Positions 1 through 64,000 of a stretch of DNA of 64,000 nt are shown here, one piece after another. Positions within the stretch are counted from its first letter, which is position 1; each line of letters starts with the position of its first letter. Both the position numbers and the translations under genes were made by a program. Where the stretch lies: positions 62,001 through 126,000 of the forward strand of contig NZ_BMMP01000009.1 in NCBI RefSeq assembly GCF_014645895.1, given 5' to 3'. The DNA comes from Streptomyces daqingensis (lineage in GTDB: Bacteria; Actinomycetota; Actinomycetes; Streptomycetales; Streptomycetaceae). The notes beneath the pieces were generated by a model. That model was given only the letters and a program-made list of their open reading frames with translations. It had not been told where the DNA came from and did not search any database.

Positions 1-62
1 ACCCTCAGCGCATCGGCGAGGGTGATCGGGTCCAGGCCCGCCATGGTGGCGGTGTTGCTCAT
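1..62 (-). CDS. Probable AICE replication initiator, N-terminal fragment
   Basis: Only the first 20 or so codons are inside the window; the gene runs off the left edge. The visible protein begins MSNTATMAGLDPITLADALR, which resembles the start of RepSA-type replication initiators of actinomycete integrative elements. Its ATG overlaps the stop codon of the preceding 63-residue gene as ATGA, so it is translationally coupled to the spread genes. Position downstream of tra and spd fits the usual AICE order tra-spd-rep-xis-int. The identification rests on about 20 residues plus context. Confidence 0.45.
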   Translation of the reverse strand, partial: MSNTATMAGLDPITLADALR

Positions 63-250
63 GCGCGGCCTCCGGCGACGAGGCGACGCATCAGGACGGT
101 GCCGGCACCGTGGCAGCTCTGGCAGATGACGGGGAGGGTGCGGCGGCTGCCGTCGGGGTTGCGGGTGCCGGTGTCGATGGCGACGACGGGGAAGCCGTCG
201 CAGTCGCCGCAGATGCGGGTGCGGGCGGGGGCAGGGGTGGGCTGGGTCAT
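59..250 (-). CDS. Small double CxxC zinc-ribbon protein of the AICE
   Basis: A 63-residue protein with two cysteine pairs: CGDC near residue 14 and CQSCHGAG near residue 43. The second pair is like half of a DnaJ-type zinc finger (CxxCxGxG). This spacing suggests a single structural zinc ion. It sits between the spd genes and the rep gene, with an ATGA overlap to rep, and small proteins of this kind are common in this slot of Streptomyces integrative plasmids. No enzymatic domain is visible. Its role, whether replication accessory or regulator, is not known. Confidence 0.6.
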   Translation of the reverse strand: MTQPTPAPARTRICGDCDGFPVVAIDTGTRNPDGSRRTLPVICQSCHGAGTVLMRRLVAGGRA

Positions 251-347
251 GATGGGTGTCCCTTCTGATCTCGCTTGGGTTGGTTGGGGGCCAGGGCCCT
301 GCCGGGGCGGCGGACGCTTGGCGGCTTTGGCCGCCCCGGAGGGCCGG

Positions 348-509
348 TCAGCTACGGAGGCCGTAGAGATCTCGCTGTAGAAGGCGGTGGTCCCGCTCCG
401 CCCGTTCTTCGGGCGAGTCGTGAACCTCTGGCATGTACCGCTCGGACTCCACGTCGAGAGTTGGCGCGTACTCCGGACCGAAGACGCGGGGATCGGCCGG
501 CTTGTCCAT
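348..509 (-). CDS. Small acidic hypothetical protein in the spd operon
   Basis: A 53-residue, highly charged protein starting MDKPADPRVFGPEYAPTL and ending LYGLRS. There are no cysteines and no membrane segment. Its ATG overlaps the TGA of the upstream 106-residue membrane gene as ATGA, a strong sign that it is really translated. The run of charged residues in the second half (SPEERAERDHRLLQRD) suggests a helix. I do not recognise the family. Its place in the transfer operon suggests a role in spread or replication. Confidence 0.55.
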   Translation of the reverse strand: MDKPADPRVFGPEYAPTLDVESERYMPEVHDSPEERAERDHRLLQRDLYGLRS

Positions 510-829
510 CAGCGAGCGCCCCCTTGCCGGTTGAGCAGTGAGCGCAGGACGACGGCGCAGACGGCGACGGATGCGGCGGTGACGGCGACGGCCAGGAGCA
601 GGGAGACCAGGACCGTGCCGACGACGAGTACGGCGCCCGCTCCCCCGGCGACGAGGGCAGCCACGGAGCCGGGCGTGAGCCGGGCCGGAGATGCAGCGAC
701 CGGGGCGGGAGCCTGAGCGGGCGGAACGGAGGGTGCCTGTGCCGTGTGGATGGCGGTGGGAGTGACCACCTGAGCGGCCGCCGTCATGCCGGTCGGGACC
801 GGGGTGTTGGGGTACTTGGGGCGGAGCAT
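509..829 (-). CDS. Small Spd-type membrane protein
   Basis: A 106-residue protein with a Pro/Ala-rich N-terminal half and one long hydrophobic stretch at roughly residues 55-95, enough for two closely spaced membrane helices, then a short basic tail (LLNRQGGAR). Small membrane proteins in this position are the Spd (spread) proteins, which help intramycelial spreading of Streptomyces conjugative elements after transfer. It is coupled to the next gene by an ATGA overlap. The Spd assignment comes from size, hydrophobicity and position, not from a diagnostic motif. Confidence 0.6.
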   Translation of the reverse strand: MLRPKYPNTPVPTGMTAAAQVVTPTAIHTAQAPSVPPAQAPAPVAASPARLTPGSVAALVAGGAGAVLVVGTVLVSLLLAVAVTAASVAVCAVVLRSLLNRQGGAR

Positions 830-843
830 GGCCGGGTCTCCTG

Positions 844-1038
844 TCAGTCGTTGGTGTCGTTGACGATCTGGGTGCCGGTGCGGGTGCCGCCCTCGATGGC
901 GGGAGCTAGGAAGGTGTCCGCCAGGAGGAAGCCGCCCAGGAGGAGCACGACGATGAGCCAGGTCGGTGGGCGGAAGAGGCGGATGCCGAAGTAGCCGACG
1001 AGCCCGACCACGGCGATCAGCGGAAGTTCGATGGTCAT
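844..1038 (-). CDS. Small two-helix membrane protein of the transfer operon
   Basis: A 64-residue protein starting MTIELPLIAVVGLVGYFG. Two hydrophobic helices (about residues 5-20 and 27-45) are separated by RLFRPPTW. The start was chosen at the ATG preceded by an AAGGAGA-type ribosome-binding site, not at the longer upstream ORF. Short proteins of this type sit between the spdB-like gene and the mobile element transfer protein in Streptomyces AICEs. It is probably another spread protein acting in the membrane. Confidence 0.6.
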   Translation of the reverse strand: MTIELPLIAVVGLVGYFGIRLFRPPTWLIVVLLLGGFLLADTFLAPAIEGGTRTGTQIVNDTND

Positions 1039-1052
1039 CAGCAGGTCTCCTT

Positions 1053-1247
1053 TCAGCGGACGCGGCAGCGGTGGGTGCGGGCGGCGAGCTGGGCGGCGGT
1101 GCGTGTCCCGTAGTTGGCGGACCATCCGCAGCGTTCGGCGGTGCACACGGCGGCGTGGACGGTCTGGCCGGTGCGGCGGGATCGGGTGGTGCCGATCTGC
1201 ACGGGGCCGATGCGTTCGACGGAGTGGAAGAAGTCGCGGGCAGGCAT
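1053..1247 (-). CDS. Mobile element transfer protein
   Basis: A 64-residue basic protein of the family named mobile element transfer protein in Streptomyces. Recognisable features are the N-terminal MPARDFFHSVERIGPVQIGT, then VHAAVCTAERCGWSANYG with two cysteines, and the basic C-terminus THRCRVR. Three cysteines in all. It is co-directional with the spd genes, and the upstream AAAGGACA gives a plausible ribosome-binding site. Its exact biochemical job in conjugation is not established. The family assignment is fairly secure. Confidence 0.75.
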   Translation of the reverse strand: MPARDFFHSVERIGPVQIGTTRSRRTGQTVHAAVCTAERCGWSANYGTRTAAQLAARTHRCRVR

Positions 1248-1266
1248 GACGCGTTGTCCTTTCTGA

Positions 1267-1968
1267 TCAGGTGAGTTGGGTTGCGATGGCCTCGGCCAGC
1301 GGCGCGGGGACGCCGAGGCGGGAGCGGAGGGTGTCCGTGCCGATCGGCTCGCCGGTCTGTGCGCGGTGGGAGTCGGCGAGCTTCCGCGCGTGCTCGACCA
1401 GAGCCGGAGGCACACCCGCAGCCGCAGCAGGCGCCGGTACCGGGGCCGACTCAGCCGGGATCGGAGCCGGTGAGGGCTCGATCTCCGGTGCAGGCTCAGC
1501 CAGTTCGGGCCGCTCGACCGACACCGCAGACGCGGGCGCAGGCTCCGAAGCCTCCTCGACCGGCACCGGAGAGGCAGCCGCGGGCTCCTCTGCTTCGGGG
1601 GGTGTGGTGTGGGCGAGGAGGGTTCCGCCGAAGAAGGCAAGTGCGGGCCATCCGGCGACGAGGATGCGCAGCCAGGCAGGTACTTCCTGCACGTTGAGGA
1701 GTCCGGCGGTTGCGACGTTGGCGCCGAGTGAGGCGGCCAGGGCGATGGAGAACCAGCACCAGGCCACCCGTGCCGAGGCTTCGGCGGCGCGGAGGGTGCG
1801 GATGCGGCGCCAGGCGGCGACGAGCAGGAGGTCGACGCTGATGGGGTAGGCCCAGGCTTTCCAGCCGTCCTGTCCGGCAGCGGCGGCGATGTCGTGGAGG
1901 TGCGCGAAGGACAGGGCTCCGGCGATGACCGCTTGCACGAGCACGGCGTCCAGGCGGATCGAGCGCAT
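1267..1968 (-). CDS. SpdB-like DUF2637 spread protein
   Basis: A 233-residue membrane protein. The N-terminal half holds about four hydrophobic helices with the DUF2637 pattern (AVIAGALSFAHLHDIAAAAGQ, WAYPISVDLLLVAAWRR, ALAASLGANVATAG). The C-terminal half, from about residue 125, is a low-complexity Pro/Ala/Glu linker followed by a basic helical tail ending LAEAIATQLT. The start was set at the ATG with GGGAGGAGA just upstream; a longer ORF begins 22 codons earlier. DUF2637 proteins of AICEs are annotated as spread proteins that cooperate with the Tra translocase at hyphal septa. Confidence 0.75.
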   Translation of the reverse strand: MRSIRLDAVLVQAVIAGALSFAHLHDIAAAAGQDGWKAWAYPISVDLLLVAAWRRIRTLRAAEASARVAWCWFSIALAASLGANVATAGLLNVQEVPAWLRILVAGWPALAFFGGTLLAHTTPPEAEEPAAASPVPVEEASEPAPASAVSVERPELAEPAPEIEPSPAPIPAESAPVPAPAAAAGVPPALVEHARKLADSHRAQTGEPIGTDTLRSRLGVPAPLAEAIATQLT

Positions 1969-2057
1969 TGGCTTCTCCTCCCTTCCAGGTGTTTCGGGCG
2001 TGGGTGGGGTAGGGACGCGGCGCGAGGCGGTCACGCCAACCGGAATCGGGGTATGGG

Positions 2058-3401
2058 TCAGGCTGCTTCGGAGATGTGCTCGACAGCCTTGAGCGATGCG
2101 GCCAAGGTGGGCCGGTAGTCGGCGAGTTCGGGCAGGTCCGGGGTGAGGTCTGCGTGCTGGTTGCAGAGGTTGACCGCGTCCCGCAGCGAGGTGAGCGGGG
2201 TCCTGGTGGTCATCCAGCCGCCGGTGGAGTCGCCGACGATGGCGGTGCCGGGCCGGTGGTCGGGGATCTGGACCGTGGCGAGGACGGCGTCCGGGGAGAT
2301 GTCGGCGAAGGCCATGTTCGCCGAGGCTTCGTCGTTGACCCGGTGGGCGACCCTGCCGGTGAGCTGGGCACGGAGCAGGGTGATGCCCTTACCCAGGTCG
2401 GAGCCGAAGCGCTGACCGCAGATCTCCACGTAGATGCCGGCGGCCCGGCCCAGCTGCACCAGCCGCACGAGGGCGGTGATGATGGCGTCGCGGCGCTTCT
2501 CCTCCGACTTGCTGGCGTAGAGGGCGAGTTCGGCGACCTCATCGACCAGCAGCACCACGGGTGTGGGCCGCAGAGCTTCCGGGAGTCCCCAGATGTCGGC
2601 GGTGATCTCCGCATCCGGCACGTCCGAGCTGATGCGCTGCTCTGCCCGGATCACCTCATAGGTCGCCGCCATCCGCTCCACCAACGCATCCAGCAGACCG
2701 AGCGCGTCATCGGGATTGTCGGCCAGCGCGGAGAACCGCCGGGCGAGCGGCCCGAGTTCCACGCCGTTCTTGCAGTCGATCCCCACCAGGGCAACCGGCT
2801 GCGATGCGAGAGCAGCGACGAGACGGCGCTGGTAGACGGACTTGCCCGACTGCGTGGCGCCGATGTTCAGCTCGTGCGGAGTCTGCCGGTAGTCCCGGTA
2901 GCGCACGGAGCCGTCCTCACACAGCGAGACCGGCACCCGCAGCAGGTCCGAGTCACAACGGGCGGGCATGTGGACGCGCTTGAGCACGTCGTATCCGGTC
3001 ATCCGCAGCTCGACCACACCTGCCTTGACCTCACGGGCGGAGACACCCTGCATGCCGAAGGAGTGCCGCAGCCGGTCAGCCGAGGCGGCGAAGTCGAACG
3101 CGTCCTGACCAGGCCGCAGCTTCACCCGCAGCACCAGCCCAGTCCGAGTCACCTTGAGCCGCCGGATCTGCGGAACACGCGACGCAGGCACCTCAGTGCG
3201 GGTGGCCCGAGCCATGGCGAGACGCAGGCGGGAGGGCGGGACGGTCAGGCCGCAGGCTTCCATGACCGAGGCCCAGCGGAACCGCAGCCGGATCACGGCG
3301 ACCAGGGCGCCGATGCTCAGCCAGTACCAGGCCGGGCGGAGCCACCGAAGCAGCCCCGCCGTGCCCAGGATGACCGCAGCAGCGATCGTCAGCGTCGTCA
3401 T
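2058..3401 (-). CDS. FtsK/SpoIIIE-type conjugative DNA translocase (TraSA-like)
   Basis: A 447-residue protein with a short membrane anchor near the N-terminus (about residues 1-45) and an FtsK/SpoIIIE ATPase domain. The Walker A motif is GATQSGKS at about residue 185 and the Walker B region is VVLLVDEVAEL at about residue 280. In Streptomyces a single protein of this kind moves double-stranded DNA between mycelia, in contrast to the type IV systems of other bacteria. The start lies 2 nt after the stop of the upstream regulator gene, so the two are co-transcribed. Length and architecture match pSAM2 TraSA. Confidence 0.88.
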   Translation of the reverse strand: MTTLTIAAAVILGTAGLLRWLRPAWYWLSIGALVAVIRLRFRWASVMEACGLTVPPSRLRLAMARATRTEVPASRVPQIRRLKVTRTGLVLRVKLRPGQDAFDFAASADRLRHSFGMQGVSAREVKAGVVELRMTGYDVLKRVHMPARCDSDLLRVPVSLCEDGSVRYRDYRQTPHELNIGATQSGKSVYQRRLVAALASQPVALVGIDCKNGVELGPLARRFSALADNPDDALGLLDALVERMAATYEVIRAEQRISSDVPDAEITADIWGLPEALRPTPVVLLVDEVAELALYASKSEEKRRDAIITALVRLVQLGRAAGIYVEICGQRFGSDLGKGITLLRAQLTGRVAHRVNDEASANMAFADISPDAVLATVQIPDHRPGTAIVGDSTGGWMTTRTPLTSLRDAVNLCNQHADLTPDLPELADYRPTLAASLKAVEHISEAA

Positions 3402-3403
3402 GA

Positions 3404-3754
3404 TCAGGCCGCCTTCGCACCAGCGTCGGCGAGGGAGGTGACCGCGACGGCGCGGAAGCTGATGCCGTGCCGCTTCTGGCCGTTGAACTCGTTCTCCCAC
3501 GGCCGGGCCACCAGACCGGTCAGGGCCACCGGGGTGCCCATGGCGAGATCGGCCGGGACACCGGATTCGGGGATGACGACGGTCATGATCTCGGCGTTGC
3601 CGTCCAGGACGAACATCACGTCCACGGTCATCAGCTTGGCGCCGGTCTCACGGTCCAGCGCGATCTCACCGGTCTGCCGGTTGGCCACCTTCGGCTGCGG
3701 AGGCTGAGCCGCCATGATCGAAGCGGCGGAAGTGTCGACGGGAATCTGACGCAT
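3404..3754 (-). CDS. SCO3933-family regulatory protein of AICE
   Basis: A 116-residue protein with the conserved start MRQIPVDTSAASIMAAQPPQ and the conserved C-terminal block LVARPWENEFNGQKRHGISF. It belongs to the SCO3933-type family found directly upstream of tra in Streptomyces integrative elements. It is the first gene of the minus-strand transfer operon and faces the divergent GntR repressor across a 143-nt region carrying two palindromes. No DNA-binding motif is visible, so the regulatory label is by family name. An oligosaccharide-binding-like beta fold is possible. Confidence 0.7.
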   Translation of the reverse strand: MRQIPVDTSAASIMAAQPPQPKVANRQTGEIALDRETGAKLMTVDVMFVLDGNAEIMTVVIPESGVPADLAMGTPVALTGLVARPWENEFNGQKRHGISFRAVAVTSLADAGAKAA

Positions 3755-3793
3755 GAGCGTGCTCCTTGATCCAGGGACAGTGAGTCATCGTCT

Positions 3794-3811
3794 GCATTGT
3801 TTGAACAATGC
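3794..3811. promoter_or_regulatory. Palindromic operator 1 in tra/korSA divergent region
   Basis: A perfect 18-bp palindrome with arms GCATTGTT and AACAATGC around a TG centre. It lies between the divergent transfer operon and the GntR gene and shares its framework with the site at 3863-3880. By analogy with pSAM2, where the GntR protein KorSA represses its own gene and the activator gene, these are likely operators of the 3898 gene product. Confidence 0.6.
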
Positions 3812-3862
3812 GAACAGTTGAGATGATGACGCGGTGTGCCCCTGGCGTCAAGAGCATTGGTT

Positions 3863-3880
3863 GCATTGGCTGGACAATGT
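3863..3880. promoter_or_regulatory. Operator 2, variant of the 3794 palindrome
   Basis: GCATTG and CAATGT flank a six-base centre (GCTGGA) with the same 18-bp spacing as operator 1, 69 bp centre to centre. A third half-site, GCATTGG, starts at 3854. The site lies 17 bp before the GntR start codon, a position suited to autorepression. Confidence 0.5.
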
Positions 3881-3897
3881 GAACGACCAGCGGTTTC

Positions 3898-4686
3898 ATG
3901 GAGGGCATGGCAGTCAAGAAGGTCGGACGCGGCACGTACAAGCAGCAGATCTCTGACGACCTGCGTCAGCAGATCGCGGACGGCACGCTTGCGCCCGGCG
4001 CCAAGCTGCCAACGGAGGCCAAGCTCACGGACCAGTACGGCGTCACCCGCGGGACCGTGCGAGCAGCCCTGGAGATCCTGGTCAACGAGGGATTGATCAT
4101 CTCTGCCCGGCCGGTTGGCCACTTCGTACGGGATCGGAAGCCGATGGTCGTCCGCCCTCAGGCGGAGTTCCGTCCCCGGCCGTACACGCCGGAGATGGAC
4201 GCCTTCATGACCGAGCACGAAGGCAGAGCCCCGGATCAGAAGATCGAGGTCAGCATCTGGGAGCCGTCCGGTGAGGTAGCGAAGCGCCTGCAACTGGAGT
4301 CGGGCGAACTCGTGGTGGCCCGCCGGCGCGTTCGGCATCTCGATGGCGAGCCGTTCAACATCAACGACAGCTTCTTCCCGCTCGACCTCGTGCGGGACTC
4401 AGCCATCATGCGTCCGGAGAACATCACCCCAGGTGCCAACGAGACGTTGGCTGAACTGGGCTTCCGTCAAGTCCGAGCCATCGATGAGATCTACGTCCGG
4501 ATGCCCACGCCAGATGAAGTTCGTCGCCTCGAACTTGGCCCCGGGACCCCCGTGGCGTACCACGTGTGTACGGGCTACACCGAAGATGGCAAGCCTGTGC
4601 GCGTCGCGATCTCTGTCTATCCAGGGGACCGACACGTGATCTCGTACGAGCGGCGCCGAGAGGCACAGCCGGACAGTGAAGCATGA
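3898..4686 (+). CDS. KorSA-like GntR/UTRA transcriptional repressor
   Basis: A 262-residue GntR-family regulator. The winged-helix DNA-binding domain covers about residues 10-75 (YKQQISDDLRQQIADGTL, then DQYGVTRGTVRAALEILVNE). A UTRA ligand-sensing domain fills about residues 95-250. In pSAM2 the GntR-type KorSA keeps replication and transfer genes off. Position and divergent orientation here suggest the same role for this element. The first ATG is used; an alternative ATG at 3907 (MAVKKVGRGTY) is almost as good because GGAGG lies just before it. The last codons overlap the acetyltransferase gene as ATGA. Confidence 0.82.
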   Translation: MEGMAVKKVGRGTYKQQISDDLRQQIADGTLAPGAKLPTEAKLTDQYGVTRGTVRAALEILVNEGLIISARPVGHFVRDRKPMVVRPQAEFRPRPYTPEMDAFMTEHEGRAPDQKIEVSIWEPSGEVAKRLQLESGELVVARRRVRHLDGEPFNINDSFFPLDLVRDSAIMRPENITPGANETLAELGFRQVRAIDEIYVRMPTPDEVRRLELGPGTPVAYHVCTGYTEDGKPVRVAISVYPGDRHVISYERRREAQPDSEA

Positions 4687-5180
4687 CGGGCATGGAGATC
4701 AGGGCAGCCAGGCCCGATGAACTGGCAGTCGTTGAGGGGCTGTTGGTCGAGGCATCCGAGTGGCTCGCTTCGCGAGGGATCGATCAATGGCAGTTCCCTC
4801 CGCACCGGGACCGCATCGAGCATGCGTTGAGCCACGGGGAGTGCTTCCTTCTCGTTGAGGCTCACCAGGCCCTTGGCACCATCACGGTCGACGAGCACGC
4901 GGACCCCGAGTTCTGGCGAGACACCGACCACCCTCATGACGCGTTGTACGTGCACCGCATGGCCATGAGCCGGACAGCGGCCGGCAGGGACTTGGGTGGC
5001 GTCATGCTCGACTGGGCAGCCAAACGCGCCGCCCAGCAGGGGAAGAAGTGGCTTCGTCTGGACGCCTGGAAGGACAACGCTGGGCTGCACCGCTACTACC
5101 GCGATCACGGCTTCGACTTCGTCAGGAAGGTCGACCTAGGACACCGCCGCTCGGGAGCCCTCTTCCAGAGAGCCACGTAG
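4683..5180 (+). CDS. GNAT family N-acetyltransferase
   Basis: A 165-residue GNAT fold protein. The N-terminal strand-helix (MEIRAARPDELAVVEGLLVE) is typical, as are the central YVHRMAMSRTAAGRDLGGVMLDWA region, where the acetyl-CoA binding loop normally reads R/QxxGxG/A, and a C-terminal LRLDAWKDNAGLHRYYRDHGF. It overlaps the repressor gene by 4 nt, so the two are coupled. The pSAM2 regulatory region carries a Nudix gene (pif), so an acetyltransferase in this position is a different accessory. The substrate is unknown; a role in immunity to re-entry or in modifying an antibiotic or a toxin is speculation. Confidence 0.8.
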   Translation: MTGMEIRAARPDELAVVEGLLVEASEWLASRGIDQWQFPPHRDRIEHALSHGECFLLVEAHQALGTITVDEHADPEFWRDTDHPHDALYVHRMAMSRTAAGRDLGGVMLDWAAKRAAQQGKKWLRLDAWKDNAGLHRYYRDHGFDFVRKVDLGHRRSGALFQRAT

Positions 5181-5653
5181 ACAGCGCGGTAAGACTTTCC
5201 CTACTTCATCAAGGGCTCGCTCCGCTCGCCGCGCGGCCCGGCTTGCCGCCGGGCCGACGCTCATGTCTCCGCCCCGCTCCGGCCCGGCCGCCGGCCCGCG
5301 CGCGGAGGCAAGCCACAGAAGAGGGGCGCCATCGTGGCTGGGACGGCCGACTCCACGGCTTTACGGAGCCAACTTGGAGCGAGCCTCTACGATCATGGCC
5401 CAGATCGGGCTATTGCGGGCAGGCGAGGAGCCAGCCCGATTCGCGGAAGCGTAAGGGCCATGATCTCTCGCTCCAAGCCAGCTCCACCCCAAAGCCGTTG
5501 CGCCGACCTCAGGGGCGGTGCGCAACCTGAGCACACTCGCAACGTCGCGTGCCGTGTGCGCTAATGTTGTGTACCATCACGGTGTTACCTCAACCATACG
5601 GGTGGCCTAGGCCAGATGTAGGGTTGAGGCAAGACAACAAGGGCCACAAGAAG
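5181..5653. other. Gene-free stretch at the right end of the AICE arm
   Basis: About 470 bases without a convincing gene. The first half is very GC-rich and contains the short hairpin CCCGGCTTGCCGCCGGG near 5238. Short ORFs on the plus strand lack ribosome-binding sites and family resemblance. From about 5540 the base composition becomes more AT-rich toward the small peptide gene on the other strand. Confidence 0.5.
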
Positions 5654-5684
5654 ACCCGCCCCCCTGTGGGAGCAGGGGGAACGG
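5654..5684 (-). terminator. Hairpin terminator after the small peptide gene
   Basis: CCCGCCCCCCTG and CAGGGGGAACGGG form a strong stem (one bulged base) around the loop TGGGAG, starting about 10 nt past the peptide stop codon. On the minus strand it is followed by the pyrimidine-rich TCTTCTTG, as expected for an intrinsic terminator. Confidence 0.55.
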
Positions 5685-5693
5685 GCCGGATCG

Positions 5694-5807
5694 CTAGAGC
5701 GAGTTCATCAGACGCACGATCAGAAGACCCAACCTGATCAACAGGTTGGCGACCTTGATCAACAGATTGATCAGCGCCCACCGATCCTTCTTGTGACCGT
5801 CACACAT
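5694..5807 (-). CDS. 37-residue cationic amphipathic small peptide
   Basis: A short gene with an excellent ribosome-binding site (GAGGAGGTG eight bases before ATG). The product begins MCDGHKKDRW and continues as one Leu/Ile-rich helix with a basic residue roughly every seven positions (LINLLIK, NLLIRLG, LLIVRLM), ending NSL. It has no cleavable signal and a net positive charge. Peptides of this look include type I toxins, holin-like peptides and leaderless bacteriocins. A hairpin lies upstream (5866-5901) and a terminator downstream, so it has its own transcription unit. No family is recognised; function is open. Confidence 0.55.
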   Translation of the reverse strand: MCDGHKKDRWALINLLIKVANLLIRLGLLIVRLMNSL

Positions 5808-5865
5808 ATTGAATTCACCTCCTCGGGTTATGACTTTGCGGTCCCGCGGGGGTGACTCGTTGCGT

Positions 5866-5901
5866 GAGAGCCGATCCCAGGGTACATGGTGATCGGCTCT
5901 C
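5866..5901. repeat. 11-bp inverted repeat upstream of the small peptide gene
   Basis: GAGAGCCGATC and its exact reverse complement enclose a 14-nt loop. On the minus strand it lies about 60 nt before the peptide start codon, so it is either the terminator of an upstream transcript or a structured 5' leader of the peptide mRNA. There is no T-tract. Confidence 0.55.
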
Positions 5902-6078
5902 GCTGTTCACATTCGAATACACGTGCCAGGCAGAGCAGTTGGCGGCATGACAGTCTCCGATGCGCGGCAACTCTCGGCACCCCTAAGCTACGGATCAGAA
6001 GGTGCCGTGCCCCTCGCGTGCCCCATCCAGCGGGAAACAGCGGGGAACCACGGTCACCTGCGGGCAGCGCCCCACGAC

Positions 6079-6115
6079 AACGGCCCCCGACCAATTTCCC
6101 TGGTCGGGGGCCGTT
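6079..6115. terminator. Perfect 15-bp hairpin terminator beside the tRNA-Ser fragment
   Basis: Two perfectly complementary 15-nt arms (first arm AACGGCCCCCGACCA) surround the loop ATTTCCC, with GTTTC on the plus side. It lies 15 nt beyond the 3' end of the minus-strand tRNA-Ser fragment, the normal place for the terminator of that tRNA gene. Its survival suggests that tRNA 3' end and terminator moved as one unit. Confidence 0.75.
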
Positions 6116-6130
6116 TCACTGCTCAGCGAG

Positions 6131-6186
6131 CGGAGGCGGTGGGATTCGAACCCACGGTGAGGGATCACCTCACGACGGTTTTCAAG
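6131..6186 (-). pseudogene. 3' part of tRNA-Ser (UGA), probable att core
   Basis: Read on the minus strand, the sequence runs from an anticodon loop CTTGAAA (anticodon TGA) through a long class II variable arm (GTGAGG-TGAT-CCCTCAC), a T-arm (GTGGG-TTCGAAT-CCCAC) and the acceptor strand CGCCTCC with discriminator G. No matching 5' half follows upstream: the expected GGAGGCG and D-arm are absent and the 5' anticodon stem does not pair. A tRNA cut exactly at the anticodon loop is the usual footprint of a tyrosine integrase that recombines in the tRNA 3' half, so this is most likely one att site. Confidence 0.75.
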
Positions 6187-6751
6187 ATCGATCACTGGGC
6201 TGCAACGGTCGAATGGACCGCCAGCTGGCAAACGAACCGTCTCGTGAGCGCACTCCGTGAAGATCGCCGTGGAACAGCACCACCGCTTCAGGTCTACGTG
6301 CAGGGGGATCGGCGAGGTAGGCGTTGACGTGATCCCACGTCTGCATTTCTGGTGTGAGCTGCTCGTACCACGACAAGCCGCGTGTGTTGCAGTCTCTGCA
6401 CAGCAGTCCTCGTACGCACTCTCCGCACGAGGACGGGCCTGGACAGCAGGCGTGGTCGTGGTCGATGTGCCACCACGACGGCCCCTCCCAGAAGTCACCA
6501 CAGACGCTGCCACACAGCGGACATGTGTCGTCTTGGGCTCTGAGGATCGCATTGACGCGAGCGCGGGTCAGCTTGTGCCGGCGCGCTTGCCGTCCTGCGT
6601 TGCGGCACTCCGGGCACACCCTGCCCTTGGGGCCCGCATCCACGCGCCAGAGCTTGTCCGAACACGTCGCACACGGCTCTAAAGTTTCCACCCAAGCGTC
6701 GAACTCCTCTTGGGTAAGCTCGGCGATCTCTCCGTCGGTCAGCCAATCCAC
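6182..6751 (-). CDS. Recombination endonuclease VII-like HNH nuclease
   Basis: A 189-residue protein of the phage T4 endonuclease VII type. It has an N-terminal zinc-binding module (CATC and CPEC, about residues 27-51). The central CPLCG, WHIDHDH with CC, and CVRGLLCRDCNTRGL together form the zinc-bound His-Me finger active site, with the DHDH histidines as catalytic candidates. Such nucleases cut branched DNA or flank phage and integrative-element att sites. The last codons run into the tRNA-Ser fragment, so the C-terminal tail (PLQPSDRS) may have been created by the integration junction. Confidence 0.8.
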   Translation of the reverse strand: MDWLTDGEIAELTQEEFDAWVETLEPCATCSDKLWRVDAGPKGRVCPECRNAGRQARRHKLTRARVNAILRAQDDTCPLCGSVCGDFWEGPSWWHIDHDHACCPGPSSCGECVRGLLCRDCNTRGLSWYEQLTPEMQTWDHVNAYLADPPARRPEAVVLFHGDLHGVRSRDGSFASWRSIRPLQPSDRS

Positions 6752-6837
6752 GACCGCAGGCTAGGCATCGCCACCGACAATCGGTAAGCCAAGTGCAGGG
6801 GGCCTACTACAGCGTGTTGAGGTCAACCCGTTTAGGA

Positions 6838-6872
6838 GTGGTTGCTGTACAGCAGCGAAGTACAGCAACCAC
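6838..6872. repeat. 13-bp perfect inverted repeat
   Basis: GTGGTTGCTGTAC and GTACAGCAACCAC surround a 9-nt loop. It stands 87 bp from the endonuclease gene start, in its upstream region, with no T-tract on either side. It may be an operator or a recombination-related site. Confidence 0.6.
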
Positions 6873-6952
6873 CGCGACCGCTGCCGGACGGTGGTGGCTT
6901 CAGATGGCCAGCTGACCGGGCGAGGTGACCTCAGCGACCGTCGTGCCCATAG

Positions 6953-6995
6953 TTCGCAACGAGAGGGTCAGGGGTTCAAATCCCCTCAGGTCCAC
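6953..6995 (+). pseudogene. 3' end of a tRNA or tmRNA, probable att remnant
   Basis: A clean T-arm (AGGGG-TTCAAAT-CCCCT) followed by an acceptor 3' strand CAGGTCC and discriminator A. The matching acceptor 5' strand GGACCTG is not found in the preceding 150 bases, so the 5' portion is missing. It is followed 42 nt later by a strong terminator, as a native stable-RNA gene would be. Whether the parent is a tRNA or ssrA cannot be decided from this short piece. The structure implies that an inserted element lies to its left. Confidence 0.55.
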
Positions 6996-7036
6996 AGCGG
7001 GCCGTTCTTGAGTTGGCTGGAGAACGGTTGACGAGG

Positions 7037-7065
7037 TCCCGTCCGATCATGGAGATCGGACGGGA
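7037..7065 (+). terminator. Intrinsic terminator after the tRNA-like remnant
   Basis: TCCCGTCCGATC and its exact complement GATCGGACGGGA enclose the loop ATGGA and are followed by TTTCTT. It lies 42 nt past the acceptor end at 6995. Confidence 0.8.
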
Positions 7066-7233
7066 TTTCTTGTGTCGACGACCCGGCCCATGATGATCCC
7101 CGGCTGGGCAGCCCGATCCGGACCCCGCACGAAAGGGTCCAGAAACTCTCGCGCGCACGGCGACGAAGAGGATGGCGCTGCCTTTCGAATTGCCCTGACG
7201 CGACGCGGCGCTCCCCCCCCCCGGGCCCCTCCC

Positions 7234-8172
7234 TCAAGCCGTGAGCAGGGGTTCGGCGGTGGGCGCTCGCATGGCGGAGAAGCTGAGCGTGCGGTAGACC
7301 GCGACACGGTCGGCCAGTTCGGCGCATGCCGCGGCAGCCGCGGTGGTCCTGCGCGCGCAGGACGGGTCCCGCGAGTCGAGGAGCACTCCGAGAGTCGTGC
7401 CGCTGTGCCCGACGGCCACGCCGAGACCGCCCACCTCGCTGCAGATCTCCCGCATCGGCTCAAGTGACCGCTTGTACCGGAGCGGCTGGTTCATCAGCGC
7501 GCTCCGGGTCGCGACCCTGCCCACTTCTGCCAGGTCGTGACGCGGAATGGCGTCGATGAGCCTGTTCAGCAGACGGGCGTACTCGTAACCCTGCGCAGTG
7601 GAGTAGGACTTCGGGATGCGGTTGTAGGCGACGGTGTCAACCGCGCCCCCCTCGTCGATCCCCACCACGGTCATCGCCGGAAGGGATCCGAGGACCGCGC
7701 GCAGCCGCACCTCCCGGTGATGGAACGCGACGATCCCCGGGTAGAGAACGCCGTCCGTCGGTTCGATCCGGGCCAGCAGCCGCTCGATCCTGCGGGGCGG
7801 CATCGGAGTACCGAGGGACTTCGCCACGGCTCGCGCGGTGGCGACGAGGTCCGCTGAGGAGCTGGCCAGTCCCTTGCCCTCGGGGATCACGCTGCTGACG
7901 GTCAGGATGCCCCTGACGGGACGTCGCTCCTCCTCGGTGATCAAGTGCGCCAGTCGCAGGGCCTTCTTCTTGTGCTCGGGCCGTACGGTGATCCCGTCGG
8001 CTCCCGGGTCCTGACGGAACGTCGCCATGCTCCACCGGGCGACCGGCAGGGTCACGAGGAAGTCGCCACCATCCCCCGGCAGCACACCCTGCAGCAGTTC
8101 GCCGAAGGTGCCGAAGGCCGTACCAGTGCCCGTCAGCCCCTGTCGCGGTGTCACGTCGTGGGAGCGCTTCAC
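7234..8172 (-). CDS. GHMP-family kinase (PduX-like)
   Basis: A 312-residue GHMP kinase. Motif 1 is GTAFGTFGELLQG (about residue 15), motif 2 is PEGKGLASSSADLVA (about residue 105) and motif 3 is AVGHSGTTLGVLL (about residue 265). The early GEL-LQG pattern is like PduX, the L-threonine kinase of cobamide synthesis. It is divergent from the metal-uptake-like operon across a 594-bp region with two Zur/Fur-like sites. Beside an SbnA-like PLP enzyme, a role making an O-phospho amino acid is attractive but inferred. The start is GTG after GAGGAA; the longer ORF upstream has no better site. Confidence 0.75.
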   Translation of the reverse strand: MKRSHDVTPRQGLTGTGTAFGTFGELLQGVLPGDGGDFLVTLPVARWSMATFRQDPGADGITVRPEHKKKALRLAHLITEEERRPVRGILTVSSVIPEGKGLASSSADLVATARAVAKSLGTPMPPRRIERLLARIEPTDGVLYPGIVAFHHREVRLRAVLGSLPAMTVVGIDEGGAVDTVAYNRIPKSYSTAQGYEYARLLNRLIDAIPRHDLAEVGRVATRSALMNQPLRYKRSLEPMREICSEVGGLGVAVGHSGTTLGVLLDSRDPSCARRTTAAAAACAELADRVAVYRTLSFSAMRAPTAEPLLTA

Positions 8173-8439
8173 GTGTTTCCTCTCTTCTTCCTGCGTCGCC
8201 TCCTCGTAGCCGTAGCTGTGCGAACGCATGGGTGCGCGTGTCTGAGAGCCTCCGTGCACCTGCCGCCGGCCGGCTCGACGTCACATCACGTGAAGGCATC
8301 TGAGGGTTCAGGGGACCGCACACCATGCAAGAGCCCGGCTGAAGGCCATGCGGGGACGGGGTCTTCTCGCGTACGGGCGAGATCAGTTGGCGGTGTGGCG
8401 AGGGCGGCATCGAGGTCACGCCGGGGTATCAGATGAAAC

Positions 8440-8454
8440 TGATAATCGTTCTAA
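8440..8454. promoter_or_regulatory. Weak Zur/Fur-like box facing the kinase gene
   Basis: TGATAATCGTTCTAA has the 7-1-7 layout of Fur-family boxes and shares 10 of 15 positions with the box at 8562-8576. The right half is poorly palindromic. It lies about 270 bp upstream of the minus-strand GHMP kinase. Confidence 0.3.
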
Positions 8455-8560
8455 CTCATCCGAGTGTGATGAGGCAAGTCGGCGGCGTCTGCGTGCATGG
8501 GCGTCCTCGGACGCGAGTCACCTCGCTGTGCTGTCGACGGCGTGCGGCGGCAAACTGCTC

Positions 8561-8589
8561 TTGACAATCATTTCCATTTAACTGATGCT
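8561..8589 (+). promoter_or_regulatory. Promoter with overlapping Zur/Fur-like box
   Basis: TTGACA (8561-8566) and GATGCT (8584-8589) are spaced by 17 nt, a good vegetative promoter. The box TGACAATCATTTCCA (8562-8576) covers the -35 and spacer and resembles actinobacterial Zur sites of the form TGAAAATCATTTTCA, with two differences. This placement would allow repression by a metal-loaded regulator. Confidence 0.5.
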
Positions 8590-8766
8590 CGCTGCACCAG
8601 GCAGCCGCCCGGTTTCAGTCGTGCCGTATCGGGGTGTGCGACTCCGGGATGCGAGAGCTGCGGCGGGCTGCCTCGGAGTTCACCTCCTCCGGGAGGCGCG
8701 CGTCATGACGAAACGGCGCGGCCGGCGGAGACGGAACCCGCAGGAAGAACCCCAGCAGGAGGAGCC

Positions 8767-9549
8767 ATGGGCGAGCAGAACCGTACGAGGACAGCACTCT
8801 CAGCCGACGACCCGACAGCGGATAGGGCGTGGGCTCTTCACGAAACCCTTCCGCACACGCTTCCAGCAGCCGAGATCATCGCCCTCAACACCCCGAAGGC
8901 GGACCTGCACACGTGGCGCACGTACGCGTACCGGGAGTGGACGTTCGAAATGCCTCCCGGCGTCTTCACGCCGGGAGAGACGAGCCGGATGATCCACGAC
9001 CGCATCTTGGACGGGACCATCCCCGTCGGCGGCAGGTCGTACGCCGCGATGGGGGTCGGCCTCGGTGTCGAGGCGGTCGTCGCCGGGCTCCGCGGGGCGA
9101 AGGAGGTCCACGCGGTGGACATCGACCCCGAGAGCGTGCGGGCGATGACGGAAGCCTACGAGCGCATCGTGGGCGACAAGCCCGGAACCCTCTTCCACCC
9201 CTGGGTCTCCGACCTGTTCGAAAGCGTGCCCGACGGAGCGCAGTTCGACGTGATCACCTTCAACCCGCCCGCCGTGCGGGAGACGGTGAGCGAGGACCCG
9301 GCCGTCGTGCGGAACGTGTGCGTGGGCATCGGCATAGTGCGGCAGTTCTTCGACCAGATCGTGCAGCGGGACCTGCTGGTGGACGACGGCGAGATCTACT
9401 TCATCGTCTCCAACACCTCCGAGCTGCGGAACATCGTCGCGTACGCGATCACCTCCGGGTTCTTCCCGGAGGTGATGCACCATCAGACGTGGAACACGGA
9501 CGACGTGCAGACCTTCCTGTTCAAGCTGCGCCGAAGCGCAGCGGTCTGA
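8767..9549 (+). CDS. Class I SAM-dependent methyltransferase with NPP motif
   Basis: A 260-residue methyltransferase, first gene of the plus-strand operon. The SAM-binding motif I is GVGLGVEAVVAGLRG, the acidic strand end is VHAVDIDPES, and motif IV is FNPPAVRE. NPP[Y/A]-type motifs occur in enzymes that methylate planar nitrogens, such as the PrmC/HemK group. The start is the ATG preceded by CAGGAGGAG. Nine bases separate it from the PLP enzyme gene, so the two are co-transcribed. A tailoring step on a small amine-containing metal ligand is a reasonable inference; the substrate is unknown. Confidence 0.75.
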   Translation: MGEQNRTRTALSADDPTADRAWALHETLPHTLPAAEIIALNTPKADLHTWRTYAYREWTFEMPPGVFTPGETSRMIHDRILDGTIPVGGRSYAAMGVGLGVEAVVAGLRGAKEVHAVDIDPESVRAMTEAYERIVGDKPGTLFHPWVSDLFESVPDGAQFDVITFNPPAVRETVSEDPAVVRNVCVGIGIVRQFFDQIVQRDLLVDDGEIYFIVSNTSELRNIVAYAITSGFFPEVMHHQTWNTDDVQTFLFKLRRSAAV

Positions 9550-9558
9550 GGCCCGGGG

Positions 9559-10566
9559 ATGCACTCACACATAGCGGAAGCGATCAAGCAGCCCGATCTG
9601 ATCCGTCTCGAGCCGGATCTGATCTGCCTGCGTTTCGAGACGATGAAGATCTACTCGGCCCTGGGAGCGGTTCGTCATCTGCTCGATTCGGGAGCCGTGA
9701 AGCCTGGCGACACGCTCATCGACAGCTCAAGTGGCATCTACGCGCAGGCCCTTGCGCTCGCCTGCCACCGCTACGGGCTCAACTGCCACATCGTGGGCTC
9801 CACGACCGTGGACCGCACGCTCCGCATACAGCTGGAGATTCTCGGCGCCACCCTGGAACAGGTCGAGCCCTCGAAGAACCTGCGGTTGGACCAGGAACTG
9901 AGGGTTCGCCGAATCGCGGAAATCCTCGAGGAGAACCCGTCGTACCACTGGATGCGGCAGTACCACGACGAGATCCACTACTACGGCTACCGCGAGGTCG
10001 CCGATGACATGGACCGTGAAATCCCCGCGGGGCCGGTCACGTTGGTCGGCGGCGTCGGATCGGGGGCGTCGACCGGGGCCATCGCCACCTATCTCAGGGA
10101 AGCCGGACGGGATGTGTCCGTCGTGGGCATACAGCCCTTCGGTAGCGTGACATTCGGCTCGGAACACGTACCGGACCCGGACATGATCATCGCCGGCATC
10201 GGCAGCGCCATCGAGTTCAAGAACGTCCGGCACGACCTGTACGACAGGATCCACTGGGTCAACTTCGAATGCGCCCTGTCGGGGTCCGTCGAACTGCTGC
10301 GAAACACCGGCATATTCGCCGGGCTGTCGGCCGGAGCGGCGTACCTGACCACCCTGTGCGAACGGCGCGGAGACGGCTCTCGCACGTACGTCTTCATCGC
10401 GGCCGACACGGGCCACCGCTACGTCGAGGACGCCTACGCCCAGCACCGAGGTGCCAGGGACATCGAGACCCTGAGGCCGCACGAGATCGCCTCCCTCGAC
10501 GAACTGAAACCCCCCTGGTCGGCGGCGAACTGGCGCGACATATCCCCGCCGGCGCACGGCAGTTGA
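9559..10566 (+). CDS. PLP-dependent fold type II enzyme, SbnA/cysteine synthase-like
   Basis: A 335-residue enzyme of the cysteine synthase (beta-replacement) superfamily. The likely Schiff-base lysine lies in RFETMKIYSALGAV (about residue 30). The phosphate-binding loop is GGVGSGASTGA (about residue 170) and GLSAGAAY (about residue 255) matches the PLP pyridine-N site. The early part departs from ordinary cysteine synthases, which carry a NPxGSxKdR block, so it is a specialised member. SbnA of staphyloferrin B uses O-phosphoserine and an amino donor. A similar C-N bond formation here would fit the adjacent GHMP kinase. This is inferred from family and context. Confidence 0.72.
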   Translation: MHSHIAEAIKQPDLIRLEPDLICLRFETMKIYSALGAVRHLLDSGAVKPGDTLIDSSSGIYAQALALACHRYGLNCHIVGSTTVDRTLRIQLEILGATLEQVEPSKNLRLDQELRVRRIAEILEENPSYHWMRQYHDEIHYYGYREVADDMDREIPAGPVTLVGGVGSGASTGAIATYLREAGRDVSVVGIQPFGSVTFGSEHVPDPDMIIAGIGSAIEFKNVRHDLYDRIHWVNFECALSGSVELLRNTGIFAGLSAGAAYLTTLCERRGDGSRTYVFIAADTGHRYVEDAYAQHRGARDIETLRPHEIASLDELKPPWSAANWRDISPPAHGS

Positions 10567-10665
10567 GACCGGCCGACAACGAACCTGGCCGGGCTCGTCA
10601 ACGACGGCCAGCTCCCTGCTCGCAGAGCAGCCAGACACATTCACCACTCGACGAGAGAACTGAGA

Positions 10666-11511
10666 ATGCCCTACCCGAAGCCGCACACCGTGGCGGAACT
10701 CACCGAGGGAATACTTGAGGGCGCCTACGGCCCGGATCCGAAGGACGTGACCGTCACCAGCGCCTTCTGGCTCTACCACACCACGCGACTGGCGGGCGGC
10801 GACGTCACATACCACAACCACTATCTCCTGCTGCGCGTGGGAGAGAGCTTCGGAGCCTGCTCCTTCGAAGCGGGCGAGGTGAGCTCCGACTTCTGCGAGA
10901 ACGCCTCCGGTTCCACCCTGGAGACACTCCTGCGCAGCGAGTCCGCTTCCGTCCGCATCGCCGCGCTGGACGCCTATCTCTCGCGCGTTCGGCCTCACCG
11001 GGAGGCCGGTGAGGCCGAACCGGTCACGCTGCCCTCGGGAACGCCGGAGATACGGGCGAGGGCGCGGGACGCCGCCATCGCCGGACTGCTCGACCTTGAG
11101 CCGGGTGCCAAGGTGGCTCTGATCGGTGTGGTGAATCCGCTGATCGAAGCGATACGTGACCGGGGCGGTGTCTGTCTGCCCTGTGACCTGAACCTGCGCA
11201 CGACCCAGTGGGGTGAACCCGTCTCGGACGACATGACCGAGGTTCTCGAGCAGGCCGATGCTGTGGTGGCCACCGGAATGACCCTCGGCAACGGCACGTT
11301 CGACCTGATTCTCGAGCACTGCAGGCAGAACGACGTTCCGTTGGTGGTCTACGCGCAGACGGGCAGTGCCGTCGCCCGCGCGTTCCTGTCCAGCGGCGTC
11401 ACCGCCCTGTCGGCCGAGGCCTTCCCGTTCTCGCAGTTCAGCGCGGACGCGACCGCCCTGTACCGCTACCGGGCCGACAGCTTCGCGGCGGGACTAGAGG
11501 AGGCATCGTGA
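10666..11511 (+). CDS. DUF364-type Rossmann-like protein (putative metal-chelation family)
   Basis: A 281-residue protein in the DUF4213/DUF364 superfamily, which Pfam labels a putative heavy-metal chelation domain. The N-terminal part (about residues 10-100) precedes a Rossmann-like core starting KVALIGVVNPLIEAIRDRGG (about residue 146), then NLRTTQWG and ADAVVATGMTLGNGTFD, which is the characteristic family block. It is soluble, with no signal. It follows the PLP enzyme by 99 nt and its TGA overlaps the GTG of the MFS gene. Family members often sit in metal-related loci, but no reaction is established. Confidence 0.7.
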   Translation: MPYPKPHTVAELTEGILEGAYGPDPKDVTVTSAFWLYHTTRLAGGDVTYHNHYLLLRVGESFGACSFEAGEVSSDFCENASGSTLETLLRSESASVRIAALDAYLSRVRPHREAGEAEPVTLPSGTPEIRARARDAAIAGLLDLEPGAKVALIGVVNPLIEAIRDRGGVCLPCDLNLRTTQWGEPVSDDMTEVLEQADAVVATGMTLGNGTFDLILEHCRQNDVPLVVYAQTGSAVARAFLSSGVTALSAEAFPFSQFSADATALYRYRADSFAAGLEEAS

Positions 11512-12824
11512 GCGTCGGCGCCGGGACTTCACAGATGAAGCGCGACGGTCAGGACACCGATGAGCAGCTTCCGGGCGACCTGAAGATGACGCGCACGCTG
11601 TGGCCGATACTGCTGGCCTCAGCGGTCGGGTTGCTGCCCTTCACCGTCTTCAGCACGTATCTGGTGCCGATCGCGGACGAGTCCGGAAGCAGCGTCGCGG
11701 CGATGGGCGGGCTCCGGGGACTCGGGGGCCTGGCGGCCCTGCTGGTCGGTACGGCTCTGGCGCCGCTGATCGACCGGGTGCCGAAGGAGTGGGCCGCTGC
11801 TGGCGGGCTCGGAGTACTGGCGGTGTCGGCCGCTCTCGGGGCGAGCGGCGAATACATCCTCCTGGTGGCGTTCTGCCTGCTCGTCGGGGCTGGGACAGCC
11901 GTGCTCAATCCGGCTCTGACCGCGGCGGCAGCCGACCGGTTCGGCTCCGGGAAGGCGGCCGGCAGAGCGGCGACGCTGGTCACGGCCACCCAGTCCATGA
12001 CGGCGATGCTGGCGGCGCCCGTGATCGCGCTGCCCGCGGTGTTCTGGGGGTGGGAGGGAGACCTTCTCGCGGTCACAGCCGTCTCGCTGCTGCTCGCGGT
12101 GATCCTTCTCTCCTGGCGCGGCCGCTCCCGCGTCGAGGGAGAGGAAGAGGCTGACGGCGGGGAGAAGTTGAGCTACCTCGCCTCCTTCATGGCCCTTGCC
12201 GCGGTGCGGGGTGCCGTTCCGCTGCTGCTGATCTCCCTTCTCCGCACGGCCGTGTTCATGGGGTACTTGGCGTATCTGGCCGCGTACTACGACAGCCGCT
12301 TCCAACTCGACCCGGGTCTCTTCTCCTTGGTGTGGACGCTCAGCGGTGCTTCGTTCTTCGCGAGCAACCTCCTCACGGGACGGCTCACGAACTCCGCGGG
12401 GCCTCGGGTGCGTACGGAGCACTTGCTGATCCTCGGCCTCGTCGCGGCTCTGGCCTCCGTCGTCGGGTTCTACTTCACGCACTGGCTTCCGCTGGCTCTT
12501 GTGCTCACCTCGCTCCACGCGGCCAGTCACGCGGTCGTCGCCGCGTGCGCTGTGAGTCTGCTCGTCCGGCGTTGTGGGGCGCTGCGGGGATCCGCCTTGA
12601 GCATCAATGCCGCAGGGATGAGCCTCGGTGTCTTCGTCGGGGCCGCCCTCGGCGGCGCCGGCCTCGGCCTCGCCGGCTATCCCGGAATCGCCTTGGCCTT
12701 CGGGGCGCTCATGGCGGCGGCATTGGGAGCTGCCTTCCTGGTCTCGCGTCTCTCCGGCGACGAACACACCGGCGAGGACGGCACGGAGAACCCTGAGTCG
12801 TCCGACACGTCCGCGACCCCGTGA
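11508..12824 (+). CDS. MFS transporter, probable metallophore exporter
   Basis: A 438-residue protein with about twelve membrane helices from residue 28 onward, after a short charged N-terminus, and an acidic C-terminal tail (DEHTGEDGTE). The MFS loop 2-3 region reads APLIDRVPKEW. It begins at GTG overlapping the previous stop codon by 4 nt, preceded by GAGGAGG. Placed between presumed biosynthetic genes and a FecCD-type importer, it is most simply the exporter of the ligand, as MFS proteins are in the staphyloferrin, staphylopine and EDDS systems. This role is inferred. Confidence 0.75.
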   Translation: MSVGAGTSQMKRDGQDTDEQLPGDLKMTRTLWPILLASAVGLLPFTVFSTYLVPIADESGSSVAAMGGLRGLGGLAALLVGTALAPLIDRVPKEWAAAGGLGVLAVSAALGASGEYILLVAFCLLVGAGTAVLNPALTAAAADRFGSGKAAGRAATLVTATQSMTAMLAAPVIALPAVFWGWEGDLLAVTAVSLLLAVILLSWRGRSRVEGEEEADGGEKLSYLASFMALAAVRGAVPLLLISLLRTAVFMGYLAYLAAYYDSRFQLDPGLFSLVWTLSGASFFASNLLTGRLTNSAGPRVRTEHLLILGLVAALASVVGFYFTHWLPLALVLTSLHAASHAVVAACAVSLLVRRCGALRGSALSINAAGMSLGVFVGAALGGAGLGLAGYPGIALAFGALMAAALGAAFLVSRLSGDEHTGEDGTENPESSDTSATP

Positions 12825-12879
12825 CCGGCTCACTCACGACGGACACGGCGTCCACCGTCCGTCCCGGAGAGGAGTGCGT

Positions 12880-14019
12880 ATGCGCCCGTCAGCATCCCCG
12901 GCGCCGCCGGTGAGCAGCGATTGCCGCATCCCGGACGGGAAGGCGAACCAGGCTCCCGGCGCCCGAGGTTCCGAATCCTCCGCCTCACGTATGCGGTTGA
13001 CGACGACCTGCTTCGTCCTCCTCGCTCTGCTGCTGGTGTCGGTCGTCGTTGCGATCGGCCTCGGAACCGCGGTGGTCACTCCCGGCGACACGGCCTGGTA
13101 CCTGTGGGCGGCCCTGACCGGCGGGAAGATCGGCGCGAGCGAGGCGACGACCTATCAGATCGTCTGGGAGATCCGCACGCCACGCGTACTCCTGGCCGCC
13201 CTGGTCGGGGCCGGGCTGAGCACCGTCGGCGTCGCCGTCCAGGCGATGGTGCGCAACGCGCTGGCCGACCCGTACGTGCTGGGCGTCTCCTCCGGGGCGT
13301 CCGTGGGCGCGGTCGGCGTCACCGTCACCGGAGGGCTCGCGGTTCTGGGTGTCTACGCCGTGTCCGCCGGGGCCTTCCTGGGGGCGCTGGCGGCATCCGC
13401 CATGGTGTACGCAGCTGCCGCCAGTCGGGCCGGGATGTCCCCGCTGCGCCTCATCCTCACCGGCGTCGCCATGGCGCTCGGTTTCCAGGCTGTGATGAGC
13501 GTGATCATCTATCTGGTCCCCAACAGCGAGGCCACCAGCACGGTTCTGTACTGGACCATGGGCAGCTTCGGCGCCGTGACGTGGGCAGCGCTGCCCGCCG
13601 TGGCCGCGGCGGTGCTGCTCGGCCTGGTCGTGCTGCGGCGCTACGGCCGTGCCCTGGACGTGATGGCGCTCGGCGACGAGACGGCGGCGAGCCTGGGCGT
13701 CGACCCTGACCGGCACCGCAAGCAACTCCTGGTCCTCATCTCGCTCGTGACCGGTGCCATGGTCGCCGTGAGCGGTGCCATCAGTTTCGTCGGCCTGGTC
13801 ATGCCCCATTTGGTGCGCATGGTCGTCGGGTCCACGCACGCGCGCGTACTCGCGGTCAGCCCCCTCGTCGGAGCCGTCTTCATGGTGTGGACGGACCTCG
13901 TCGCCCGAACGCTCGTGGCCCCGCGGGAACTGCCCCTCGGCGTCATCACCGCACTGGTCGGTGTCCCGGTCTTCGTCACGCTGATGCGCCGCAAGGCCTA
14001 CATGTTCGGAGGCCGTTGA
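12880..14019 (+). CDS. FecCD-family metal-chelate ABC transporter permease
   Basis: A 379-residue integral membrane protein of the FecCD/BtuC family. The signature blocks are IRTPRVLLAALVGAGLSTVG, then MVRNALADPYVLGVSSGASV, and SFVGLVMPHLVRMVVGSTH near the C-terminus. About nine to ten helices follow a 40-residue soluble N-terminus. The chosen ATG has GAGAGGAG upstream; a longer ORF upstream overlaps the MFS gene in another frame. One permease gene suggests a homodimeric channel. It is followed one base later by the ATPase gene. Confidence 0.9.
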   Translation: MRPSASPAPPVSSDCRIPDGKANQAPGARGSESSASRMRLTTTCFVLLALLLVSVVVAIGLGTAVVTPGDTAWYLWAALTGGKIGASEATTYQIVWEIRTPRVLLAALVGAGLSTVGVAVQAMVRNALADPYVLGVSSGASVGAVGVTVTGGLAVLGVYAVSAGAFLGALAASAMVYAAAASRAGMSPLRLILTGVAMALGFQAVMSVIIYLVPNSEATSTVLYWTMGSFGAVTWAALPAVAAAVLLGLVVLRRYGRALDVMALGDETAASLGVDPDRHRKQLLVLISLVTGAMVAVSGAISFVGLVMPHLVRMVVGSTHARVLAVSPLVGAVFMVWTDLVARTLVAPRELPLGVITALVGVPVFVTLMRRKAYMFGGR

Positions 14020-14020
14020 C

Positions 14021-14839
14021 ATGGACCTCACCCTCGACCGGCTCTCCGTCGTCACCGACGGCAAGAAGCTCCTGCACGACCTCTCCCTGAACGTGCAGGA
14101 CGGCCGGTGCGTGGGCCTCGTCGGGCCCAACGGCAGCGGCAAGTCCACCGCGCTGAAGTGCATCTACCGAGCCCTGCGGCCGAGTTCCGGCACCGTGCGG
14201 ATCGGTGAGGAGGAACTCTCCCATCTGAGCATGCGGCGAAGTGCCCAAATGGTCGCCGCCCTTGCTCAGGACGGGGAGGTCGAACTCGACTTCACCGTGG
14301 AGGAGGTCGTCGCGTTGGGCCGCACGCCCCACATCCGGGGCAACCAGGTGCTCAGTGCCAGGGAGCGGGAGCTGTGCGAGCGGGCCATGGAGCAGCTCGA
14401 CATCTCTCACCTTGCCCGGCGCGGCGTGCTGACGCTCTCCGGCGGTGAGCGTCAACGCGTTCTCGTGGCCCGCGCCTTCGTCCAGGAGCCGCAGATCCTC
14501 GTCCTCGACGAGCCGACCAACCACCTCGACGTACGTCATCAGGTGGAGCTGCTGTCGCTGCTGCGCAGCACCGGTCTGACCACCTTGGTCGTCCTGCACG
14601 ACCTCAACCTCGCCGCAGCGGCCTGCGACCAGCTCGGCGTGCTCTCCGACGGATGCCTGGTCGCCAACGGGGCTCCCGAAAAGGTCCTGACGCCGGAACT
14701 GGTTCACGACGTCTTCGGCGTCCGCACAACCGTCGTCAGCCACCCGCTGACCGGCGATCCGCAACTGCTCTATTCCCTCACCCCCACCCCTCCATCACCG
14801 GACGGAAGTGACACCTCATGCCCCTCGCCCGGCCACTGA
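14021..14839 (+). CDS. FecE-type ABC transporter ATP-binding protein
   Basis: A 272-residue ATPase with Walker A GPNGSGKST (about residue 38), Q-loop in ALAQDG, ABC signature LSGGERQR (about residue 140), Walker B LVLDEPTNHLD and the switch histidine in LHDLN. It is the energy-coupling subunit for the permease encoded one base upstream. Its 3' end overlaps the start of the binding-protein gene by 22 nt, which shows tight coupling of the whole import module. Confidence 0.92.
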   Translation: MDLTLDRLSVVTDGKKLLHDLSLNVQDGRCVGLVGPNGSGKSTALKCIYRALRPSSGTVRIGEEELSHLSMRRSAQMVAALAQDGEVELDFTVEEVVALGRTPHIRGNQVLSARERELCERAMEQLDISHLARRGVLTLSGGERQRVLVARAFVQEPQILVLDEPTNHLDVRHQVELLSLLRSTGLTTLVVLHDLNLAAAACDQLGVLSDGCLVANGAPEKVLTPELVHDVFGVRTTVVSHPLTGDPQLLYSLTPTPPSPDGSDTSCPSPGH

Positions 14840-15828
14840 ACCATCCATGGCGGCGCGCCGTTGCCGGATCGACCGCGGCTGCCGCACTCCTGCTCAGCGG
14901 ATGCGGTGCCGATGTCGTGACCGACGGAAAGAAGTCCGAGAAGACCACCGTCAAGAGGTGCGGCGAGCCGGTCGAATACACCGTTCCCAAGCGCACCGTC
15001 GCCTATGAAGGCGGCAGCGCCGACAAGCTCTTCAGCCTCGGACTGACCGACCACGTGCACGGCTATGTGATGCCACCGGCGAACCCTCCCGTGAAGGAGT
15101 CGCCGTGGGCGTCCGAATACGCCAAGGTGAAGAAGCTCAGCGACGATCTCCTCAACAAGGAAGTCGTCGTCGACGCAAAGGCCGACTTTGTCGTGGCCGG
15201 CTGGAACTCCGGCTTCAGCGACCAGCGCGGCATCACACCCGAGATACTCGACAAGCTCAAGATCCAGAGCTTCATGCACACAGAGAGCTGCTACAACTAC
15301 CCGAAGCACCCTGAGAAGAAGAAGCCCTTCGAAGCCCTGTACACCGACCTGGAGCGGCTCGGGAAGATATTCAAGGTGGAGGAGAAGGCGAGGAAGGTCG
15401 TCGATGACCTCAAGCGGCGCGAGAAAGCGGTGGAGGCGAAGGCGCCCAAAGGCAGCCCGGTACCGGTCTTCCTCTACGACTCGGGCACGGACCAGCCCTT
15501 CACGGCGGGGGGCCAGGTCCCGCCCGACGACATCATCGGGAAGGCCGGCGGGAAGAACATCTTCTCCAGCCTCGGCCAGCGCTGGACGCAGGTGAACTGG
15601 GAGAGCGTCACCAAGGCCGAGCCCGAGGTCGTCGTCATCCTCGACTACGGTGACAAGCCCGCAAAGAAGAAGATCGAATTCCTCAAGAAGTCACCGCAGA
15701 CGCGGGAGTTGCCCGCCGTGAAGAAGAACAACTTCTTCATCCTCGACTACAACGAGGGAATCAGCGGCCCCCGCAACATCGACGGCCTGGAGAGGTTCGG
15801 AAAGTACTTGCGTGAACTGACGCGCTGA
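14818..15828 (+). CDS. Metal-chelate-binding lipoprotein of the ABC importer
   Basis: A 336-residue substrate-binding protein. It has a short basic N-terminus, a hydrophobic stretch and a lipobox ending LLLSGC (Cys at about residue 29), so it is a membrane-anchored lipoprotein. The body has the class III two-lobe organisation of FepB/BtuF proteins (VAYEGGSADKLFSLGL, later KAEPEVVVILDYG) and is lysine-rich. The ligand is not predictable. Binding-protein gene last in the operon and overlapping the ATPase suggests one mRNA for synthesis, export and re-import. Confidence 0.87.
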   Translation: MPLARPLNHPWRRAVAGSTAAAALLLSGCGADVVTDGKKSEKTTVKRCGEPVEYTVPKRTVAYEGGSADKLFSLGLTDHVHGYVMPPANPPVKESPWASEYAKVKKLSDDLLNKEVVVDAKADFVVAGWNSGFSDQRGITPEILDKLKIQSFMHTESCYNYPKHPEKKKPFEALYTDLERLGKIFKVEEKARKVVDDLKRREKAVEAKAPKGSPVPVFLYDSGTDQPFTAGGQVPPDDIIGKAGGKNIFSSLGQRWTQVNWESVTKAEPEVVVILDYGDKPAKKKIEFLKKSPQTRELPAVKKNNFFILDYNEGISGPRNIDGLERFGKYLRELTR

Positions 15829-15893
15829 CCGTGCATAGAAGCACCGTCATTCTTCGACTGCAGCAAGGCGGCCGACAGGGGCAACCCTGACCA

Positions 15894-15933
15894 GCGACTG
15901 AAGCCGAGTGCATCGACGTGCCGGTTCAGTCGC
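15894..15933 (+). terminator. Hairpin downstream of the metal-uptake operon
   Basis: GCGACTGAA and TTCAGTCGC pair perfectly across a 22-nt loop that can extend the stem by a few G-C pairs. It lies 66 nt after the binding-protein stop codon. There is no T-tract, so it is a candidate only. Confidence 0.4.
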
Positions 15934-16126
15934 GCGGACCGTGACGCGCAGGTGGCGGTCGGCGACGACAGTCCCCGCGAGGGGGCCGGGATCCGGCGGG
16001 GGCTTCGTCGTGCCTTACAGCAGCGGAGGGCAGTAGTGCCGGTGGTGACCGCCCTCCATCGCTGGGGGCGAGTGCTGAGTTCGGAATGAGCACCCCGGGC
16101 TTTTATCAGGGTGGTATCCAGATCGG

Positions 16127-16777
16127 ATGACTGAGGCATTCACCCGCCAGCCCTGTGACGCCGTCCTGTGCGATCTCGACGGTGTGATCCGATTCTTCGA
16201 CCATGCCGAGGTGATTCGCCTTGAGCGCGATGCGGGGTTAACAGCGGGCAGCACGGCCGCAGCGGCGTTCGGCCCGGAGAACGGCACGGCCCTGGTGCTG
16301 GGGCAGATCACCAAGAAGCAGTGGGCGGACTCGATCGCCCGCGCGCTCGCGGAGCGCATTCCTAAGGCCGACGCCCGTGGGTTGGCCGATGCTTTCACCC
16401 AGACCCCGGTCTGGGTGGACCCGATAGCGGTCGCCCTTCTCCGCGAGGCCCGAGAGCACTGCACCGTCGTCCTCGTGACCAACGCAACCACGTGGCTGGA
16501 CGACGATCTTGCTCAACTCGGTATCGCCGACCTGGCGGACGACGTGGTGAACAGTGCCCGTGTCGGCAGTGCCAAGCCGGACGCCCGCATATACGAGATC
16601 GCCGCAGAGCGAGCAAGGGCCACCCCCGATCGCTGCCTCTTCGTGGACGACCGGCAGGCGAACGTAGAGACCGCCGTCAGGCTCGGAATGGCGGGAGTGC
16701 TCTATCGCGATTCCGAGGATCTGCGCGAGTCCCTACGCCGGTTCTGTCCGACTGCGAACCGACACAGCACCGATTGA
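16127..16777 (+). CDS. HAD-superfamily hydrolase
   Basis: A 216-residue HAD hydrolase with all four motifs: DLDGV (nucleophile Asp, about residue 17), VTNAT (about residue 112), the lysine in GSAKPD (about residue 148) and the metal-binding DD in LFVDDRQANVE (about residue 171). The cap is a small helical insertion after motif 1, as in subfamily IA enzymes of the haloacid dehalogenase/epoxide hydrolase type. Substrate unknown. It stands alone between the metal-uptake locus and a VOC protein, without an obvious partner. Confidence 0.85.
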   Translation: MTEAFTRQPCDAVLCDLDGVIRFFDHAEVIRLERDAGLTAGSTAAAAFGPENGTALVLGQITKKQWADSIARALAERIPKADARGLADAFTQTPVWVDPIAVALLREAREHCTVVLVTNATTWLDDDLAQLGIADLADDVVNSARVGSAKPDARIYEIAAERARATPDRCLFVDDRQANVETAVRLGMAGVLYRDSEDLRESLRRFCPTANRHSTD

Positions 16778-16884
16778 GCCAGCTGTACGAGGTTCTGTGT
16801 GAGTGGATGTCGAGACGCCGACGGCGGCTCCGTCCCAGGGGTCTCAGCGGCCGGCAGCGGGCGCACCGAGAAAGGGAGAGCAGC

Positions 16885-17325
16885 ATGGCGATTCAGCGGA
16901 TGGACAACGTCGGCATCGTCGTCGAGGACATGGACGCCGCCGTCGCGTTCTTCGTGGAGCTCGGTATGGAGCTGGAGGGCAGGGCGGAGGTCGAGGGGCC
17001 CTTCGCTGACAAGTGCACCGGGCTGGAGGGCGTTCACTGCGACGTCGCGATGCTCCGCACCCCGGACGGTCACAGCCGGCTCGAACTGGCGAAGTACCTC
17101 AGCCCCGCCGCCGTCAGAACCGGGCCGCGGGACCAGCCGCACAACATCGTGGGCACGCACCGTGTGATGTTCGCCGTCGACGACATCGAGGACACCGTCG
17201 CCCGCCTGCGACCTCACGGCGCCGAACTCCTCGGCGAGGTCGCCCGGTTCGAGGACATCTTTCTGCTCTGCTACGTCCGTGGTCCGGAGGGGATCATCGT
17301 CGGCCTGGCCGAGCAACTGCGCTGA
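16885..17325 (+). CDS. VOC-family (glyoxalase-like) protein
   Basis: A 146-residue protein of the vicinal oxygen chelate superfamily, with the paired beta-alpha-beta-beta-beta modules: RMDNVGIVVEDMDAAVAFFVELG and later HRVMFAVDDIEDTVARLRPHG, ending CYVRGPEGIIVGLAEQL. The typical metal ligands of such proteins (a His or Gln early, Glu late) would be in these strands. The start is the ATG after GAAAGGGAGAG. It may be a lactoylglutathione lyase-like enzyme, a dioxygenase relative or an antibiotic-binding protein; there is no context to decide. Confidence 0.8.
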   Translation: MAIQRMDNVGIVVEDMDAAVAFFVELGMELEGRAEVEGPFADKCTGLEGVHCDVAMLRTPDGHSRLELAKYLSPAAVRTGPRDQPHNIVGTHRVMFAVDDIEDTVARLRPHGAELLGEVARFEDIFLLCYVRGPEGIIVGLAEQLR

Positions 17326-17528
17326 GGGGGAAGGCTCCGCAGCCCTTCGAGGCGAGCGCCGGGCGGGACGCGGAGCTCGTGGCCCTCCGGGCCGGCCGGC
17401 ACGTCGGGGCCGGTGGTTGTTCACGGCGGCGGAGCCGGTTTCCGAACAATGCGCTCCTGAGCTGGAGTTGTCCTGGGCGGCCGAAAGGTGGGCGTCCGGA
17501 CGGGTCATGCACAGGAGAGGGGTCGTCG

Positions 17529-18425
17529 GTGTTCAAGAGGGTTGGTACCGCGGTGGTGGCCGCCGGGCTGGTTCTGGTGTCGGGCGGCTGCGGGGGCGGC
17601 GCGGACGGGAAGGCGGACGCGTCGGGGAAGGCATCGGCTGACGCCACGCCGACCCGGCCGCCGTCGAAGAAGCTGGTGGAGTGGGTCGGCGACATGTGCG
17701 AGTCGACGGCGGAGCTGAAGGCGGTCCGCAAGGAGAGCGCGGCGCAGCTGAAGGAGATCAGGAACCCGGACGAGCACGGTCCGGGCGCCGAAGTCCTCGC
17801 CGTCGGCTACGTCTCGCACACGCCCACGGTCGTGGAGGACGTGGAGCGCGACATGGGGGAGTTCGGCAGCTCGGACGTTCCCAAGGCGGACAGGCTGCTC
17901 GAAGAGTGGCGGAAGAAGCTGAAGCGCGTCGTGTCCGAACTCGACGACGTGTCCCCGGGTGACGCCTTCGACGACGCCGAGGGCAGCGCCGAGGACGTGG
18001 ACGAGCACGTCCAGTCCCTCACGTCCCCCAAGCCGGGCCTTCCCGCGCTGATGAAGAAGGACCCGCAGCTCAAGGCCGCGCACAAGCGTGCGAAGCAGTG
18101 CGCCCCCGGCTGGAAGCCCGAACCGGAGGAGGATGCTCCGGCGCCCGCCTCCACCGGTCCCCTGCCGAAGGCGGCGGACGGCAAGAAGACCAGCGCCTGC
18201 ACGGACGGCGCGTGCGAGATCCTGGTGACCTCGACGGAGAACGTCACCGCCAAGGGGGTGAACGTGCACATCTCCGTCTCGGAGGAGTCCGTCACGTTCA
18301 GTTCGGGCGGCACGATCATGCAGTTGGGCGGCGTCGGAGGCGTGGCCTCGTTCGGGGACGAGGTGGCCGTGACCGTCCTCGCGCACAACAAGGACGGCGC
18401 CGTGCTGAAGTTCGCCGCTCCCTGA
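17529..18425 (+). CDS. Secreted lipoprotein, unknown function
   Basis: A 298-residue protein starting at GTG after AGGAGAGG. The signal peptide VFKRVGTAVVAAGLVLVSGGC ends in a lipobox cysteine followed by a Gly/Ala/Ser-rich linker. The middle part is helical and charged, with two cysteines (WVGDMCESTAEL and AKQCAPGW) that may pair. The C-terminal region, after a Pro/Glu-rich linker, is beta-rich (SACTDGACEILVTSTENVTA) and contains two nearby cysteines. I do not recognise the family; similar lipoproteins are common in Streptomyces. It is convergent with the large STAND gene and shares a bidirectional terminator. Confidence 0.7.
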   Translation: MFKRVGTAVVAAGLVLVSGGCGGGADGKADASGKASADATPTRPPSKKLVEWVGDMCESTAELKAVRKESAAQLKEIRNPDEHGPGAEVLAVGYVSHTPTVVEDVERDMGEFGSSDVPKADRLLEEWRKKLKRVVSELDDVSPGDAFDDAEGSAEDVDEHVQSLTSPKPGLPALMKKDPQLKAAHKRAKQCAPGWKPEPEEDAPAPASTGPLPKAADGKKTSACTDGACEILVTSTENVTAKGVNVHISVSEESVTFSSGGTIMQLGGVGGVASFGDEVAVTVLAHNKDGAVLKFAAP

Positions 18426-18472
18426 GCGCCGCCCCGCCGGCGCCGCCCCGCAGGCCGCCGGACCGGCGTGCG

Positions 18473-18509
18473 GGCGCGGGGCGCGTTTGACGCTCACGCG
18501 CCCCGCGCC
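18473..18509. terminator. Bidirectional terminator between lipoprotein and STAND genes
   Basis: A perfect 14-bp stem (GGCGCGGGGCGCGT and its complement) with a 9-nt loop TTGACGCTC, placed exactly between two convergent stop codons. The G+C-rich stem without a U-tract is typical of Streptomyces terminators. Confidence 0.75.
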
Positions 18510-18511
18510 GG

Positions 18512-21500
18512 TCAGCGCTCCTCGCAGGCCTCCCGGTAGCCGAGTTGCGGCAGGTGCTCGCGCCAGTCGGACCGGTTGAGGACGCCGCCGGTGCGGTCGC
18601 AGACGTAGGACGCCGCGCGGTCCGGGTCCAGGGTCCATACCCGGGCCGTCAGGTCGTAGCTCGTCGAGGTGAGGGTGCCGCCCTTCGGGTTGAACGCGAC
18701 GGAGGTGACGGTGTCGACGTGCCCGGCCAGCTCCTGGCCGTACTGCCCGGCCCTGGCGGGGTCCGCGACGTCCCACAGCCGGACGGTGCTGTCGCCGCCG
18801 CCGGTGGCGAGGGTCTCGCCGTCGGGGGCGAAGTCCAGGCTCCGCACCGCCCCGCGGTGTCCGTCCAGCCGGCTCCCCACCGGGCGTGCCCGGTCGGGCC
18901 GTCGTACGTCCCACAGCCGGATCGTGCGGTCCTCCCCGCCGGTGGCGAGGGTCTCGCCGTCCGGGGCGAAGGCCACGGCGTGGACTGCCCGTTCGTGGCC
19001 GGTGAGGGCGCTGCCCGCGGGGCGTGCCCGGCCGGGCCGCCGTACGTCCCACAGCCGTGCCGTGCCGTCCTCGCTGCCGGTGGCCAGGGTGCGGCCGCCG
19101 CGTGCGAAGTCCGCGGAGACGACGCTGTCCTCATGTCCGCGCAGCGGTTCTCCGAGCTGGCGTGCCCGGTTCGGCCGCCGTACGTCCCACAGCCGCACCG
19201 TGTCGTCGTTCCCGCCGGTCGCGAGTGTGCGGCCGTCGGGGGCGAACGCGACGGTGAGGGCGCCGCCGTCGTGCGCCTTCAGCGGTTCGCCGGCGGGCGT
19301 GGGGTGTTCGGGGTCCGACACGTCCCACAGGCGCACCGTTCCGTCCATCGAGCCGCTGGCCGCCGTGCGGCCGTCGGGGGCGAACGCGACCGCCCGCACG
19401 TCGTCCTCGTGGCCGGTGAGCGTGCCGGCCCGGCGCGGGCGGCCCGGCTCTCGCACGTCCCACAGGCGGACCAGCAGGTCGTCGGTGCTCGCGGTGGCGA
19501 GCGTGCGGCCGTCGGAGGTGTAGGCGACGGAGGTCAGGGGGTTGGTGAAGTCGGTCAGGACGGCCGGCGGCCGGTGCCACAGGCGGACGTCCCGGTCGGC
19601 GCCCGCGGTGGCGAGGGTGCGGCCGTCGTGGCCGAACTCCACTTCCCACACCGCCTCGGTGTGGCCGGTCAGCGGTTCGCCGAGCTGCTGCGGATACGCG
19701 GGGTTGGCCACGTTCCACAGGATCGGGGAGTCGTCCTCGCCGGCGGTGGCCAGCGCCTTCCCGTCGGGGCTGAAGGCGACGGAGAAGACCGCCGAGGTGT
19801 GCGCGGTGAGCGGGTCGCCGAGAGGTTCGAGCCGGTCCGGGTCGGACGCGTCCCACAGCCGTACGGTCTCGTCGTAGCCGGCGCTGGCGAGGGTCTTGCC
19901 GTCTGGGGAGAAGTCCAGCGTCCAGACGGGTTCGGTGTGTTCACGCCGGGGCTTGCCGAGCGGTTCGGCCCCGTCCTCGTCGTAGCGCCACATGCGCACG
20001 GTCTCGTCGTAGCCGGCGGTGGCCAGGGTCTCGCCGTCGGGGGAGAACGCGACGTCCCGGACGCTGTGATGCGCCGATTCGTCGGCCTCGACGGGCTTGC
20101 CCACGGGCTGGGGACGGGCCGGGTCGCGTACGTCCCACAGCCGCAGCGTGGCGTCGTCGCCGGCGGTGGCCAGGACCTTCCCGTCGGGGGAGAAGGCCGC
20201 GGAGACGACGTGCTTCTCGTCGTGGCTCGTCACCGGCCGGCCGGCGGGGCGGGGCCGCTTCCGGTCGCGGACGTCCCAGAGGCGGATCGTGCCGCCGTCA
20301 CCCGTGGCCGCCAGCAGGTGGCCCGAGGGCGAGAAGGCGACCGAGCTGATCCGGCCCGTACGCAGACGAAGCGGCCGGCCCAGGGGGCTGCCCGAGTCCG
20401 CCGGACGGGACGCCTTGCCGCGACGGGCGGCGGTGTCCCACAGCCGGACGGTGCCGTCGTGGCCGCCGCCGGCGAGGGTGCGCCCGTCGGGTGTGTAGGC
20501 GACGGCGCTGACGACGCCGCGGTGGCCGGGCAGCTTCGTCGACAGGACGCGGCCCGCGTCCGAAGCCAGCCGGGTCCGCAGGTCGGGAGTGGAGCGCATG
20601 CGGTAGGCGGCGGTGTCGAGCCGTGCGGCGAGCCCGGCGTGCGTCTCGCGGAGACCGTCCGCCTCGGCTGTGATACGGCCGAAGACGACGTCGTCCCGCT
20701 CGGCCTGCGCGGTGGCCCGCGCCTGCAGGGCGGCGACGGCGGTGCCGCCGGCGAGCAGCCCCAGTGCGGCGAGCACGGCGACGACGGTACGCCGCAGCCG
20801 CACGGCGCGATGCCGTCGGCGGAGCGAGGCTGAGAGGAACTGCCGCTCCAGCGGGGTGAGTTCGGCGCCGCCGGCGTCGTCACCGTCCGCGCGTTGTGCG
20901 GTGCGGTGCGCGGCGTCCCGCGGCATGAAGGCGTCGCGTGCGGCGCTCAGCCGGCTGCCCGCGTACAGCGCGGCGTTCTCGCGGTCGAGCGCCTGCCAGG
21001 TACGCGCCGACTCCGAGAGGGCCCGGTGGACGCGCAGCCGGTCGCGCTCGGCGTCGATCCACGCGCGCAGGCGCGGCCAGGCGTTGATGAGCGCTTCGTG
21101 GGCGAGGTCGACGGTGCCGTCGTCGAAGGTGACGAGCCGGGCGCGGACCAGGCGCTCCAGGACGACACGCGTGTCGGCGGGGTCGCCGAAGTCGAGCTCC
21201 GCGTGCTCGGCGGGGCGGCGCGTGTCGGGCGTGCCCTCGCCCGGGGCGACCAGACGCAGCAGGATGCGGCGGGCGATCTCGGCCTGGGGCGGGGTGAGTT
21301 CGCCGTATACCTGCTCGGCCGTGCGGACGACGGCGCCGTGCAGCCCGCCCGCCGCCTCGTACGCCGACTCGGTGAGGGCCCGGCCGCTGCGGTGGCGCCA
21401 CGTCTCCAGCAGGGCGTGGGACATCATCGGCAGCCCGCCGGGGGCGCCCTCGACCTCGTCCAGCAGGCGGTCGGTGAGGGCGCGTTCGACAATCAGGGAA

Positions 21501-22414
21501 TCCGCGGCGGCCGGGCGGACGATCGCCTCCCGCAGCTCCGCTCGGCTCATGGGCCCGACGAGCAGCGTGGCGTCCTGCAACGCGGCCGTCAGACCGGGGT
21601 GTTCGGCGCAGCGGCCCAGGAAGTCGGCTCGTACGGCGATGACGACGCGCAGCCGGCTGCCGGCGGCGGTGGCGGCGAGGAGGCGGTCCGTGAAGGCGTC
21701 ACGTTCCGCGGGGTCGGAGCAGAGGGTGTACAGCTCCTCGAACTGGTCGACGATCAGCCAGGTGTCGGCGTCGGTGTCCGGCGCCGGCAGCAGCCGTTCG
21801 GCGTGTGTGCGCAGCGGTTCCGCTCCGGGTGTGAGGATGCGTACGGCCGCGGGGGCGGTGCCGCTGTCGCCGCCCTCCCCGTCTCGGGGGGTGCGCAGCC
21901 GGGGGATGAGGCCGGCGCGCAGCAGCGAGGACTTGCCGCTGCCGGAGGGGCCGAAGACGGCGGTGAAGCGGTGCTTGCGGTTGAGCTCGGTGAGCCGTTC
22001 CACGAGCTGGTCGCGGCCGAAGAACAGCGCGGCGTCGTCCGGTTCGTAGCGGGTGAGGCCCCGGTAGGGCGCGCGGGCGGTGTCGTTCTCCGCGCTTCCG
22101 GCGGCCGCTTCGGCCGACGCCTCGCGCCAGAGCCGCTCCCACTCGGCCACGTCGCCGCCGCATGCCTTGACGTAGGCGAGCGCCACCGCGCGGGTCGGCA
22201 GCTGTTTGCCCGCCGCGGCCTGCGACAGGGTGGTCACTCCGTACTTCGCCCGCTCGGCCATCACCCGGTAGGTGGGCCTTCCCGCGGACTCGCGCAGCGC
22301 GCGCAGTCCCGCGGCGAACCGCTGGACCGGTCCTGCGTCCGGATCCAGATCGCCCTCGTTGCGCCCCGGCCCTGGTCGTCCTGACACTGCCCCGCCCCGC
22401 CCCCGTTCCCCCAT
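18512..22414 (-). CDS. nSTAND1 NTPase with HTH and 14 WD40 repeats
   Basis: A 1300-residue signal-transduction NTPase. The N-terminus (about residues 30-95) is an XRE-like helix-turn-helix of the kind fused to actinobacterial STAND proteins. The nSTAND1 domain follows, with a FFGRDQLVERL entry motif, Walker A GPSGSGKSS and Walker B LIVDQFEELYTL. A single hydrophobic helix (VVAVLAALGLLAGGTAVAAL, about residue 560) separates it from fourteen WD40 repeats, enough for two seven-bladed propellers. The propellers presumably sense a protein or ligand and release the NTPase. The later repeats are very alike (AFAPDGETLATGGED), a sign of recent repeat duplication. Confidence 0.88.
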   Translation of the reverse strand: MGERGRGGAVSGRPGPGRNEGDLDPDAGPVQRFAAGLRALRESAGRPTYRVMAERAKYGVTTLSQAAAGKQLPTRAVALAYVKACGGDVAEWERLWREASAEAAAGSAENDTARAPYRGLTRYEPDDAALFFGRDQLVERLTELNRKHRFTAVFGPSGSGKSSLLRAGLIPRLRTPRDGEGGDSGTAPAAVRILTPGAEPLRTHAERLLPAPDTDADTWLIVDQFEELYTLCSDPAERDAFTDRLLAATAAGSRLRVVIAVRADFLGRCAEHPGLTAALQDATLLVGPMSRAELREAIVRPAAADSLIVERALTDRLLDEVEGAPGGLPMMSHALLETWRHRSGRALTESAYEAAGGLHGAVVRTAEQVYGELTPPQAEIARRILLRLVAPGEGTPDTRRPAEHAELDFGDPADTRVVLERLVRARLVTFDDGTVDLAHEALINAWPRLRAWIDAERDRLRVHRALSESARTWQALDRENAALYAGSRLSAARDAFMPRDAAHRTAQRADGDDAGGAELTPLERQFLSASLRRRHRAVRLRRTVVAVLAALGLLAGGTAVAALQARATAQAERDDVVFGRITAEADGLRETHAGLAARLDTAAYRMRSTPDLRTRLASDAGRVLSTKLPGHRGVVSAVAYTPDGRTLAGGGHDGTVRLWDTAARRGKASRPADSGSPLGRPLRLRTGRISSVAFSPSGHLLAATGDGGTIRLWDVRDRKRPRPAGRPVTSHDEKHVVSAAFSPDGKVLATAGDDATLRLWDVRDPARPQPVGKPVEADESAHHSVRDVAFSPDGETLATAGYDETVRMWRYDEDGAEPLGKPRREHTEPVWTLDFSPDGKTLASAGYDETVRLWDASDPDRLEPLGDPLTAHTSAVFSVAFSPDGKALATAGEDDSPILWNVANPAYPQQLGEPLTGHTEAVWEVEFGHDGRTLATAGADRDVRLWHRPPAVLTDFTNPLTSVAYTSDGRTLATASTDDLLVRLWDVREPGRPRRAGTLTGHEDDVRAVAFAPDGRTAASGSMDGTVRLWDVSDPEHPTPAGEPLKAHDGGALTVAFAPDGRTLATGGNDDTVRLWDVRRPNRARQLGEPLRGHEDSVVSADFARGGRTLATGSEDGTARLWDVRRPGRARPAGSALTGHERAVHAVAFAPDGETLATGGEDRTIRLWDVRRPDRARPVGSRLDGHRGAVRSLDFAPDGETLATGGGDSTVRLWDVADPARAGQYGQELAGHVDTVTSVAFNPKGGTLTSTSYDLTARVWTLDPDRAASYVCDRTGGVLNRSDWREHLPQLGYREACEER

Positions 22415-22778
22415 GCCGCTGGGACGTCACCCGGCGTGTCACCCAGCGCGTCTGCCCGGGCGCCCACGGTAGGCACTGACGGGGACGGCTGCAACCGCGG
22501 TCCGGGCCAACCTCGGGCGGCACGCGGGGAGTTCGCCTCGACGTCCTGGAGTTCCGGCCGGGCGGGGCCCGTCCGGCGCCCCTGTCCGTCGCCGTCCTTC
22601 GCCGGCTCTTGCCGCCGCGTTGTTCGGTGCGGGAGGAGGGGCTGCCGAACAAAGACCGGCGGCGGTCGAATGCCTGTGGTGGCCGGACAGGCCACGGCGG
22701 ATCCGGGCCTCGCCATCGGGGGAGGGGCCCGGTCCGCCGTCCTCGCCGCTCTGAGGGGCGGCAGGCTGAAGGGGAGTC
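22415..22778. other. Divergent intergenic region, no gene
   Basis: A 364-bp region between the divergent STAND and GH16-like genes. GC-rich throughout; the sequence TTGTTCGGTGCGG near 22619 and CCGAACAAAG near 22647 form a CCGAACAA/TTGTTCGG inverted pair that could mark an operator. No other feature is seen. Confidence 0.35.
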
Positions 22779-23624
22779 ATGTACGGACGAACTCGCGTAC
22801 GGCGCCTGGCCGTCGGGCTGGGCGCGGTCGCGCTCACGGTGGCGCTGGGGGCAGCGGCGCAGCCCGCCCCGCAGCGTCCGGCGACCGCCGCCGAGCGGTA
22901 CGGGTGGGGCGATCCCCTGCCGGAATGGTCGGACGAGTTCGAGTACGGCTCGGAGTCCGACCCCGCGGTGCCGGACCGCGGCAGGTGGCGCCTCGCGGGC
23001 GGCGGCCCCGGCGAGTGCTGGCCCGGACACGGCGGCAACGGCCGCCGCTGCGAAGAGCGGACGCGCGTCGTCGGCCACGTACTGCGCATGACGGGGCGGG
23101 AGGACGGCGACTCCGGCTGGCTGGCCTCGGCGTACGGCCAGCGCTACGGCCGGTGGGAGGCCCGCGTCCGCTCCCGTGCCACAGCCGCCGACAACGGGCG
23201 GCAGTACCACCCGCTGCTGATCCTGTGGCCGGACTCGAACGAGCACCCTCGGGACGGCGAGTACGACTACCTGGAGAACGGCGCGCCGGGTGAGCAGTGC
23301 GCGGAGGCCTTCCTGCACTATCCGCACTCCGAAGAGGTGCCCGTGCAGCAGGAGTTCGCGCAGAAGTGCGGTGTGGACCTCTCGCAGTGGCACAACGTCG
23401 CCGTCGAGTGGACGCCGGACCACCTGCGCGGATTCGTCGACGGGGAGGAGTGGTTCCGCTTCTCCGGAGGCGCCGGCGAGGACCGCGACTGCATCCAGTG
23501 CGCGCCGTCCATGCACCAGACGATCCAGCTCGACAACTTCCACGGGTCCGGCATGCAGAGCGCCGTCTACGAGGTGGCGTGGGCCCGTGTCTACGACCTG
23601 CCGGACAACGAAAACGCGAGGTGA
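22779..23624 (+). CDS. Secreted GH16-like glycoside hydrolase
   Basis: A 281-residue protein with a signal peptide (RRLAVGLGAVALTVALGAAAQPA, cleavage near residue 28). The mature part is a concanavalin-like beta-sandwich with the GH16 catalytic pattern ExDxxE as GEYDYLENG (about residue 170). Other GH16 blocks are the WSDEFEYG strand, WEARVRSRA and the WHNVAVEWTPDHLRGFVDG strand. Four or more cysteines suggest disulphides. It is expected to cleave beta-1,3- or beta-1,3/1,4-glucans outside the cell, although the metal-binding and substrate loops cannot be judged by eye. A membrane-protein gene follows 6 nt later. Confidence 0.8.
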   Translation: MYGRTRVRRLAVGLGAVALTVALGAAAQPAPQRPATAAERYGWGDPLPEWSDEFEYGSESDPAVPDRGRWRLAGGGPGECWPGHGGNGRRCEERTRVVGHVLRMTGREDGDSGWLASAYGQRYGRWEARVRSRATAADNGRQYHPLLILWPDSNEHPRDGEYDYLENGAPGEQCAEAFLHYPHSEEVPVQQEFAQKCGVDLSQWHNVAVEWTPDHLRGFVDGEEWFRFSGGAGEDRDCIQCAPSMHQTIQLDNFHGSGMQSAVYEVAWARVYDLPDNENAR

Positions 23625-23630
23625 TCTGCC

Positions 23631-24287
23631 ATGACCGATTCCCAGTTCCCGACGTCGAGTCCGGCCGGCGGGACGAGTCCGGCCGGTCCGTCCAGCCAGG
23701 CCGGTGCGTCCGGCCCGGACGGTGACGGTCCCGCTGCCGTGGCCGGCCCGTCCGGTGGTCCCCTGGCCGAGCCCGTGAAGCAGATGAAGCAGCGCATGCC
23801 CGGAGCGGTCGTCGGCGTACTCGTGATCGTCGGCCTGCACGCGCTGATGACGGTCTTCGGCGCCTGGGCGGTCGTCTCCGAGAACTACAGCAAGCAGGAG
23901 CACAACCAGGAGTTGATCATGCCGATGGGCGCGGCCTGGGGGGTGGCGGCGGTCAGTGTGGGGCTGGCGGCGTTCACGCTCCTGTGCGTCGCGCTGGCAC
24001 GGACGCGCCGCCCCTGGATCCGCGTGGTGTTCGCCGTCTGGCTCGGCTTCCTCATGGTCGCCGAGTTGCTGGCCTTCATCGTCTCCGTGGGCTTCGGGGC
24101 GCCCAACACCGGTGCCCTGCCTGTCCTGTTCATCGACGCCGTCGGCCTGTGGACGGTGCTGGGCGACACGGCCCGCGAGTGGTTCCTCACACCTGCGAGG
24201 CCTGCGGACACGCCTCCGGACGGCTGGATGTCCGACGACCCCGACGACCTGGACGGGGCGTACGGCCCGGCGTCCCGGAACGGCTGA
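23631..24287 (+). CDS. Four-helix membrane protein, unknown function
   Basis: A 218-residue protein. The first 45 residues are Ser/Gly/Pro-rich and probably cytoplasmic. Four hydrophobic helices follow (AVVGVLVIVGLHALMTVFGA, AWGVAAVSVGLAAFTLLCVA, VVFAVWLGFLMVAELLAFIV, LPVLFIDAVGLWTVLGD), then an acidic tail with SDDPDDLDG. It starts 6 nt after the GH16 gene with a GAGGTGATC ribosome-binding site, so the two share an mRNA. No family recognised; DUF-type integral proteins of this form are common in actinomycetes. Confidence 0.65.
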   Translation: MTDSQFPTSSPAGGTSPAGPSSQAGASGPDGDGPAAVAGPSGGPLAEPVKQMKQRMPGAVVGVLVIVGLHALMTVFGAWAVVSENYSKQEHNQELIMPMGAAWGVAAVSVGLAAFTLLCVALARTRRPWIRVVFAVWLGFLMVAELLAFIVSVGFGAPNTGALPVLFIDAVGLWTVLGDTAREWFLTPARPADTPPDGWMSDDPDDLDGAYGPASRNG

Positions 24288-24690
24288 CCGCCGTCGGACG
24301 CGCCAGCCGCATCGACGGCTGGACGCCGGGCCGAGCCCGGGGGCCGGACCCCGAGCCCGGCGGCCGGTCGGCCCATTGAGGACCGGCGTACCCGCGGCAC
24401 GGTTCAGGGCAGCCGCGGGTACGCCCTCTCGGGACGGCTCATGCCGGTGAACGGAAAGTCCGTCACTACCGCGGAAGAGGCGATTCATAGACGGCGCCTA
24501 TCACCTCATCAAAGAGAGCTCTTTGACTCCGGCTGTTCCCCGGCCTGACGCTGTAAGCACCGCACACAGGTCGTTACGCGGACAGAGCAGCCGAATTCGC
24601 GCCTGCCTGTCCGCGTGCGGTGTGCCGCGTGTGCGGAAGCCATGGCAGGGCGAATCCGAGGCACGTACCGGAGAGGGGCAGAGCAGGGGG
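24288..24690. other. Intergenic region before the oxidoreductase, terminator only
   Basis: About 400 bases. The first part carries the terminator at 24385-24425. The stretch 24480-24620 is relatively AT-rich (for example CAAAGAGAGCTCTTTGACT, a near-palindrome AAGAGAGCTCTTT at 24510) and probably holds the promoter of the molybdopterin enzyme gene. Confidence 0.4.
24385..24425 (+). terminator. Terminator after the GH16 operon
   Basis: A perfect 14-bp inverted repeat (GGCGTACCCGCGGC and complement) around a 13-nt loop, 98 nt after the membrane-protein stop codon. Confidence 0.65.
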
Positions 24691-26973
<2,283 letters not shown>

Positions 26974-27031
26974 CGGGCCTGCGCGCCGGACACCGTGCCG
27001 TGCCGCGCACGCCCCGCTCCCGCTCCCGGCG

Positions 27032-27472
27032 TCAGCCCGGAGGCGGCCGCTCACCACGCCCCTGGTGAGCGGCCGCCTCCGCCGCTCGCTCCGCCAGAGC
27101 GTTCAGCACACCTTCGTGCGCCTGGTCCACCGAGATCGTCAGCAGCACGTCCGCTGACGGCCCGTCGGCGGTGGCGGCGAACTCGAAGAAGGAGCAGCAG
27201 TCGCTCTCCCGCTCCGCCAACTCCCGTACCCGCGAGGCGCTTTCGGTGCCGCCCGGCAGCCGGAGACGCACCTGCGAGGGGCTGTGCCGCGACGGCGCGG
27301 CCACCTGCGTGGCGAACAGACCGTCCCACTCGGCGAGCCGCAACGGGCGCTCCTCGGTGGGCAGCGTGCACGCCTCGGGCACCCAGCCCGGCTCGGGCGC
27401 CGGCCCCGTGCCCGCGTCCGGCGTAGCCGTTGGCATCGGTTCCCTTCGCGGCTGCGGTTCCGGTTCCGTCAC
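27032..27472 (-). CDS. Conserved actinobacterial protein with CC motif
   Basis: A 146-residue protein. The first 35 residues are Pro-rich and disordered. The core has the family pattern ACTLPTEERPLRLAEWDGLFA (about residue 34) and RVRELAERESDCCSFFEF (about residue 80), with a conserved Cys-Cys pair, then a beta-rich stretch and an alanine-rich C-terminal helix. Homologues sit near metal-resistance and other genes, and no function is assigned. The GTG start has AGGAGA seven bases upstream; an ATG 12 codons later is possible. Its 3' end is folded into an 18-bp perfect hairpin shared with the convergent oxidoreductase gene. Confidence 0.65.
   Translation of the reverse strand: MTEPEPQPRREPMPTATPDAGTGPAPEPGWVPEACTLPTEERPLRLAEWDGLFATQVAAPSRHSPSQVRLRLPGGTESASRVRELAERESDCCSFFEFAATADGPSADVLLTISVDQAHEGVLNALAERAAEAAAHQGRGERPPPG
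27039..27080. terminator. 18-bp perfect hairpin between convergent genes
   Basis: GGAGGCGGCCGCTCACCA and its exact complement enclose a 6-nt loop CGCCCC. It lies 66 nt after the oxidoreductase stop and, on the other strand, inside the last codons of the minus-strand gene. It is probably a bidirectional terminator that doubles as coding sequence. Confidence 0.6.
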
Positions 27473-27560
27473 GGGCGGTCTCCTGTCGTCACAACCGGCT
27501 CGGGGGCCGGGCGGCGGTCTGCGGCGGGTGGGGTCAGCGGTCTGCGGTACGAGGTGAGCG

Positions 27561-28247
27561 TCAGAGGTGGGCGAGCAGGGCGTCGAGCGGGGCGGGCGTG
27601 GCGTGCGGGGCGAGGGCCTCGACGAGGACGCGCCCGTAGTGGATCTTCCGCCCCTTCTTCGTGCCGAGGAAGCGCCGCAGCTGCTGCTGAGGGGCGCGGC
27701 CCCGCTGTGCGGGCTGGCGGAGGAAGGTCTGCAGGGCGCGCGAGTCGCCCTCCGCCCGGATGAGTTCCTCGACGCGTTCCACCCCCAGCGCGCGGATGAG
27801 TTCGTCCTCCAGGTCGGCCGCGCAGACGAAGAACCGCTGTCCCGCCGCTCCGGACCGTTCCAGGCCGCGGGCGTAGAAGCGGTGCTCCGCCTCGTCGCAC
27901 AGGCCCGTGAGCCGGAGTCCCAGGCCGGGCGGGCCGAGGAGCTCGGCGAAGCGTCCGACGCTCATCGCGCCGCCCATCGGCACGACGCAGACCCCTTCGG
28001 CCGCGAGGTTCCGGCCACGGCAGGCGGCCAGTGCGTTCACTGCCGCTGCGTCGCTCAGCCCTTCGAGGAGCACCGCTGTCCGGACGGGCGCCTGCGCGGC
28101 CAGCTCGCGTGCGCGGTCGCCCGGGCCGCCGGCCGCCCAGCGGATGACCGCCTCCCGGAACGAGTCCACGTCCGCGACGTCCGCCACGCCTCCGGCGCCG
28201 TCCGGCTCCGCGTCCGTGACGTCGGACCTGCGAGCTGTCTCTGCCAT
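27561..28247 (-). CDS. Stand-alone TOPRIM nucleotidyl transferase/hydrolase-like protein
   Basis: A 228-residue protein with a TOPRIM-type core. TAVLLEGLSDAAAVNAL (about residue 57) supplies the motif I glutamate and LTGLCDEAEHRFYARGL (about residue 110) the DxE motif. It resembles the C-terminal nuclease part of OLD-family proteins without the ABC-type ATPase, and the C-terminal region ends in the basic RRFLGTKKGRKIHYGR. An ATPase partner is not encoded next to it. The start is the ATG at 28247 (MAETARRSD); a longer ORF is a shadow of the transporter gene. It may act in DNA repair or defence; this is family-level inference. Confidence 0.65.
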   Translation of the reverse strand: MAETARRSDVTDAEPDGAGGVADVADVDSFREAVIRWAAGGPGDRARELAAQAPVRTAVLLEGLSDAAAVNALAACRGRNLAAEGVCVVPMGGAMSVGRFAELLGPPGLGLRLTGLCDEAEHRFYARGLERSGAAGQRFFVCAADLEDELIRALGVERVEELIRAEGDSRALQTFLRQPAQRGRAPQQQLRRFLGTKKGRKIHYGRVLVEALAPHATPAPLDALLAHL

Positions 28248-28341
28248 GGGACGAGTCTCCGGCCTTTCCTCCGGCCGCGGTAGGCGATTTCCGCCCGGAC
28301 GGTCCGGAAGGCCGGAGCGGACGGGCCGGTGTCCGCCGCGT

Positions 28342-30291
28342 TCAGAGAGCGACGACCGTGACCTCGGTGGCTTTGACGCTGGTCCACACGCCGGTGCCGT
28401 CGCCGAGTTCGAGCTCGCTCGCCGCCTGGGGCGTGATCTCCGCGACCAGTTCGGGACTCTCGTCCGAGTCGACCACCACGCGGAGCCGGCTGCCGGCCGC
28501 GGTGATCTCCCGGACCGTTCCGCGCCATACGTTGCGCGGGCTGCCCGTCGGACGCCGCCGGTGCAGCGAGACGGCCTCGGGGGCGATGATCGCCAGTGTC
28601 CGCGCCCCCTCGGTGACGGGGTCCGCGACGACGAGGGTGCCTCCTCCGGCGAGGGAGAGCGTCCCGTCCGGAGCCGCCTTCCCGGGCCAGGCGTTGCTGC
28701 CGAGCATCCGCGCCACCCAGGGGGAGCGGGGATGGCGCGAGACGTCGCCCGGCGTGCCGTCCTGCAGGGCCCGGCCGCCGTCGAGGACGAGCACGCGGCC
28801 GCCCAGGGAGACGGCCTCGACGGGGTCGTGCGTGACCAGCAGGCAGACTCCGCCGAAGCCGTCGAGGTGCGTCCGCAGGGTGTGGCGGACCTGCGCGCGG
28901 GTGGTCTGGTCGAGCGCGGCGAGGGGCTCGTCGAGGAGCAGCAGCCGGGGACGCGCCGCCAACGCCCGTGCCAGCGCGACGCGTTGGGACTGACCGCCGG
29001 AGAGCTGCGCGGGCTTGCGGTGGGCGAGATGCCCGACGCCGAGCCGGTCCAGCCAGTCCTGCGCGGCGCGTGCTGCCTCGTCCTTCCGCGTGCCCTGGGC
29101 GCGCAGCCCGTAGGAGGTGTTGGCGAGTGCGGTGAGGTGCGGGAGGAGCGCCCCGTCCTGGGGCACCCAGGCCACTCCGCGCCGGTGCGGGGGGAGCGCG
29201 GTGACGTCCGTGTCGCCGAGGCGGAGCTGCGCGTGGGCGCGGGTGGTGAGGCCCAGCAGCGCGCGCAGCAGGGTCGTCTTGCCCGCCCCGTTGGGACCGA
29301 CCACGGCGATGGTGGTGCCTGCCGGGGCGTCGAGGGTGAGGTCGTTGAAGCCCGTGACGTCAGCGTGCAGCGAGCACTGCCGTTGCGGAGGCGCTGCGGC
29401 CGCAGCCGGGGGGCTGTCCGTGACCGGAGCGGGCTCCGGGCCCTCCGCCGGCTGACGGGCGCGAGCGGGCCGGGTACCGCCGGCGGCGCCGGCCCAGCGG
29501 CCCCGGAGGGCGACGAGTACGGCCATGGCGACGGCGAGCAGGAGCAGGGAGACGGAGGTCGCGGCCTCCGGTTGCTCCTGCAGGAGGAGGTAGACCTGGA
29601 GCGGGAGCGTCTGCGTCGCGCCGGGGAGGTTGCCGGCGAACGTGATGGTCGCGCCGAACTCGCCGAGCGCCCGTGCCCAGGTGAGGGCGCTTCCCGCCGC
29701 CAGACCGGGGACGGCCAGGGGCAGGGTGACGGTGAAGAACACCCGTACAGGTGACGCTCCGAGGGAGGCAGCGGTCTCCTCGTAACTCGTCGGGAGCCCG
29801 GTGATGGTCCCTTCGAGGCTGATGACCAGGAACGGCATCGCGACGAACGTCGCCGCGACGACGGCTCCGGCGGTGTGGAAGGGCAGAACGATCCCGAGGT
29901 CGTCCTCCAGCCAGGGGCCGAGCAGGCCGCGCCGGCCGAACCCCAGCAGCAGGGCGACCCCGCCCACGGTCGGAGGCAGCACCATCGGCAGCAGGACGAG
30001 CGAACGCACCAGCGCCTTGCCGGGGAAGCTGACGCGCGCCAGGAGCCAGGCCAGCGGGACACCGAGCACCAGGGACGCCGCGAGCGCCCAGCCCGACACC
30101 ACCAGCGACAGGCGCAGCGCCGTCAGGACGCCGTCGCTGGACAGGTGCGCGCCGAGCTCGCCCCACTCGGTACGGGCGAGGATGCCGGCCAGCGGCAGCA
30201 GCAGGAACGCGACAGCGAGCAGCGCGGGCACCGCGAGGACGGCGGGGGGACGCGTGCGGGCGCGCGTCCCGGGCGCGGAGAGGCGGCTCAT
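28342..30291 (-). CDS. Fused molybdate ABC transporter permease-ATPase (ModBC)
   Basis: A 649-residue fusion. Residues about 15-265 are a five- to six-helix ModB permease with the EAA loop AASLGASPVRVFFTVTLPLAVPGL. After a Pro/Ala linker, an ABC ATPase starts at about residue 300 with Walker A GPNGAGKTT, signature LSGGQSQR and Walker B LLLLDEPLAALD. The C-terminus (about residue 560 on) is a Mop-like beta-barrel (TVREITAAGSRLRVVVDSDE) that binds oxyanion. It imports molybdate for cofactor synthesis, driven by the ModA gene just upstream. Fusion of ModB and ModC in one chain occurs in several actinomycetes. Confidence 0.9.
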   Translation of the reverse strand: MSRLSAPGTRARTRPPAVLAVPALLAVAFLLLPLAGILARTEWGELGAHLSSDGVLTALRLSLVVSGWALAASLVLGVPLAWLLARVSFPGKALVRSLVLLPMVLPPTVGGVALLLGFGRRGLLGPWLEDDLGIVLPFHTAGAVVAATFVAMPFLVISLEGTITGLPTSYEETAASLGASPVRVFFTVTLPLAVPGLAAGSALTWARALGEFGATITFAGNLPGATQTLPLQVYLLLQEQPEAATSVSLLLLAVAMAVLVALRGRWAGAAGGTRPARARQPAEGPEPAPVTDSPPAAAAAPPQRQCSLHADVTGFNDLTLDAPAGTTIAVVGPNGAGKTTLLRALLGLTTRAHAQLRLGDTDVTALPPHRRGVAWVPQDGALLPHLTALANTSYGLRAQGTRKDEAARAAQDWLDRLGVGHLAHRKPAQLSGGQSQRVALARALAARPRLLLLDEPLAALDQTTRAQVRHTLRTHLDGFGGVCLLVTHDPVEAVSLGGRVLVLDGGRALQDGTPGDVSRHPRSPWVARMLGSNAWPGKAAPDGTLSLAGGGTLVVADPVTEGARTLAIIAPEAVSLHRRRPTGSPRNVWRGTVREITAAGSRLRVVVDSDESPELVAEITPQAASELELGDGTGVWTSVKATEVTVVAL

Positions 30292-30350
30292 CGGCGGTTC
30301 CAGGTTTCGTACGGGACGGGGACGGTGGCGGCGTCGGTGCCGGCGTGCGG

Positions 30351-31133
30351 CTAGGGCTTCTGGAAGCCCGCGCTCCGCAGGAGCTTCTGCGCTTCGGCGG
30401 TGCTCAGCCACTTCACGAAGTCGGACGCGGCCTCCGCGTTCTCCGACGACTTGAGCGTGGCGGCGGGGTAGGAGGCGACGGCGTTCTGCCCGTCGGGGAT
30501 GCCGACGGCGTCGACCTCGCCGGGGACGGTGGCGGCGTCCGTCGCGTAGACGAGGCCCGCGTCGGCTTCCCCGAGCACCACCTTGCTCAGTACGGCCCTT
30601 GCGTTCGGCTCCTCCGAGACGGCCCGGACGCCGGCCTTCCGGGCGTCCAGCACCTGGCGGCTGTAGCGGCCGACCGGTACCTCCGGCGCGGCGAGTACGA
30701 CCTTCAGCCGCTCGTCCGCGAGGTCCCCGAGACCGCCGATCTTCTTCGGGTTGCCCTCGCCGACCGCGATGACCAGCCGGTTCTTCGCGACGACGGTGGG
30801 AGTGCCGGTGTCGGATTCCAGCCCGTCCATGGTCTTGGTGTCCGCCGTGACCAGCGCGTCCGCGGGCGCGCCCTGTTCGACCTGCGCGGCGAGTTCCTGT
30901 GAACCGGCGAAGGAGAACTTCACCCGCGCCCCGGGGTGTTTCCGTTCGTATGCCTTACCGGCCTTCTTGAAGACGTCGGTGAGGGACGAGGCGGCGAGCA
31001 CCGTCAGGTCGCCGTTCGGCGCACCGCCCTTGGCGCCGCCGTCCGTCCCGCCGCTGCCGCAGCCGGTGAGCAGCACGAGGAGCGCCGCGGCGAACGCGGC
31101 GGCGGACCGTCGCCGTATGACCGTGGAAGACAT
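30351..31133 (-). CDS. modA: Molybdate-binding lipoprotein ModA
   Basis: A 260-residue periplasmic-type binding protein. The signal ends in the lipobox LLTGC. Typical ModA blocks are [17 protein letters not shown] (molybdate-binding Ser residues near residue 48), [31 protein letters not shown] and [13 protein letters not shown]. It delivers molybdate to the fused ModBC protein, whose gene begins about 60 nt downstream. The start ATG follows GAGGAGATC. Confidence 0.88.
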
Positions 31134-31284
31134 GGCTGCGGATCTCCTCGGAGTGGTGCGGCGGCGGTGCGACGGGCGGTGAGGGCGTGACGGGCAGGGG
31201 GACGCATGCGGGCGTACTGCCCGTGGCCGTACGGCCTGGGGAAGGCGCGCGGTCCGGCCGCCACGGCGTCCGAGGCGGGTGTGC

Positions 31285-31680
31285 TCAGGCACGGTCGATG
31301 TGCACGTTGGTCGACTTCACGCGGGCGGTGGCCTGCATGCCGACTTCCAGGCCGAGTTCCTCCACGGCTTCGCGCGTCAGCAGGGACACGAGCCGGTGAG
31401 GGCCTGCCTGGATCTCCACCTGCGCGGCCACGTCGCCGACCTTGACGGCGGTCACGATGCCCGGGAAGGCGTTGCGGGCCGAGGTGTACGGCTCGTCGTC
31501 CTCCCCGGCGCCGCCCTGGCCGACCTCGACGGAGAAGGCGGCCAGGTCCCTGCCGTCGATGAGGCGGCGTCCCCCTTCGTCGCGGTGGGTGGCGACCCGC
31601 CCCGCGTCGGCCCAGCGGCGAGCGGTGTCGGGACTGACGCCCAGCAGCCGGGCCGCCTGGCCGATCGTGTAGCTCTGCAT
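31285..31680 (-). CDS. MerR-like HTH and Mop-domain molybdenum-binding regulator
   Basis: A 131-residue protein. The first 55 residues are an excisionase/MerR-type helix-turn-helix ([26 protein letters not shown]). The rest is a single Mop (molbindin) domain starting at [24 protein letters not shown] and ending [10 protein letters not shown], which binds molybdate as oligomers. It is the first gene of the modA-modBC direction, 151 nt upstream, and probably acts as ModE-like sensor controlling molybdate uptake and perhaps the divergent LysR gene. There is no separate modE elsewhere in the window. Confidence 0.82.
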
Positions 31681-31884
31681 GCCCGCAAGGTATGGCTTCG
31701 GTGCCGCATCTGCAAGATGTCGAGCGGTATCCGCATGGCAACAGCGGCGTAAATCGCGCACACCAGCCGCAGTTGCGACGGCTGAGCGCGGCGGGGGAGG
31801 CCCGCAGTCGGTACGCGGGGCCCTGTACCGGTGCGCCTGGCGTCGTCTCTGGACTGCGCTCGGGGGCCGGGGACATGCTGAGGC

Positions 31885-32817
31885 ATGCTGCTTCGCCAGT
31901 TGGAATACCTCGTCGCCCTCGCCCGGGAGCGGCACTTCGCCCGCGCCGCCGCGGCGTGCTTCGTCTCGCAGCCCTCGCTGTCGGCGGGCATCCGGAAGCT
32001 GGAGAGCGACCTGAACGTCCCCGTCGTCCAGCACGGGGCCCGCTTCGAGGGGCTGACTCCGGAGGGCGAGCGCGTCCTGCACCGGGCCCGGCGCATCCTC
32101 CACGAGCGCGACGCACTGCACCAGGAGCTGTCCGAGATGCGGGGGCAGCTGACCGGGACCCTGCGGCTGGGGGCCATTCCGACCGCCATGACCGTCGCGT
32201 CGCTGCTGACGACCCCGTTCTGCGAGCAGCACCAGCAGGTGACGGTCGCGCTGGAGTCGCTCTCCTCTCGCGACATCATGCGGAGGTTCGCCGAGTACGA
32301 GATCGACGCGGCCCTGACCTACCTGGACGACGACGCCCTCCAGGGCGTGCGCAAGTTCCCCCTCTACGAGGAGCGGTACCTCCTGCTCACCCCCGTGGAC
32401 GGGCCGTGCGCCACGCAGACGGAGATCGGCTGGGCGCAGGCAGCCGAGCTGCCCCTGGTGCTGCTCTCGCGGAGGATGCGCAACCGCCGCGTCCTCGACG
32501 AGTTCTTCGCCGCCGACGGTTCTGCGGCATCACCCGCCGTGGAGACCGACACGGTCGACGCCCTCTACGCGCACCTCGCCTCCGGCCGCTGGTCGAGCGC
32601 CATCTCCCACGCCTGGCTCCACATGTTCGGCATCCCCGCCGGCATGCGGGTCGTACGTCTGAGGGACCCGGAGGGGGCACGCCGCCCCAGCGTCGGCCTG
32701 GTCGTCGCGGCACACGAGCGCGACTCCGCGATGGCTCGCGCCCTGCTGGAGGTCGCGGGCGGAGCGGGAGTCCACGACGCGCTGGACGACCTCCTCAGGG
32801 CCCACCTGGAATCCTGA
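31885..32817 (+). CDS. LysR-family transcriptional regulator
   Basis: A 310-residue LysR regulator. The N-terminal HTH (about residues 1-60) reads QLEYLVALARERHFARAAAACFVSQPSLSAGIRKLE. A co-inducer domain of two lobes follows, with LTGTLRLGAIPTAMTVASLLT as the first strand and helix. It is divergent from the molybdate regulator, so it could control the molybdate genes or the nearby molybdopterin oxidoreductase. In Streptomyces this subtype often lies beside formate dehydrogenase-like genes. Ligand unknown. Confidence 0.85.
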   Translation: MLLRQLEYLVALARERHFARAAAACFVSQPSLSAGIRKLESDLNVPVVQHGARFEGLTPEGERVLHRARRILHERDALHQELSEMRGQLTGTLRLGAIPTAMTVASLLTTPFCEQHQQVTVALESLSSRDIMRRFAEYEIDAALTYLDDDALQGVRKFPLYEERYLLLTPVDGPCATQTEIGWAQAAELPLVLLSRRMRNRRVLDEFFAADGSAASPAVETDTVDALYAHLASGRWSSAISHAWLHMFGIPAGMRVVRLRDPEGARRPSVGLVVAAHERDSAMARALLEVAGGAGVHDALDDLLRAHLES

Positions 32818-33015
32818 GAGCCGGCCCGGCGGGGCGGTCCGCCTGGCTCGGCACGGGCGGCACGGGCGGCACGGCCGATGGGGATTCTCAGCACAGTTGC
32901 GCCGAAAGTGCCTGATATTGCCATCTTGGGTACGTCACCGATGACGGCGGCCGGAGGCGGGTCCGCGGGCGGGCCGAACGGCTGCTCGCGGCAGGTCCGA
33001 GCGAGGAGATGCGTC

Positions 33016-33489
33016 ATGACGCGGATCGGCATCACGGGGCACCGGAGCATCCCCCGGGCCGCGCGGCCGGAGATCCTGCACCGGCTCGTCAGCGAGCTGA
33101 AGGCTCCGGCGGACGAGGCGCTGAGCTGCCTGGCGGACGGCGCCGACCAGCTCTTCGCCGCCGTCGCCGTCGAGGCACGCGTTCCCCTCACCGCCGTGAT
33201 CCCCGCCGACGACTACGAGGAACACCTGGGGAGCGCCGCCGCCGTCGCCCGCTACCGCCGGCTTCTGGCGTCCTGCACCCGCACGGTGCGGATGCCCTAC
33301 CGCGTCAGCGGCCCTCCGGCGTACGCGGCTGCCGGCCACTGGATCGTCGACCACGTCGACCACCTCATCGCGGTGTGGGACGGCCTCCCGGCACGCGGCC
33401 TGGGCGGTACCGCGCAGATCGCCGCCTACGCGCGCGAGGTGCACGTCCCGGTGACGGTCGTCTGGCCGCAGGGCGTCGTCCGGGCCTGA
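33016..33489 (+). CDS. SLOG-like nucleotide-binding Rossmann-fold protein
   Basis: A 157-residue soluble protein. Key blocks are MTRIGITGHR at the start, ALSCLADGADQLFAAVA (about residue 35), a VIPADDYEEHL strand (about residue 60), and the glycine-rich ARGLGGTAQIAAYAREVHVP (about residue 130). This layout, with GxTGHR and a C-terminal GGTA loop, is that of the SLOG/DprA-LOG Rossmann superfamily that binds or makes nucleotides in conflict systems. It converges on a SLATT protein 14 nt away. The chosen ATG follows GAGGAGATG. The family call is by pattern; catalysis is unproven. Confidence 0.6.
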   Translation: MTRIGITGHRSIPRAARPEILHRLVSELKAPADEALSCLADGADQLFAAVAVEARVPLTAVIPADDYEEHLGSAAAVARYRRLLASCTRTVRMPYRVSGPPAYAAAGHWIVDHVDHLIAVWDGLPARGLGGTAQIAAYAREVHVPVTVVWPQGVVRA

Positions 33490-33502
33490 GCCCCGGTGGC
33501 GC

Positions 33503-34429
33503 TCACGCGCTGCCGAACTGGGCCAGCCAGTCCGTGTGCTGCGGCGACACCAGCCGCTCGACCTCCGCGACGGCTTCGGCCCAGCGCTCCTCGCCGTGCT
33601 GCTCCTCGCCCGCCGGGAGCTCCTGCATGCTCGTCCCGGCCACGTCGAGCTCCTGCCAGATCAGCCGGTGCGCGTAGGTGAGCGGCTGCTGGCGCCGCAT
33701 CTCGCTCCAGGCGACCGCCGCCGCGGCGCATGCGGAGCACAGTCCGGTCAGGTCGTCGCCGATCATGCCGGCCGCCTTGACGACCGTCGAGAAGAAGGCC
33801 AGGAGCGTGAGCAGGGCGATGACGCTCGACCAGACGGCCGCTGAGCGCTGGGACCGCTCGGATTTTCCGCCGTACCATGCCAGTTGCTCCTGGACGCGGT
33901 CCCGCAGGTATATGTCGCGGCGGCTGAGGAACGACTTCTGCCGTACCCTGCGCATCGCCTCCGTGATCTGCCCTTCGCCGGCCGACTGAGGTCCGCAGCG
34001 CGCGGTGTCCCAGCCGGCCCTGCGTAACTCCCGCAGCCCGTCCTCGAGGCGGGTGGCGAACAGCGCGTCCGGGTTGGGGGTCCCGATCCGGAACTCTCCG
34101 CCGCCCGCCATGTAGAGCCAGCAGAGGCTCTTGACCATCTCGGCGGCCGCGCGGTGGGCGTGGTGATGGACGCGGGCCCGCCTCCGGCTCGTGTGGATGC
34201 CGGCCCCCAGCGCCAGCGCATATGCCGCGGCCGCCAGCCACGCCCCGGGCGACCAGTCGGCCCAGTTGGCCACGGCGGATATGAGGGTGGCGAGCAGCAG
34301 CAGGGAGAGCTGTGAGCGGACCGCCTTCACGGCCTCGCTCTGGCGGTGGACGGCGAGGCGGTCGTTGGCCAGGTACAAGGGGGCAAGATCGTTAGCATCG
34401 AAGGTCGTTCGGGGAGCGACGGGAGCCAC
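33503..34429 (-). CDS. SLATT-domain (DUF4231-like) membrane protein
   Basis: A 308-residue protein with two paired membrane segments: LSLLLLATLISAVANWA with WLAAAAYALALGAGIHT (about residues 40-80), and SSVIALLTLLAFFSTVV with LCSACAAAAVAWSEM (about residues 215-255). The segments are separated by charged helical stretches. This is the SLATT arrangement proposed by Aravind and colleagues for pore-forming effectors of nucleotide-sensing conflict systems. It converges with the SLOG-like gene and diverges from the FxsA peptide gene. The pore function is inferred from the family. Confidence 0.7.
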   Translation of the reverse strand: MAPVAPRTTFDANDLAPLYLANDRLAVHRQSEAVKAVRSQLSLLLLATLISAVANWADWSPGAWLAAAAYALALGAGIHTSRRRARVHHHAHRAAAEMVKSLCWLYMAGGGEFRIGTPNPDALFATRLEDGLRELRRAGWDTARCGPQSAGEGQITEAMRRVRQKSFLSRRDIYLRDRVQEQLAWYGGKSERSQRSAAVWSSVIALLTLLAFFSTVVKAAGMIGDDLTGLCSACAAAAVAWSEMRRQQPLTYAHRLIWQELDVAGTSMQELPAGEEQHGEERWAEAVAEVERLVSPQHTDWLAQFGSA

Positions 34430-34555
34430 GGGCAGCCTCCAGTCCGTCAGGTCGGCCTCGGCGAAAATCTGCTCTCGTTGCGAACGTGCATGACGTGCCG
34501 TCAGCCCCTAGGATGCGAGCAAATATCCCGCCAGCACACACGAGAGCAGCGAGCC

Positions 34556-34720
34556 ATGAAGCCATGTGTGGTTACGAACACCGTCGCTGCGACCAAGCGG
34601 CTGGCGGCCCTCCATGCGATCGACCCCCGTGCTGCCGCTGTCCGCCGGACGACTACACGGCTGCTGCAGGTCTCCGGTTCGGGACCTCTGAAGTCCGCCA
34701 CCTTCAACTCGGCCGTCTGA
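34556..34720 (+). CDS. fxsA: FxsA-like FxSxx-COOH precursor peptide
   Basis: A 54-residue peptide that ends in FNSAV, an exact FxSxx-COOH terminus. The leader region is basic with an ALHAIDPRAAAVRRTTTRLL helix. FxsA peptides are substrates of the FxsB radical SAM enzyme, encoded 114 nt downstream, which is reported to form a three-residue cyclophane by linking the aromatic ring to a nearby side chain. The ATG has GAGAGCAGCGAG in front, a modest ribosome-binding site. The short gene is easily missed but the terminal motif plus the neighbours make it secure. Confidence 0.85.
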   Translation: MKPCVVTNTVAATKRLAALHAIDPRAAAVRRTTTRLLQVSGSGPLKSATFNSAV

Positions 34721-34834
34721 CACTTCACTTGAGTCCGTCGGTACCGTGACGCCAGTCCGGGTCCGCCGGTCCCGACACGACGCCGAAAAAAAGTGTCTTC
34801 CCTCCTGGCATGGCCGTTAAACGCGCCCTAGGGT

Positions 34835-37009
34835 GTGCCGGTGTCAACCGCGCTCCGGCAGTTAGTGCTCAAGATCCACAGCAGATGCGATCTCGCCTGC
34901 GACCACTGCTACATCTATGAGCACGGCGACTCCACCTGGGCCTCGCTGCCGAAGGTGATGTCGGAGGAGACGGCCGCCCGTGTGGCCCGGCGCTTCTCGC
35001 AGTACGCCGTGGACCAGGGGCTGGAGGAAGTCCTCGTCATCCTCCACGGCGGTGAGCCGCTTCTCGTCGGCCCGCGGCGCATGCGGGCCATCTGCGAGCG
35101 GCTGATCGAGGAGCTGTCGCCCGTCACCTCGCTCGACCTGCGGATCCACACCAACGGCGTCACGCTGAACCGCACATTCCTGCGGCTCTTCGACGAGTTG
35201 GGCGTGAAGGTCGGGATCTCGCTGGACGGCGACCGGGCCGCGAACGACAGGCACCGGCGGGACCGGCGGGGCCGCAGCAGTTACGACCGCGTGCTGCGTG
35301 CCGTGGAGTTACTGAGCGAGCCCGAGTTCCGCCATCTGTACCAGGGGCTGCTCTGCACGGTCGACGTCGCCAACGATCCCGTGGCCGTCCACGACGCGCT
35401 CGTCGCGCTCGATCCGCCCAGGATCGACTATCTGCTTCCGCACGCGACGTGGGATCACCCGCCCGGCCGCCCCGTGACGGTCTCAGGGCGCGAGGAGACT
35501 CCCTACGCCGACTGGCTGCTGGCCGTATTCGACCGGTGGGACGAGCAGGGGCAGGCCACGCCCGTGCGCCTCTTCGACTCCGTCCTCTCCACCCTGCGGG
35601 GCGGTCCGAGCCTCACGGAAGCCTTGGGGCTGGAACCGTCCGACCTGGCCGTCGTGGAGACGGACGGCAGCTTCGAGCAGGCGGACTCGCTGAAGACGGC
35701 CTTCGACGGCGCCGCCGCGACCGGATACGACGTCCACCGGCACGGATTCGAGACGCTGGCCGCGCACCCGGGGGTGCTGGCCCGACAGACCGGCATCGAC
35801 GGGCTGGCGGCGGAGTGCCGCTCCTGCCCGGTGGTCGACTCCTGCGGGGGCGGCCTGTACGCGCACCGCTACCGCAGCGGCCACGGCTTCCGGAACCCGT
35901 CCGTATACTGCGCGGACCTGAAGTCGCTTATTCAAGGCGTGGCCGAACGCGTGACCAGCTGGGACACGTCGCCGGTGGTGCGGAGCGACGACGAACTCGC
36001 CTACGAGCAGTCGGTGCTGAACCGCACCGTGCTCGCCGGGCTCGAACCGGAGGGGCCGGTGTGGGAGGCGTTCACCGCGCTCGACGCCTCCCCGGCCGGA
36101 GCGGCGGGACTCGACGACGTGCTCCGCTACCCCTACGTCCGCGGTGCTCTCCTTGCGGCGGCCGCCGGACGCGGCGCCGGCGCCGCCCGGCTCGGTGCCA
36201 CGGCCGTGGCTGCGGCGGTGCGCTCCCGGACCGAGGTGAGGGTGTCCTGGCGAGGTCAGGGGCCCCGGTTGCACCTGCCGTCCCTCGGCACCCTGACCCT
36301 CGGCGGAATGAGGGGCTCCCGCGGAGGCGGAGCGGCGGTCGAGGGCCGCATCGAGGTGGTCGTCCACGGCGACGGCCGCACCCTCGACGTCCGGGACGAG
36401 GACGCGGGGGTCAAGAAGACCGTGGTGCTCCGCCAGGGCGAGGACGCCTGGCGTCCGCTGGAAGTGCTCCACGACGGGGTGCTCCTCGACGACGCCGACC
36501 CCCACCGCGACTGCTTCGGCGTTCCCGACGCCGGGCGCCTCAGCGAGGCGGAGCGCGAGGCGTTCTCCGGGCTCTGGAAGGAGGCGCGGCGCCTCCTCGA
36601 GTCGCGGGTGTCCGGGCAGACCCGCAGGGTCGTCGCGGTGACTCCGCTCCGGCCGGGTACGGGCGTTCATCTGTGCCTGCACGGTGAGGGCGCTCTCGGC
36701 GTCGGCATCGACACGTCTCCCGAGGAGCTGGCGCTGGAGGTCTTCCGCGCCACGCGGCAGGGCTGGCTGAGGGCGCTGCGGGAGTGCACGGATCTGACGC
36801 TCGTCGGAAGCCCCGCGGGGCAGCTGCTCGACGAAGCCGACCGGTCCGCCGCCGAGGCGGTGTTCGCCTGGTCGCCCGGCGACCGCGACCACGCCCGGGA
36901 CAACGCCGGCCGTGCCCTCGACGCGATCGAGTCCGGCCACCTCACGGGCAGCGGACGTGAGGTCGCCGCCCGGCTGCGCGCGGAACTCGCCGCGGGACGC
37001 TGTGGCTGA
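34835..37009 (+). CDS. fxsB: FxsB radical SAM/SPASM peptide maturase with C-terminal extension
   Basis: A 724-residue protein. The radical SAM domain has CDLACDHCYIYEH (CxxxCxxC, residues 18-25) and ILHGGEPLLVGP. The SPASM region has CRSCPVVDSCGGG with more cysteines downstream (about residues 328-365). This half matches FxsB. The second half (from about 400) resembles the fused HExxH-type beta-hydroxylase domain found in related proteins, but no HExxH is present; the corresponding helix reads FRATRQ. The start is GTG; a second GTG two codons later is possible. The stop overlaps the acetyltransferase GTG by 8 nt. Confidence 0.85.
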   Translation: MPVSTALRQLVLKIHSRCDLACDHCYIYEHGDSTWASLPKVMSEETAARVARRFSQYAVDQGLEEVLVILHGGEPLLVGPRRMRAICERLIEELSPVTSLDLRIHTNGVTLNRTFLRLFDELGVKVGISLDGDRAANDRHRRDRRGRSSYDRVLRAVELLSEPEFRHLYQGLLCTVDVANDPVAVHDALVALDPPRIDYLLPHATWDHPPGRPVTVSGREETPYADWLLAVFDRWDEQGQATPVRLFDSVLSTLRGGPSLTEALGLEPSDLAVVETDGSFEQADSLKTAFDGAAATGYDVHRHGFETLAAHPGVLARQTGIDGLAAECRSCPVVDSCGGGLYAHRYRSGHGFRNPSVYCADLKSLIQGVAERVTSWDTSPVVRSDDELAYEQSVLNRTVLAGLEPEGPVWEAFTALDASPAGAAGLDDVLRYPYVRGALLAAAAGRGAGAARLGATAVAAAVRSRTEVRVSWRGQGPRLHLPSLGTLTLGGMRGSRGGGAAVEGRIEVVVHGDGRTLDVRDEDAGVKKTVVLRQGEDAWRPLEVLHDGVLLDDADPHRDCFGVPDAGRLSEAEREAFSGLWKEARRLLESRVSGQTRRVVAVTPLRPGTGVHLCLHGEGALGVGIDTSPEELALEVFRATRQGWLRALRECTDLTLVGSPAGQLLDEADRSAAEAVFAWSPGDRDHARDNAGRALDAIESGHLTGSGREVAARLRAELAAGRCG

Positions 37010-37784
37010 CCACGGCACCCCCCGCACGGTCCCGGAGTTCGTGTCGTTCCTGGCCGGGTCGGGCGTCGCAGCGGGAGGCACGCTGCTCGTCCACGCCTCC
37101 CTCAGCGGAATCGGCATGACACCCGCGGACGTCCTCACGGCCCTCCGCGCCGTCCTCGGGGCCCAAGGCACGCTGGTGGTCCCCGCGTTCACGCCCGAGA
37201 ACTCCGACACGTCGCAGGCGTACCTGGAACGCACCGCGCACATGTCGCCCGCCGAGCGGGAGGCCGACCGGGCCGCCATGAAGCCGTTCGATCCGCGGAC
37301 GACGCCCTGCCCGGCCATGGGGGCGCTCGCCGAGCACGTGCGGTGCGCACCGGACGCGTACCGCAGCGCGCACCCCCAGTCGTCGTTCGCCGCCGTCGGC
37401 GCGCGGGCCGCGCAGCTCATGGACGGGCACGACCCGGAGTGCCACCTGGGAGAGCGTTCGCCGCTCGGGAAGCTGTACGAGGAGGATGCTCAAGTGCTCC
37501 TGCTGCGTGCCGACTTCGGGCAGTGCAGCGCCTTCCACCTGGCCGAGTACAGGGCTCGGCCCCACCCGCCGACGCGCTCGTACCGCTGTGTGGCCGGGAG
37601 CCCGGGGCGCTGGGTCACGTACCGGGACGTCGTCCTGGACGACAGCGATTTCACGGCTATCGGATCCCGGATGCAGGGACGCCTCGTCACCCGCCGTGTC
37701 CTGCGGGGAAGGCCCGTCTCACTCTTCGGGTTGCGCGACGCCGTCGACCACGCATGCAAGGACATGCTCGCGCATCGCCGATGA
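37002..37784 (+). CDS. AAC(3)-family N-acetyltransferase in FxSxx operon
   Basis: A 260-residue protein of the aminoglycoside 3-N-acetyltransferase fold. Blocks seen are TLLVHASLSGIG (about residue 28), VVPAFTPENSD, RSAHPQSSFAAVGARA (about residue 120) and GERSPLGKLYEEDAQVLLL, with CSAFHLAEYRA carrying the likely catalytic histidine. It overlaps fxsB by 8 nt, so it is part of the operon. Genes of this fold recur next to FxsB, where the substrate is likely the peptide or another amine and not an aminoglycoside. Resistance is not implied. Confidence 0.82.
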   Translation: MADHGTPRTVPEFVSFLAGSGVAAGGTLLVHASLSGIGMTPADVLTALRAVLGAQGTLVVPAFTPENSDTSQAYLERTAHMSPAEREADRAAMKPFDPRTTPCPAMGALAEHVRCAPDAYRSAHPQSSFAAVGARAAQLMDGHDPECHLGERSPLGKLYEEDAQVLLLRADFGQCSAFHLAEYRARPHPPTRSYRCVAGSPGRWVTYRDVVLDDSDFTAIGSRMQGRLVTRRVLRGRPVSLFGLRDAVDHACKDMLAHRR

Positions 37785-37858
37785 ATGTCTTGTATTAAGC
37801 GGCCACCGTCCCCGAATCATCGGGCACATTAGGTATCCGATCGTGGCCAGGGGGGTGT

Positions 37859-39181
37859 ATGGAGGCGGGGGACGGCGGGACGCGACGCATGCCGCAACAG
37901 ACGGAGGAGGGCCCGTACTTCTTCCTGAGCTACGCGCACACGCCTGCCGACCCCGACGGCCCCGACCCCGACCACTGGGTACGCGTCCTGTTCAAGGACC
38001 TGTGCCGGGACATCCTCCAGCTGACCACGCTGCCGGGCGCCGCCGACGCCGGGTTCATGGACAGGCAGCTGCGGGCGGGGGACGGCTGGCCGGACAAGCT
38101 GAGCCAGAACCTCGCCGGCTGCCGGGTGTTCGTACCGCTGTACGCGCCCCGGTACTTCAGCAGCATGGAGTGCGGGCGGGAATGGTATGCGTTCAACGAC
38201 CGCGTACTACGCGCCCGGCGCACGGGCCAGGGCGACTTCTCGGCCATCGTGCCCGCACTGTGGACTCCCGTCCCGCTGAACGACTTACCGGAGCCCGCCC
38301 GGCACATCCACGTCGACCACGCTGAGTACGGCACCGAGTACGCACGTGACGGGTTCTACGGGCTGATCAAAGTGAAGCGCTTGCACGACGCCTACTCGGA
38401 GGCCGTCTTCCGTCTCGCCCGGCGCATCGTCGACGTGGCGCGGACGTCCTCCCCGCCCCCGTGCGAACCCCGCGACTACGAGTCCACACCCAGCGCCTTC
38501 AGACCGCAGGGCAGCAGCGCCCGCTCCATCCACATCACCGTCGCCGCGCCCACGCGCTACACCCTGCCCGAGAACCGGACCCCCGCGCCGTACGGGACGA
38601 CGGCACAGGAATGGGGCCCCTACCAGGAGACGACGCGGCCCCTCGCCAAGGTCGTCAGCGAGCAGATCCGCTCGCTCGACTACCAGTTGAGCGTCTCCGA
38701 CTTCGACGAGCAGGCCGCGGCGGACTCGCAGGGCGCCTCGGCGGGCGCCGACAGGCCGAACGTCCTGCTGCTCGACTTCTGGGCGCTCGGCGACGAGGGG
38801 CGGCGCCGCCGGCTCGCCGCCTACGACGCGACTGCGCAGCCGTGGACGAGCATGGTCGTGCCGCGCTGCGGCGACGACGTGCAGAACCGCGGCGAGGAGG
38901 GCGAACGGCTCTTCAGATCCGTCGCCGACACCCTGCCCACCCTCACCGCGCGGGGCAAACTCTCGGGCTGCCGCACCGCCGTCGACGGAGTGCCGACGCT
39001 GGACGCCTTCAGCCACGTGCTGCCGAAGGTCGTCGCCGAGTCGGCCAACCTCTTCTTCACCCACGCCAAGGCTCACCCGCCGGCCGGGGAGCGCATGCCG
39101 CGCCCCCGCCTCACCGGCCCCACACAGTGGGAGCCGGACGGAGAGCCACCGCCGTCACTCGCGCCTGGAGGGTCCGCATGA
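37859..39181 (+). CDS. fxsC: TIR-like protein FxsC
   Basis: A 440-residue protein with two TIR-like regions. The first (about residues 20-190) begins GPYFFLSYAHTP and contains WPDKLSQNLAGCRVFVPLYAPRYFSS and CGREWYAF, as in FxsC proteins. The second (about residues 280-400) is the PNVLLLDFWAL half. In FxSxx-COOH systems FxsC works beside FxsT, but its enzyme activity is untested. An AT-rich stretch upstream (TTGTATTAAG and TAGGTAT) suggests an internal promoter. The last codons overlap fxsT as ATGA. Confidence 0.85.
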   Translation: MEAGDGGTRRMPQQTEEGPYFFLSYAHTPADPDGPDPDHWVRVLFKDLCRDILQLTTLPGAADAGFMDRQLRAGDGWPDKLSQNLAGCRVFVPLYAPRYFSSMECGREWYAFNDRVLRARRTGQGDFSAIVPALWTPVPLNDLPEPARHIHVDHAEYGTEYARDGFYGLIKVKRLHDAYSEAVFRLARRIVDVARTSSPPPCEPRDYESTPSAFRPQGSSARSIHITVAAPTRYTLPENRTPAPYGTTAQEWGPYQETTRPLAKVVSEQIRSLDYQLSVSDFDEQAAADSQGASAGADRPNVLLLDFWALGDEGRRRRLAAYDATAQPWTSMVVPRCGDDVQNRGEEGERLFRSVADTLPTLTARGKLSGCRTAVDGVPTLDAFSHVLPKVVAESANLFFTHAKAHPPAGERMPRPRLTGPTQWEPDGEPPPSLAPGGSA

Positions 39182-42100
39182 ACGCTGCCCGCGACGGACG
39201 CATCATCACGTTCTACTCGTACAAGGGCGGCACCGGGCGGACGATGGCGCTGGCCAACACCGCCTGGATCCTCGCCGCGAGCGGCAAGCAGGTGCTCGCC
39301 GTCGACTGGGACCTGGAGGCCCCGGGCCTGCACCGCTTCTTCCACCCCTTCCTCGACTCGAACGTCCTCGGAGCGACCAGCGGCGTCATCGACATCATCA
39401 CGGAGTACTGCTGGCAGGCGACGACGAGCGGGCCCCGCACCGGCCCCTGGCACCGGGACTACGCGCGCGTCGAACCGCACGTCGTCTCCCTCACGCCCGA
39501 GCGGCTGGGGTGGCGGTTCCCGAAGGAGGCCACCCTCGACTTCCTCTCGGCGGGCCGGCAGAACCGCGAGTACTCCGCGAGCGTGTCGTCGTTCGAGTGG
39601 GACAACTTCTACGAGCGGCTCGGCGGCGGCCTGTTCCTCGACGCGCTCCGCGCCGACATGAAGGCCCACTACGACTACATCCTCATCGACTCCCGCACCG
39701 GGCTGTCCGACAACGCCGACATCTGCACCATCCACATGCCCGACCTGCTCGTCGACTGCTTCACGCTCTCCGATCAGGCCCTGGACGGCGCCGCCGCGAT
39801 CGCCCGCAGCGTCGAGGCCGGGTACAGGGGCCGTCCCATCCGGGTGCTGCCGGTGCCGATGCGGATCGACGAAGGAGAGAAGGAGAAGGTCGACGCGGGC
39901 CGGGCGCTGGCCCGCCTGAAGTTCGACGGGCTCCCCAGGGGACTGACGGGGGAGGAACTCACCACCTACTGGGGCGCGGTGGAGATCCCGTACCGGCCGT
40001 ACTACGCGTACGAGGAGACGCTCGCCACGGTCGGCGACGAACCGGGCGTCGCCAACTCGCTGCTCTCCTCCTTCGAGCGGCTCACCGCGGTCCTCACCGA
40101 CGGGGAGGTGACGTCGCTGCCGGCGGTCGCCGAACAGGTGCGGCTGCGGTGCAGGGACGCCTTCCTGCGGAGGCGCCCCCACACCCCCACGACCGAGGTC
40201 ACGCTCGTCTACGTCGCCGAGAACCGCATGTGGGCGGACTGGATCGAAGCCGTCCTCACCCATGCCGGGTGCCACGTGACGCAGCGGGACCTCTCCTACG
40301 AGCAGGCCGGAGGCACGCCGGCCACCGGGGGGCCCGAGGCCAGGACGCTGGTGCTGCTCTCGCCGTCGTTCATCAAGTCCCGCTGGGCGCAGGCCGCCTG
40401 GCGTTCCCTGACACACGCCGGGGACCCCGGGAACCCGGACCACCGGCTGTATCCGCTCCGCATCGAGGACGCGCGGCTGCCCGCCGCGTACCAGGAGTTC
40501 AACCCCGTCGACCTCAACCGCGCCGACGAGCAGCAGTGCATCGCCGCGCTGCTGCGATGCGCCGGCCTCATGCCGCAGGCGCTGGACGGGGCGAGCCCCG
40601 GACCGCGCTTCCCCGGCAGGGTCCCGGCGGTGTGGAACGCTCCGCTGCGCAACACCACCTTCACCGGACGCGACGAGGTGCTCGACCAGCTCCGCGACCA
40701 GCTCGCCGGCGGTGTGTCGGCCGTCCTGCCGCAGCCGCAGGCGCTCTACGGCCTCGGGGGCGTCGGCAAGACGCAGGTCGCCATCGAGTACGTGCACCGC
40801 TTCCTCGCCGACTACGACCTGGTGTGGTGGATATCCGCCGAGGAGACGGAGCAGGTCGTCGCCTCGCTCGCCGAACTCGCCGCCAGGCTCGGCGCCCCCG
40901 CCGACGACATGGCCCTCGCGTGCTCCGAGGCCGTCCGCCTGCTCAGCCGCGGCACCCCCACCGAACAGTGGCTGCTCGTCTTCGACAACGCCGACGACCC
41001 CGCGCAGCTCACCCAGTACTTCCCCGCCGCGGGGAGCGGCCACATCCTCGTCACCTCCCGCAACCAGGCGTGGGCGCAGCACGGTGCCTCCCTCCCCGTC
41101 GACGTCTTCCGCCGCGAGGAGAGCGTGGAGCATCTGACGCGGCGTGCACCCGCGCTGAGCACCGGCGAGGCGGAGCAGGTGGCCGCCACCCTCGGCGACC
41201 TGCCGCTCGCCGTGGAGCAGGCGGCGGCGTGGCTCGCCGAGACCGCCAGCCCGGTGGACGAGTACCTCGCCCAGCTCGCGGCGCAGACCGTCGAGGTGCT
41301 GGCCCTGATGAACAGGGCCCCCAGCTACCCCGAGTCGGTCGCCGCGACGTGGAACGTCTCCATCGCCCGTCTCAGGGAGCGCTCACCGGCGTCCGTGCGC
41401 CTCCTGCAGCTGTGCGCCTTCCTGGCTCCCGAGCCCATCTCGAACCAGCTGCTCTACAGCAGGGAGATGATCGAGGCGCTGAAGCCGTACGACCCGGCGC
41501 TGCAGGAGAAGCTCGTCCTGGGGCGCGTCATCCGGGAGATCGGCCGGTTCGCGCTGGCCAAGATCGACCAGATGGGCAACAGCATCCAGGTGCACCGGCT
41601 CGTCCAGGCCATCATCCGCTCCCAGCTCAGCGAGGAGGAGCAGCGGGAGGCACGGCACGTCGTGCACACCGTCCTGTCCAGCGTCAGACCGGACGAGGAC
41701 GAGCCGATCGACGACCTCGGCACATGGCCGCGCTTCGACCTGATCTGGCCCCACCTGGGGGCGTCCGACGCCCGGCACTGCGTCGAACCGGAGACGCGCA
41801 GGCTGCTCATCGACCGCGTCCGCTACCTGTGGAAGCGCGGCGACTTCCCCAGTGCCCGCCATCTCGCCGAGGACCTCATCGAGGACTGGCGCGGGCTGCT
41901 CGGCGAGGACGACGTGCAGTACCTGTACCTGCGCGGGCAGCTCGCCAACATCCAGCGCTCCATGGGCCTCTACGTCGAAGCCCGGCAGATCGACACGGAC
42001 CTGCTCGACCGGCAGAAGGACGTGCTGGGCGACAGCCATCCGCACGCCTACGTGACCACCTCCAGCCTCGCCAGCGACCTCGCAGCGCTGGGCGAGTACC

Positions 42101-43113
42101 AGGAGGCAGTCGAGCTGGCCCGCCAGGCGCACGAGGGCTTCGGCCAGATCTTCCACGACTCCCATCCCCGTACCCTGTCCGCCGCCAACAACCTGGCACT
42201 CGCGCTCCGGATGGTCGGCCGCTTCGGCGAGGCCCGCGCGCTCGACCAGGACGTCCTGGACCGCCGCGTCGAAGTCCTCGGCCCGGAGCATCCCTACACC
42301 CTCGCCTCGGCCGCGGCCCTCGGCCGGGACCTGCGCGAGGTCGGCCGCTACAGCGAGTCCACGGCGCTGCTCTCGCGGACGTACGAGTCGCACAAGCGCA
42401 TACTCGGCAAGTCCTTCCCCGGCACCCTCGCCTGTGCCAAGTCGCTCGCGGTGTCGTTGCGCCGCGACGGGAAGCTGGAGGACGCCCGGCGCCTGACGCA
42501 GGCCACCCAGGCGCACTACCGCGCCCAGTACGCCACCCCCACGCCCGCCAGCCTGGCCTGCGACCTCAACCTGGCCGCGGACCTCTTCGCCGCCGACGAC
42601 CGCGAGGCCGCGCGCCGTGTCGCCGAGGAGGCGCTGGCGGAGTACATCAAGGTCCCCGGCGAGGAGCATCCGTACACCCAGGCCGCGCTCAACAACCTCG
42701 GGGTGTTCCACTGGGGCTGCGGCGACGCGGCGAAGGCGTCGCAGCTGCTGAAGCGTGCGTGGGAGCGGATGACGGAGGTGCTCGGGGACCAGCATCCCCA
42801 CACCCTGTTCTGCGCGGTGAACTACGCCAACGCCCTTGCCGACGGGGGGGAGCTGGAGGAGTCGCGGGCCCTGGAGGCGACCGCCGTGACCGCCCTGCGG
42901 AGCACGCTGGGGCCGCACCATCCGGAGACGCTGGGCGTCATCACCAACCAGGGCCTCACCCTGGCCGCGCTGGGACTCCCGGGCGAGGCGCACCGGCTGC
43001 GTGAGGACGCGCTCAGCGAACTGCGGCTGCTGCTCGGCGAGGACAGCGGCATCCTGCAGGTCGCGTCGGACGAGCGGCGGATCTACCGCGACCTGGAGCC
43101 ACTCGCGGTGTGA
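39178..43113 (+). CDS. fxsT: FxsT: ParA-like, TIR-like, NB-ARC and TPR STAND protein
   Basis: A 1311-residue multidomain regulator. Residues 8-260 form a SIMIBI ParA-like domain with the deviant Walker A YKGGTGRTM and VDWDLEAPGLHRFF. A TIR-like region (TLVYVAENRMWADWIEAVLTH, about 345) follows. The NB-ARC ATPase has ALYGLGGVGKTQVAIEYVH (about 525) and WLLVFDNADD (about 600). From about residue 900, a series of 42-residue TPR units repeats LGxxHPxT. FxsT is the FxSxx system TPR protein, probably a STAND switch that senses a trigger. It starts after GGAGGG and overlaps fxsC by 4 nt. Confidence 0.88.
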   Translation: MNAARDGRIITFYSYKGGTGRTMALANTAWILAASGKQVLAVDWDLEAPGLHRFFHPFLDSNVLGATSGVIDIITEYCWQATTSGPRTGPWHRDYARVEPHVVSLTPERLGWRFPKEATLDFLSAGRQNREYSASVSSFEWDNFYERLGGGLFLDALRADMKAHYDYILIDSRTGLSDNADICTIHMPDLLVDCFTLSDQALDGAAAIARSVEAGYRGRPIRVLPVPMRIDEGEKEKVDAGRALARLKFDGLPRGLTGEELTTYWGAVEIPYRPYYAYEETLATVGDEPGVANSLLSSFERLTAVLTDGEVTSLPAVAEQVRLRCRDAFLRRRPHTPTTEVTLVYVAENRMWADWIEAVLTHAGCHVTQRDLSYEQAGGTPATGGPEARTLVLLSPSFIKSRWAQAAWRSLTHAGDPGNPDHRLYPLRIEDARLPAAYQEFNPVDLNRADEQQCIAALLRCAGLMPQALDGASPGPRFPGRVPAVWNAPLRNTTFTGRDEVLDQLRDQLAGGVSAVLPQPQALYGLGGVGKTQVAIEYVHRFLADYDLVWWISAEETEQVVASLAELAARLGAPADDMALACSEAVRLLSRGTPTEQWLLVFDNADDPAQLTQYFPAAGSGHILVTSRNQAWAQHGASLPVDVFRREESVEHLTRRAPALSTGEAEQVAATLGDLPLAVEQAAAWLAETASPVDEYLAQLAAQTVEVLALMNRAPSYPESVAATWNVSIARLRERSPASVRLLQLCAFLAPEPISNQLLYSREMIEALKPYDPALQEKLVLGRVIREIGRFALAKIDQMGNSIQVHRLVQAIIRSQLSEEEQREARHVVHTVLSSVRPDEDEPIDDLGTWPRFDLIWPHLGASDARHCVEPETRRLLIDRVRYLWKRGDFPSARHLAEDLIEDWRGLLGEDDVQYLYLRGQLANIQRSMGLYVEARQIDTDLLDRQKDVLGDSHPHAYVTTSSLASDLAALGEYQEAVELARQAHEGFGQIFHDSHPRTLSAANNLALALRMVGRFGEARALDQDVLDRRVEVLGPEHPYTLASAAALGRDLREVGRYSESTALLSRTYESHKRILGKSFPGTLACAKSLAVSLRRDGKLEDARRLTQATQAHYRAQYATPTPASLACDLNLAADLFAADDREAARRVAEEALAEYIKVPGEEHPYTQAALNNLGVFHWGCGDAAKASQLLKRAWERMTEVLGDQHPHTLFCAVNYANALADGGELEESRALEATAVTALRSTLGPHHPETLGVITNQGLTLAALGLPGEAHRLREDALSELRLLLGEDSGILQVASDERRIYRDLEPLAV

Positions 43114-43193
43114 GTCCCGGCGGGACGGGCCCGCGCACGACCGCGCCGACTGGCCGGGAGGAGGGTGGCGGCCCGCGACGGGACGCCGCCGTC

Positions 43194-44069
43194 CTACGCG
43201 GGCGCGCCGTCCACCACCCAGCGCAGCGCCCTCGGCAGCGCCCGGAACGCGGCGAAGTGCGCGGCGGCCGGTTCGAGCACGGAGTGCGCGCGGGGCATAC
43301 GGGCGGCAAGCCACGCGGCGTGCGAGGCCGGGGAGAACGGGTCCCGGCGCCCGTGCCACAGCAGTACGGGCGTCCGCACCTCCGCGGGGTCGAAGCCCCA
43401 CGGACTGCACAGTGCCAGCGCGTCGTCGATCCAGCCGTAGGGGGACCGCCGTACGGCCTCCACGTAGGTGCGCAGCAGCATGGACCTCAGCCCCGTGTCG
43501 GAGAGGATGCGCAGGTCGTCGTCGGTCAGTTCGTCCCGCAGCGCCTCGATGAGGTGGGCGGGGTCGGTGCGGATCGCTTCCGAGCGCGGGATGAGGCGCC
43601 GGGCGAGACCTTCCGGGTCCCGGACGGCCGTGCGGAAGTCGTCGATGTTCGACTCGGCCATGCCCTCGTACCAGTCGAGTCCTTCCGCATCCACCGGAGC
43701 GAGGCTGACGAGGGCGGCCACCCGCGTCACCCTCTCCGGAAGCAGCGCGGCGCAGGCGAGGGCGTGGGGGGCTCCGGCCGACCGGCCGACGACGGCGAAC
43801 CGGTCGACGCCGAGCCTGTCCGCGACGGCCACCACGTCGCGGATGCCGTCGGAGACGCGCCGGCCGGGCTGGCGGTCCGAACCGCCGTAGCCGGGACGGT
43901 CGTACGAGATCAGGCGGGTGCGCCGCTGGTAGAGGACCATGTCGCGCGGCCGGGGCCCCATCCGGCAGCCGGGCATGCCGTGCAGGAGGAAGACCGGTCG
44001 CCCGTTCGGATCCCCCGCCCACTCCACCCTGAGCTGGCGCCCGTCCTCAGCCCGCATCCATTCACGCAC
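43194..44069 (-). CDS. Alpha/beta hydrolase
   Basis: A 291-residue alpha/beta hydrolase. The oxyanion-hole motif is LLHGMPGCRMGP (about residue 28), the nucleophile elbow is GRSAGAP (Ser about 97), a late acid lies in WHGRRDPFSPASH (Asp about 240) and the catalytic His candidate is in AAAHFAAF near the C-terminus. The elbow GxSxG fits a serine esterase, lipase or epoxide-hydrolase-like enzyme; substrate unknown. The GTG start follows GGGAGGGC. It is convergent with fxsT and not obviously related to it. Confidence 0.82.
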   Translation of the reverse strand: MREWMRAEDGRQLRVEWAGDPNGRPVFLLHGMPGCRMGPRPRDMVLYQRRTRLISYDRPGYGGSDRQPGRRVSDGIRDVVAVADRLGVDRFAVVGRSAGAPHALACAALLPERVTRVAALVSLAPVDAEGLDWYEGMAESNIDDFRTAVRDPEGLARRLIPRSEAIRTDPAHLIEALRDELTDDDLRILSDTGLRSMLLRTYVEAVRRSPYGWIDDALALCSPWGFDPAEVRTPVLLWHGRRDPFSPASHAAWLAARMPRAHSVLEPAAAHFAAFRALPRALRWVVDGAPA

Positions 44070-44210
44070 GCTGCCCTCCCCCGGCTCGGCCCTTCGTGCG
44101 TCCACCGTGTCTCTACCCGTGGGGCGACGGCGGCTCACCCCGCCCGGTGCGGGGACCCGGGGGCAGGTCGGCAGGTCCCTCTGCAGCGGGGCGGGGGCGG
44201 TGACGCCGCG

Positions 44211-44822
44211 TCAGTACCCCGGCGAGGGGGAGAGGCGCCGGGCCGCCTGGGCCTTGGCGGACTCCAGCAGCGCCAGCAGGACCTGTTTGCTGGAACCGCG
44301 GTGCCGCACGTCGCACATGACGACGGGGGCGGGGGTGCGCAGGTTCATGGCCGTCTGGACCTCCTGCGCCGAGAAGTCCGACTGCCCCCAGAAGCAGTTG
44401 ACGCCGACGGCGAAGGGGATCTGGCGCTGCTCGAAGAAGTCGACGGAGGCGAAGCTGTCGGTGAGGCGCCGCGGGTCGGCCAGGACCACGGCGCCCAGCG
44501 AACCGAGCGCCAGGTCGTCCCACATGAACCAGAAGCGCTCCTGGCCGGGTGTCCCGAACATGTACAGCACATGGTCGAGATCCAGCGTGATGCGGCCGAA
44601 GTCCATGGCGACAGTCGTGGTCGACTTCTCCGGGGTGCCGGCGAGGTCGTCGACGCCGAGGCTGGCCTGCGTCATGTACTCGTCGGTCTCCAGCGGCGGG
44701 ACCTCGCTGACCGAGCTGATCATGGTGGTCTTGCCTACCCCGAAACCACCTGCGACCAGGATTTTCAGCGCTGTCGGCATGGCGACGGAGCCACCCGGCC
44801 GCTCAGAGCTTGCGGATACCAC
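44211..44822 (-). CDS. CvnD-type small GTP-binding protein
   Basis: A 203-residue GTPase. The P-loop is VAGGFGVGKTT (about residue 23), the switch II area is FGTPGQERFWFMWDD (about residue 92), and SVDFFEQRQIPFAVGVNCFWG supplies a later base-recognition region. It is the fourth gene of a conservon (cvnA-B-C-D). The GTG start overlaps the DUF742 stop by 20 nt, as is usual for conservons, and is preceded by AGAGGG. CvnD is thought to be the output switch of the CvnA kinase-like complex at the membrane. No cytochrome P450 (cvnE) follows. Confidence 0.85.
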   Translation of the reverse strand: MVSASSERPGGSVAMPTALKILVAGGFGVGKTTMISSVSEVPPLETDEYMTQASLGVDDLAGTPEKSTTTVAMDFGRITLDLDHVLYMFGTPGQERFWFMWDDLALGSLGAVVLADPRRLTDSFASVDFFEQRQIPFAVGVNCFWGQSDFSAQEVQTAMNLRTPAPVVMCDVRHRGSSKQVLLALLESAKAQAARRLSPSPGY

Positions 44823-45183
44823 GGATTACCCTCTCAAGTAGTTCCACGCTGGGGGCGCTCGTCTCCTCGCCCGGCGTCTTGATGGCGACCAGGGACTTGG
44901 CGAGCAAGTCCCCGCAGAGCACCTTCACCACGCTCGCCGGCAGGTCCAGAAGGGCCGCGATCTCCACGATCGCCAGTGGCCGCTCCCGGCATAAATCGAG
45001 AATCGCCACCAGCTCCGGCTGCACGCCTTGGACTGCGCTGCTCTTGGCAGAACCAGTAGTGGCCACCTGTGTGATGAGCGGGAAGTCGGCGCCGTTGGGT
45101 TGTGTACGTCCGCCGGTGATGGCATAGGGCCGGATCAGGTATCCGGACCCTTCATCGAACCAGGACGTCTTCTTCGAGGCCAC
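44803..45183 (-). CDS. CvnC-type DUF742 winged-helix protein
   Basis: A 126-residue DUF742 protein. The first part carries SGYLIRPYAITGGRTQPN and the second part is a winged helix (ELVAILDLCRERPLAIVEIAALLDLPASVVKVL). It is the third conservon gene, between the Roadblock-type CvnB and the GTPase CvnD, and ends ERVIRGIRKL, the usual overlap region with cvnD. In conservons CvnC forms a complex with CvnA, CvnB and CvnD. Confidence 0.87.
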   Translation of the reverse strand: MASKKTSWFDEGSGYLIRPYAITGGRTQPNGADFPLITQVATTGSAKSSAVQGVQPELVAILDLCRERPLAIVEIAALLDLPASVVKVLCGDLLAKSLVAIKTPGEETSAPSVELLERVIRGIRKL

Positions 45184-45189
45184 AGACCC

Positions 45190-45615
45190 TTACCGCGGCT
45201 GCCCGGCGGCCGGGACTCCCGTGCGAGGTGCGGCGCTGAGGTAGGCGCCGACCTGCTGGACGATCCTGGTCATCTCGTACGCCGCCATCCCGGCGTCGAC
45301 TCCCGACGAGGCGAGCATGGCGAGCCGTGCTCCCTGGCCCGCGTTGGTGACGAAGAGGAACGCGTTCTCCATCTCGATGACCGTCTGCCGGACCTGGCCG
45401 CCCTCGAAACGGTGGGCGGCACCGCGCGAGAGGCTCTGCAGCCCGGAGGCCACCGCCGACAGGTGCTCGGCGTCGTCCCGGCTGAGGTCCTTGGAACGCG
45501 CGAGCAGCAGTCCGTCCTGAGACAGCACGATGGCGTGGTGAGTCTCGGGGACCCCGGTCACCAGCTTGTCAAGCAGCCAATTCAGGCGGCCGTCGGTTTG
45601 GTTCCGGTCAGTCAT
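45190..45615 (-). CDS. CvnB-type Roadblock/LC7 protein
   Basis: A 141-residue Roadblock/LC7 domain protein. Conserved segments are LNWLLDKLVTGVPETHHAIVLSQDGLLL (about residue 11) and DDAEHLSAVASGLQSLSRG. Roadblock proteins of conservons act as GTPase-activating partners of CvnD. The chosen ATG at 45615 overlaps the cvnA stop by one base (TGATG); a longer ORF begins 5 codons earlier. Confidence 0.87.
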   Translation of the reverse strand: MTDRNQTDGRLNWLLDKLVTGVPETHHAIVLSQDGLLLARSKDLSRDDAEHLSAVASGLQSLSRGAAHRFEGGQVRQTVIEMENAFLFVTNAGQGARLAMLASSGVDAGMAAYEMTRIVQQVGAYLSAAPRTGVPAAGQPR

Positions 45616-48473
45616 CACAGGTCCTTCCACACAGAATCATCGGCGCCCGTCCCATGACCGGGCGTTTCCGCCTGCTGATCATCGTCGGGCTCTGCAGGCT
45701 TGGAGGAGCGGGCGCGTTTGCTTCCCGACTGGATGGCGGCCATCGTCGCGCCCGCTCTGTCCGGTGTGGACATGCCGGCGTCGGGGTTCTCCGGCACGGA
45801 GAAGCCGTGCGACGACTGGCGCAGAGGCTCGGCGAGGTTCTCACCCCGCACTCTGACGGGCAGCCTTGCGGGGGACGCCAGGGGCTGGTCGCGCGTTTCC
45901 TGGGGCGCCCGGTCCTCGGCGGGTCCGGGCGGCTCCGCCTCGCCGGTGAGGCTGTGTGGGGGGTGTGGGCGCGACGCGGCCATAGGGGCGTCCTCCACAG
46001 AGGGTTCCGTGTCGGCGGGCCCCGAGAGGAGCCCCGCGCCGTGCGGGCTCCTGCCGGAGCCCGGCGAACTCATCGTCATCGAGCCGAGACTGATGCCCCG
46101 GCCGAAGGTGTCGAGCATTCCCGGGCCCGGCACGCTGAGCGTTCCGGGGCTCAGCGGGGAGGTGCCCAGGGTTTCGGGGGAGTCGGCCCCCGGGGTCGAC
46201 GGCAGCAGGCCGGCGCCCGCGTAGGCGGGGTAGCCGCCGTACTGGTCGAGGTGCGGCTGCGGGCTGGCGTCCTCCGTGCCGGGCTGCTTCTCGGCCGCCG
46301 GGCGTGCGCCGTTGCTCTCCGCCGGACGTCCCGGCATGGCGCTGGGCTCGCTCGTCCAGGCGGTCGCGCCGACGGGGAACGGCTCCGGGTCCGCGTACGA
46401 GGTGTCGGGCGCGGTGAGTTCCGGCGTCGACGCCGCGGAGGCGATGGCCGGAGCGGCGGGTGCCGACGGCAGCTCTTCCTGCTCGTCCGCCTCCTGACGG
46501 GCGTCCGTCACGAGAGTCGACAGCAGGGACTGCGTCTCCTCCAGCAGATCGGAGGGGAGGAGCACGACGGCGAGTGTGCCGCCGTAGGCCGACTTCTGCA
46601 GCGTGACTTCGAGGCCGTGGCGGTTCGCCAGCCGGGCAACGACGAACAGGCCGAGACGCGGAGCCTCGCCCAGCGCCATCATGTCGGGCTTCGGCGGGTC
46701 GGCGAGCATGCGGTTAAGCTCGTCGTACTGCTCGGTGGGCATGCCCAGGCCGCGGTCGACGACTTCGAGCGCGAGGCCCCTGGCCACCTTCTCTGCGCTG
46801 ACGCACACACGGGTGTCCGGCGGGGAGAACGACGTGCCGTTCTCGATGAGTTCGGCGAGGAGGTGGCCGACGTCGGCGACGGCCTGGCCGACCAGGGAGA
46901 CCGGCGGGGCGGGCAGGGCCTCGACCCTGCTGTAGTCCTCGGTCTCGGATATGGCGCTGCGCAGCACGTCGTAGATGGGGACGGCCTTGCTCCACCGCCG
47001 CCCGGGGAGGGCGCCGCCGAGGATCAGCAGGTTCTCGGTGTGGCGCCGTACACGCGTCGCCAGGTGGTCGACGGCGAAGATGTCCTTCAGCAGCTTGGAG
47101 TCCTCGTGCTCCCGCTCCAGCTTGTCGAGCTTGGGGATCATCCGGTTGATGAGGACCTGCGTGCGGCGTGCGAGGCCCAGGAAGACGGTCTCCGCGCCCT
47201 CACGCCCGCGCGCCTGCTGGACCGCCGTCTCGACGACCGTCTGCCACTGCCGCTGGATCTCCTGGGCGAGCCAGGCGATCTCGTCGCTGCCGTACTCGCC
47301 CGGCATGGACTGCGGCGCGGGGTCGGACTTCTCGTCCTCGTCGAGCTGCGCGATCAGCTGGGGGAACGTGCTGCCCGCCCATTCGCCGGTCGCGTGCTGC
47401 AGGCGGGAGAGACGGCCCGTCAGGGAGCGTGCGAAGCGCACCGCCACCACGGCACCGCCGGCGAGGACGCCGAGGACGAGGACGGTGCCGACCGCCGCGC
47501 CCAGCAGGAGCCCGTCCGCCCGGCCGGAGCCGTCGGAGACGACGCCGTTGAGCGAGTCGGAGCCGATGCGCCGCAGCTCCTTGCCGACGACGCCGGCCGA
47601 CTCCTGCCACTCGTCGGTCTTCTGCGTCAGCGACGAGGGACGCGACGAAGCGGCCTCCTCGGCCTCCACCAGCGTCTTCCACTGCTGGGTGCCGGTCAGC
47701 CGCTCGTACGCCCCGGCCGCGTCGCCGGCCAGGTTCCCGGGCTGCAGCGCGGCGCGGGTCTGCCGCTGCACCGCGAGGTACCGGCCGAACTCCGCGCGTT
47801 CGGCGGTCTCCGAGGGGTTCTCCGCGAGCGGGTTCGGCGCGACCTTCGGACGCGGGCCGGCGAGCTGCGCCTCCTCGCGGGAGAGCACCTCGGTGAAGTC
47901 CGTCAGGGACGCCGTGGCGGCCGCGGAACGCGACAGGCCGCCGTCGTCGGTCCGGGCGGTCGCCGCCAGCAGGCCGGTGGCCTCGGTGACGGTGTCGGAG
48001 TAGTAGCTCAGGGCTCCGGGCGCGGAGACCTTGCGGCCGTTGACGGCGCTGCGCTGCTTCGAGAGCTTGCCCAGCGCGTCGTTCAGGTCGTCCGCCTGGT
48101 TCCGGACCGCGGGGTCGGCGGAACCGAGGCCCACGCGCGCCTCACGGAAGTCGGCGACGGCCGAGTCGGTGCCGCTGCGCGCGTTGTCGAGCGCGGTCCG
48201 CGCGGATTTCGTGGAAGCGGCCTGCCACGCGGCGGTGAGCCGGCGTTCCTCCTGCAGCCGAGCTGCGAGGCTGATCGCCGGCTTGCCCGCGGTAGAGGCG
48301 GTCTCCGCGTCACCTCTTAATGTCAGCGCCTCCTGGACGAGGCCGTTCGCCGCGTATCCCCACAATCCCGTGAGAGCGAGCATGGGAATGACGATGGGCA
48401 GGGCCACCGAGTAACGCAGAGATCTGCGGTGGAGGGCCCTGGGCACTGAGTGCCGGTCGCGTATGCCTGGCAT
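45615..48473 (-). CDS. CvnA-type sensor histidine kinase-like protein
   Basis: A 952-residue membrane sensor. One helix lies near residues 22-45 and another near 320-350; the extracytoplasmic part between them is an NIT-type helical sensor domain. A HAMP-like segment precedes the kinase-like helix NRMIPKLDKLEREHED and the HATPase block ELIENGTSFSPPD with DRGLGMP and GLFVVARLANRHG. A classical phospho-accepting H-box is not visible. The last 270 residues are Pro/Ser-rich and disordered. It heads the cvnA-B-C-D operon, a GPCR-like signalling module of Streptomyces. Confidence 0.87.
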   Translation of the reverse strand: MPGIRDRHSVPRALHRRSLRYSVALPIVIPMLALTGLWGYAANGLVQEALTLRGDAETASTAGKPAISLAARLQEERRLTAAWQAASTKSARTALDNARSGTDSAVADFREARVGLGSADPAVRNQADDLNDALGKLSKQRSAVNGRKVSAPGALSYYSDTVTEATGLLAATARTDDGGLSRSAAATASLTDFTEVLSREEAQLAGPRPKVAPNPLAENPSETAERAEFGRYLAVQRQTRAALQPGNLAGDAAGAYERLTGTQQWKTLVEAEEAASSRPSSLTQKTDEWQESAGVVGKELRRIGSDSLNGVVSDGSGRADGLLLGAAVGTVLVLGVLAGGAVVAVRFARSLTGRLSRLQHATGEWAGSTFPQLIAQLDEDEKSDPAPQSMPGEYGSDEIAWLAQEIQRQWQTVVETAVQQARGREGAETVFLGLARRTQVLINRMIPKLDKLEREHEDSKLLKDIFAVDHLATRVRRHTENLLILGGALPGRRWSKAVPIYDVLRSAISETEDYSRVEALPAPPVSLVGQAVADVGHLLAELIENGTSFSPPDTRVCVSAEKVARGLALEVVDRGLGMPTEQYDELNRMLADPPKPDMMALGEAPRLGLFVVARLANRHGLEVTLQKSAYGGTLAVVLLPSDLLEETQSLLSTLVTDARQEADEQEELPSAPAAPAIASAASTPELTAPDTSYADPEPFPVGATAWTSEPSAMPGRPAESNGARPAAEKQPGTEDASPQPHLDQYGGYPAYAGAGLLPSTPGADSPETLGTSPLSPGTLSVPGPGMLDTFGRGISLGSMTMSSPGSGRSPHGAGLLSGPADTEPSVEDAPMAASRPHPPHSLTGEAEPPGPAEDRAPQETRDQPLASPARLPVRVRGENLAEPLRQSSHGFSVPENPDAGMSTPDRAGATMAAIQSGSKRARSSKPAEPDDDQQAETPGHGTGADDSVWKDL

Positions 48474-49045
48474 CTGATTCCTTGTGCGGCAGCGGAACGA
48501 TGGTGGCGATGGTGGAGGTGCATGGGAGGTGCGGAGAAGCTGAGCACAATGTCCGTGCGGTGTACCGCGGGCGCCGTCCCACGAGCTGAGGGTGCGTCAC
48601 CAGCGGCCGACCGACCCGGTGCACGGTACCAGGGTCGCATCGAAGCCTGAACGCGAACTGTAGCCGTGAGCAGGCCACTTGCTCCGCGACCTTGCACTAT
48701 GCGGGCGCGCGCCGGTGAACGGCGGTGATTTCCCGTGCGGTTGCGGCTGCCGGTCCAGGCGGACTTCCCTCTCACGGACCCCTGTTCTATCAGTTTCCGG
48801 GGAAAGGCGGGAGGCGGCGATTCCGGTTGTTTGTCCCGGAAATACGTAAGCGGGACGCGACTTCGTGTCCGCGACTTCCCCGGAACGCACCTCGTAGCGT
48901 CCGGCCGGGAGGCCGCCCGGAAATCGGGAATTGCTCCCTTACCCGGCAGAATCACCGGCGGACGCTGCGCGCTGACCGGTATCCGGACGCCGGCCCGTCC
49001 GCCGGCGCGGTCAGGACCGGCGGGCCCGGCCGCCCCGCGCCGGTG
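48474..49045. other. Promoter region of the conservon, no gene
   Basis: About 570 bases upstream of cvnA and downstream of the FAD enzyme. The part near 48700-48900 is mostly GC-rich with short AT-richer patches (GGAAATACGTAAGCGG), and no ORF has a ribosome-binding site. It presumably contains the cvn promoter. No other feature is visible. Confidence 0.4.
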
Positions 49046-50227
49046 TCACAGCAACGCCAGCAGGCGCGGCGTGTAGAGGTCCGTGACGGATTTGATACCG
49101 GCGACGATGTCGAAGTACGTCGTGGTGAGTTCAGGGTCCGCCTGCACCGCGCGCAGCAGCGCGAGGCGCTTCTCGTGCGTCTCCAGACGGGCCGCGGACA
49201 GCGTCGCCTCGAAGCCCTCGGTCAGCTGCGCGTCCCGCTCCTGCTCGTAGGAGCGCAACGCGGCGTCCAGCAGGGCGGGTTCGCCGAGCCGGTCCCCGAT
49301 GTGCCGGGTGAGGCACTCGGCCTGGAAGAACGCGTCGCTGATGCCGCGTGCGGTGATGGAGTCCTTGTGGTGCGCGGCATCGCCGACGAGCGCCCAGCCC
49401 GGCCCGGCCGCCTGCCGGAAGAAGTTCTGCTGGTCGCCGGTTCCGCGGAGCCGCTCGACGCGTTCCCTGCCCCGGAGGCGCTCGTACAACGCGGGGGCGC
49501 CGTCGCGTACTTGGGCGAGGTAGGCGCCCTGCGCGTCGGCACGGACCTCGTCGAAGCGGTCCTGGGGGAAGTAGGTGAGGACGAGCGTCGCGTCGTCGTT
49601 GGTCGGCACGGCCGCCACCCAGCTGCGGGGCCGCTCGTACAGCTCCAGATCGGCGGGCACGCCGGCCCAGTACGCGTAGTACGCGCACGTCAGCCGCGGC
49701 TTCCGCGAGGTGTACTCCGCTCCGCAGTGCTCCGCGACCCGGGAGCGCATGCCGTCCGCGCCGATGACGAGGCGCGCGTGCTCGGTGAACCGGCGGCCGC
49801 CGTACGTGCCTTCCACGCCGGTGACCCGGCCGGACTCGTCGCGCAGCAGTCCGCTGACGGAGCAGTGCGGCCGGAACTCGACGCCGGACTCCACGGCGCC
49901 GTCCACGAGGATCGCGTCGAGGACGTGGCGGCGCGGTGCGTAGCCGCAGCGCTGGCCCTCGACTCCGCGGCTGCAGCCTTCGAGGCGGATGTCGGCGACC
50001 TCGTAGACCGCCTGGTCCAGCGGCGGGCAGCCCGACGCGCGCACCCGGTCCAGCAGGCCCCAGCGGGCGAGCGCCGCCACTCCGGGCTGGTGGACGAGGT
50101 GCGTGGAGAGGGTGTCGGACGGGAACTCCGCCCGGTCGAGCATCAGCACCCGGTAGCCCGCGCGGGCCAGCAGCATGGCCGTTGGGGAACCGGCACAGCG
50201 GGCTCCTACGACGATCGCATCGAACAT
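49046..50227 (-). CDS. FAD-dependent monooxygenase-like oxidoreductase
   Basis: A 393-residue flavoprotein of the geranylgeranyl reductase / tryptophan halogenase-like fold. The FAD-binding block is VVGARCAGSPTAMLLARAG (residues 6-25, GxGxxG variant), the second is VIGADGMRSRVAEH (about residue 152), and LVGDAAHHKDSITARG (about residue 290) contacts the flavin. The halogenase motif WxWxIP is not seen, so halogenation is unlikely. It is the last gene of a three-gene minus-strand set with an adenylation enzyme and a KS-ACP protein and probably oxidises the assembled intermediate. The ATG follows GAGGACAAC. Confidence 0.8.
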   Translation of the reverse strand: MFDAIVVGARCAGSPTAMLLARAGYRVLMLDRAEFPSDTLSTHLVHQPGVAALARWGLLDRVRASGCPPLDQAVYEVADIRLEGCSRGVEGQRCGYAPRRHVLDAILVDGAVESGVEFRPHCSVSGLLRDESGRVTGVEGTYGGRRFTEHARLVIGADGMRSRVAEHCGAEYTSRKPRLTCAYYAYWAGVPADLELYERPRSWVAAVPTNDDATLVLTYFPQDRFDEVRADAQGAYLAQVRDGAPALYERLRGRERVERLRGTGDQQNFFRQAAGPGWALVGDAAHHKDSITARGISDAFFQAECLTRHIGDRLGEPALLDAALRSYEQERDAQLTEGFEATLSAARLETHEKRLALLRAVQADPELTTTYFDIVAGIKSVTDLYTPRLLALL

Positions 50228-50434
50228 GTTGTCCTCACAGAGGTCGGCGCGCAGGAACGGGGCGAGGCAGCGGGGGCGGACGGGGACGAGCGGGACGGCG
50301 CGAAAGAGAAGGAATATACGAGGTTCCGGGCAGCATGGCCCCATGCCCGCTCAGGCTTGGCCGGGCCCCGTCGGCCGCAAGTCTGTTTCCGGCCGAAGCC
50401 TCCGGGGTCGGGGCCGGGCTCCGCGGGGCGTGGC

Positions 50435-52090
50435 TCAGCGGGCGCCGGCGGTCGTGGCGCCTGCCGCGGGGGAGCCGGCGAGCGCCGCCGCGAGGGCTCT
50501 GCGGTCGGTCTTGCCGTGCGCGTTGAGCGGAAGCTCGTCGACGACGGTGATCCTCCGCGGAACCATGTACGCCGGAAGCCGCTCGCCCAGAGCCTTGTAC
50601 ATGCCGTCCGGGTCGACGGCCTCTCCGGTGACGGCGCCCTCCAGGTCGTTCTGCCCGTCGCGGCCCTCCACGGCCAGGACCACGGCGTCGCGGACACCGG
50701 GCTGCTCCCTGAGCATGGCCTCGATCTCCCCGAGCTCGATCCGGTAGCCGCGGATCTTCACCTGGTGGTCGACGCGTCCCAGGTGGACGAGCTGCCCGTC
50801 CTGCAGGCCGACCCGGTCGCCCGTGCGGTACCAGTGCTCCTCCGTCAGGGCCGTCTCGCCCGTGAAGGGACGGACAGCGCCGTCGGGACCGGTGGAGATG
50901 AAGCGTCCCGCGTTGTTGGCGGGGTCGAGGTAACCGGGGAAGCGCTGCGGGCCGCGCACGCACAACTCGCCCTCGGCGGCCGGTCTTCCGTCCTCGTCCA
51001 GTACGACGTGCTCCAGCTCGGGATAGCAGGTCCCGATCGGGACGGTGCCGTTGGACGGTTCGGGCCGCCGCCGCGGATCGCGGGGCAGGAGGTACTCCGT
51101 GCAGGAGACCGTGACCTCGGTCGGACCGTAGAGGATCTCCAGCTCGCTGTCCGGAGCCGCTGCCTGCCACTCCAGCGCCAGCGCCATGGGCAGCGGTTCG
51201 CCGCCGAAGACGCTCCAGCGCAGGGTGGGCATGCTGCCCGGCGCCAGCGTCCCCAGCTTGGAGGCGAAGGAGACCAGCGAGGGCACCGAGAACCAGTGCG
51301 TGATGCGCCGCGTGTTGATGAACTTCACCGGGGACATCAGCTGGCTGCGCATCGGGACGACGAGCGTGCCGCCCGAACTCCAGGCGACGAACAGGTCGTA
51401 CACGGAGCCGTCGAAGGTCAGGTCGAACGCCTGGGAGAGCCTGCTGCCGGGGCCCGCCCCGTAGCGGGGGACCACGTGGGAGAGGTACGCGGCGACGTTG
51501 CGGTGCAGGACCGGGACGCCCTTCGGGGTGCCCGTGGATCCCGACGTGAAGATGATGTAGGCGACGTCGTCCGGGGTGGAGGGGCACGGGGGGAGAGCGT
51601 CTCCACTGCCGGTCCCGGGCGCGGCCGCGGGTGCCTCCGGCGTCCCCGCATCCGCCGCCCCCGCGAGCTGGTCCGGGTCGACGGTGAGCAGGGGCACGCC
51701 CAGCTCGTCCGCCGTGCCCGCCGGCTGGTGCGTGTCGGTGACGACGAGGTCGAGTGCGGCCGCCGCGGCCATCGCGGCGTTGCGGGTGGCCGGGAAGTCC
51801 GGGTTGAGGGGCACGACGGTGGCGCCGGTCCGCAGCACGGCGAGGTAGCCGGCGTAGGCGGTCAGCGAGCGGCCGGCCAGCAGGCCGACGCGGCGGGGAG
51901 GTTCGCCGCCGCGGGCGTCGACGAGCCGCCGCGCCAACGTCTCGGCGGACGCCCGCAGTTGTGCGTACGTCAGAACGGACGGGCCGACTTCCAGGGCCGG
52001 TTCACCGCCGAACCGGACCGCGGACTCCGCGAACCACTCGTACAGGGTCTGCGGACCGCTGCCCGCGGTCCGGTGGTCGCCGCTGCTCAT
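50435..52090 (-). CDS. Stand-alone NRPS-type adenylation enzyme
   Basis: A 551-residue AMP-forming enzyme without carrier or condensation domain. The A3 motif is YIIFTSGSTGTPKG (about residue 182), A4 is AFDLTFDGSVYDLF with the Asp that contacts an amino group, A5 is EILYGPTEVT, A7 is YRTGD, A8 is GRVDHQVKIRGYRIELGEIE and A10 is PLNAHGKTDR. It should activate an amino acid or analogue and load it on a carrier, most simply the ACP of the KS protein whose gene overlaps it as ATGA. The substrate code needs a structural alignment. Confidence 0.88.
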   Translation of the reverse strand: MSSGDHRTAGSGPQTLYEWFAESAVRFGGEPALEVGPSVLTYAQLRASAETLARRLVDARGGEPPRRVGLLAGRSLTAYAGYLAVLRTGATVVPLNPDFPATRNAAMAAAAALDLVVTDTHQPAGTADELGVPLLTVDPDQLAGAADAGTPEAPAAAPGTGSGDALPPCPSTPDDVAYIIFTSGSTGTPKGVPVLHRNVAAYLSHVVPRYGAGPGSRLSQAFDLTFDGSVYDLFVAWSSGGTLVVPMRSQLMSPVKFINTRRITHWFSVPSLVSFASKLGTLAPGSMPTLRWSVFGGEPLPMALALEWQAAAPDSELEILYGPTEVTVSCTEYLLPRDPRRRPEPSNGTVPIGTCYPELEHVVLDEDGRPAAEGELCVRGPQRFPGYLDPANNAGRFISTGPDGAVRPFTGETALTEEHWYRTGDRVGLQDGQLVHLGRVDHQVKIRGYRIELGEIEAMLREQPGVRDAVVLAVEGRDGQNDLEGAVTGEAVDPDGMYKALGERLPAYMVPRRITVVDELPLNAHGKTDRRALAAALAGSPAAGATTAGAR

Positions 52091-54084
52091 ACGGCTTGCG
52101 CCTCCAGCCCGTTGAGCCAGTGCCGCAGCTCGCCCACGGTGCGCAGCTCGGCCAGCTCCTCCGCGTCTACGTCGTAGTTGTGGTCGCCCGCCAGTTTGAC
52201 GGTGATCTGCAGCCGCGCCAGGGAGTCGATGCCGATCTCCGACAGGAGCGAGCTGTCGCTGAACTCGGTCTGCGGGTTGCGCGCGTGCTCGCGGAGCACC
52301 GCCGCCGCCAGGTCCGCGCTGTCCTCCGCGGGGCCCTGCTCGCCGGGCCAGTAGCGCTGCGTCTGCCACGGGTACGTCGGCAGCGGCACGAACCGGCAGC
52401 CGGAGCCGAAGAGCTGGTCGGAGTCGACGGGACGGCCGGCGAGGTACTGCTCGACGAAGGAGGACAGCTTCCTGGTGCGCTTGTCCTCGACCTGCGCCTC
52501 ACCGTTCAGGAACCGTTCGAGGGCGGTGACGATCTCGTCGTGCGCGGTGCCCGTCACCGCGATCCGGTGCGCGTGGTGCTGGCGGCGGGTCGCGGCGCTG
52601 TAGCAGATGTCGCGCAGCGGGTGGGTGGATCCCTGCCCGTCGGGTCCCAGGTACCGGATGTAGTCGCGGGCGAGTGTGTCCAGCGCGGCGGGGGTCCGGG
52701 CCGAGAGCGGGAGCATGTACGCCCTGCTCGTCAGCCGCGGCCGCCGCAGCAGAGGGGTGTTGCCGCCCGCGGTGGTCTCGCCCTGGGCGACCACCAGGTG
52801 CGCGTTGAGGCAGGAGCCGCCCTGCCCGGTGATCCCCGCGAGGACGGGCCTGCCGTGGTCGGGCAGGTCCTGCAGCTTGGTGGGGACCTCCAGCGGCAGG
52901 TTCTCCCAGGGGACGAGGGGGTTGGGGGAGTCGTGGTGGAGGGTCGGCGGCAGCTGGCCGTGTTCGAGGCACATGACCGTCTTGATCAGGCCGGCCATGC
53001 CGCCCGCCGCCTCCGCGTGCCCGACGTTGGTCTTCACCGAACCGACGTAGCAGCGGCGGTCCAGCGGCCTTCCCTCTCCGAGGACCTGGCCGAGCGCGCA
53101 GAGCTCGAGCGGGTCGAGGGCCGGCGACCCGGTGCCGTGCGCCTCGACGAAGTCGACGTCCGACGGGGAGACCCCGGCGTCCTCGTAGGCCCATCTGAGC
53201 ACCTCGATCTGGCCCGCCAGAGAGGGAGTCAGCAGCGATTCGCTGGTACGGCCGTCGTTGCTGACGGCGCTGCCGCGGATGACGGCGCGGATGCGGTCGC
53301 CGTCGGCGCGGGCCTCCGTGAGCGGCTTGAGGATGACGACGCCGACGCCGTCGCTCGGTGCGTAGCCGTCGGCGTCCGCGTCCCCGAACTTGCTGCGGCC
53401 GTCGGTCGCGAGGGTCCCGGCCTGCGTCATCATCACGGTCTCGTCGGGACGGAGCGCGAGGTTGACCCCGGCGGCGATCGCCAGCGGAGTCTCCTTGGCG
53501 CGCAGGCTCTGCACGGCCGCGTGCACCGCGGCGAGCGAGGACGAGCACGCGGTGTCGATCGTGACGCTCGGGCCCCGGAAGTCGTAGACCCAGGAGAGCC
53601 GGGCCGGAAGCAGCGAACGGAAGTTGTGGAACGCGGAGGGCGTGACGGACTCCAGGCCCTCCCGGAAGCGCGTCTCGAGGAAGTCGGCGCGGGTGTTGCC
53701 CACGTACACGCCCGTCCTGCTGCCGGCGAGCGCGTCGGGCCGCTGCCCGGCGTCCTCCAGCGCCTCCCAGGTCGTCATCAGCAACAGCCGGTGCTGGGGG
53801 TCGAGTTCGACGGCCTCGGTGTGTGACATCTCGAAGAACTCGGCGTCGAAGTCGGCCATGTCCTCCAGGTATCCCGCACGGCGGCTGCGCACCGTCCCGG
53901 GTTTCCCCTCGGGGGAGTACAGGGCGTCCACGTCGTAGCGGTCGGCGGGCGTCTCACTCGTGACGTCCCGGCCGTCGCTCAGTATGTCCCACAGCTCGTC
54001 GGCTCCGGACGCGCCGGGGAACCGGCACGCCATGCCGATCACAGCCACCGACCGTGCCTCGATGTCCGCCTTCGACCTCTTCAC
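52087..54084 (-). CDS. AT-less polyketide synthase: KS-ACP didomain protein
   Basis: A 665-residue PKS protein. The ketosynthase has TACSSS (active-site Cys about residue 175), EAHGTGS (His) and NVGHAEAAGG (second His). The KS-AT linker (LPLSARTPAALDTLARDY) is followed directly by the post-AT linker (VPLPTYPWQTQRYW), so the acyltransferase domain is missing between intact scars. An ACP follows with the phosphopantetheine serine in IGIDSLARLQ. There is no KR, DH or TE. Extender units must be loaded by an AT encoded elsewhere or by the neighbouring adenylation enzyme. Confidence 0.88.
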   Translation of the reverse strand: MKRSKADIEARSVAVIGMACRFPGASGADELWDILSDGRDVTSETPADRYDVDALYSPEGKPGTVRSRRAGYLEDMADFDAEFFEMSHTEAVELDPQHRLLLMTTWEALEDAGQRPDALAGSRTGVYVGNTRADFLETRFREGLESVTPSAFHNFRSLLPARLSWVYDFRGPSVTIDTACSSSLAAVHAAVQSLRAKETPLAIAAGVNLALRPDETVMMTQAGTLATDGRSKFGDADADGYAPSDGVGVVILKPLTEARADGDRIRAVIRGSAVSNDGRTSESLLTPSLAGQIEVLRWAYEDAGVSPSDVDFVEAHGTGSPALDPLELCALGQVLGEGRPLDRRCYVGSVKTNVGHAEAAGGMAGLIKTVMCLEHGQLPPTLHHDSPNPLVPWENLPLEVPTKLQDLPDHGRPVLAGITGQGGSCLNAHLVVAQGETTAGGNTPLLRRPRLTSRAYMLPLSARTPAALDTLARDYIRYLGPDGQGSTHPLRDICYSAATRRQHHAHRIAVTGTAHDEIVTALERFLNGEAQVEDKRTRKLSSFVEQYLAGRPVDSDQLFGSGCRFVPLPTYPWQTQRYWPGEQGPAEDSADLAAAVLREHARNPQTEFSDSSLLSEIGIDSLARLQITVKLAGDHNYDVDAEELAELRTVGELRHWLNGLEAQAV

Positions 54085-55035
54085 CCGTACACCCCTTCAA
54101 TGCTTCCCTGATGTTCCTGCGCCGGCGCGCTCACCTGCGCCGCTGCTCCCGGCGGGGCGGGGTCCGGAAGGCGGCTGACGCGCCTTCGGAACCGCCGCGC
54201 CGGGGAGGGCGTCCCGGGAACGGGCAGGCAGGAACTCGTCACTCTGCGAATGACTCTGACTTCGTGCGGGTCAGCGACACCCGGCCAGGTGTCTTGCCGG
54301 GTTCTCCGCCGTACGCTCCCTGCGCTCGGGCGCACGTGTACGGCGGCGTCGTGCACGGCACGGCCATGGGGGGACCGCCCTCTCGGCGCCGGTTCTGCCG
54401 GTTCTGCCGGCGTGTCCGTACTCGCCGATGGTGCCGGTGCGGCGGGTGGTTCGTGGGGGTGGGCCGATCCGGCTGATGCGTGGGAGGCGCACCGCTGCCG
54501 CAAGCCTCGTAGGAATTCGTGGAGTTCTTAGGAGATAGCTCATAACCGCTTCACTGACAGGGCCCTGCTGCGGAAGCCTGCGGCACGATGCTCCCCGTGG
54601 AGTGACGTACGCGGCTCGCCACGCTTCGCTCCCTCCTCACGCCTTGGCTCAAGTCCGGCCCCTCGCACCGCTGGTCGGCGGGAGGGGGTCACACCCCGCC
54701 CATGCGTCGGGAGCCGGCATTCTCCGGTCACATCCGCCGCAAGGGCAACCGCGTGTCTCCGATCACACGTCAAACACGCGGCACCCATTGTCATATGCGA
54801 GACCGTTCATGCTCGATAGCGCTCGGGGGAATGGCGGGAAGTGATCGTCGGCCGGTTCGGAAGGAGAAAACTGGACAGAATGCCAGGCTGGCCCCTCACC
54901 GGCCGTGCCAGCAGCCTCCGTCACTGCTGTACGGTCCGTCAACGGGTCGTCGCTGTAAGAGAGTTGTGACCAGAAGTACCCGTAGTTGCCTCGGGGACAG
55001 TACGTACGGTCCCGGGTCTGGTTTCATGTGCACTC
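54085..55035. other. Long intergenic region between PKS and GAF genes
   Basis: About 950 bases without a credible gene. Two tandem CCGGTTCTG copies (near 54391) and an AT-richer patch at 54505-54545 (GGAATTCGTGGAGTTCTTAG) stand out; the latter is a likely promoter region for the PKS operon or an unannotated RNA. The stretch 54820-55030 probably carries the promoter of the GAF/PAS gene. Short ORFs here lack ribosome-binding sites. Confidence 0.4.
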
Positions 55036-56070
55036 ATGGAACCCCGGACACCCAACCCCACCCCGGAAGAGGGCGAGCAGCGCCGGCGGCGGCTGCAAAT
55101 ACTCGGCCTCAACACCTCGGACCCCGAAGCGAAGTTCGACCGCGTGGCCCGGCTCGCCGGCCGTTTCGCCCAAGCCCCCCTGGCTATGGTCAACTTCATC
55201 AACGACGAGCGCCAGATGTTCCGCGGCATGTACACGCCGCCCAGCGGCGACGACAGCGGCGGCACCGAAGGCATCGCCTTCGACCTGAGCAACCTCCCCG
55301 AGGTCGCCCGCGAAGCCCCCATCGACTACGGCTTCTGCCCCCACGTGGTCGCCGACAAGTCGCAGCTCGCCCTGGACGACGTCTTCGACTACCCCCGCTT
55401 CAAGGGCAACCCGCTGGTGAACGAGATGGGCGTGCGGTCCTACCTCGGCACCCCGCTCCTGGACCACACCGGCGTGATCCTCGGCACCGTGTGCGTGGCG
55501 GACATGCGGCCCCGCCAGTGGAGTTCCGACCACATGGAGAGCATGCAGAGCCTGGCCTCGACCCTGCTCTCCGAGTTCCAGCTGCGCGACAGCCTCCTCG
55601 CACAGCAGCAGGAGATGTTCGCCATCTTCGACGGGGCGCCCTTCCCCATCATGCTCACCGAGGGCCCCGACCACGTGCTGCGCTACGCCAACGCCAAGCA
55701 GGGCGCGGCCTTCGGCCGGGTCCAGCAGCTCAGCAAGGGCCGGCAGGTCCTTCCGGGGCTCGACTCCGTCGGCGTCTTCAAGACCATGGACCGTGCGCTG
55801 AGTTCGGGCCAGACGGCGTCGCTCGGCGAGGCGCGCATCGCGTCCTACGACTACGAGGAGCCGCAGGTCTTCACCTTCACCTGCACCCCCGTCCGGCTGT
55901 CTCCGACGGCGCCCGTCAGCGGCGTCCTGACCGTGGCGATGAACATCACCGGGCAGGCCCCGAGCGGCAGCGAGCAGAAGCTCGCGGCGGACCTGACCTC
56001 CCAGTTCGAGCGCATCGGCCAGGGCTGGCCCGCGGCCGGCGACGGTGAGAACGGAGCCAGCCTCCGATAG
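55036..56070 (+). CDS. GAF and PAS domain sensor protein
   Basis: A 344-residue soluble protein. Residues about 25-185 form a GAF domain of the type RLAGRFAQAPLAMVNFINDERQMFRG with IDYGFCPHVVADKSQLALDDVF and SYLGTPLLDHTGVILGTVCVADM. Residues about 205-310 form a PAS-like domain (MFAIFDGAPFPIMLTEGPDHVLRYANAKQGAAFG). No kinase or output domain is present, so it may act as a partner or ligand sensor. The conserved FCPHVV segment is common in GAF proteins of this subtype. Its genomic neighbours do not suggest a pathway. Confidence 0.8.
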   Translation: MEPRTPNPTPEEGEQRRRRLQILGLNTSDPEAKFDRVARLAGRFAQAPLAMVNFINDERQMFRGMYTPPSGDDSGGTEGIAFDLSNLPEVAREAPIDYGFCPHVVADKSQLALDDVFDYPRFKGNPLVNEMGVRSYLGTPLLDHTGVILGTVCVADMRPRQWSSDHMESMQSLASTLLSEFQLRDSLLAQQQEMFAIFDGAPFPIMLTEGPDHVLRYANAKQGAAFGRVQQLSKGRQVLPGLDSVGVFKTMDRALSSGQTASLGEARIASYDYEEPQVFTFTCTPVRLSPTAPVSGVLTVAMNITGQAPSGSEQKLAADLTSQFERIGQGWPAAGDGENGASLR

Positions 56071-56726
56071 GCCCGAGGGCCGTGACCGGTACGGTTCCCG
56101 GACGCCCAGGCGGGCGGGAACCTGGTTTCCACGCGGTTTTCCGCGGACGCTCCGCCGCGCTCCCCTGATGTGGTGTTCGGGGCCGAGCCGGCAGTCGGGT
56201 GCGGAGGTACATCCCGCGCCTTCCCGGGCGGTTGATTTCCGGCCGACTGGCGGAGCGCCGCGGAAAACCGTCGGCCGCCGCCGAGAGTGCGGTGGCCCGT
56301 TTGCGTTGTCGGCATGCGTGACCTGCATATTCCCTTGATGCCCGCGCCTCTTCGCGGGCCGCTGCGGGCTCTTCCGCCGCCACGGGGCACCGGCCGTACG
56401 TGCCTGTGCGCACACCCCATCGCGCAGAGGGCTCGCGCCGTCTCGCACCGAAAGGGCGACGACGTACCGGAGTGCCGGATTCCTTCCCCGTCGATCCTTT
56501 GGGGACGGTCCGCTGAAACCCTTATTAGAATGTGTGCTCGAACACAATCAGCCAGATCCCGGGCAAAATCTCGTCTGCATTTCGGGCCATATCCAAGGAA
56601 TGACCCACAGGCCCGTTAACGAGTCGTTTGCCCTCGCCTCTCCCTTATCGCCGGGAGGACGGGGGTGCCGGCGGCCGGACCGTAAGCCCTTGCCGGGCTC
56701 CCGCCGGTGTCCGTTATGGTCGCCGT
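56071..56726. other. Intergenic region with long inverted repeat and promoter-like stretch
   Basis: About 655 bases. It holds a near-perfect 22-bp inverted repeat (56134-56270). Further on, 56490-56640 is relatively AT-rich and contains the palindrome TGTGCTCGAACACA (about 56530), a candidate operator upstream of the phosphoesterase gene. No protein gene is seen. Confidence 0.45.
56134..56270. repeat. 22-bp near-perfect inverted repeat with 92-bp spacer
   Basis: Arms at 56134-56156 and 56249-56270 are reverse complements except for one extra A in the first arm (CGGTTTTCCGCGG then A then CGCTCCGCC). The 92-bp spacer contains nothing recognisable. The arms could be the ends of a degenerate mobile element or a long transcript hairpin. 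Confidence 0.7.
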
Positions 56727-57233
56727 GTGCGACTTCTGCTGACCTCGGACACCCACCTGCCGAAGCGGGCCAAGCAGATTCCCGGACGGCTGCTGGACGA
56801 GATCGAGCGCGCCGACGCCGTCTTCCACGCCGGGGACTGGGTCGACACCGCCACCCTCGACCTGTTCGAGGCGCGCGCCCGGCTGCTCGTCGCCGTCTAC
56901 GGCAACAACGACGGCCCCGGACTGCGGGAGCGCCTGAGCGAGAGGGCCGACGTGGAACTGGGGGGAGTCCGCTTCTCCGTCGTGCACGAGACCGGTCCCG
57001 CGCAGGGCCGCGAGCGCCGCTGCGCGGAACGTTTCTCCGGGCGTGACGTGCTGGTCTTCGGCCACAGCCACATCCCGTGGGACACCACGACGGACGACGG
57101 GCGGCTGCGGCTGCTCAACCCCGGCTCGCCCACCGACCGCCGCCGCCAGCCGTACTGCACCTACATGACTGCACGGGCGGAGGGCGGTGCGCTGAGCGGA
57201 GTGCGGTTGCATCGGCTGCCTCGTCGGCGTTGA
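56727..57233 (+). CDS. YfcE/MJ0936-type metallophosphoesterase
   Basis: A 168-residue calcineurin-like phosphoesterase. Metal-ligand motifs are TSDTHLP (Asp and His, about residue 7), HAGDWVD (about residue 35), GNND (about residue 60) and VFGHSHIPWD (about residue 111), with NPGS near residue 130. Enzymes of this small family hydrolyse phosphodiesters; the natural substrate is unknown. The GTG start was chosen because an upstream ATG is out of frame and the motif TSDTH must be near the N-terminus. Confidence 0.85.
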   Translation: MRLLLTSDTHLPKRAKQIPGRLLDEIERADAVFHAGDWVDTATLDLFEARARLLVAVYGNNDGPGLRERLSERADVELGGVRFSVVHETGPAQGRERRCAERFSGRDVLVFGHSHIPWDTTTDDGRLRLLNPGSPTDRRRQPYCTYMTARAEGGALSGVRLHRLPRRR

Positions 57234-57251
57234 GCGGTCCGGCCGGCCGCG

Positions 57252-57764
57252 TCAGCTGCGGCCGTGGCCGTGGGACGCGCCCTGCTCGATCGTCCCGCCG
57301 AACTTGGCCTGCACGGGGATGAGCTTCTTGTCGGAGTCGGCGAGTACGAGCCAGCGGGAGCCGACCAGGTAGGTGCCGCCGTAGGGCTTGGAGTAGTCGA
57401 GCCAGCCGCGCTTGGCCCTGTTGTCCTTGAAGGTGACCATCGTGAAGAGGGTCTTGTCCTTCTTGCAGCTGCCCAGCCGGTAGTCCTCGACCTTCTTGGT
57501 GACCTTCACCTTGCACTCCAGGGCGCCGCCGAGCTTCTCCACGCTGGGCGGAGTGCCCTTCGCGCTCACGGACGCCGTGCCGTCGCCCGAATCGCTGCAA
57601 CCGCCGAGCAGTGCCACGACCGAGGCGGCGGCGAGTACGGGAAGGACGAACCTGCGGTGCCGCCTGGGCGTCTCCGGCCGGGACGGGGCCCCCTCGTGCG
57701 GCGGAGCCCCCTCCTCGCGCTGCCGGACGCGAGCGGCCCGGGCCGCTGGCAACTGGTCTCTCAT
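57252..57764 (-). CDS. Secreted lipoprotein, unknown function
   Basis: A 170-residue protein. A basic, Arg-rich N-terminal stretch of about 38 residues precedes the hydrophobic segment RFVLPVLAAASVVALLGGC, which ends in a lipobox cysteine. The mature part is lysine-rich with CKVKVTKKVEDYRLGSC and GGTYLVGSRWLVLADSDKKLIPVQ, a likely beta domain with one disulphide. The ATG follows AGGAGCGC. It converges with the phosphoesterase gene 18 nt away. No family recognised. Confidence 0.65.
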   Translation of the reverse strand: MRDQLPAARAARVRQREEGAPPHEGAPSRPETPRRHRRFVLPVLAAASVVALLGGCSDSGDGTASVSAKGTPPSVEKLGGALECKVKVTKKVEDYRLGSCKKDKTLFTMVTFKDNRAKRGWLDYSKPYGGTYLVGSRWLVLADSDKKLIPVQAKFGGTIEQGASHGHGRS

Positions 57765-57926
57765 CAGCGCTCCTGTGAAGGCGAAAGCGGTCTCCGACTT
57801 TAGGACGGACGCCGGGGGCGGGGCCGTCTTTGTCATCAGAGTGAAAACTTCGTGTGCGCTTCGCGGAGGCCGTCCGGCCGCGGCGTGCCGACGTCCCTGA
57901 GCCGGGGGCGCGGCGGAGGGCCGGAC

Positions 57927-58628
57927 TCAGTCCGAAGGCCGCTTCCCCGAGGTGAGATAGGCGATGACCATGTCGCCCAGCATCGTCCGGTAGTGCTCGT
58001 GCCGGTCCGGGGCCGTGAGGTCGCGCCCGAAGATCGCGCGGAACGTGTGGCGGTTGGCGACGCGGAAGAAGCAGAACGAGCTGATCATCGCGTGGAGGTC
58101 CAGGGCGTCCACGTCGGCCGTGAAGACGCCTTCCGCCCTGCCGGCCTCCAGGATCCGCTCGATGACCGTGATCGCGGGCGAGTTGAGGGAGCCGAGCCTC
58201 TCGGAAGCGGCGAGGTGCTCCGCCTGGTGGGTGTTCTCGATGCCGACGAGGCGGATGAAGTCCGGGTGGGCCTCGTGGTGGTCGAAGGTCAGCTCGGCCA
58301 GGCGCCGGATCGCGGCCACGGGGTCCGAGTGCTCGACGTCCAGCTGCTGCTCCTTGCGGCGGATGACCGCGTAGGCCTCCTCCAGCACGGCCGTGAACAG
58401 GCCCTCCTTGCTGCCGAAGTAGTAGTAGATCATCCGCTTCGTGGTCTGGATGCGCGCGGCGATCTCGTCGACCCTCGCCCCCGCGTAGCCCAGCCTCGCG
58501 AACTCCCGGGTCGCGACCTCCAGGATCTCCGCGCGCGTACGTGCGGCGTCCCTGGTGCGCCTCGCCGGGCGGGACGACGTGGAAGGCCGCGGCTGGGAGG
58601 GCGACGGGCCGGAGACGGCGGCGGGCAT
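57927..58628 (-). CDS. TetR-family repressor of the shikimate operon
   Basis: A 233-residue TetR regulator. The HTH spans about residues 28-75 (RTRAEILEVATREFARLGYAGARVDEIAARIQTTKRMIYYYFGSKEGLF). The C-terminal ligand domain has the pattern VGIENTHQAEHL and ALDLHAMISSFCFFRVANRHTF. It lies downstream of, and on the same strand as, the three catabolic genes, 90 nt after the dehydratase gene. It is the natural candidate to bind the palindromes upstream of the transporter gene, with shikimate or a pathway intermediate as inducer; this is inferred. Confidence 0.8.
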   Translation of the reverse strand: MPAAVSGPSPSQPRPSTSSRPARRTRDAARTRAEILEVATREFARLGYAGARVDEIAARIQTTKRMIYYYFGSKEGLFTAVLEEAYAVIRRKEQQLDVEHSDPVAAIRRLAELTFDHHEAHPDFIRLVGIENTHQAEHLAASERLGSLNSPAITVIERILEAGRAEGVFTADVDALDLHAMISSFCFFRVANRHTFRAIFGRDLTAPDRHEHYRTMLGDMVIAYLTSGKRPSD

Positions 58629-58717
58629 GCTGCTCCTCGGCGGTTCTGTTCGGCGGTGTGCTCCGCGGGTCCGGCGAGCGCCGGTCCCGACAGGCTACGG
58701 ACTCGCGGGTGCGAACG

Positions 58718-60538
58718 TCATACGGCGCCGAGTTGGGCTGCGTGCTGGGCGGCGAGCCTGACCGTGGCGTTGCGTGCGCCGTAACCGTCGTAACCGCCGG
58801 TGCGCTGGACCACTTCGAAGAAGACCCTGCCCACGGTGACCGTGTAGAAGTGGAAGAACTCGCCGTCGCCGTCCCGGTCGTAGAGGATGCCGAACTCCCG
58901 CAGCCGGGCGAGCTGTTCGGCGGGCAGCTCGTACCGGGCGCCGAGGTCGTCGTAGTAGTTCGCCGGGATGGGAAGGACGGGCGTCCCCCGGTCGCGCAGC
59001 CGCCGCGCGGTGTCGACGATGTCGTCCGTGGCGAGGGCGATGTGCTGGCTGCGGGTCGCCTCGCCCTCCGGGCTGGGTGCGACGTTCAGCGCGATGCGCA
59101 GCGGCGTGCCGCCGGAACCGGCGACGGCGAGGCTGCGGAAGAGGCCGTACGGATCGGCCAGGTCCTGGCTCTCGTCGGGCTTGAGGCCCAGGACGCTGCG
59201 GTAGAACAGGGCGGCCTCGTCGAAGTGGTGCCATGGCTGCGGGAGCGCCACGTGGTCGATGGTGCCGAGCCCGGTGCCGCCGCCGTCGTCCGGTGCTCCG
59301 GGCGTCCCCGCCGCACCCGCTGGGGCGAAGTCGTCCGTCCAGCTCGGATGTCCCGGACTGCCGGTGCGGCAGAAGAACAGCTCCGTCCCGTCGGGTCCCG
59401 CGACCGCGTCCAGCGGTGCCTCGCCCTCACCGCGGCGGCGCGGTACCACGGGGGCGAGCAGGGTCTCGGCGCGGCGTACGGACGCGGCCGGGTCGGCGGA
59501 CTCCAGTCCCACGGCGGCCAGCGACGGGCCCGAACGCCGGTCCGAGCCCGCGGTGTTGATGAGGACCCTGGCCTCGCCCTGCTCCCACAGCTCCACCGGC
59601 TTTCCACGGTGCCGTCCGGTGCGGGCGAAGCCGAGGGAGCCGAGCAGGGAGATGAGCGGTTCGGAGTCCGCCGCGGTCAGTTCGGCGAAGGCGAAGCCGG
59701 ACGGCACGACGGGTTCCGGCAGGGCCGCCAGCCCCGCGGACTCCTCCAGGGCGAGCAGCGAACGCATCGCGTCGAGCGCCGTACGCCCCGCGTCGGCCTG
59801 CCGGAAGACGTCGTTGAAGACCTCGAGGGAGAGCGGCCCCCGGTATCCGGCCCGCACCGCGTGCGCCAGCAGCCCGGCGACGTCCAGACCGCCCTGACCG
59901 GGGAAGCACCGGTAGTGGCGGCTCCACTGGAGGACGTCCATGGCCATGAGCGGGGCGTCGGCGAGCTGCAGGAAGAAGATCTTCTCGCCGGGGATGTCCT
60001 CGATGCCGCGCGGGTCGGACGCGCGGGACAGGATGTGGAAGCTGTCCAGGCAGGTTCCCAGCGCCGGGTGGTCCGCCGCCTCGACCACGCGCCACGCGTG
60101 GTCGTACGTGCTGATGTGCCGCCCCCACGCGAGCGCTTCGTAGGCGATGCGGACGCCGTGCCGCTCGGCCCGTCCGGCGAGCAGGTTCAGCTGCTCCGCG
60201 GCGAGTCCGTCGTCGTCGATCGCGTCCGGCGAGACGCTGGAGCACACGAGCATCGTGTCCGCGCCCAGCCGCGCCATCACCTCGAACTTGCTCTCGGCGC
60301 GGCGCAGGTTCCGCTCCAGGAGCGCGTCCGGTACGGCCTCGAAGTCGCGGAACGGCTGGTACAGGTCGACGGCGAGGCCGAGGTCGGCGGCGCGCGCCCG
60401 TACCTCCTCGGGGGTGAGGGGCGAAGCGATCAGGTCGTTCTCGAAGATCTCCACCCCCTCGAAACCCGCTGCGGCAGCAGCGGTCAGCTTCTCGGAGAGC
60501 GATCCGCTCAGCGAGACCGTGGCGATGGACTTGCGCAT
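58718..60538 (-). CDS. 3-dehydroshikimate dehydratase (QuiC/DSD type, isomerase-VOC fusion)
   Basis: A 606-residue bifunctional-type enzyme. Residues about 1-275 are a sugar-phosphate isomerase/xylose isomerase-like TIM barrel (VEIFENDLIASPLTPEEVRA, YQPFRDFEAVP, AYEALAWGRHISTYDHAW). Residues about 300-600 are two VOC modules similar to 4-hydroxyphenylpyruvate dioxygenase (HVALPQPWHHFDEAALFYRS, HIALATDD, FHFYTVTVGRVFFEVVQR). This combination is the bacterial QuiC/DSD type converting 3-dehydroshikimate to protocatechuate. It follows the shikimate dehydrogenase gene by 98 nt. Confidence 0.85.
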   Translation of the reverse strand: MRKSIATVSLSGSLSEKLTAAAAAGFEGVEIFENDLIASPLTPEEVRARAADLGLAVDLYQPFRDFEAVPDALLERNLRRAESKFEVMARLGADTMLVCSSVSPDAIDDDGLAAEQLNLLAGRAERHGVRIAYEALAWGRHISTYDHAWRVVEAADHPALGTCLDSFHILSRASDPRGIEDIPGEKIFFLQLADAPLMAMDVLQWSRHYRCFPGQGGLDVAGLLAHAVRAGYRGPLSLEVFNDVFRQADAGRTALDAMRSLLALEESAGLAALPEPVVPSGFAFAELTAADSEPLISLLGSLGFARTGRHRGKPVELWEQGEARVLINTAGSDRRSGPSLAAVGLESADPAASVRRAETLLAPVVPRRRGEGEAPLDAVAGPDGTELFFCRTGSPGHPSWTDDFAPAGAAGTPGAPDDGGGTGLGTIDHVALPQPWHHFDEAALFYRSVLGLKPDESQDLADPYGLFRSLAVAGSGGTPLRIALNVAPSPEGEATRSQHIALATDDIVDTARRLRDRGTPVLPIPANYYDDLGARYELPAEQLARLREFGILYDRDGDGEFFHFYTVTVGRVFFEVVQRTGGYDGYGARNATVRLAAQHAAQLGAV

Positions 60539-60636
60539 GGCGTTCTCCTCGGATGCGCCGGTGTTCTCGTACGTCCGGACTTCTCGCGGACGCCTGCCGG
60601 ACGGGGGCTCCCGCCCGGCGGCGGCCGCGAGCCCCG

Positions 60637-61623
60637 CTATCCCCGCGCCGCTCCGGCGGGGGCGCCGACGAGGTCGGCGAGGTCCTGGAGCATCCGGCCG
60701 GTGTGCGGCTCCAGCCCGGTGAACAGCCGGAAGGCGTCCGCCGCCTGGAATGCGGCCATGGCGCCGCCGTCGAGGGTGCGGCACCCGATGCGCCGGGCCC
60801 GGCGCAGGAGTTCGGTCTCCAGCGGCCGGTAGACGACCTCGGCGACCCACAGCCCCGGGTGGAGGAACCCCTCGGGCACCGGCGTCCCCGGATGGGCGGC
60901 CATGCCGACGGGAGTGGCGTTCACCAGGCCGTCGGCGCCCGCGAGTTCGCCTTCCAGGACGGACCGGCCCGCGGCCGTCACGCGGTCCTCGCCGAAGCGG
61001 CCGGCGAGCGAGGCGGCGAGGCGCCCGGCGCGGTCCGTGTCCGTGTCGACGACGACGAGCCTGTCCGTGCCGAGGCCCAGCAGGGCGTGGGAGACGGCGG
61101 CACCCGCGCCGCCCGCTCCGAGCTGGACGACACGGCGGAGGGGGGCGCCGGGCAGGCCCCGGGTGAAGGACTTCCTGAACCCGGTGACGTCGGTGTTGTG
61201 CCCGACGGCGGTGCCCGCGCGGAGGACGACGGTGTTGACGGCCCCCAATTCGGCTGCCTCGGACGACAGTTCGTCCAGATGCGGCACGACCGACTGCTTG
61301 CAGGGGTGGGTGATGTTGAGTCCGTCGAAGCCGACCGTCCGCGCGGCGTGCAGCAGCCGGCCGGCGGCGAGGCCGGGTCCGGCCCCGCCGCCCGGGACGT
61401 CGGCCCCGCCGTCACCCGTACCGCCGTCCGGGATGCCGCCCGTGCCGCCGCCGGGAACCCGCAGCCCCGGAGGCCACGGCAGCGCCTCGAGATCGATGGT
61501 GCGGTACAGCAGCCGCAGGCCGTGCCGGTCGGCCTCGCGCTCGTGGAGGGGCGGGCTCAGCGAGGGGCCGATGCCCGAGCCGACGAGGCCGGTCAGGTAG
61601 GAGCCGGGGGCGTTCGAGGTCAC
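60637..61623 (-). CDS. Shikimate/quinate dehydrogenase with glycine-rich insertion
   Basis: A 328-residue AroE-type enzyme. Substrate-binding residues are in GLVGSGIGPSLSPPLHE (residues 12-28), GLNITHPCKQSVVPHLD (with the conserved Lys) and GAVNTVVL. The Rossmann loop is LGAGGAGAAVSHALLG (about residue 169), then VNATPVGM. Residues about 54-85 are a Gly/Pro/Asp-rich insertion not usual in AroE, of unknown role. In the catabolic operon it oxidises shikimate or quinate to the 3-dehydro compound with NAD(P). GTG start overlaps the transporter stop as GTGA. Confidence 0.87.
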   Translation of the reverse strand: MTSNAPGSYLTGLVGSGIGPSLSPPLHEREADRHGLRLLYRTIDLEALPWPPGLRVPGGGTGGIPDGGTGDGGADVPGGGAGPGLAAGRLLHAARTVGFDGLNITHPCKQSVVPHLDELSSEAAELGAVNTVVLRAGTAVGHNTDVTGFRKSFTRGLPGAPLRRVVQLGAGGAGAAVSHALLGLGTDRLVVVDTDTDRAGRLAASLAGRFGEDRVTAAGRSVLEGELAGADGLVNATPVGMAAHPGTPVPEGFLHPGLWVAEVVYRPLETELLRRARRIGCRTLDGGAMAAFQAADAFRLFTGLEPHTGRMLQDLADLVGAPAGAARG

Positions 61624-63047
61624 CTGGCGGCTCCGGACGGCCGCCCGGCGGGCCTGCCGGCGTCGTGCTCAGGCGCGGGCTGCTGCTTGAGACCCAGCGC
61701 GGCGGTGGGCACGCGGTGTGTCTCGCGGCCCGTCGCGACGGCCAGCGCGCTGATGCCGCAGAAGGCCGCGGTGAACGCGGCGACACCGATCCAGCCGTCC
61801 CCGCCCGGGCCCGCGACCTGCTCGGCGAAGCCGACGGCGAACCCCGCGATGGCGAAGCCGAGCTGGGTGCCCACGGCCATGCCGGACAGGCGCACCTGCG
61901 CGGTGAACATCTCGCCGTACAGGGAGGGCCAGATGCCGTTCGCGGCGCTGTAGACGACGCCGAAGAAGACGATGCCGGTCAGCAGCACCAGCGGGAGGCT
62001 CCCCGTCGAGATCGCCCACAGGTAGACGAAGATCATCACGCCGGAGCCGAGCGCCCCGGTCAGGAAGACCGGCTTGCGGCCGACGCGGTCCGAGAGCTTC
62101 GCCCACAGCGGGATCGCCACCAGCGCCACCGCGTTGGCGAGGACTCCGACCCACAGCATGGAGGAGTCCTCCAGGCCGCCGGCGTCGCTGGTCGCGAACG
62201 ACAGCGCCCACACGGTGAAGATGGTGCTCACGGTCGCGATGAGCGCGCCGGCCACGACGCGCAGCACGTCGGCCCAGTGGTTCCGGACCAGCTCGACGAG
62301 CGGGAGCTTCGCGACCTCGTTGTCGGCCGCCACCTGCTGGAAGACCGGGGTCTCCTCCAGTTTGCGGCGGATGACGTACCCGGCGACGGCGACGGCCGCG
62401 CTCAGCAGGAACGGGATGCGCCAGCCCCAGGTGTAGAGCTGGTCGTCCGGCAGGGCGGCGACCGGGATGAAGACGAGCGTCGCCAGGATCTGGCCGGCCT
62501 GCGTGCCGTTCAGCGTGAAGCTGGCGTAGTAGCCGCGCCGGTGCTCCGGAGCGTGTTCCAGCGTCATGGAGTTGGCGCTGGCCTGCTCGCCGGCCGCGGA
62601 GAGGCCCTGGAGGACCCGCATCAGCACCAGCAGGACCGGTGCCGCCGTGCCGATCTGCTCGTACGTGGGCAGGGCGCCGATGAGGAACGTGGAGAGGCCC
62701 ATAAGGATCAGCGTGAGCACCATGATCTTCCGCCTGCCGAGGCGGTCGCCGAAGTGCCCGAGGAACAGCGCGCCGACGGGGCGTGCCGCGTAGGCGACGC
62801 CGAAGGTCGCCAGGGAGATCAGCGTCGCGGTGGCGGGGTCGTCCGGGGAGAAGAAGACCTTCGGGAAGACCAGGGCGGCGGCGCTGCCGTAGATGAAGAA
62901 GTCGTAGTACTCAAGGGCGCTGCCGATCCAGGCGGCTATCGCGGCCTTGCGGGGCTTGCCCTGGGGCGCGGCGGACGGGGAGTCCGGGCCGCCGGGGCCG
63001 TCGCCTGGTGGTGGTGCGGACGCGGGGTCGGCCGGATGTGAGGACAC
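61620..63047 (-). CDS. MHS-family shikimate-type transporter
   Basis: A 475-residue MFS transporter of the metabolite:H+ symporter (MHS) family, about twelve helices after a 30-residue soluble N-terminus. Family blocks are IGSALEYYDFFIYGSAAALVF (helix 1), FLGHFGDRLGRRKIMVLTL (loop 2-3) and RVLQGLSAAGEQASANSM (helix 4). ShiA-like proteins take up shikimate or quinate; the operon partners make that the best guess. The start is GTG. It is the first gene of the operon, with the operator-like palindromes about 175 nt upstream. Confidence 0.85.
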   Translation of the reverse strand: MSSHPADPASAPPPGDGPGGPDSPSAAPQGKPRKAAIAAWIGSALEYYDFFIYGSAAALVFPKVFFSPDDPATATLISLATFGVAYAARPVGALFLGHFGDRLGRRKIMVLTLILMGLSTFLIGALPTYEQIGTAAPVLLVLMRVLQGLSAAGEQASANSMTLEHAPEHRRGYYASFTLNGTQAGQILATLVFIPVAALPDDQLYTWGWRIPFLLSAAVAVAGYVIRRKLEETPVFQQVAADNEVAKLPLVELVRNHWADVLRVVAGALIATVSTIFTVWALSFATSDAGGLEDSSMLWVGVLANAVALVAIPLWAKLSDRVGRKPVFLTGALGSGVMIFVYLWAISTGSLPLVLLTGIVFFGVVYSAANGIWPSLYGEMFTAQVRLSGMAVGTQLGFAIAGFAVGFAEQVAGPGGDGWIGVAAFTAAFCGISALAVATGRETHRVPTAALGLKQQPAPEHDAGRPAGRPSGAAR

Positions 63048-63466
63048 GGACTGACTCCTCCGGGACGGTCCCGCGTTCCACCGGGGGACGCGGGAGGGAG
63101 CGGGGACGCGGTGTGCGGGCCGGACGCCGGATGTGACGTGCGGGAACGGCGGCGCTGCCCTCGCGGGTGCTCTTGTGGAGCGTACGGCCGGGCGGCTGGC
63201 TCCCGGCTCGGCGGAGCAGTTAACGCACTAGATAGTTAATTAACGTTCCGAGGATGGTGCGCCGGGCTTCCTCCCCTGTCAAGAGCTCCCGCACCCCGGC
63301 CCGAAACCGACGGAGGGACGCCCCGAGGCCGCAGGCGGGACGGGCCGCGCGGCAGGCGTAAGGGGGCTGGACGGGCGCGAGCGGGCGGACGAGTGCGCGG
63401 GCGGGCGTCACCGGCGGGCGTCACCGGCGGTACCGCGAAGGGCTCACCCGCGAGGCCGTGAAGGGT
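63048..63466. other. Promoter region of shikimate operon, otherwise empty
   Basis: About 420 bases. It contains the AT-rich operator/promoter patch at 63219-63244 in an otherwise very GC-rich context. The remainder (63260-63460) shows short GGGCG repeats and no gene. Confidence 0.45.
63219..63244 (-). promoter_or_regulatory. Candidate operator/promoter of the shikimate operon
   Basis: GTTAAC (63219-63224) and the perfect palindrome GTTAATTAAC (63235-63244) flank GCACTAGATA in 26 bp of AT-rich DNA; TTAAC and GTTAA form an outer 20-bp dyad. On the minus strand this gives a TATCTA-like -10. It lies upstream of the transporter gene and is the best target for the TetR regulator. Confidence 0.5.
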
Positions 63467-64000
63467 TCACCGGCCGAGCACGTCGAACGCCTTGGTGAAG
63501 AAGTCGTCCGTGCCGAAGTTCCCCGACTTCAGCGCGATGTGGACGGGCACGCCGCCCGCGTCCTCGGCGACCGCGTGGCACCACGGCACGCCGGGGTCGA
63601 TCTGCGCGCCCGTGCGCAGCCGGCTGACGCCCAGAGCCCGCACGCAGGCACCGCTCGTCTCGCCGCCCGCCACGACGAGCCGTCCCACGCCGTGCCCGAC
63701 CAGCCCGCGGGCGATCCGGGAGAGCACGTCCTCGATCATCTCCCCGGCCTCCGCCGCCGGTGGAAGCCGGCGCCGCGTCTCCCGTACGGCCTCCGGACGG
63801 GCGGTCGAGTAGATCAGCACCGGCCCCTCGCCGAGGTGCCGTCCCGCCCACTCCAGGGCGGCCCCCGGCACGTCCGCCCCAGAGGCGATCTCCACCGGGT
63901 CCAGGCCCAGGGCCGGGAGGCCCGCGGCCGTGAAGTGCTCGACCTGCCTGTTCGTCGCCTCGGAGCAGCTTCCGGCGACGACGGCCGCCGCGCCCCTGGG
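63467..64000 (-). CDS. Four-carbon acid sugar kinase, C-terminal part
   Basis: The gene runs in from the right edge; 177 residues of the C-terminal part are present. The OtnK/DUF1537 family is recognised by AVVAGSCSEATNRQVEHFTA at the start of the fragment, PVLIYSTARPEAV, VVAGGETSGACVRALGVS (ATP-binding region) and the terminal ALKSGNFGTDDFFTKAFDVL. These enzymes phosphorylate four-carbon acid sugars such as erythronate or threonate. The full gene and partners (aldolase, epimerase) would lie to the right, outside the window. Confidence 0.85.
   Translation of the reverse strand, partial: PRGAAAVVAGSCSEATNRQVEHFTAAGLPALGLDPVEIASGADVPGAALEWAGRHLGEGPVLIYSTARPEAVRETRRRLPPAAEAGEMIEDVLSRIARGLVGHGVGRLVVAGGETSGACVRALGVSRLRTGAQIDPGVPWCHAVAEDAGGVPVHIALKSGNFGTDDFFTKAFDVLGR

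Follow-up and report, generated by a model that had tools for sequence, protein, structure and literature searches.

A FxSxx peptide locus of Streptomyces daqingensis with TIR, STAND, SLOG and SLATT genes, a candidate peptide-gated conflict module

Stand-alone FxSxx loci have been proposed to act in biological conflict, with the peptide as a toxin or a signal (eLife 2020, PMC7159879). As described there, these systems share with the locus analysed here a FxSxx peptide, a radical SAM/SPASM enzyme and an AP-ATPase with TPRs and an extra MinD/ParA-like domain. A zincin peptidase is named as a core component, whereas the FxsB of our locus carries no HExxH, and the section of that paper on FxSxx genes mentions no AAC(3)-fold enzyme, SLATT, SLOG, hydrolase or HExxH loss. 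An earlier note on this DNA had called the biological role not established, which is right insofar as the role is only predicted, but a conflict role was already in print in that source. In the triceptides (MscB, XncB, OscB and ChlB) a SPASM radical SAM enzyme likewise links an aromatic residue to residue i+2; the present locus differs in its coupling to TIR, STAND, SLOG and SLATT genes, and its product is predicted only. Thoeris (the TIR protein ThsB and the SIR2-SLOG protein ThsA) also combines a glutamate-bearing TIR with a SLOG-fold protein in one locus, but here the SLOG is a separate YpsA-type protein, no SIR2 domain of a ThsA-type SIR2-SLOG protein was found among the eight genes of the block, SLATT would be the effector, and the locus includes a STAND protein and a RiPP besides. 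HaaA/HaaT (NCBIfam NF041717) pairs a cyclophane RiPP with a TPR partner, and the HaaT model matched FxsT weakly (45.6 bits, far under its cut-off of 1125). No vWA or MoxR match, as in the VMAP ternary conflict system, was obtained with Pfam among the eight block genes. FxsA, FxsB, FxsC and FxsT already have NCBI models, and most parts of the locus are known individually; a literature search found no publication giving the product or purpose of a long-form FxsB locus.

The stretch of DNA analysed, referred to as the window, is 64 kb of the soil bacterium Streptomyces daqingensis, and all coordinates and strands are positions in it. It holds a block of eight genes (SLOG, SLATT, fxsA, fxsB, an AAC(3)-fold gene, fxsC, fxsT and an alpha/beta-hydrolase), with these features:

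33016..33489, +, SLOG-domain protein, YpsA type by predicted fold, 157 aa, convergent with the SLATT gene
33503..34429, -, SLATT two-TM effector (Pfam SLATT_3 and SLATT_1), divergent from fxsA
34430..34555, no strand, divergent intergenic region, 126 bp, presumed SLATT and fxsA promoters (by position only)
34556..34720, +, fxsA, precursor peptide, 54 aa (ORF, FNSAV end)
34703..34717, +, core motif F50-N51-S52-A53-V54 (F-x-S-x-x C-terminus)
34835..37009, +, fxsB, radical SAM/SPASM cyclophane synthase with C-terminal extension, 724 aa (TIGR04269)
35966..36988, +, FxsB residues 378-718, beta-hydroxylase-type extension, HExxH lost (NF040587, alignment)
37002..37784, +, AAC(3)/FrbF-fold acyltransferase (PF02522, FrbF likeness)
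37859..39181, +, fxsC, TIR domain and FxsC C-terminal domain (NF040588, TIGR04276)
39178..43113, +, fxsT, 1311 aa (NF040586, NF047398, Pfam TIR_2, NB-ARC, TPR)
39199-39813, +, fxsT, KGGVGR MinD/ParA-like ATPase
40198-40551, +, fxsT, TIR (Pfam TIR_2)
40738-41280, +, fxsT, NB-ARC STAND (Pfam NB-ARC)
41812-43104, +, fxsT, TPR (Pfam TPR)
43194..44138, -, alpha/beta-hydrolase, convergent with fxsT (PF00561)

The five genes from fxsA to fxsT that had been reported before were all recovered at their coordinates, in order and on the + strand, and the peptide encoded at 34556-34720 does end exactly in FNSAV. The description of the system as complete overlooks SLOG, SLATT and the hydrolase, and also that FxsB has lost its HExxH motif. 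FxsB, FxsC and FxsT all scored over the cut-offs of their NCBIfam models (FxsB, TIGR04269, 563.8 bits, cut-off 370; FxsC, NF040588, 223.5, cut-off 130, and TIGR04276, 148.1, cut-off 55; FxsT, NF040586, 1006.8, cut-off 300), with FxsT also matching NF047398 at 135.5 bits. SLATT matched PF18184 (119.5 bits) and PF18181 (110.7 bits), both over cut-off. The hydrolase matched PF00561 at 69.5 bits, and its S120, D266 and H294 were conserved in no fewer than 95% of 68 rows.

Related loci (80, or 81 with the window) were collected by a scan that is biased to near kin because it was built on the window's FxsB. When flanks of 10 kb were compared across the 80 loci, the only genes common to most lay between 33.0 and 44.1 kb of the window, and the eight-gene order was found again in 28 of 69 long loci. 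FxsT was matched in 72 of the 80 and SLATT in 54, being undetected in 26, some of them on short contigs. AAC was not detected in 29, again some on short contigs; AAC counts came from a single-sequence search because the AAC profile was mixed with FxsB via a fused ORF. SLOG is not universal, since it was found in 44 of the 80 loci and in 0 of 24 HExxH-bearing long loci. These absences of SLOG, SLATT and AAC from parts of the set count against a conflict module. In four HExxH-bearing Kitasatospora genomes a second-tier SLOG lay some 11-14 kb upstream of fxsB; no linkage is claimed, because these genomes share many other conserved genes in that region.

SLOG and hydrolase genes were on swapped sides in some genomes, yet close to fxsB. 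Among 150 sampled genomes of the genus, 50 carried long-form FxsB, and 40 of 42 top-tier SLOG matches and 49 of 62 hydrolase matches had an FxsB match from the best 65 no farther than 25 kb away; one further hydrolase (G139:C608) was FxsB-linked, and the remaining 12 of 62 had no FxsB nearby, an observation that, with the HExxH loss, speaks against the conflict role. The block is flanked by a molybdate-type transporter and a sensor/GTPase group, none of them defence genes, and PADLOC returned a candidate family only, for the FxsT ATPase, and weak pVip matches for the radical SAM domain; both observations point away from a conflict system. Searching plasmids with FxsB (E 1e-60) gave five records covering the radical SAM part alone, 0 of them reaching 80% coverage. 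A 10-base motif of the SLATT-fxsA intergenic region was present in 28 of 46 sequences and absent from the window's 126 bp.

FxsA scored 20 bits against TIGR04268, under the curated cut-off of 28, so its call rests on motif and context rather than on the model. Of the 81 loci, 80 had an ORF ending in F-x-S-x-x in the 600 nt preceding fxsB (the sole miss being L066), compared with 1/81 on the reverse strand and 0/76 at 3 kb upstream. The claim that FxsB belongs to the three-residue cyclophane group gains support, at the level of sequence likeness, from the nearest solved structure, the ChlB radical SAM domain (262 bits), and from MscB, presumably a member of the FxsB family. In MscB, Phe C4 is reported to be joined to Ser C-beta (PMC11002830), and by analogy a cross-link from the F50 ring to the C-beta of S52 is expected.

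The extension of FxsB aligned with residues 2-364 of the 364 in NF040587 (FxsBH) at 214.3 bits (cut-off 225), and no HExxH was present where relatives read HEFQH. The motif was present in 27 of 77 scorable rows, the window included, with 4 more rows not scorable. Its loss is common to a Streptomyces clade of 51 rows (48 lost, 3 not scorable) and occurred outside that clade in L063 and L069; for the 69 long loci, loss was called by pattern, and the 45 rows called lost include the truncated L054 and L067. The hydroxylase half without its metal motif is probably a peptide-binding or structural part only. The loss could matter more than assumed, because in a different RiPP pathway an HExxH enzyme also cleaves the peptide backbone (PMC12636437). 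It could also mean that the locus is decaying and on its way out, a reading prompted by the loss in the window's lineage and by the nearest relative, L016, with truncated FxsB, AAC and SLATT matches in a draft contig. We consider decay very unlikely, as the loss is shared by that clade and dN/dS (simple Nei-Gojobori) between the window and L003 was 0.17-0.51 for all eight genes. Against L016, dN/dS by the same method was 0.18-0.30 for FxsA, FxsC, FxsT and the hydrolase, and partial matches gave 0.16 for FxsB, 0.18 for SLATT and 0.56-0.58 for AAC.

Thr or Ser directly preceded the core Phe in 47 of 54 rows without detectable HExxH (43 of 50 by hand count with four truncated rows omitted) and in 1 of 26 HExxH-bearing rows, L066 having no peptide call. 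Covariation of this residue with HExxH was considered and rejected: it is treated as a clade trait because it reflects mainly one event on the tree, and the pattern breaks down in the two other losses, where the residue is Ala (L063) and Gly (L069).

The gene downstream of fxsB had been described as AAC(3)-like, which holds for the fold (PF02522, 212.5 bits, cut-off 25), but the protein resembles FrbF and YokD more closely than it does the aminoglycoside enzymes and fell under the cut-offs of all five NCBIfam AAC(3) models (best 116.3 against 270 bits). Its nearest solved structure is FrbF (3sma, 146 bits), and the HP..SF.A.G and HLAEYR segments align with both FrbF and YokD; unlike FrbF, YokD and AAC(3), it falls in an FxsB-linked clade of its own. 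That clade unites the linked AACs of 48 loci and the window (support 89) and mixes HExxH-bearing with HExxH-less loci. The chosen GTG start overlaps the fxsB stop, and in the relative L010 FxsB and AAC are fused in a single frame of 1011 residues. That this is a drug-resistance gene present by chance, as the Pfam name (aminoglycoside 3-N-acetyltransferase) would have it, is highly improbable given the 116 bits against 270, the single clade of 49 linked rows spanning both kinds of locus, the overlap and the natural fusion. AAC as a stand-in for the lost HExxH enzyme was also rejected, since AACs are linked to fxsB in loci that have HExxH as well as in loci that lack it. Unlinked AAC matches of at least 180 bits in the 150 genomes came mostly (15 of 17) from genomes with long FxsB; of 11 inspected, nine shared one chromosomal neighbourhood and formed a sister clade of the linked AACs, not nested inside them, and one of the nine (G029) was from a genome without long FxsB. 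We do not claim that AAC was relocated yet acts in trans.

Radical SAM RiPP enzymes and acyltransferases are frequent in peptide natural product clusters, and FrbF is a biosynthetic acyltransferase. A rival reading is that FxsA, once cross-linked and acylated, leaves the cell as an antibiotic or signal, AAC being a tailoring or self-resistance enzyme and the TIR/STAND proteins regulators. Such a secreted product is unlikely here: no exporter was recognised among the eight block genes, and the largest of them encodes the immune-type TIR/STAND protein matched in most loci.

TIR domains were among the Foldseek matches of FxsC, and its E108, which we take to be the TIR catalytic glutamate, was kept in 71 of 73 rows. 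In FxsT the presumed catalytic glutamate of the TIR is not kept and the site varies; the STAND Walker lysine was present in 71 of 71 ungapped rows. The window SLOG had no Pfam or NCBIfam match and a PDB profile search was likewise empty, while Pfam over 45 SLOG members brought two to YAcAr (best E 0.087) and one to YpsA (E 0.028). Its AlphaFold2 model (pLDDT 94.6) resembled YpsA (2nx2; Foldseek E 2.7e-9; VIA Z 18.5 over 151 residues, 2.6 A) and, at Z about 8, the ThsA SLOG, where Z under 8 may reflect a common arrangement. The protein is accordingly assigned, by predicted fold only, to the SLOG Rossmannoid fold, YpsA clade. Its G42-A43-D44, invariant in 45 rows, appears to be the GxD/E motif of that clade, which is described as substrate-binding (PMC6459960).

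The same source links YpsA to cell division and oxidative stress in Bacillus, which suits a developmental or stress-signalling module of filamentous actinomycetes, in which the cyclophane peptide would report cell state to the STAND protein without any immunity. The long form in a third of the sampled genus (50/150) agrees with this. So do the sources of all 80 loci, presumably all actinobacterial, in a scan biased to near kin. We nonetheless judge it improbable, since the block occurs in part of the genus only and in differing surroundings, and a glutamate-bearing TIR with SLATT is typical of conflict systems (PMC9503650).

The locus probably makes a small cross-linked peptide tied to proteins that resemble a cell-suicide alarm. 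With a probability of roughly 0.4, we read it as an intracellular, peptide-gated conflict (immune-like) module running from TIR to SLOG to SLATT, analogous to Thoeris. This reading is favoured because the block is shared while the flanks within 10 kb of fxsB are not; because gene order recurs among the 69 long loci, with SLOG and hydrolase linked to fxsB; because FxsC E108 and the STAND Walker lysine are conserved while the FxsT TIR site varies; because the SLOG fold looks YpsA-like with a GxD/E motif; because of the L010 fusion, the single linked-AAC clade and the lack of a recognised exporter; and because a conflict role of stand-alone FxSxx loci (PMC7159879) and TIR-SLOG and TIR-SLATT coupling (PMC9503650) are in print. 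FxsB would form a three-residue cyclophane by cross-linking the C-terminal F-N-S of FxsA, as its family and a characterised relative suggest. The AAC(3)/FrbF-fold enzyme would acylate the product, most likely at the N-terminal amine exposed once the leader is removed; for that removal, or for turnover of the product, the alpha/beta-hydrolase is the strongest candidate. The modified peptide may then gate FxsT, a STAND ATPase with TPR repeats, which would recruit FxsC, whose TIR would make an NAD-derived nucleotide signal. By analogy with Thoeris, in which a SLOG domain reads a TIR signal, the YpsA-type SLOG may sense or process this signal and SLATT may open the membrane, stopping the cell. The more specific version, in which an acylated FxsA cyclophane licenses the STAND ATPase, the FxsC TIR raises a nucleotide alarm from NAD that is read by SLOG, the SLATT pore kills, and the Streptomyces branch gained SLOG, lost beta-hydroxylation and changed the core, is doubtful.

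Should the eight genes work together as a unit, cyclophane RiPPs would act as immune signals and not as secreted antibiotics, and RiPP chemistry would be joined to TIR/SLOG/SLATT signalling. The anatomy of the locus makes the immune-signal reading testable, step by step.

Open reading frames of at least 100 codons in the window were compared with 80 loci of relatives, each fetched around fxsB with at most 10 kb on either side, at an E-value of 1e-20 or better. Within the span that this comparison covers (about 25 to about 47 kb of the window), widely shared matches were confined to 33.0-44.1 kb, counting antisense frames of those genes. Molybdate-type transporter genes (Pfam) upstream were matched in at most seven of the 80 loci, and the sensor and GTPase genes downstream had no match among them at this threshold. 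Because the widely shared matches span 33.0-44.1 kb and the flanks are poorly shared, the SLOG, SLATT and hydrolase genes were assigned to the block. An earlier note had claimed a complete FxSxx-COOH system with an AAC(3)-like enzyme at 34556-43113; its five genes were all recovered there in one direction (+), with FxsA ending in FNSAV, and three genes of the block fall outside that interval.

Genes of the block (locus counts are from profile searches of the 80 loci, which include several short contigs)
33016-33489, +, small SLOG gene, match in 44/80 loci
33503-34429, -, SLATT gene, match in 54/80 loci
34556-34720, +, fxsA, 54-residue ORF ending FNSAV
34835-37009, +, fxsB, NCBI model well above cut-off
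37002-37784, +, AAC(3)-fold gene (AAC), start chosen in this analysis, overlaps fxsB
37859-39181, +, fxsC, NCBI model well above cut-off
39178-43113, +, fxsT, NCBI model well above cut-off, overlaps fxsC
43194-44138, -, alpha/beta-hydrolase (ABH), match in 67/80 loci

Among the 69 loci of at least 19 kb, the order SLOG SLATT' FxsA FxsB AAC FxsC FxsT ABH' (' marks the opposite strand) was found in 28 and the same order minus AAC in 10. SLATT' was placed after ABH', at the other end, in seven loci bearing HExxH (the metal motif of the FxsB beta-hydroxylase-type extension) and one truncated row, and ABH' FxsA FxsB stood alone in L045 and L051 (as far as the genes searched for and the flanks retrieved go). 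Elsewhere in the window, 44211-48473 carries GTPase-like, roadblock-size and nitrate-sensor/HATPase genes, in what we take to be the gene order of a conservon, and 8497-15825 (GC 0.65-0.70) looks like a metallophore-type cluster, with genes of the methyltransferase, PLP enzyme, DUF364 (heavy-metal chelation), MFS and periplasmic-binding types.

The FxsA ORF scored 20 bits against a model cut-off of 28 (NCBI). An ORF with an F-x-S-x-x end was present at most 600 nt upstream of fxsB in 80 of 81 loci (80 relatives and the window), versus 1/81 on the reverse strand and 0/76 three kb upstream, and thus the motif is not due to chance. dN/dS was 0.17-0.51 for all eight genes against the relative L003; against the nearest relative, L016 (S. 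himalayensis), it was 0.18-0.30 for FxsA, FxsC, FxsT and the hydrolase and, from partial matches, 0.16 for FxsB, 0.18 for SLATT and 0.56-0.58 for AAC. The L016 draft contig keeps fxsA, fxsC, fxsT and the hydrolase gene, with truncated matches to FxsB, AAC and SLATT and none to SLOG. In the SLATT-fxsA gap, a 10-base motif, GAGTAAAGTC, occurs in 28 of 46 upstream stretches (e.g. L020-L031) and GCAACGGTGC in 21; shuffled sequences gave at most about 3, although relatedness among the loci inflates such counts. In the 12 loci displayed the motif does not share the fxsA reading frame, and it is a possible operator or promoter. GAGTAAAGTC was not found in the window's own SLATT-fxsA stretch.

Linkage was tested in 150 genomes of the window's genus, which the named relatives suggest is Streptomyces; in these, long FxsB (541 bits or more) gave 55 matches in 50 genomes. 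Within 25 kb of one of the best 65 FxsB matches lay 40/42 top-tier SLOGs (230 bits or more), 49/62 hydrolase matches (one more, G139:C608, was added) and 34/51 AACs (180 bits or more); these counts are not independent events, since the surveyed genomes are related. SLOG and hydrolase genes were on exchanged sides, still at most 10 kb away, in several genomes (e.g. G012, G039, G046, G083), and that the genes stay linked despite such rearrangement is the strongest indication that SLOG, hydrolase and FxsB cooperate. Elsewhere, the window's genome encodes another SLOG of more distant kinship (125.7 bits; G000:C4:165871-166353), and such second-tier SLOGs are present in many genomes of the genus.

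No Pfam or NCBIfam model names the window's SLOG protein; individual relatives score weakly against models for YpsA, YAcAr, DprA and deoxyribosyltransferase, and one relative against an ankyrin model. Its AlphaFold2 model (45 sequences, pLDDT 94.6) retrieved B. subtilis YpsA on top in Foldseek (E 2.7e-9), followed by DprA and ShosA, the last presumably a defence protein. VIA-align gave Z 18.5 for YpsA (151 residues, 2.6 A), about 15 for DprA, 14.7 for ShosA, 9-12 for LOG and about 8 for the ThsA SLOG. G42-A43-D44 is invariant and fits the GxD/E motif described for the YpsA clade (PMC6459960). According to passages of a published survey, the YpsA-like clade includes cADPR sensors, the SLOG of ThsA reads signals from the ThsB TIR, and TIR and SLATT genes adjoin in firmicute phages (PMC9503650).

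Among solved structures, the radical SAM half of FxsB has its nearest sequence match in the ChlB domain (262 bits), and the C-terminal half scored 214.3 bits against NF040587, the inactivated form of the extension (cut-off 225). Of 77 scorable FxsB rows, 27 have an intact HExxH and 50, including the window's, have lost it (four further rows were too short). A quick-method tree of the radical SAM half requires three changes in the state of HExxH, at least two of them forced by starred branches, and one loss spans a 51-row clade containing the window. MscB presumably belongs to the FxsB family. By analogy with MscB, whose chemistry a review gives as Phe C4 to Ser C-beta (PMC11002830), the same cross-link would be expected for FxsB. 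HExxH enzymes from other RiPP pathways are described as cleaving backbone too, one showing proteolysis without a leader peptide (PMC12636437).

The AAC(3)-fold protein belongs to PF02522 (Pfam) and fell under the cut-off in all five NCBI AAC(3) models matched (best 116 vs 270 bits). Its best solved relative is FrbF (146 bits), then YokD; its HP..SF.A.G and HLAEYR segments align with both, and of 52 rows all retain H124 and 49 retain H179. The 49 of 52 FxsB-linked sequences with at least 200 residues formed one clade (support 89), drawn from HExxH-bearing and HExxH-less loci, and Streptomyces sp. CNH099 carries a natural FxsB-AAC fusion in one open frame (L010:9923-12955, 1011 residues). Lys falls within the last 12 residues of eight of 80 FxsA peptides, including the window's, whose locus has a linked AAC; because Lys is rare near the FxsA core, a free N-terminus would be the likelier acceptor. 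AAC relatives at L083-L090 and L094 occupy one common chromosomal site and are sister to the FxsB-linked clade; their genomes (G029 apart) carry fxs loci without AAC.

FxsC begins with a TIR domain whose presumed catalytic glutamate, which we take to sit in the CxxE stretch, is kept in 71/73 rows; the matching site of the FxsT TIR varies (A 18, E 16, S 8, V 8, others; of 73). All 71 ungapped rows retain the Walker lysine of STAND as well as the KGGTGR arginine, and in the hydrolase S120, D266 and H294 are each conserved in 95% or more of 68 rows. No exporter was recognised among the block genes.

NCBI models for FxsA, FxsB, FxsC and FxsT, even for the inactivated extension, already exist, and the conflict-system idea is published. 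The literature searched (main texts, with few subscription journals) yielded no description of all eight genes as a set, of an acyltransferase clade linked to FxsB, or of FxSxx peptides coupled to a SLOG/SLATT relay. Passages in eLife propose that FxSxx systems which stand alone and include an AP-ATPase with TPRs and a MinD/ParA-like domain are conflict systems, the peptide acting as toxin or signal, and name a zincin peptidase as their core (PMC7159879), which we infer to be the HExxH domain of FxsB. As HExxH is gone in the window's lineage, leader removal must there fall to something else, and the alpha/beta-hydrolase would be the obvious candidate. A peptide-gated STAND protein may then act upstream of the glutamate-bearing TIR, with SLOG and SLATT as relay; the first step of the proposed mechanism is likely, and domain content and linkage suggest the others. 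Such a relay, in which SLOG and SLATT join a TIR with its glutamate, would resemble Thoeris, and would differ from it in the peptide-gated STAND protein upstream.
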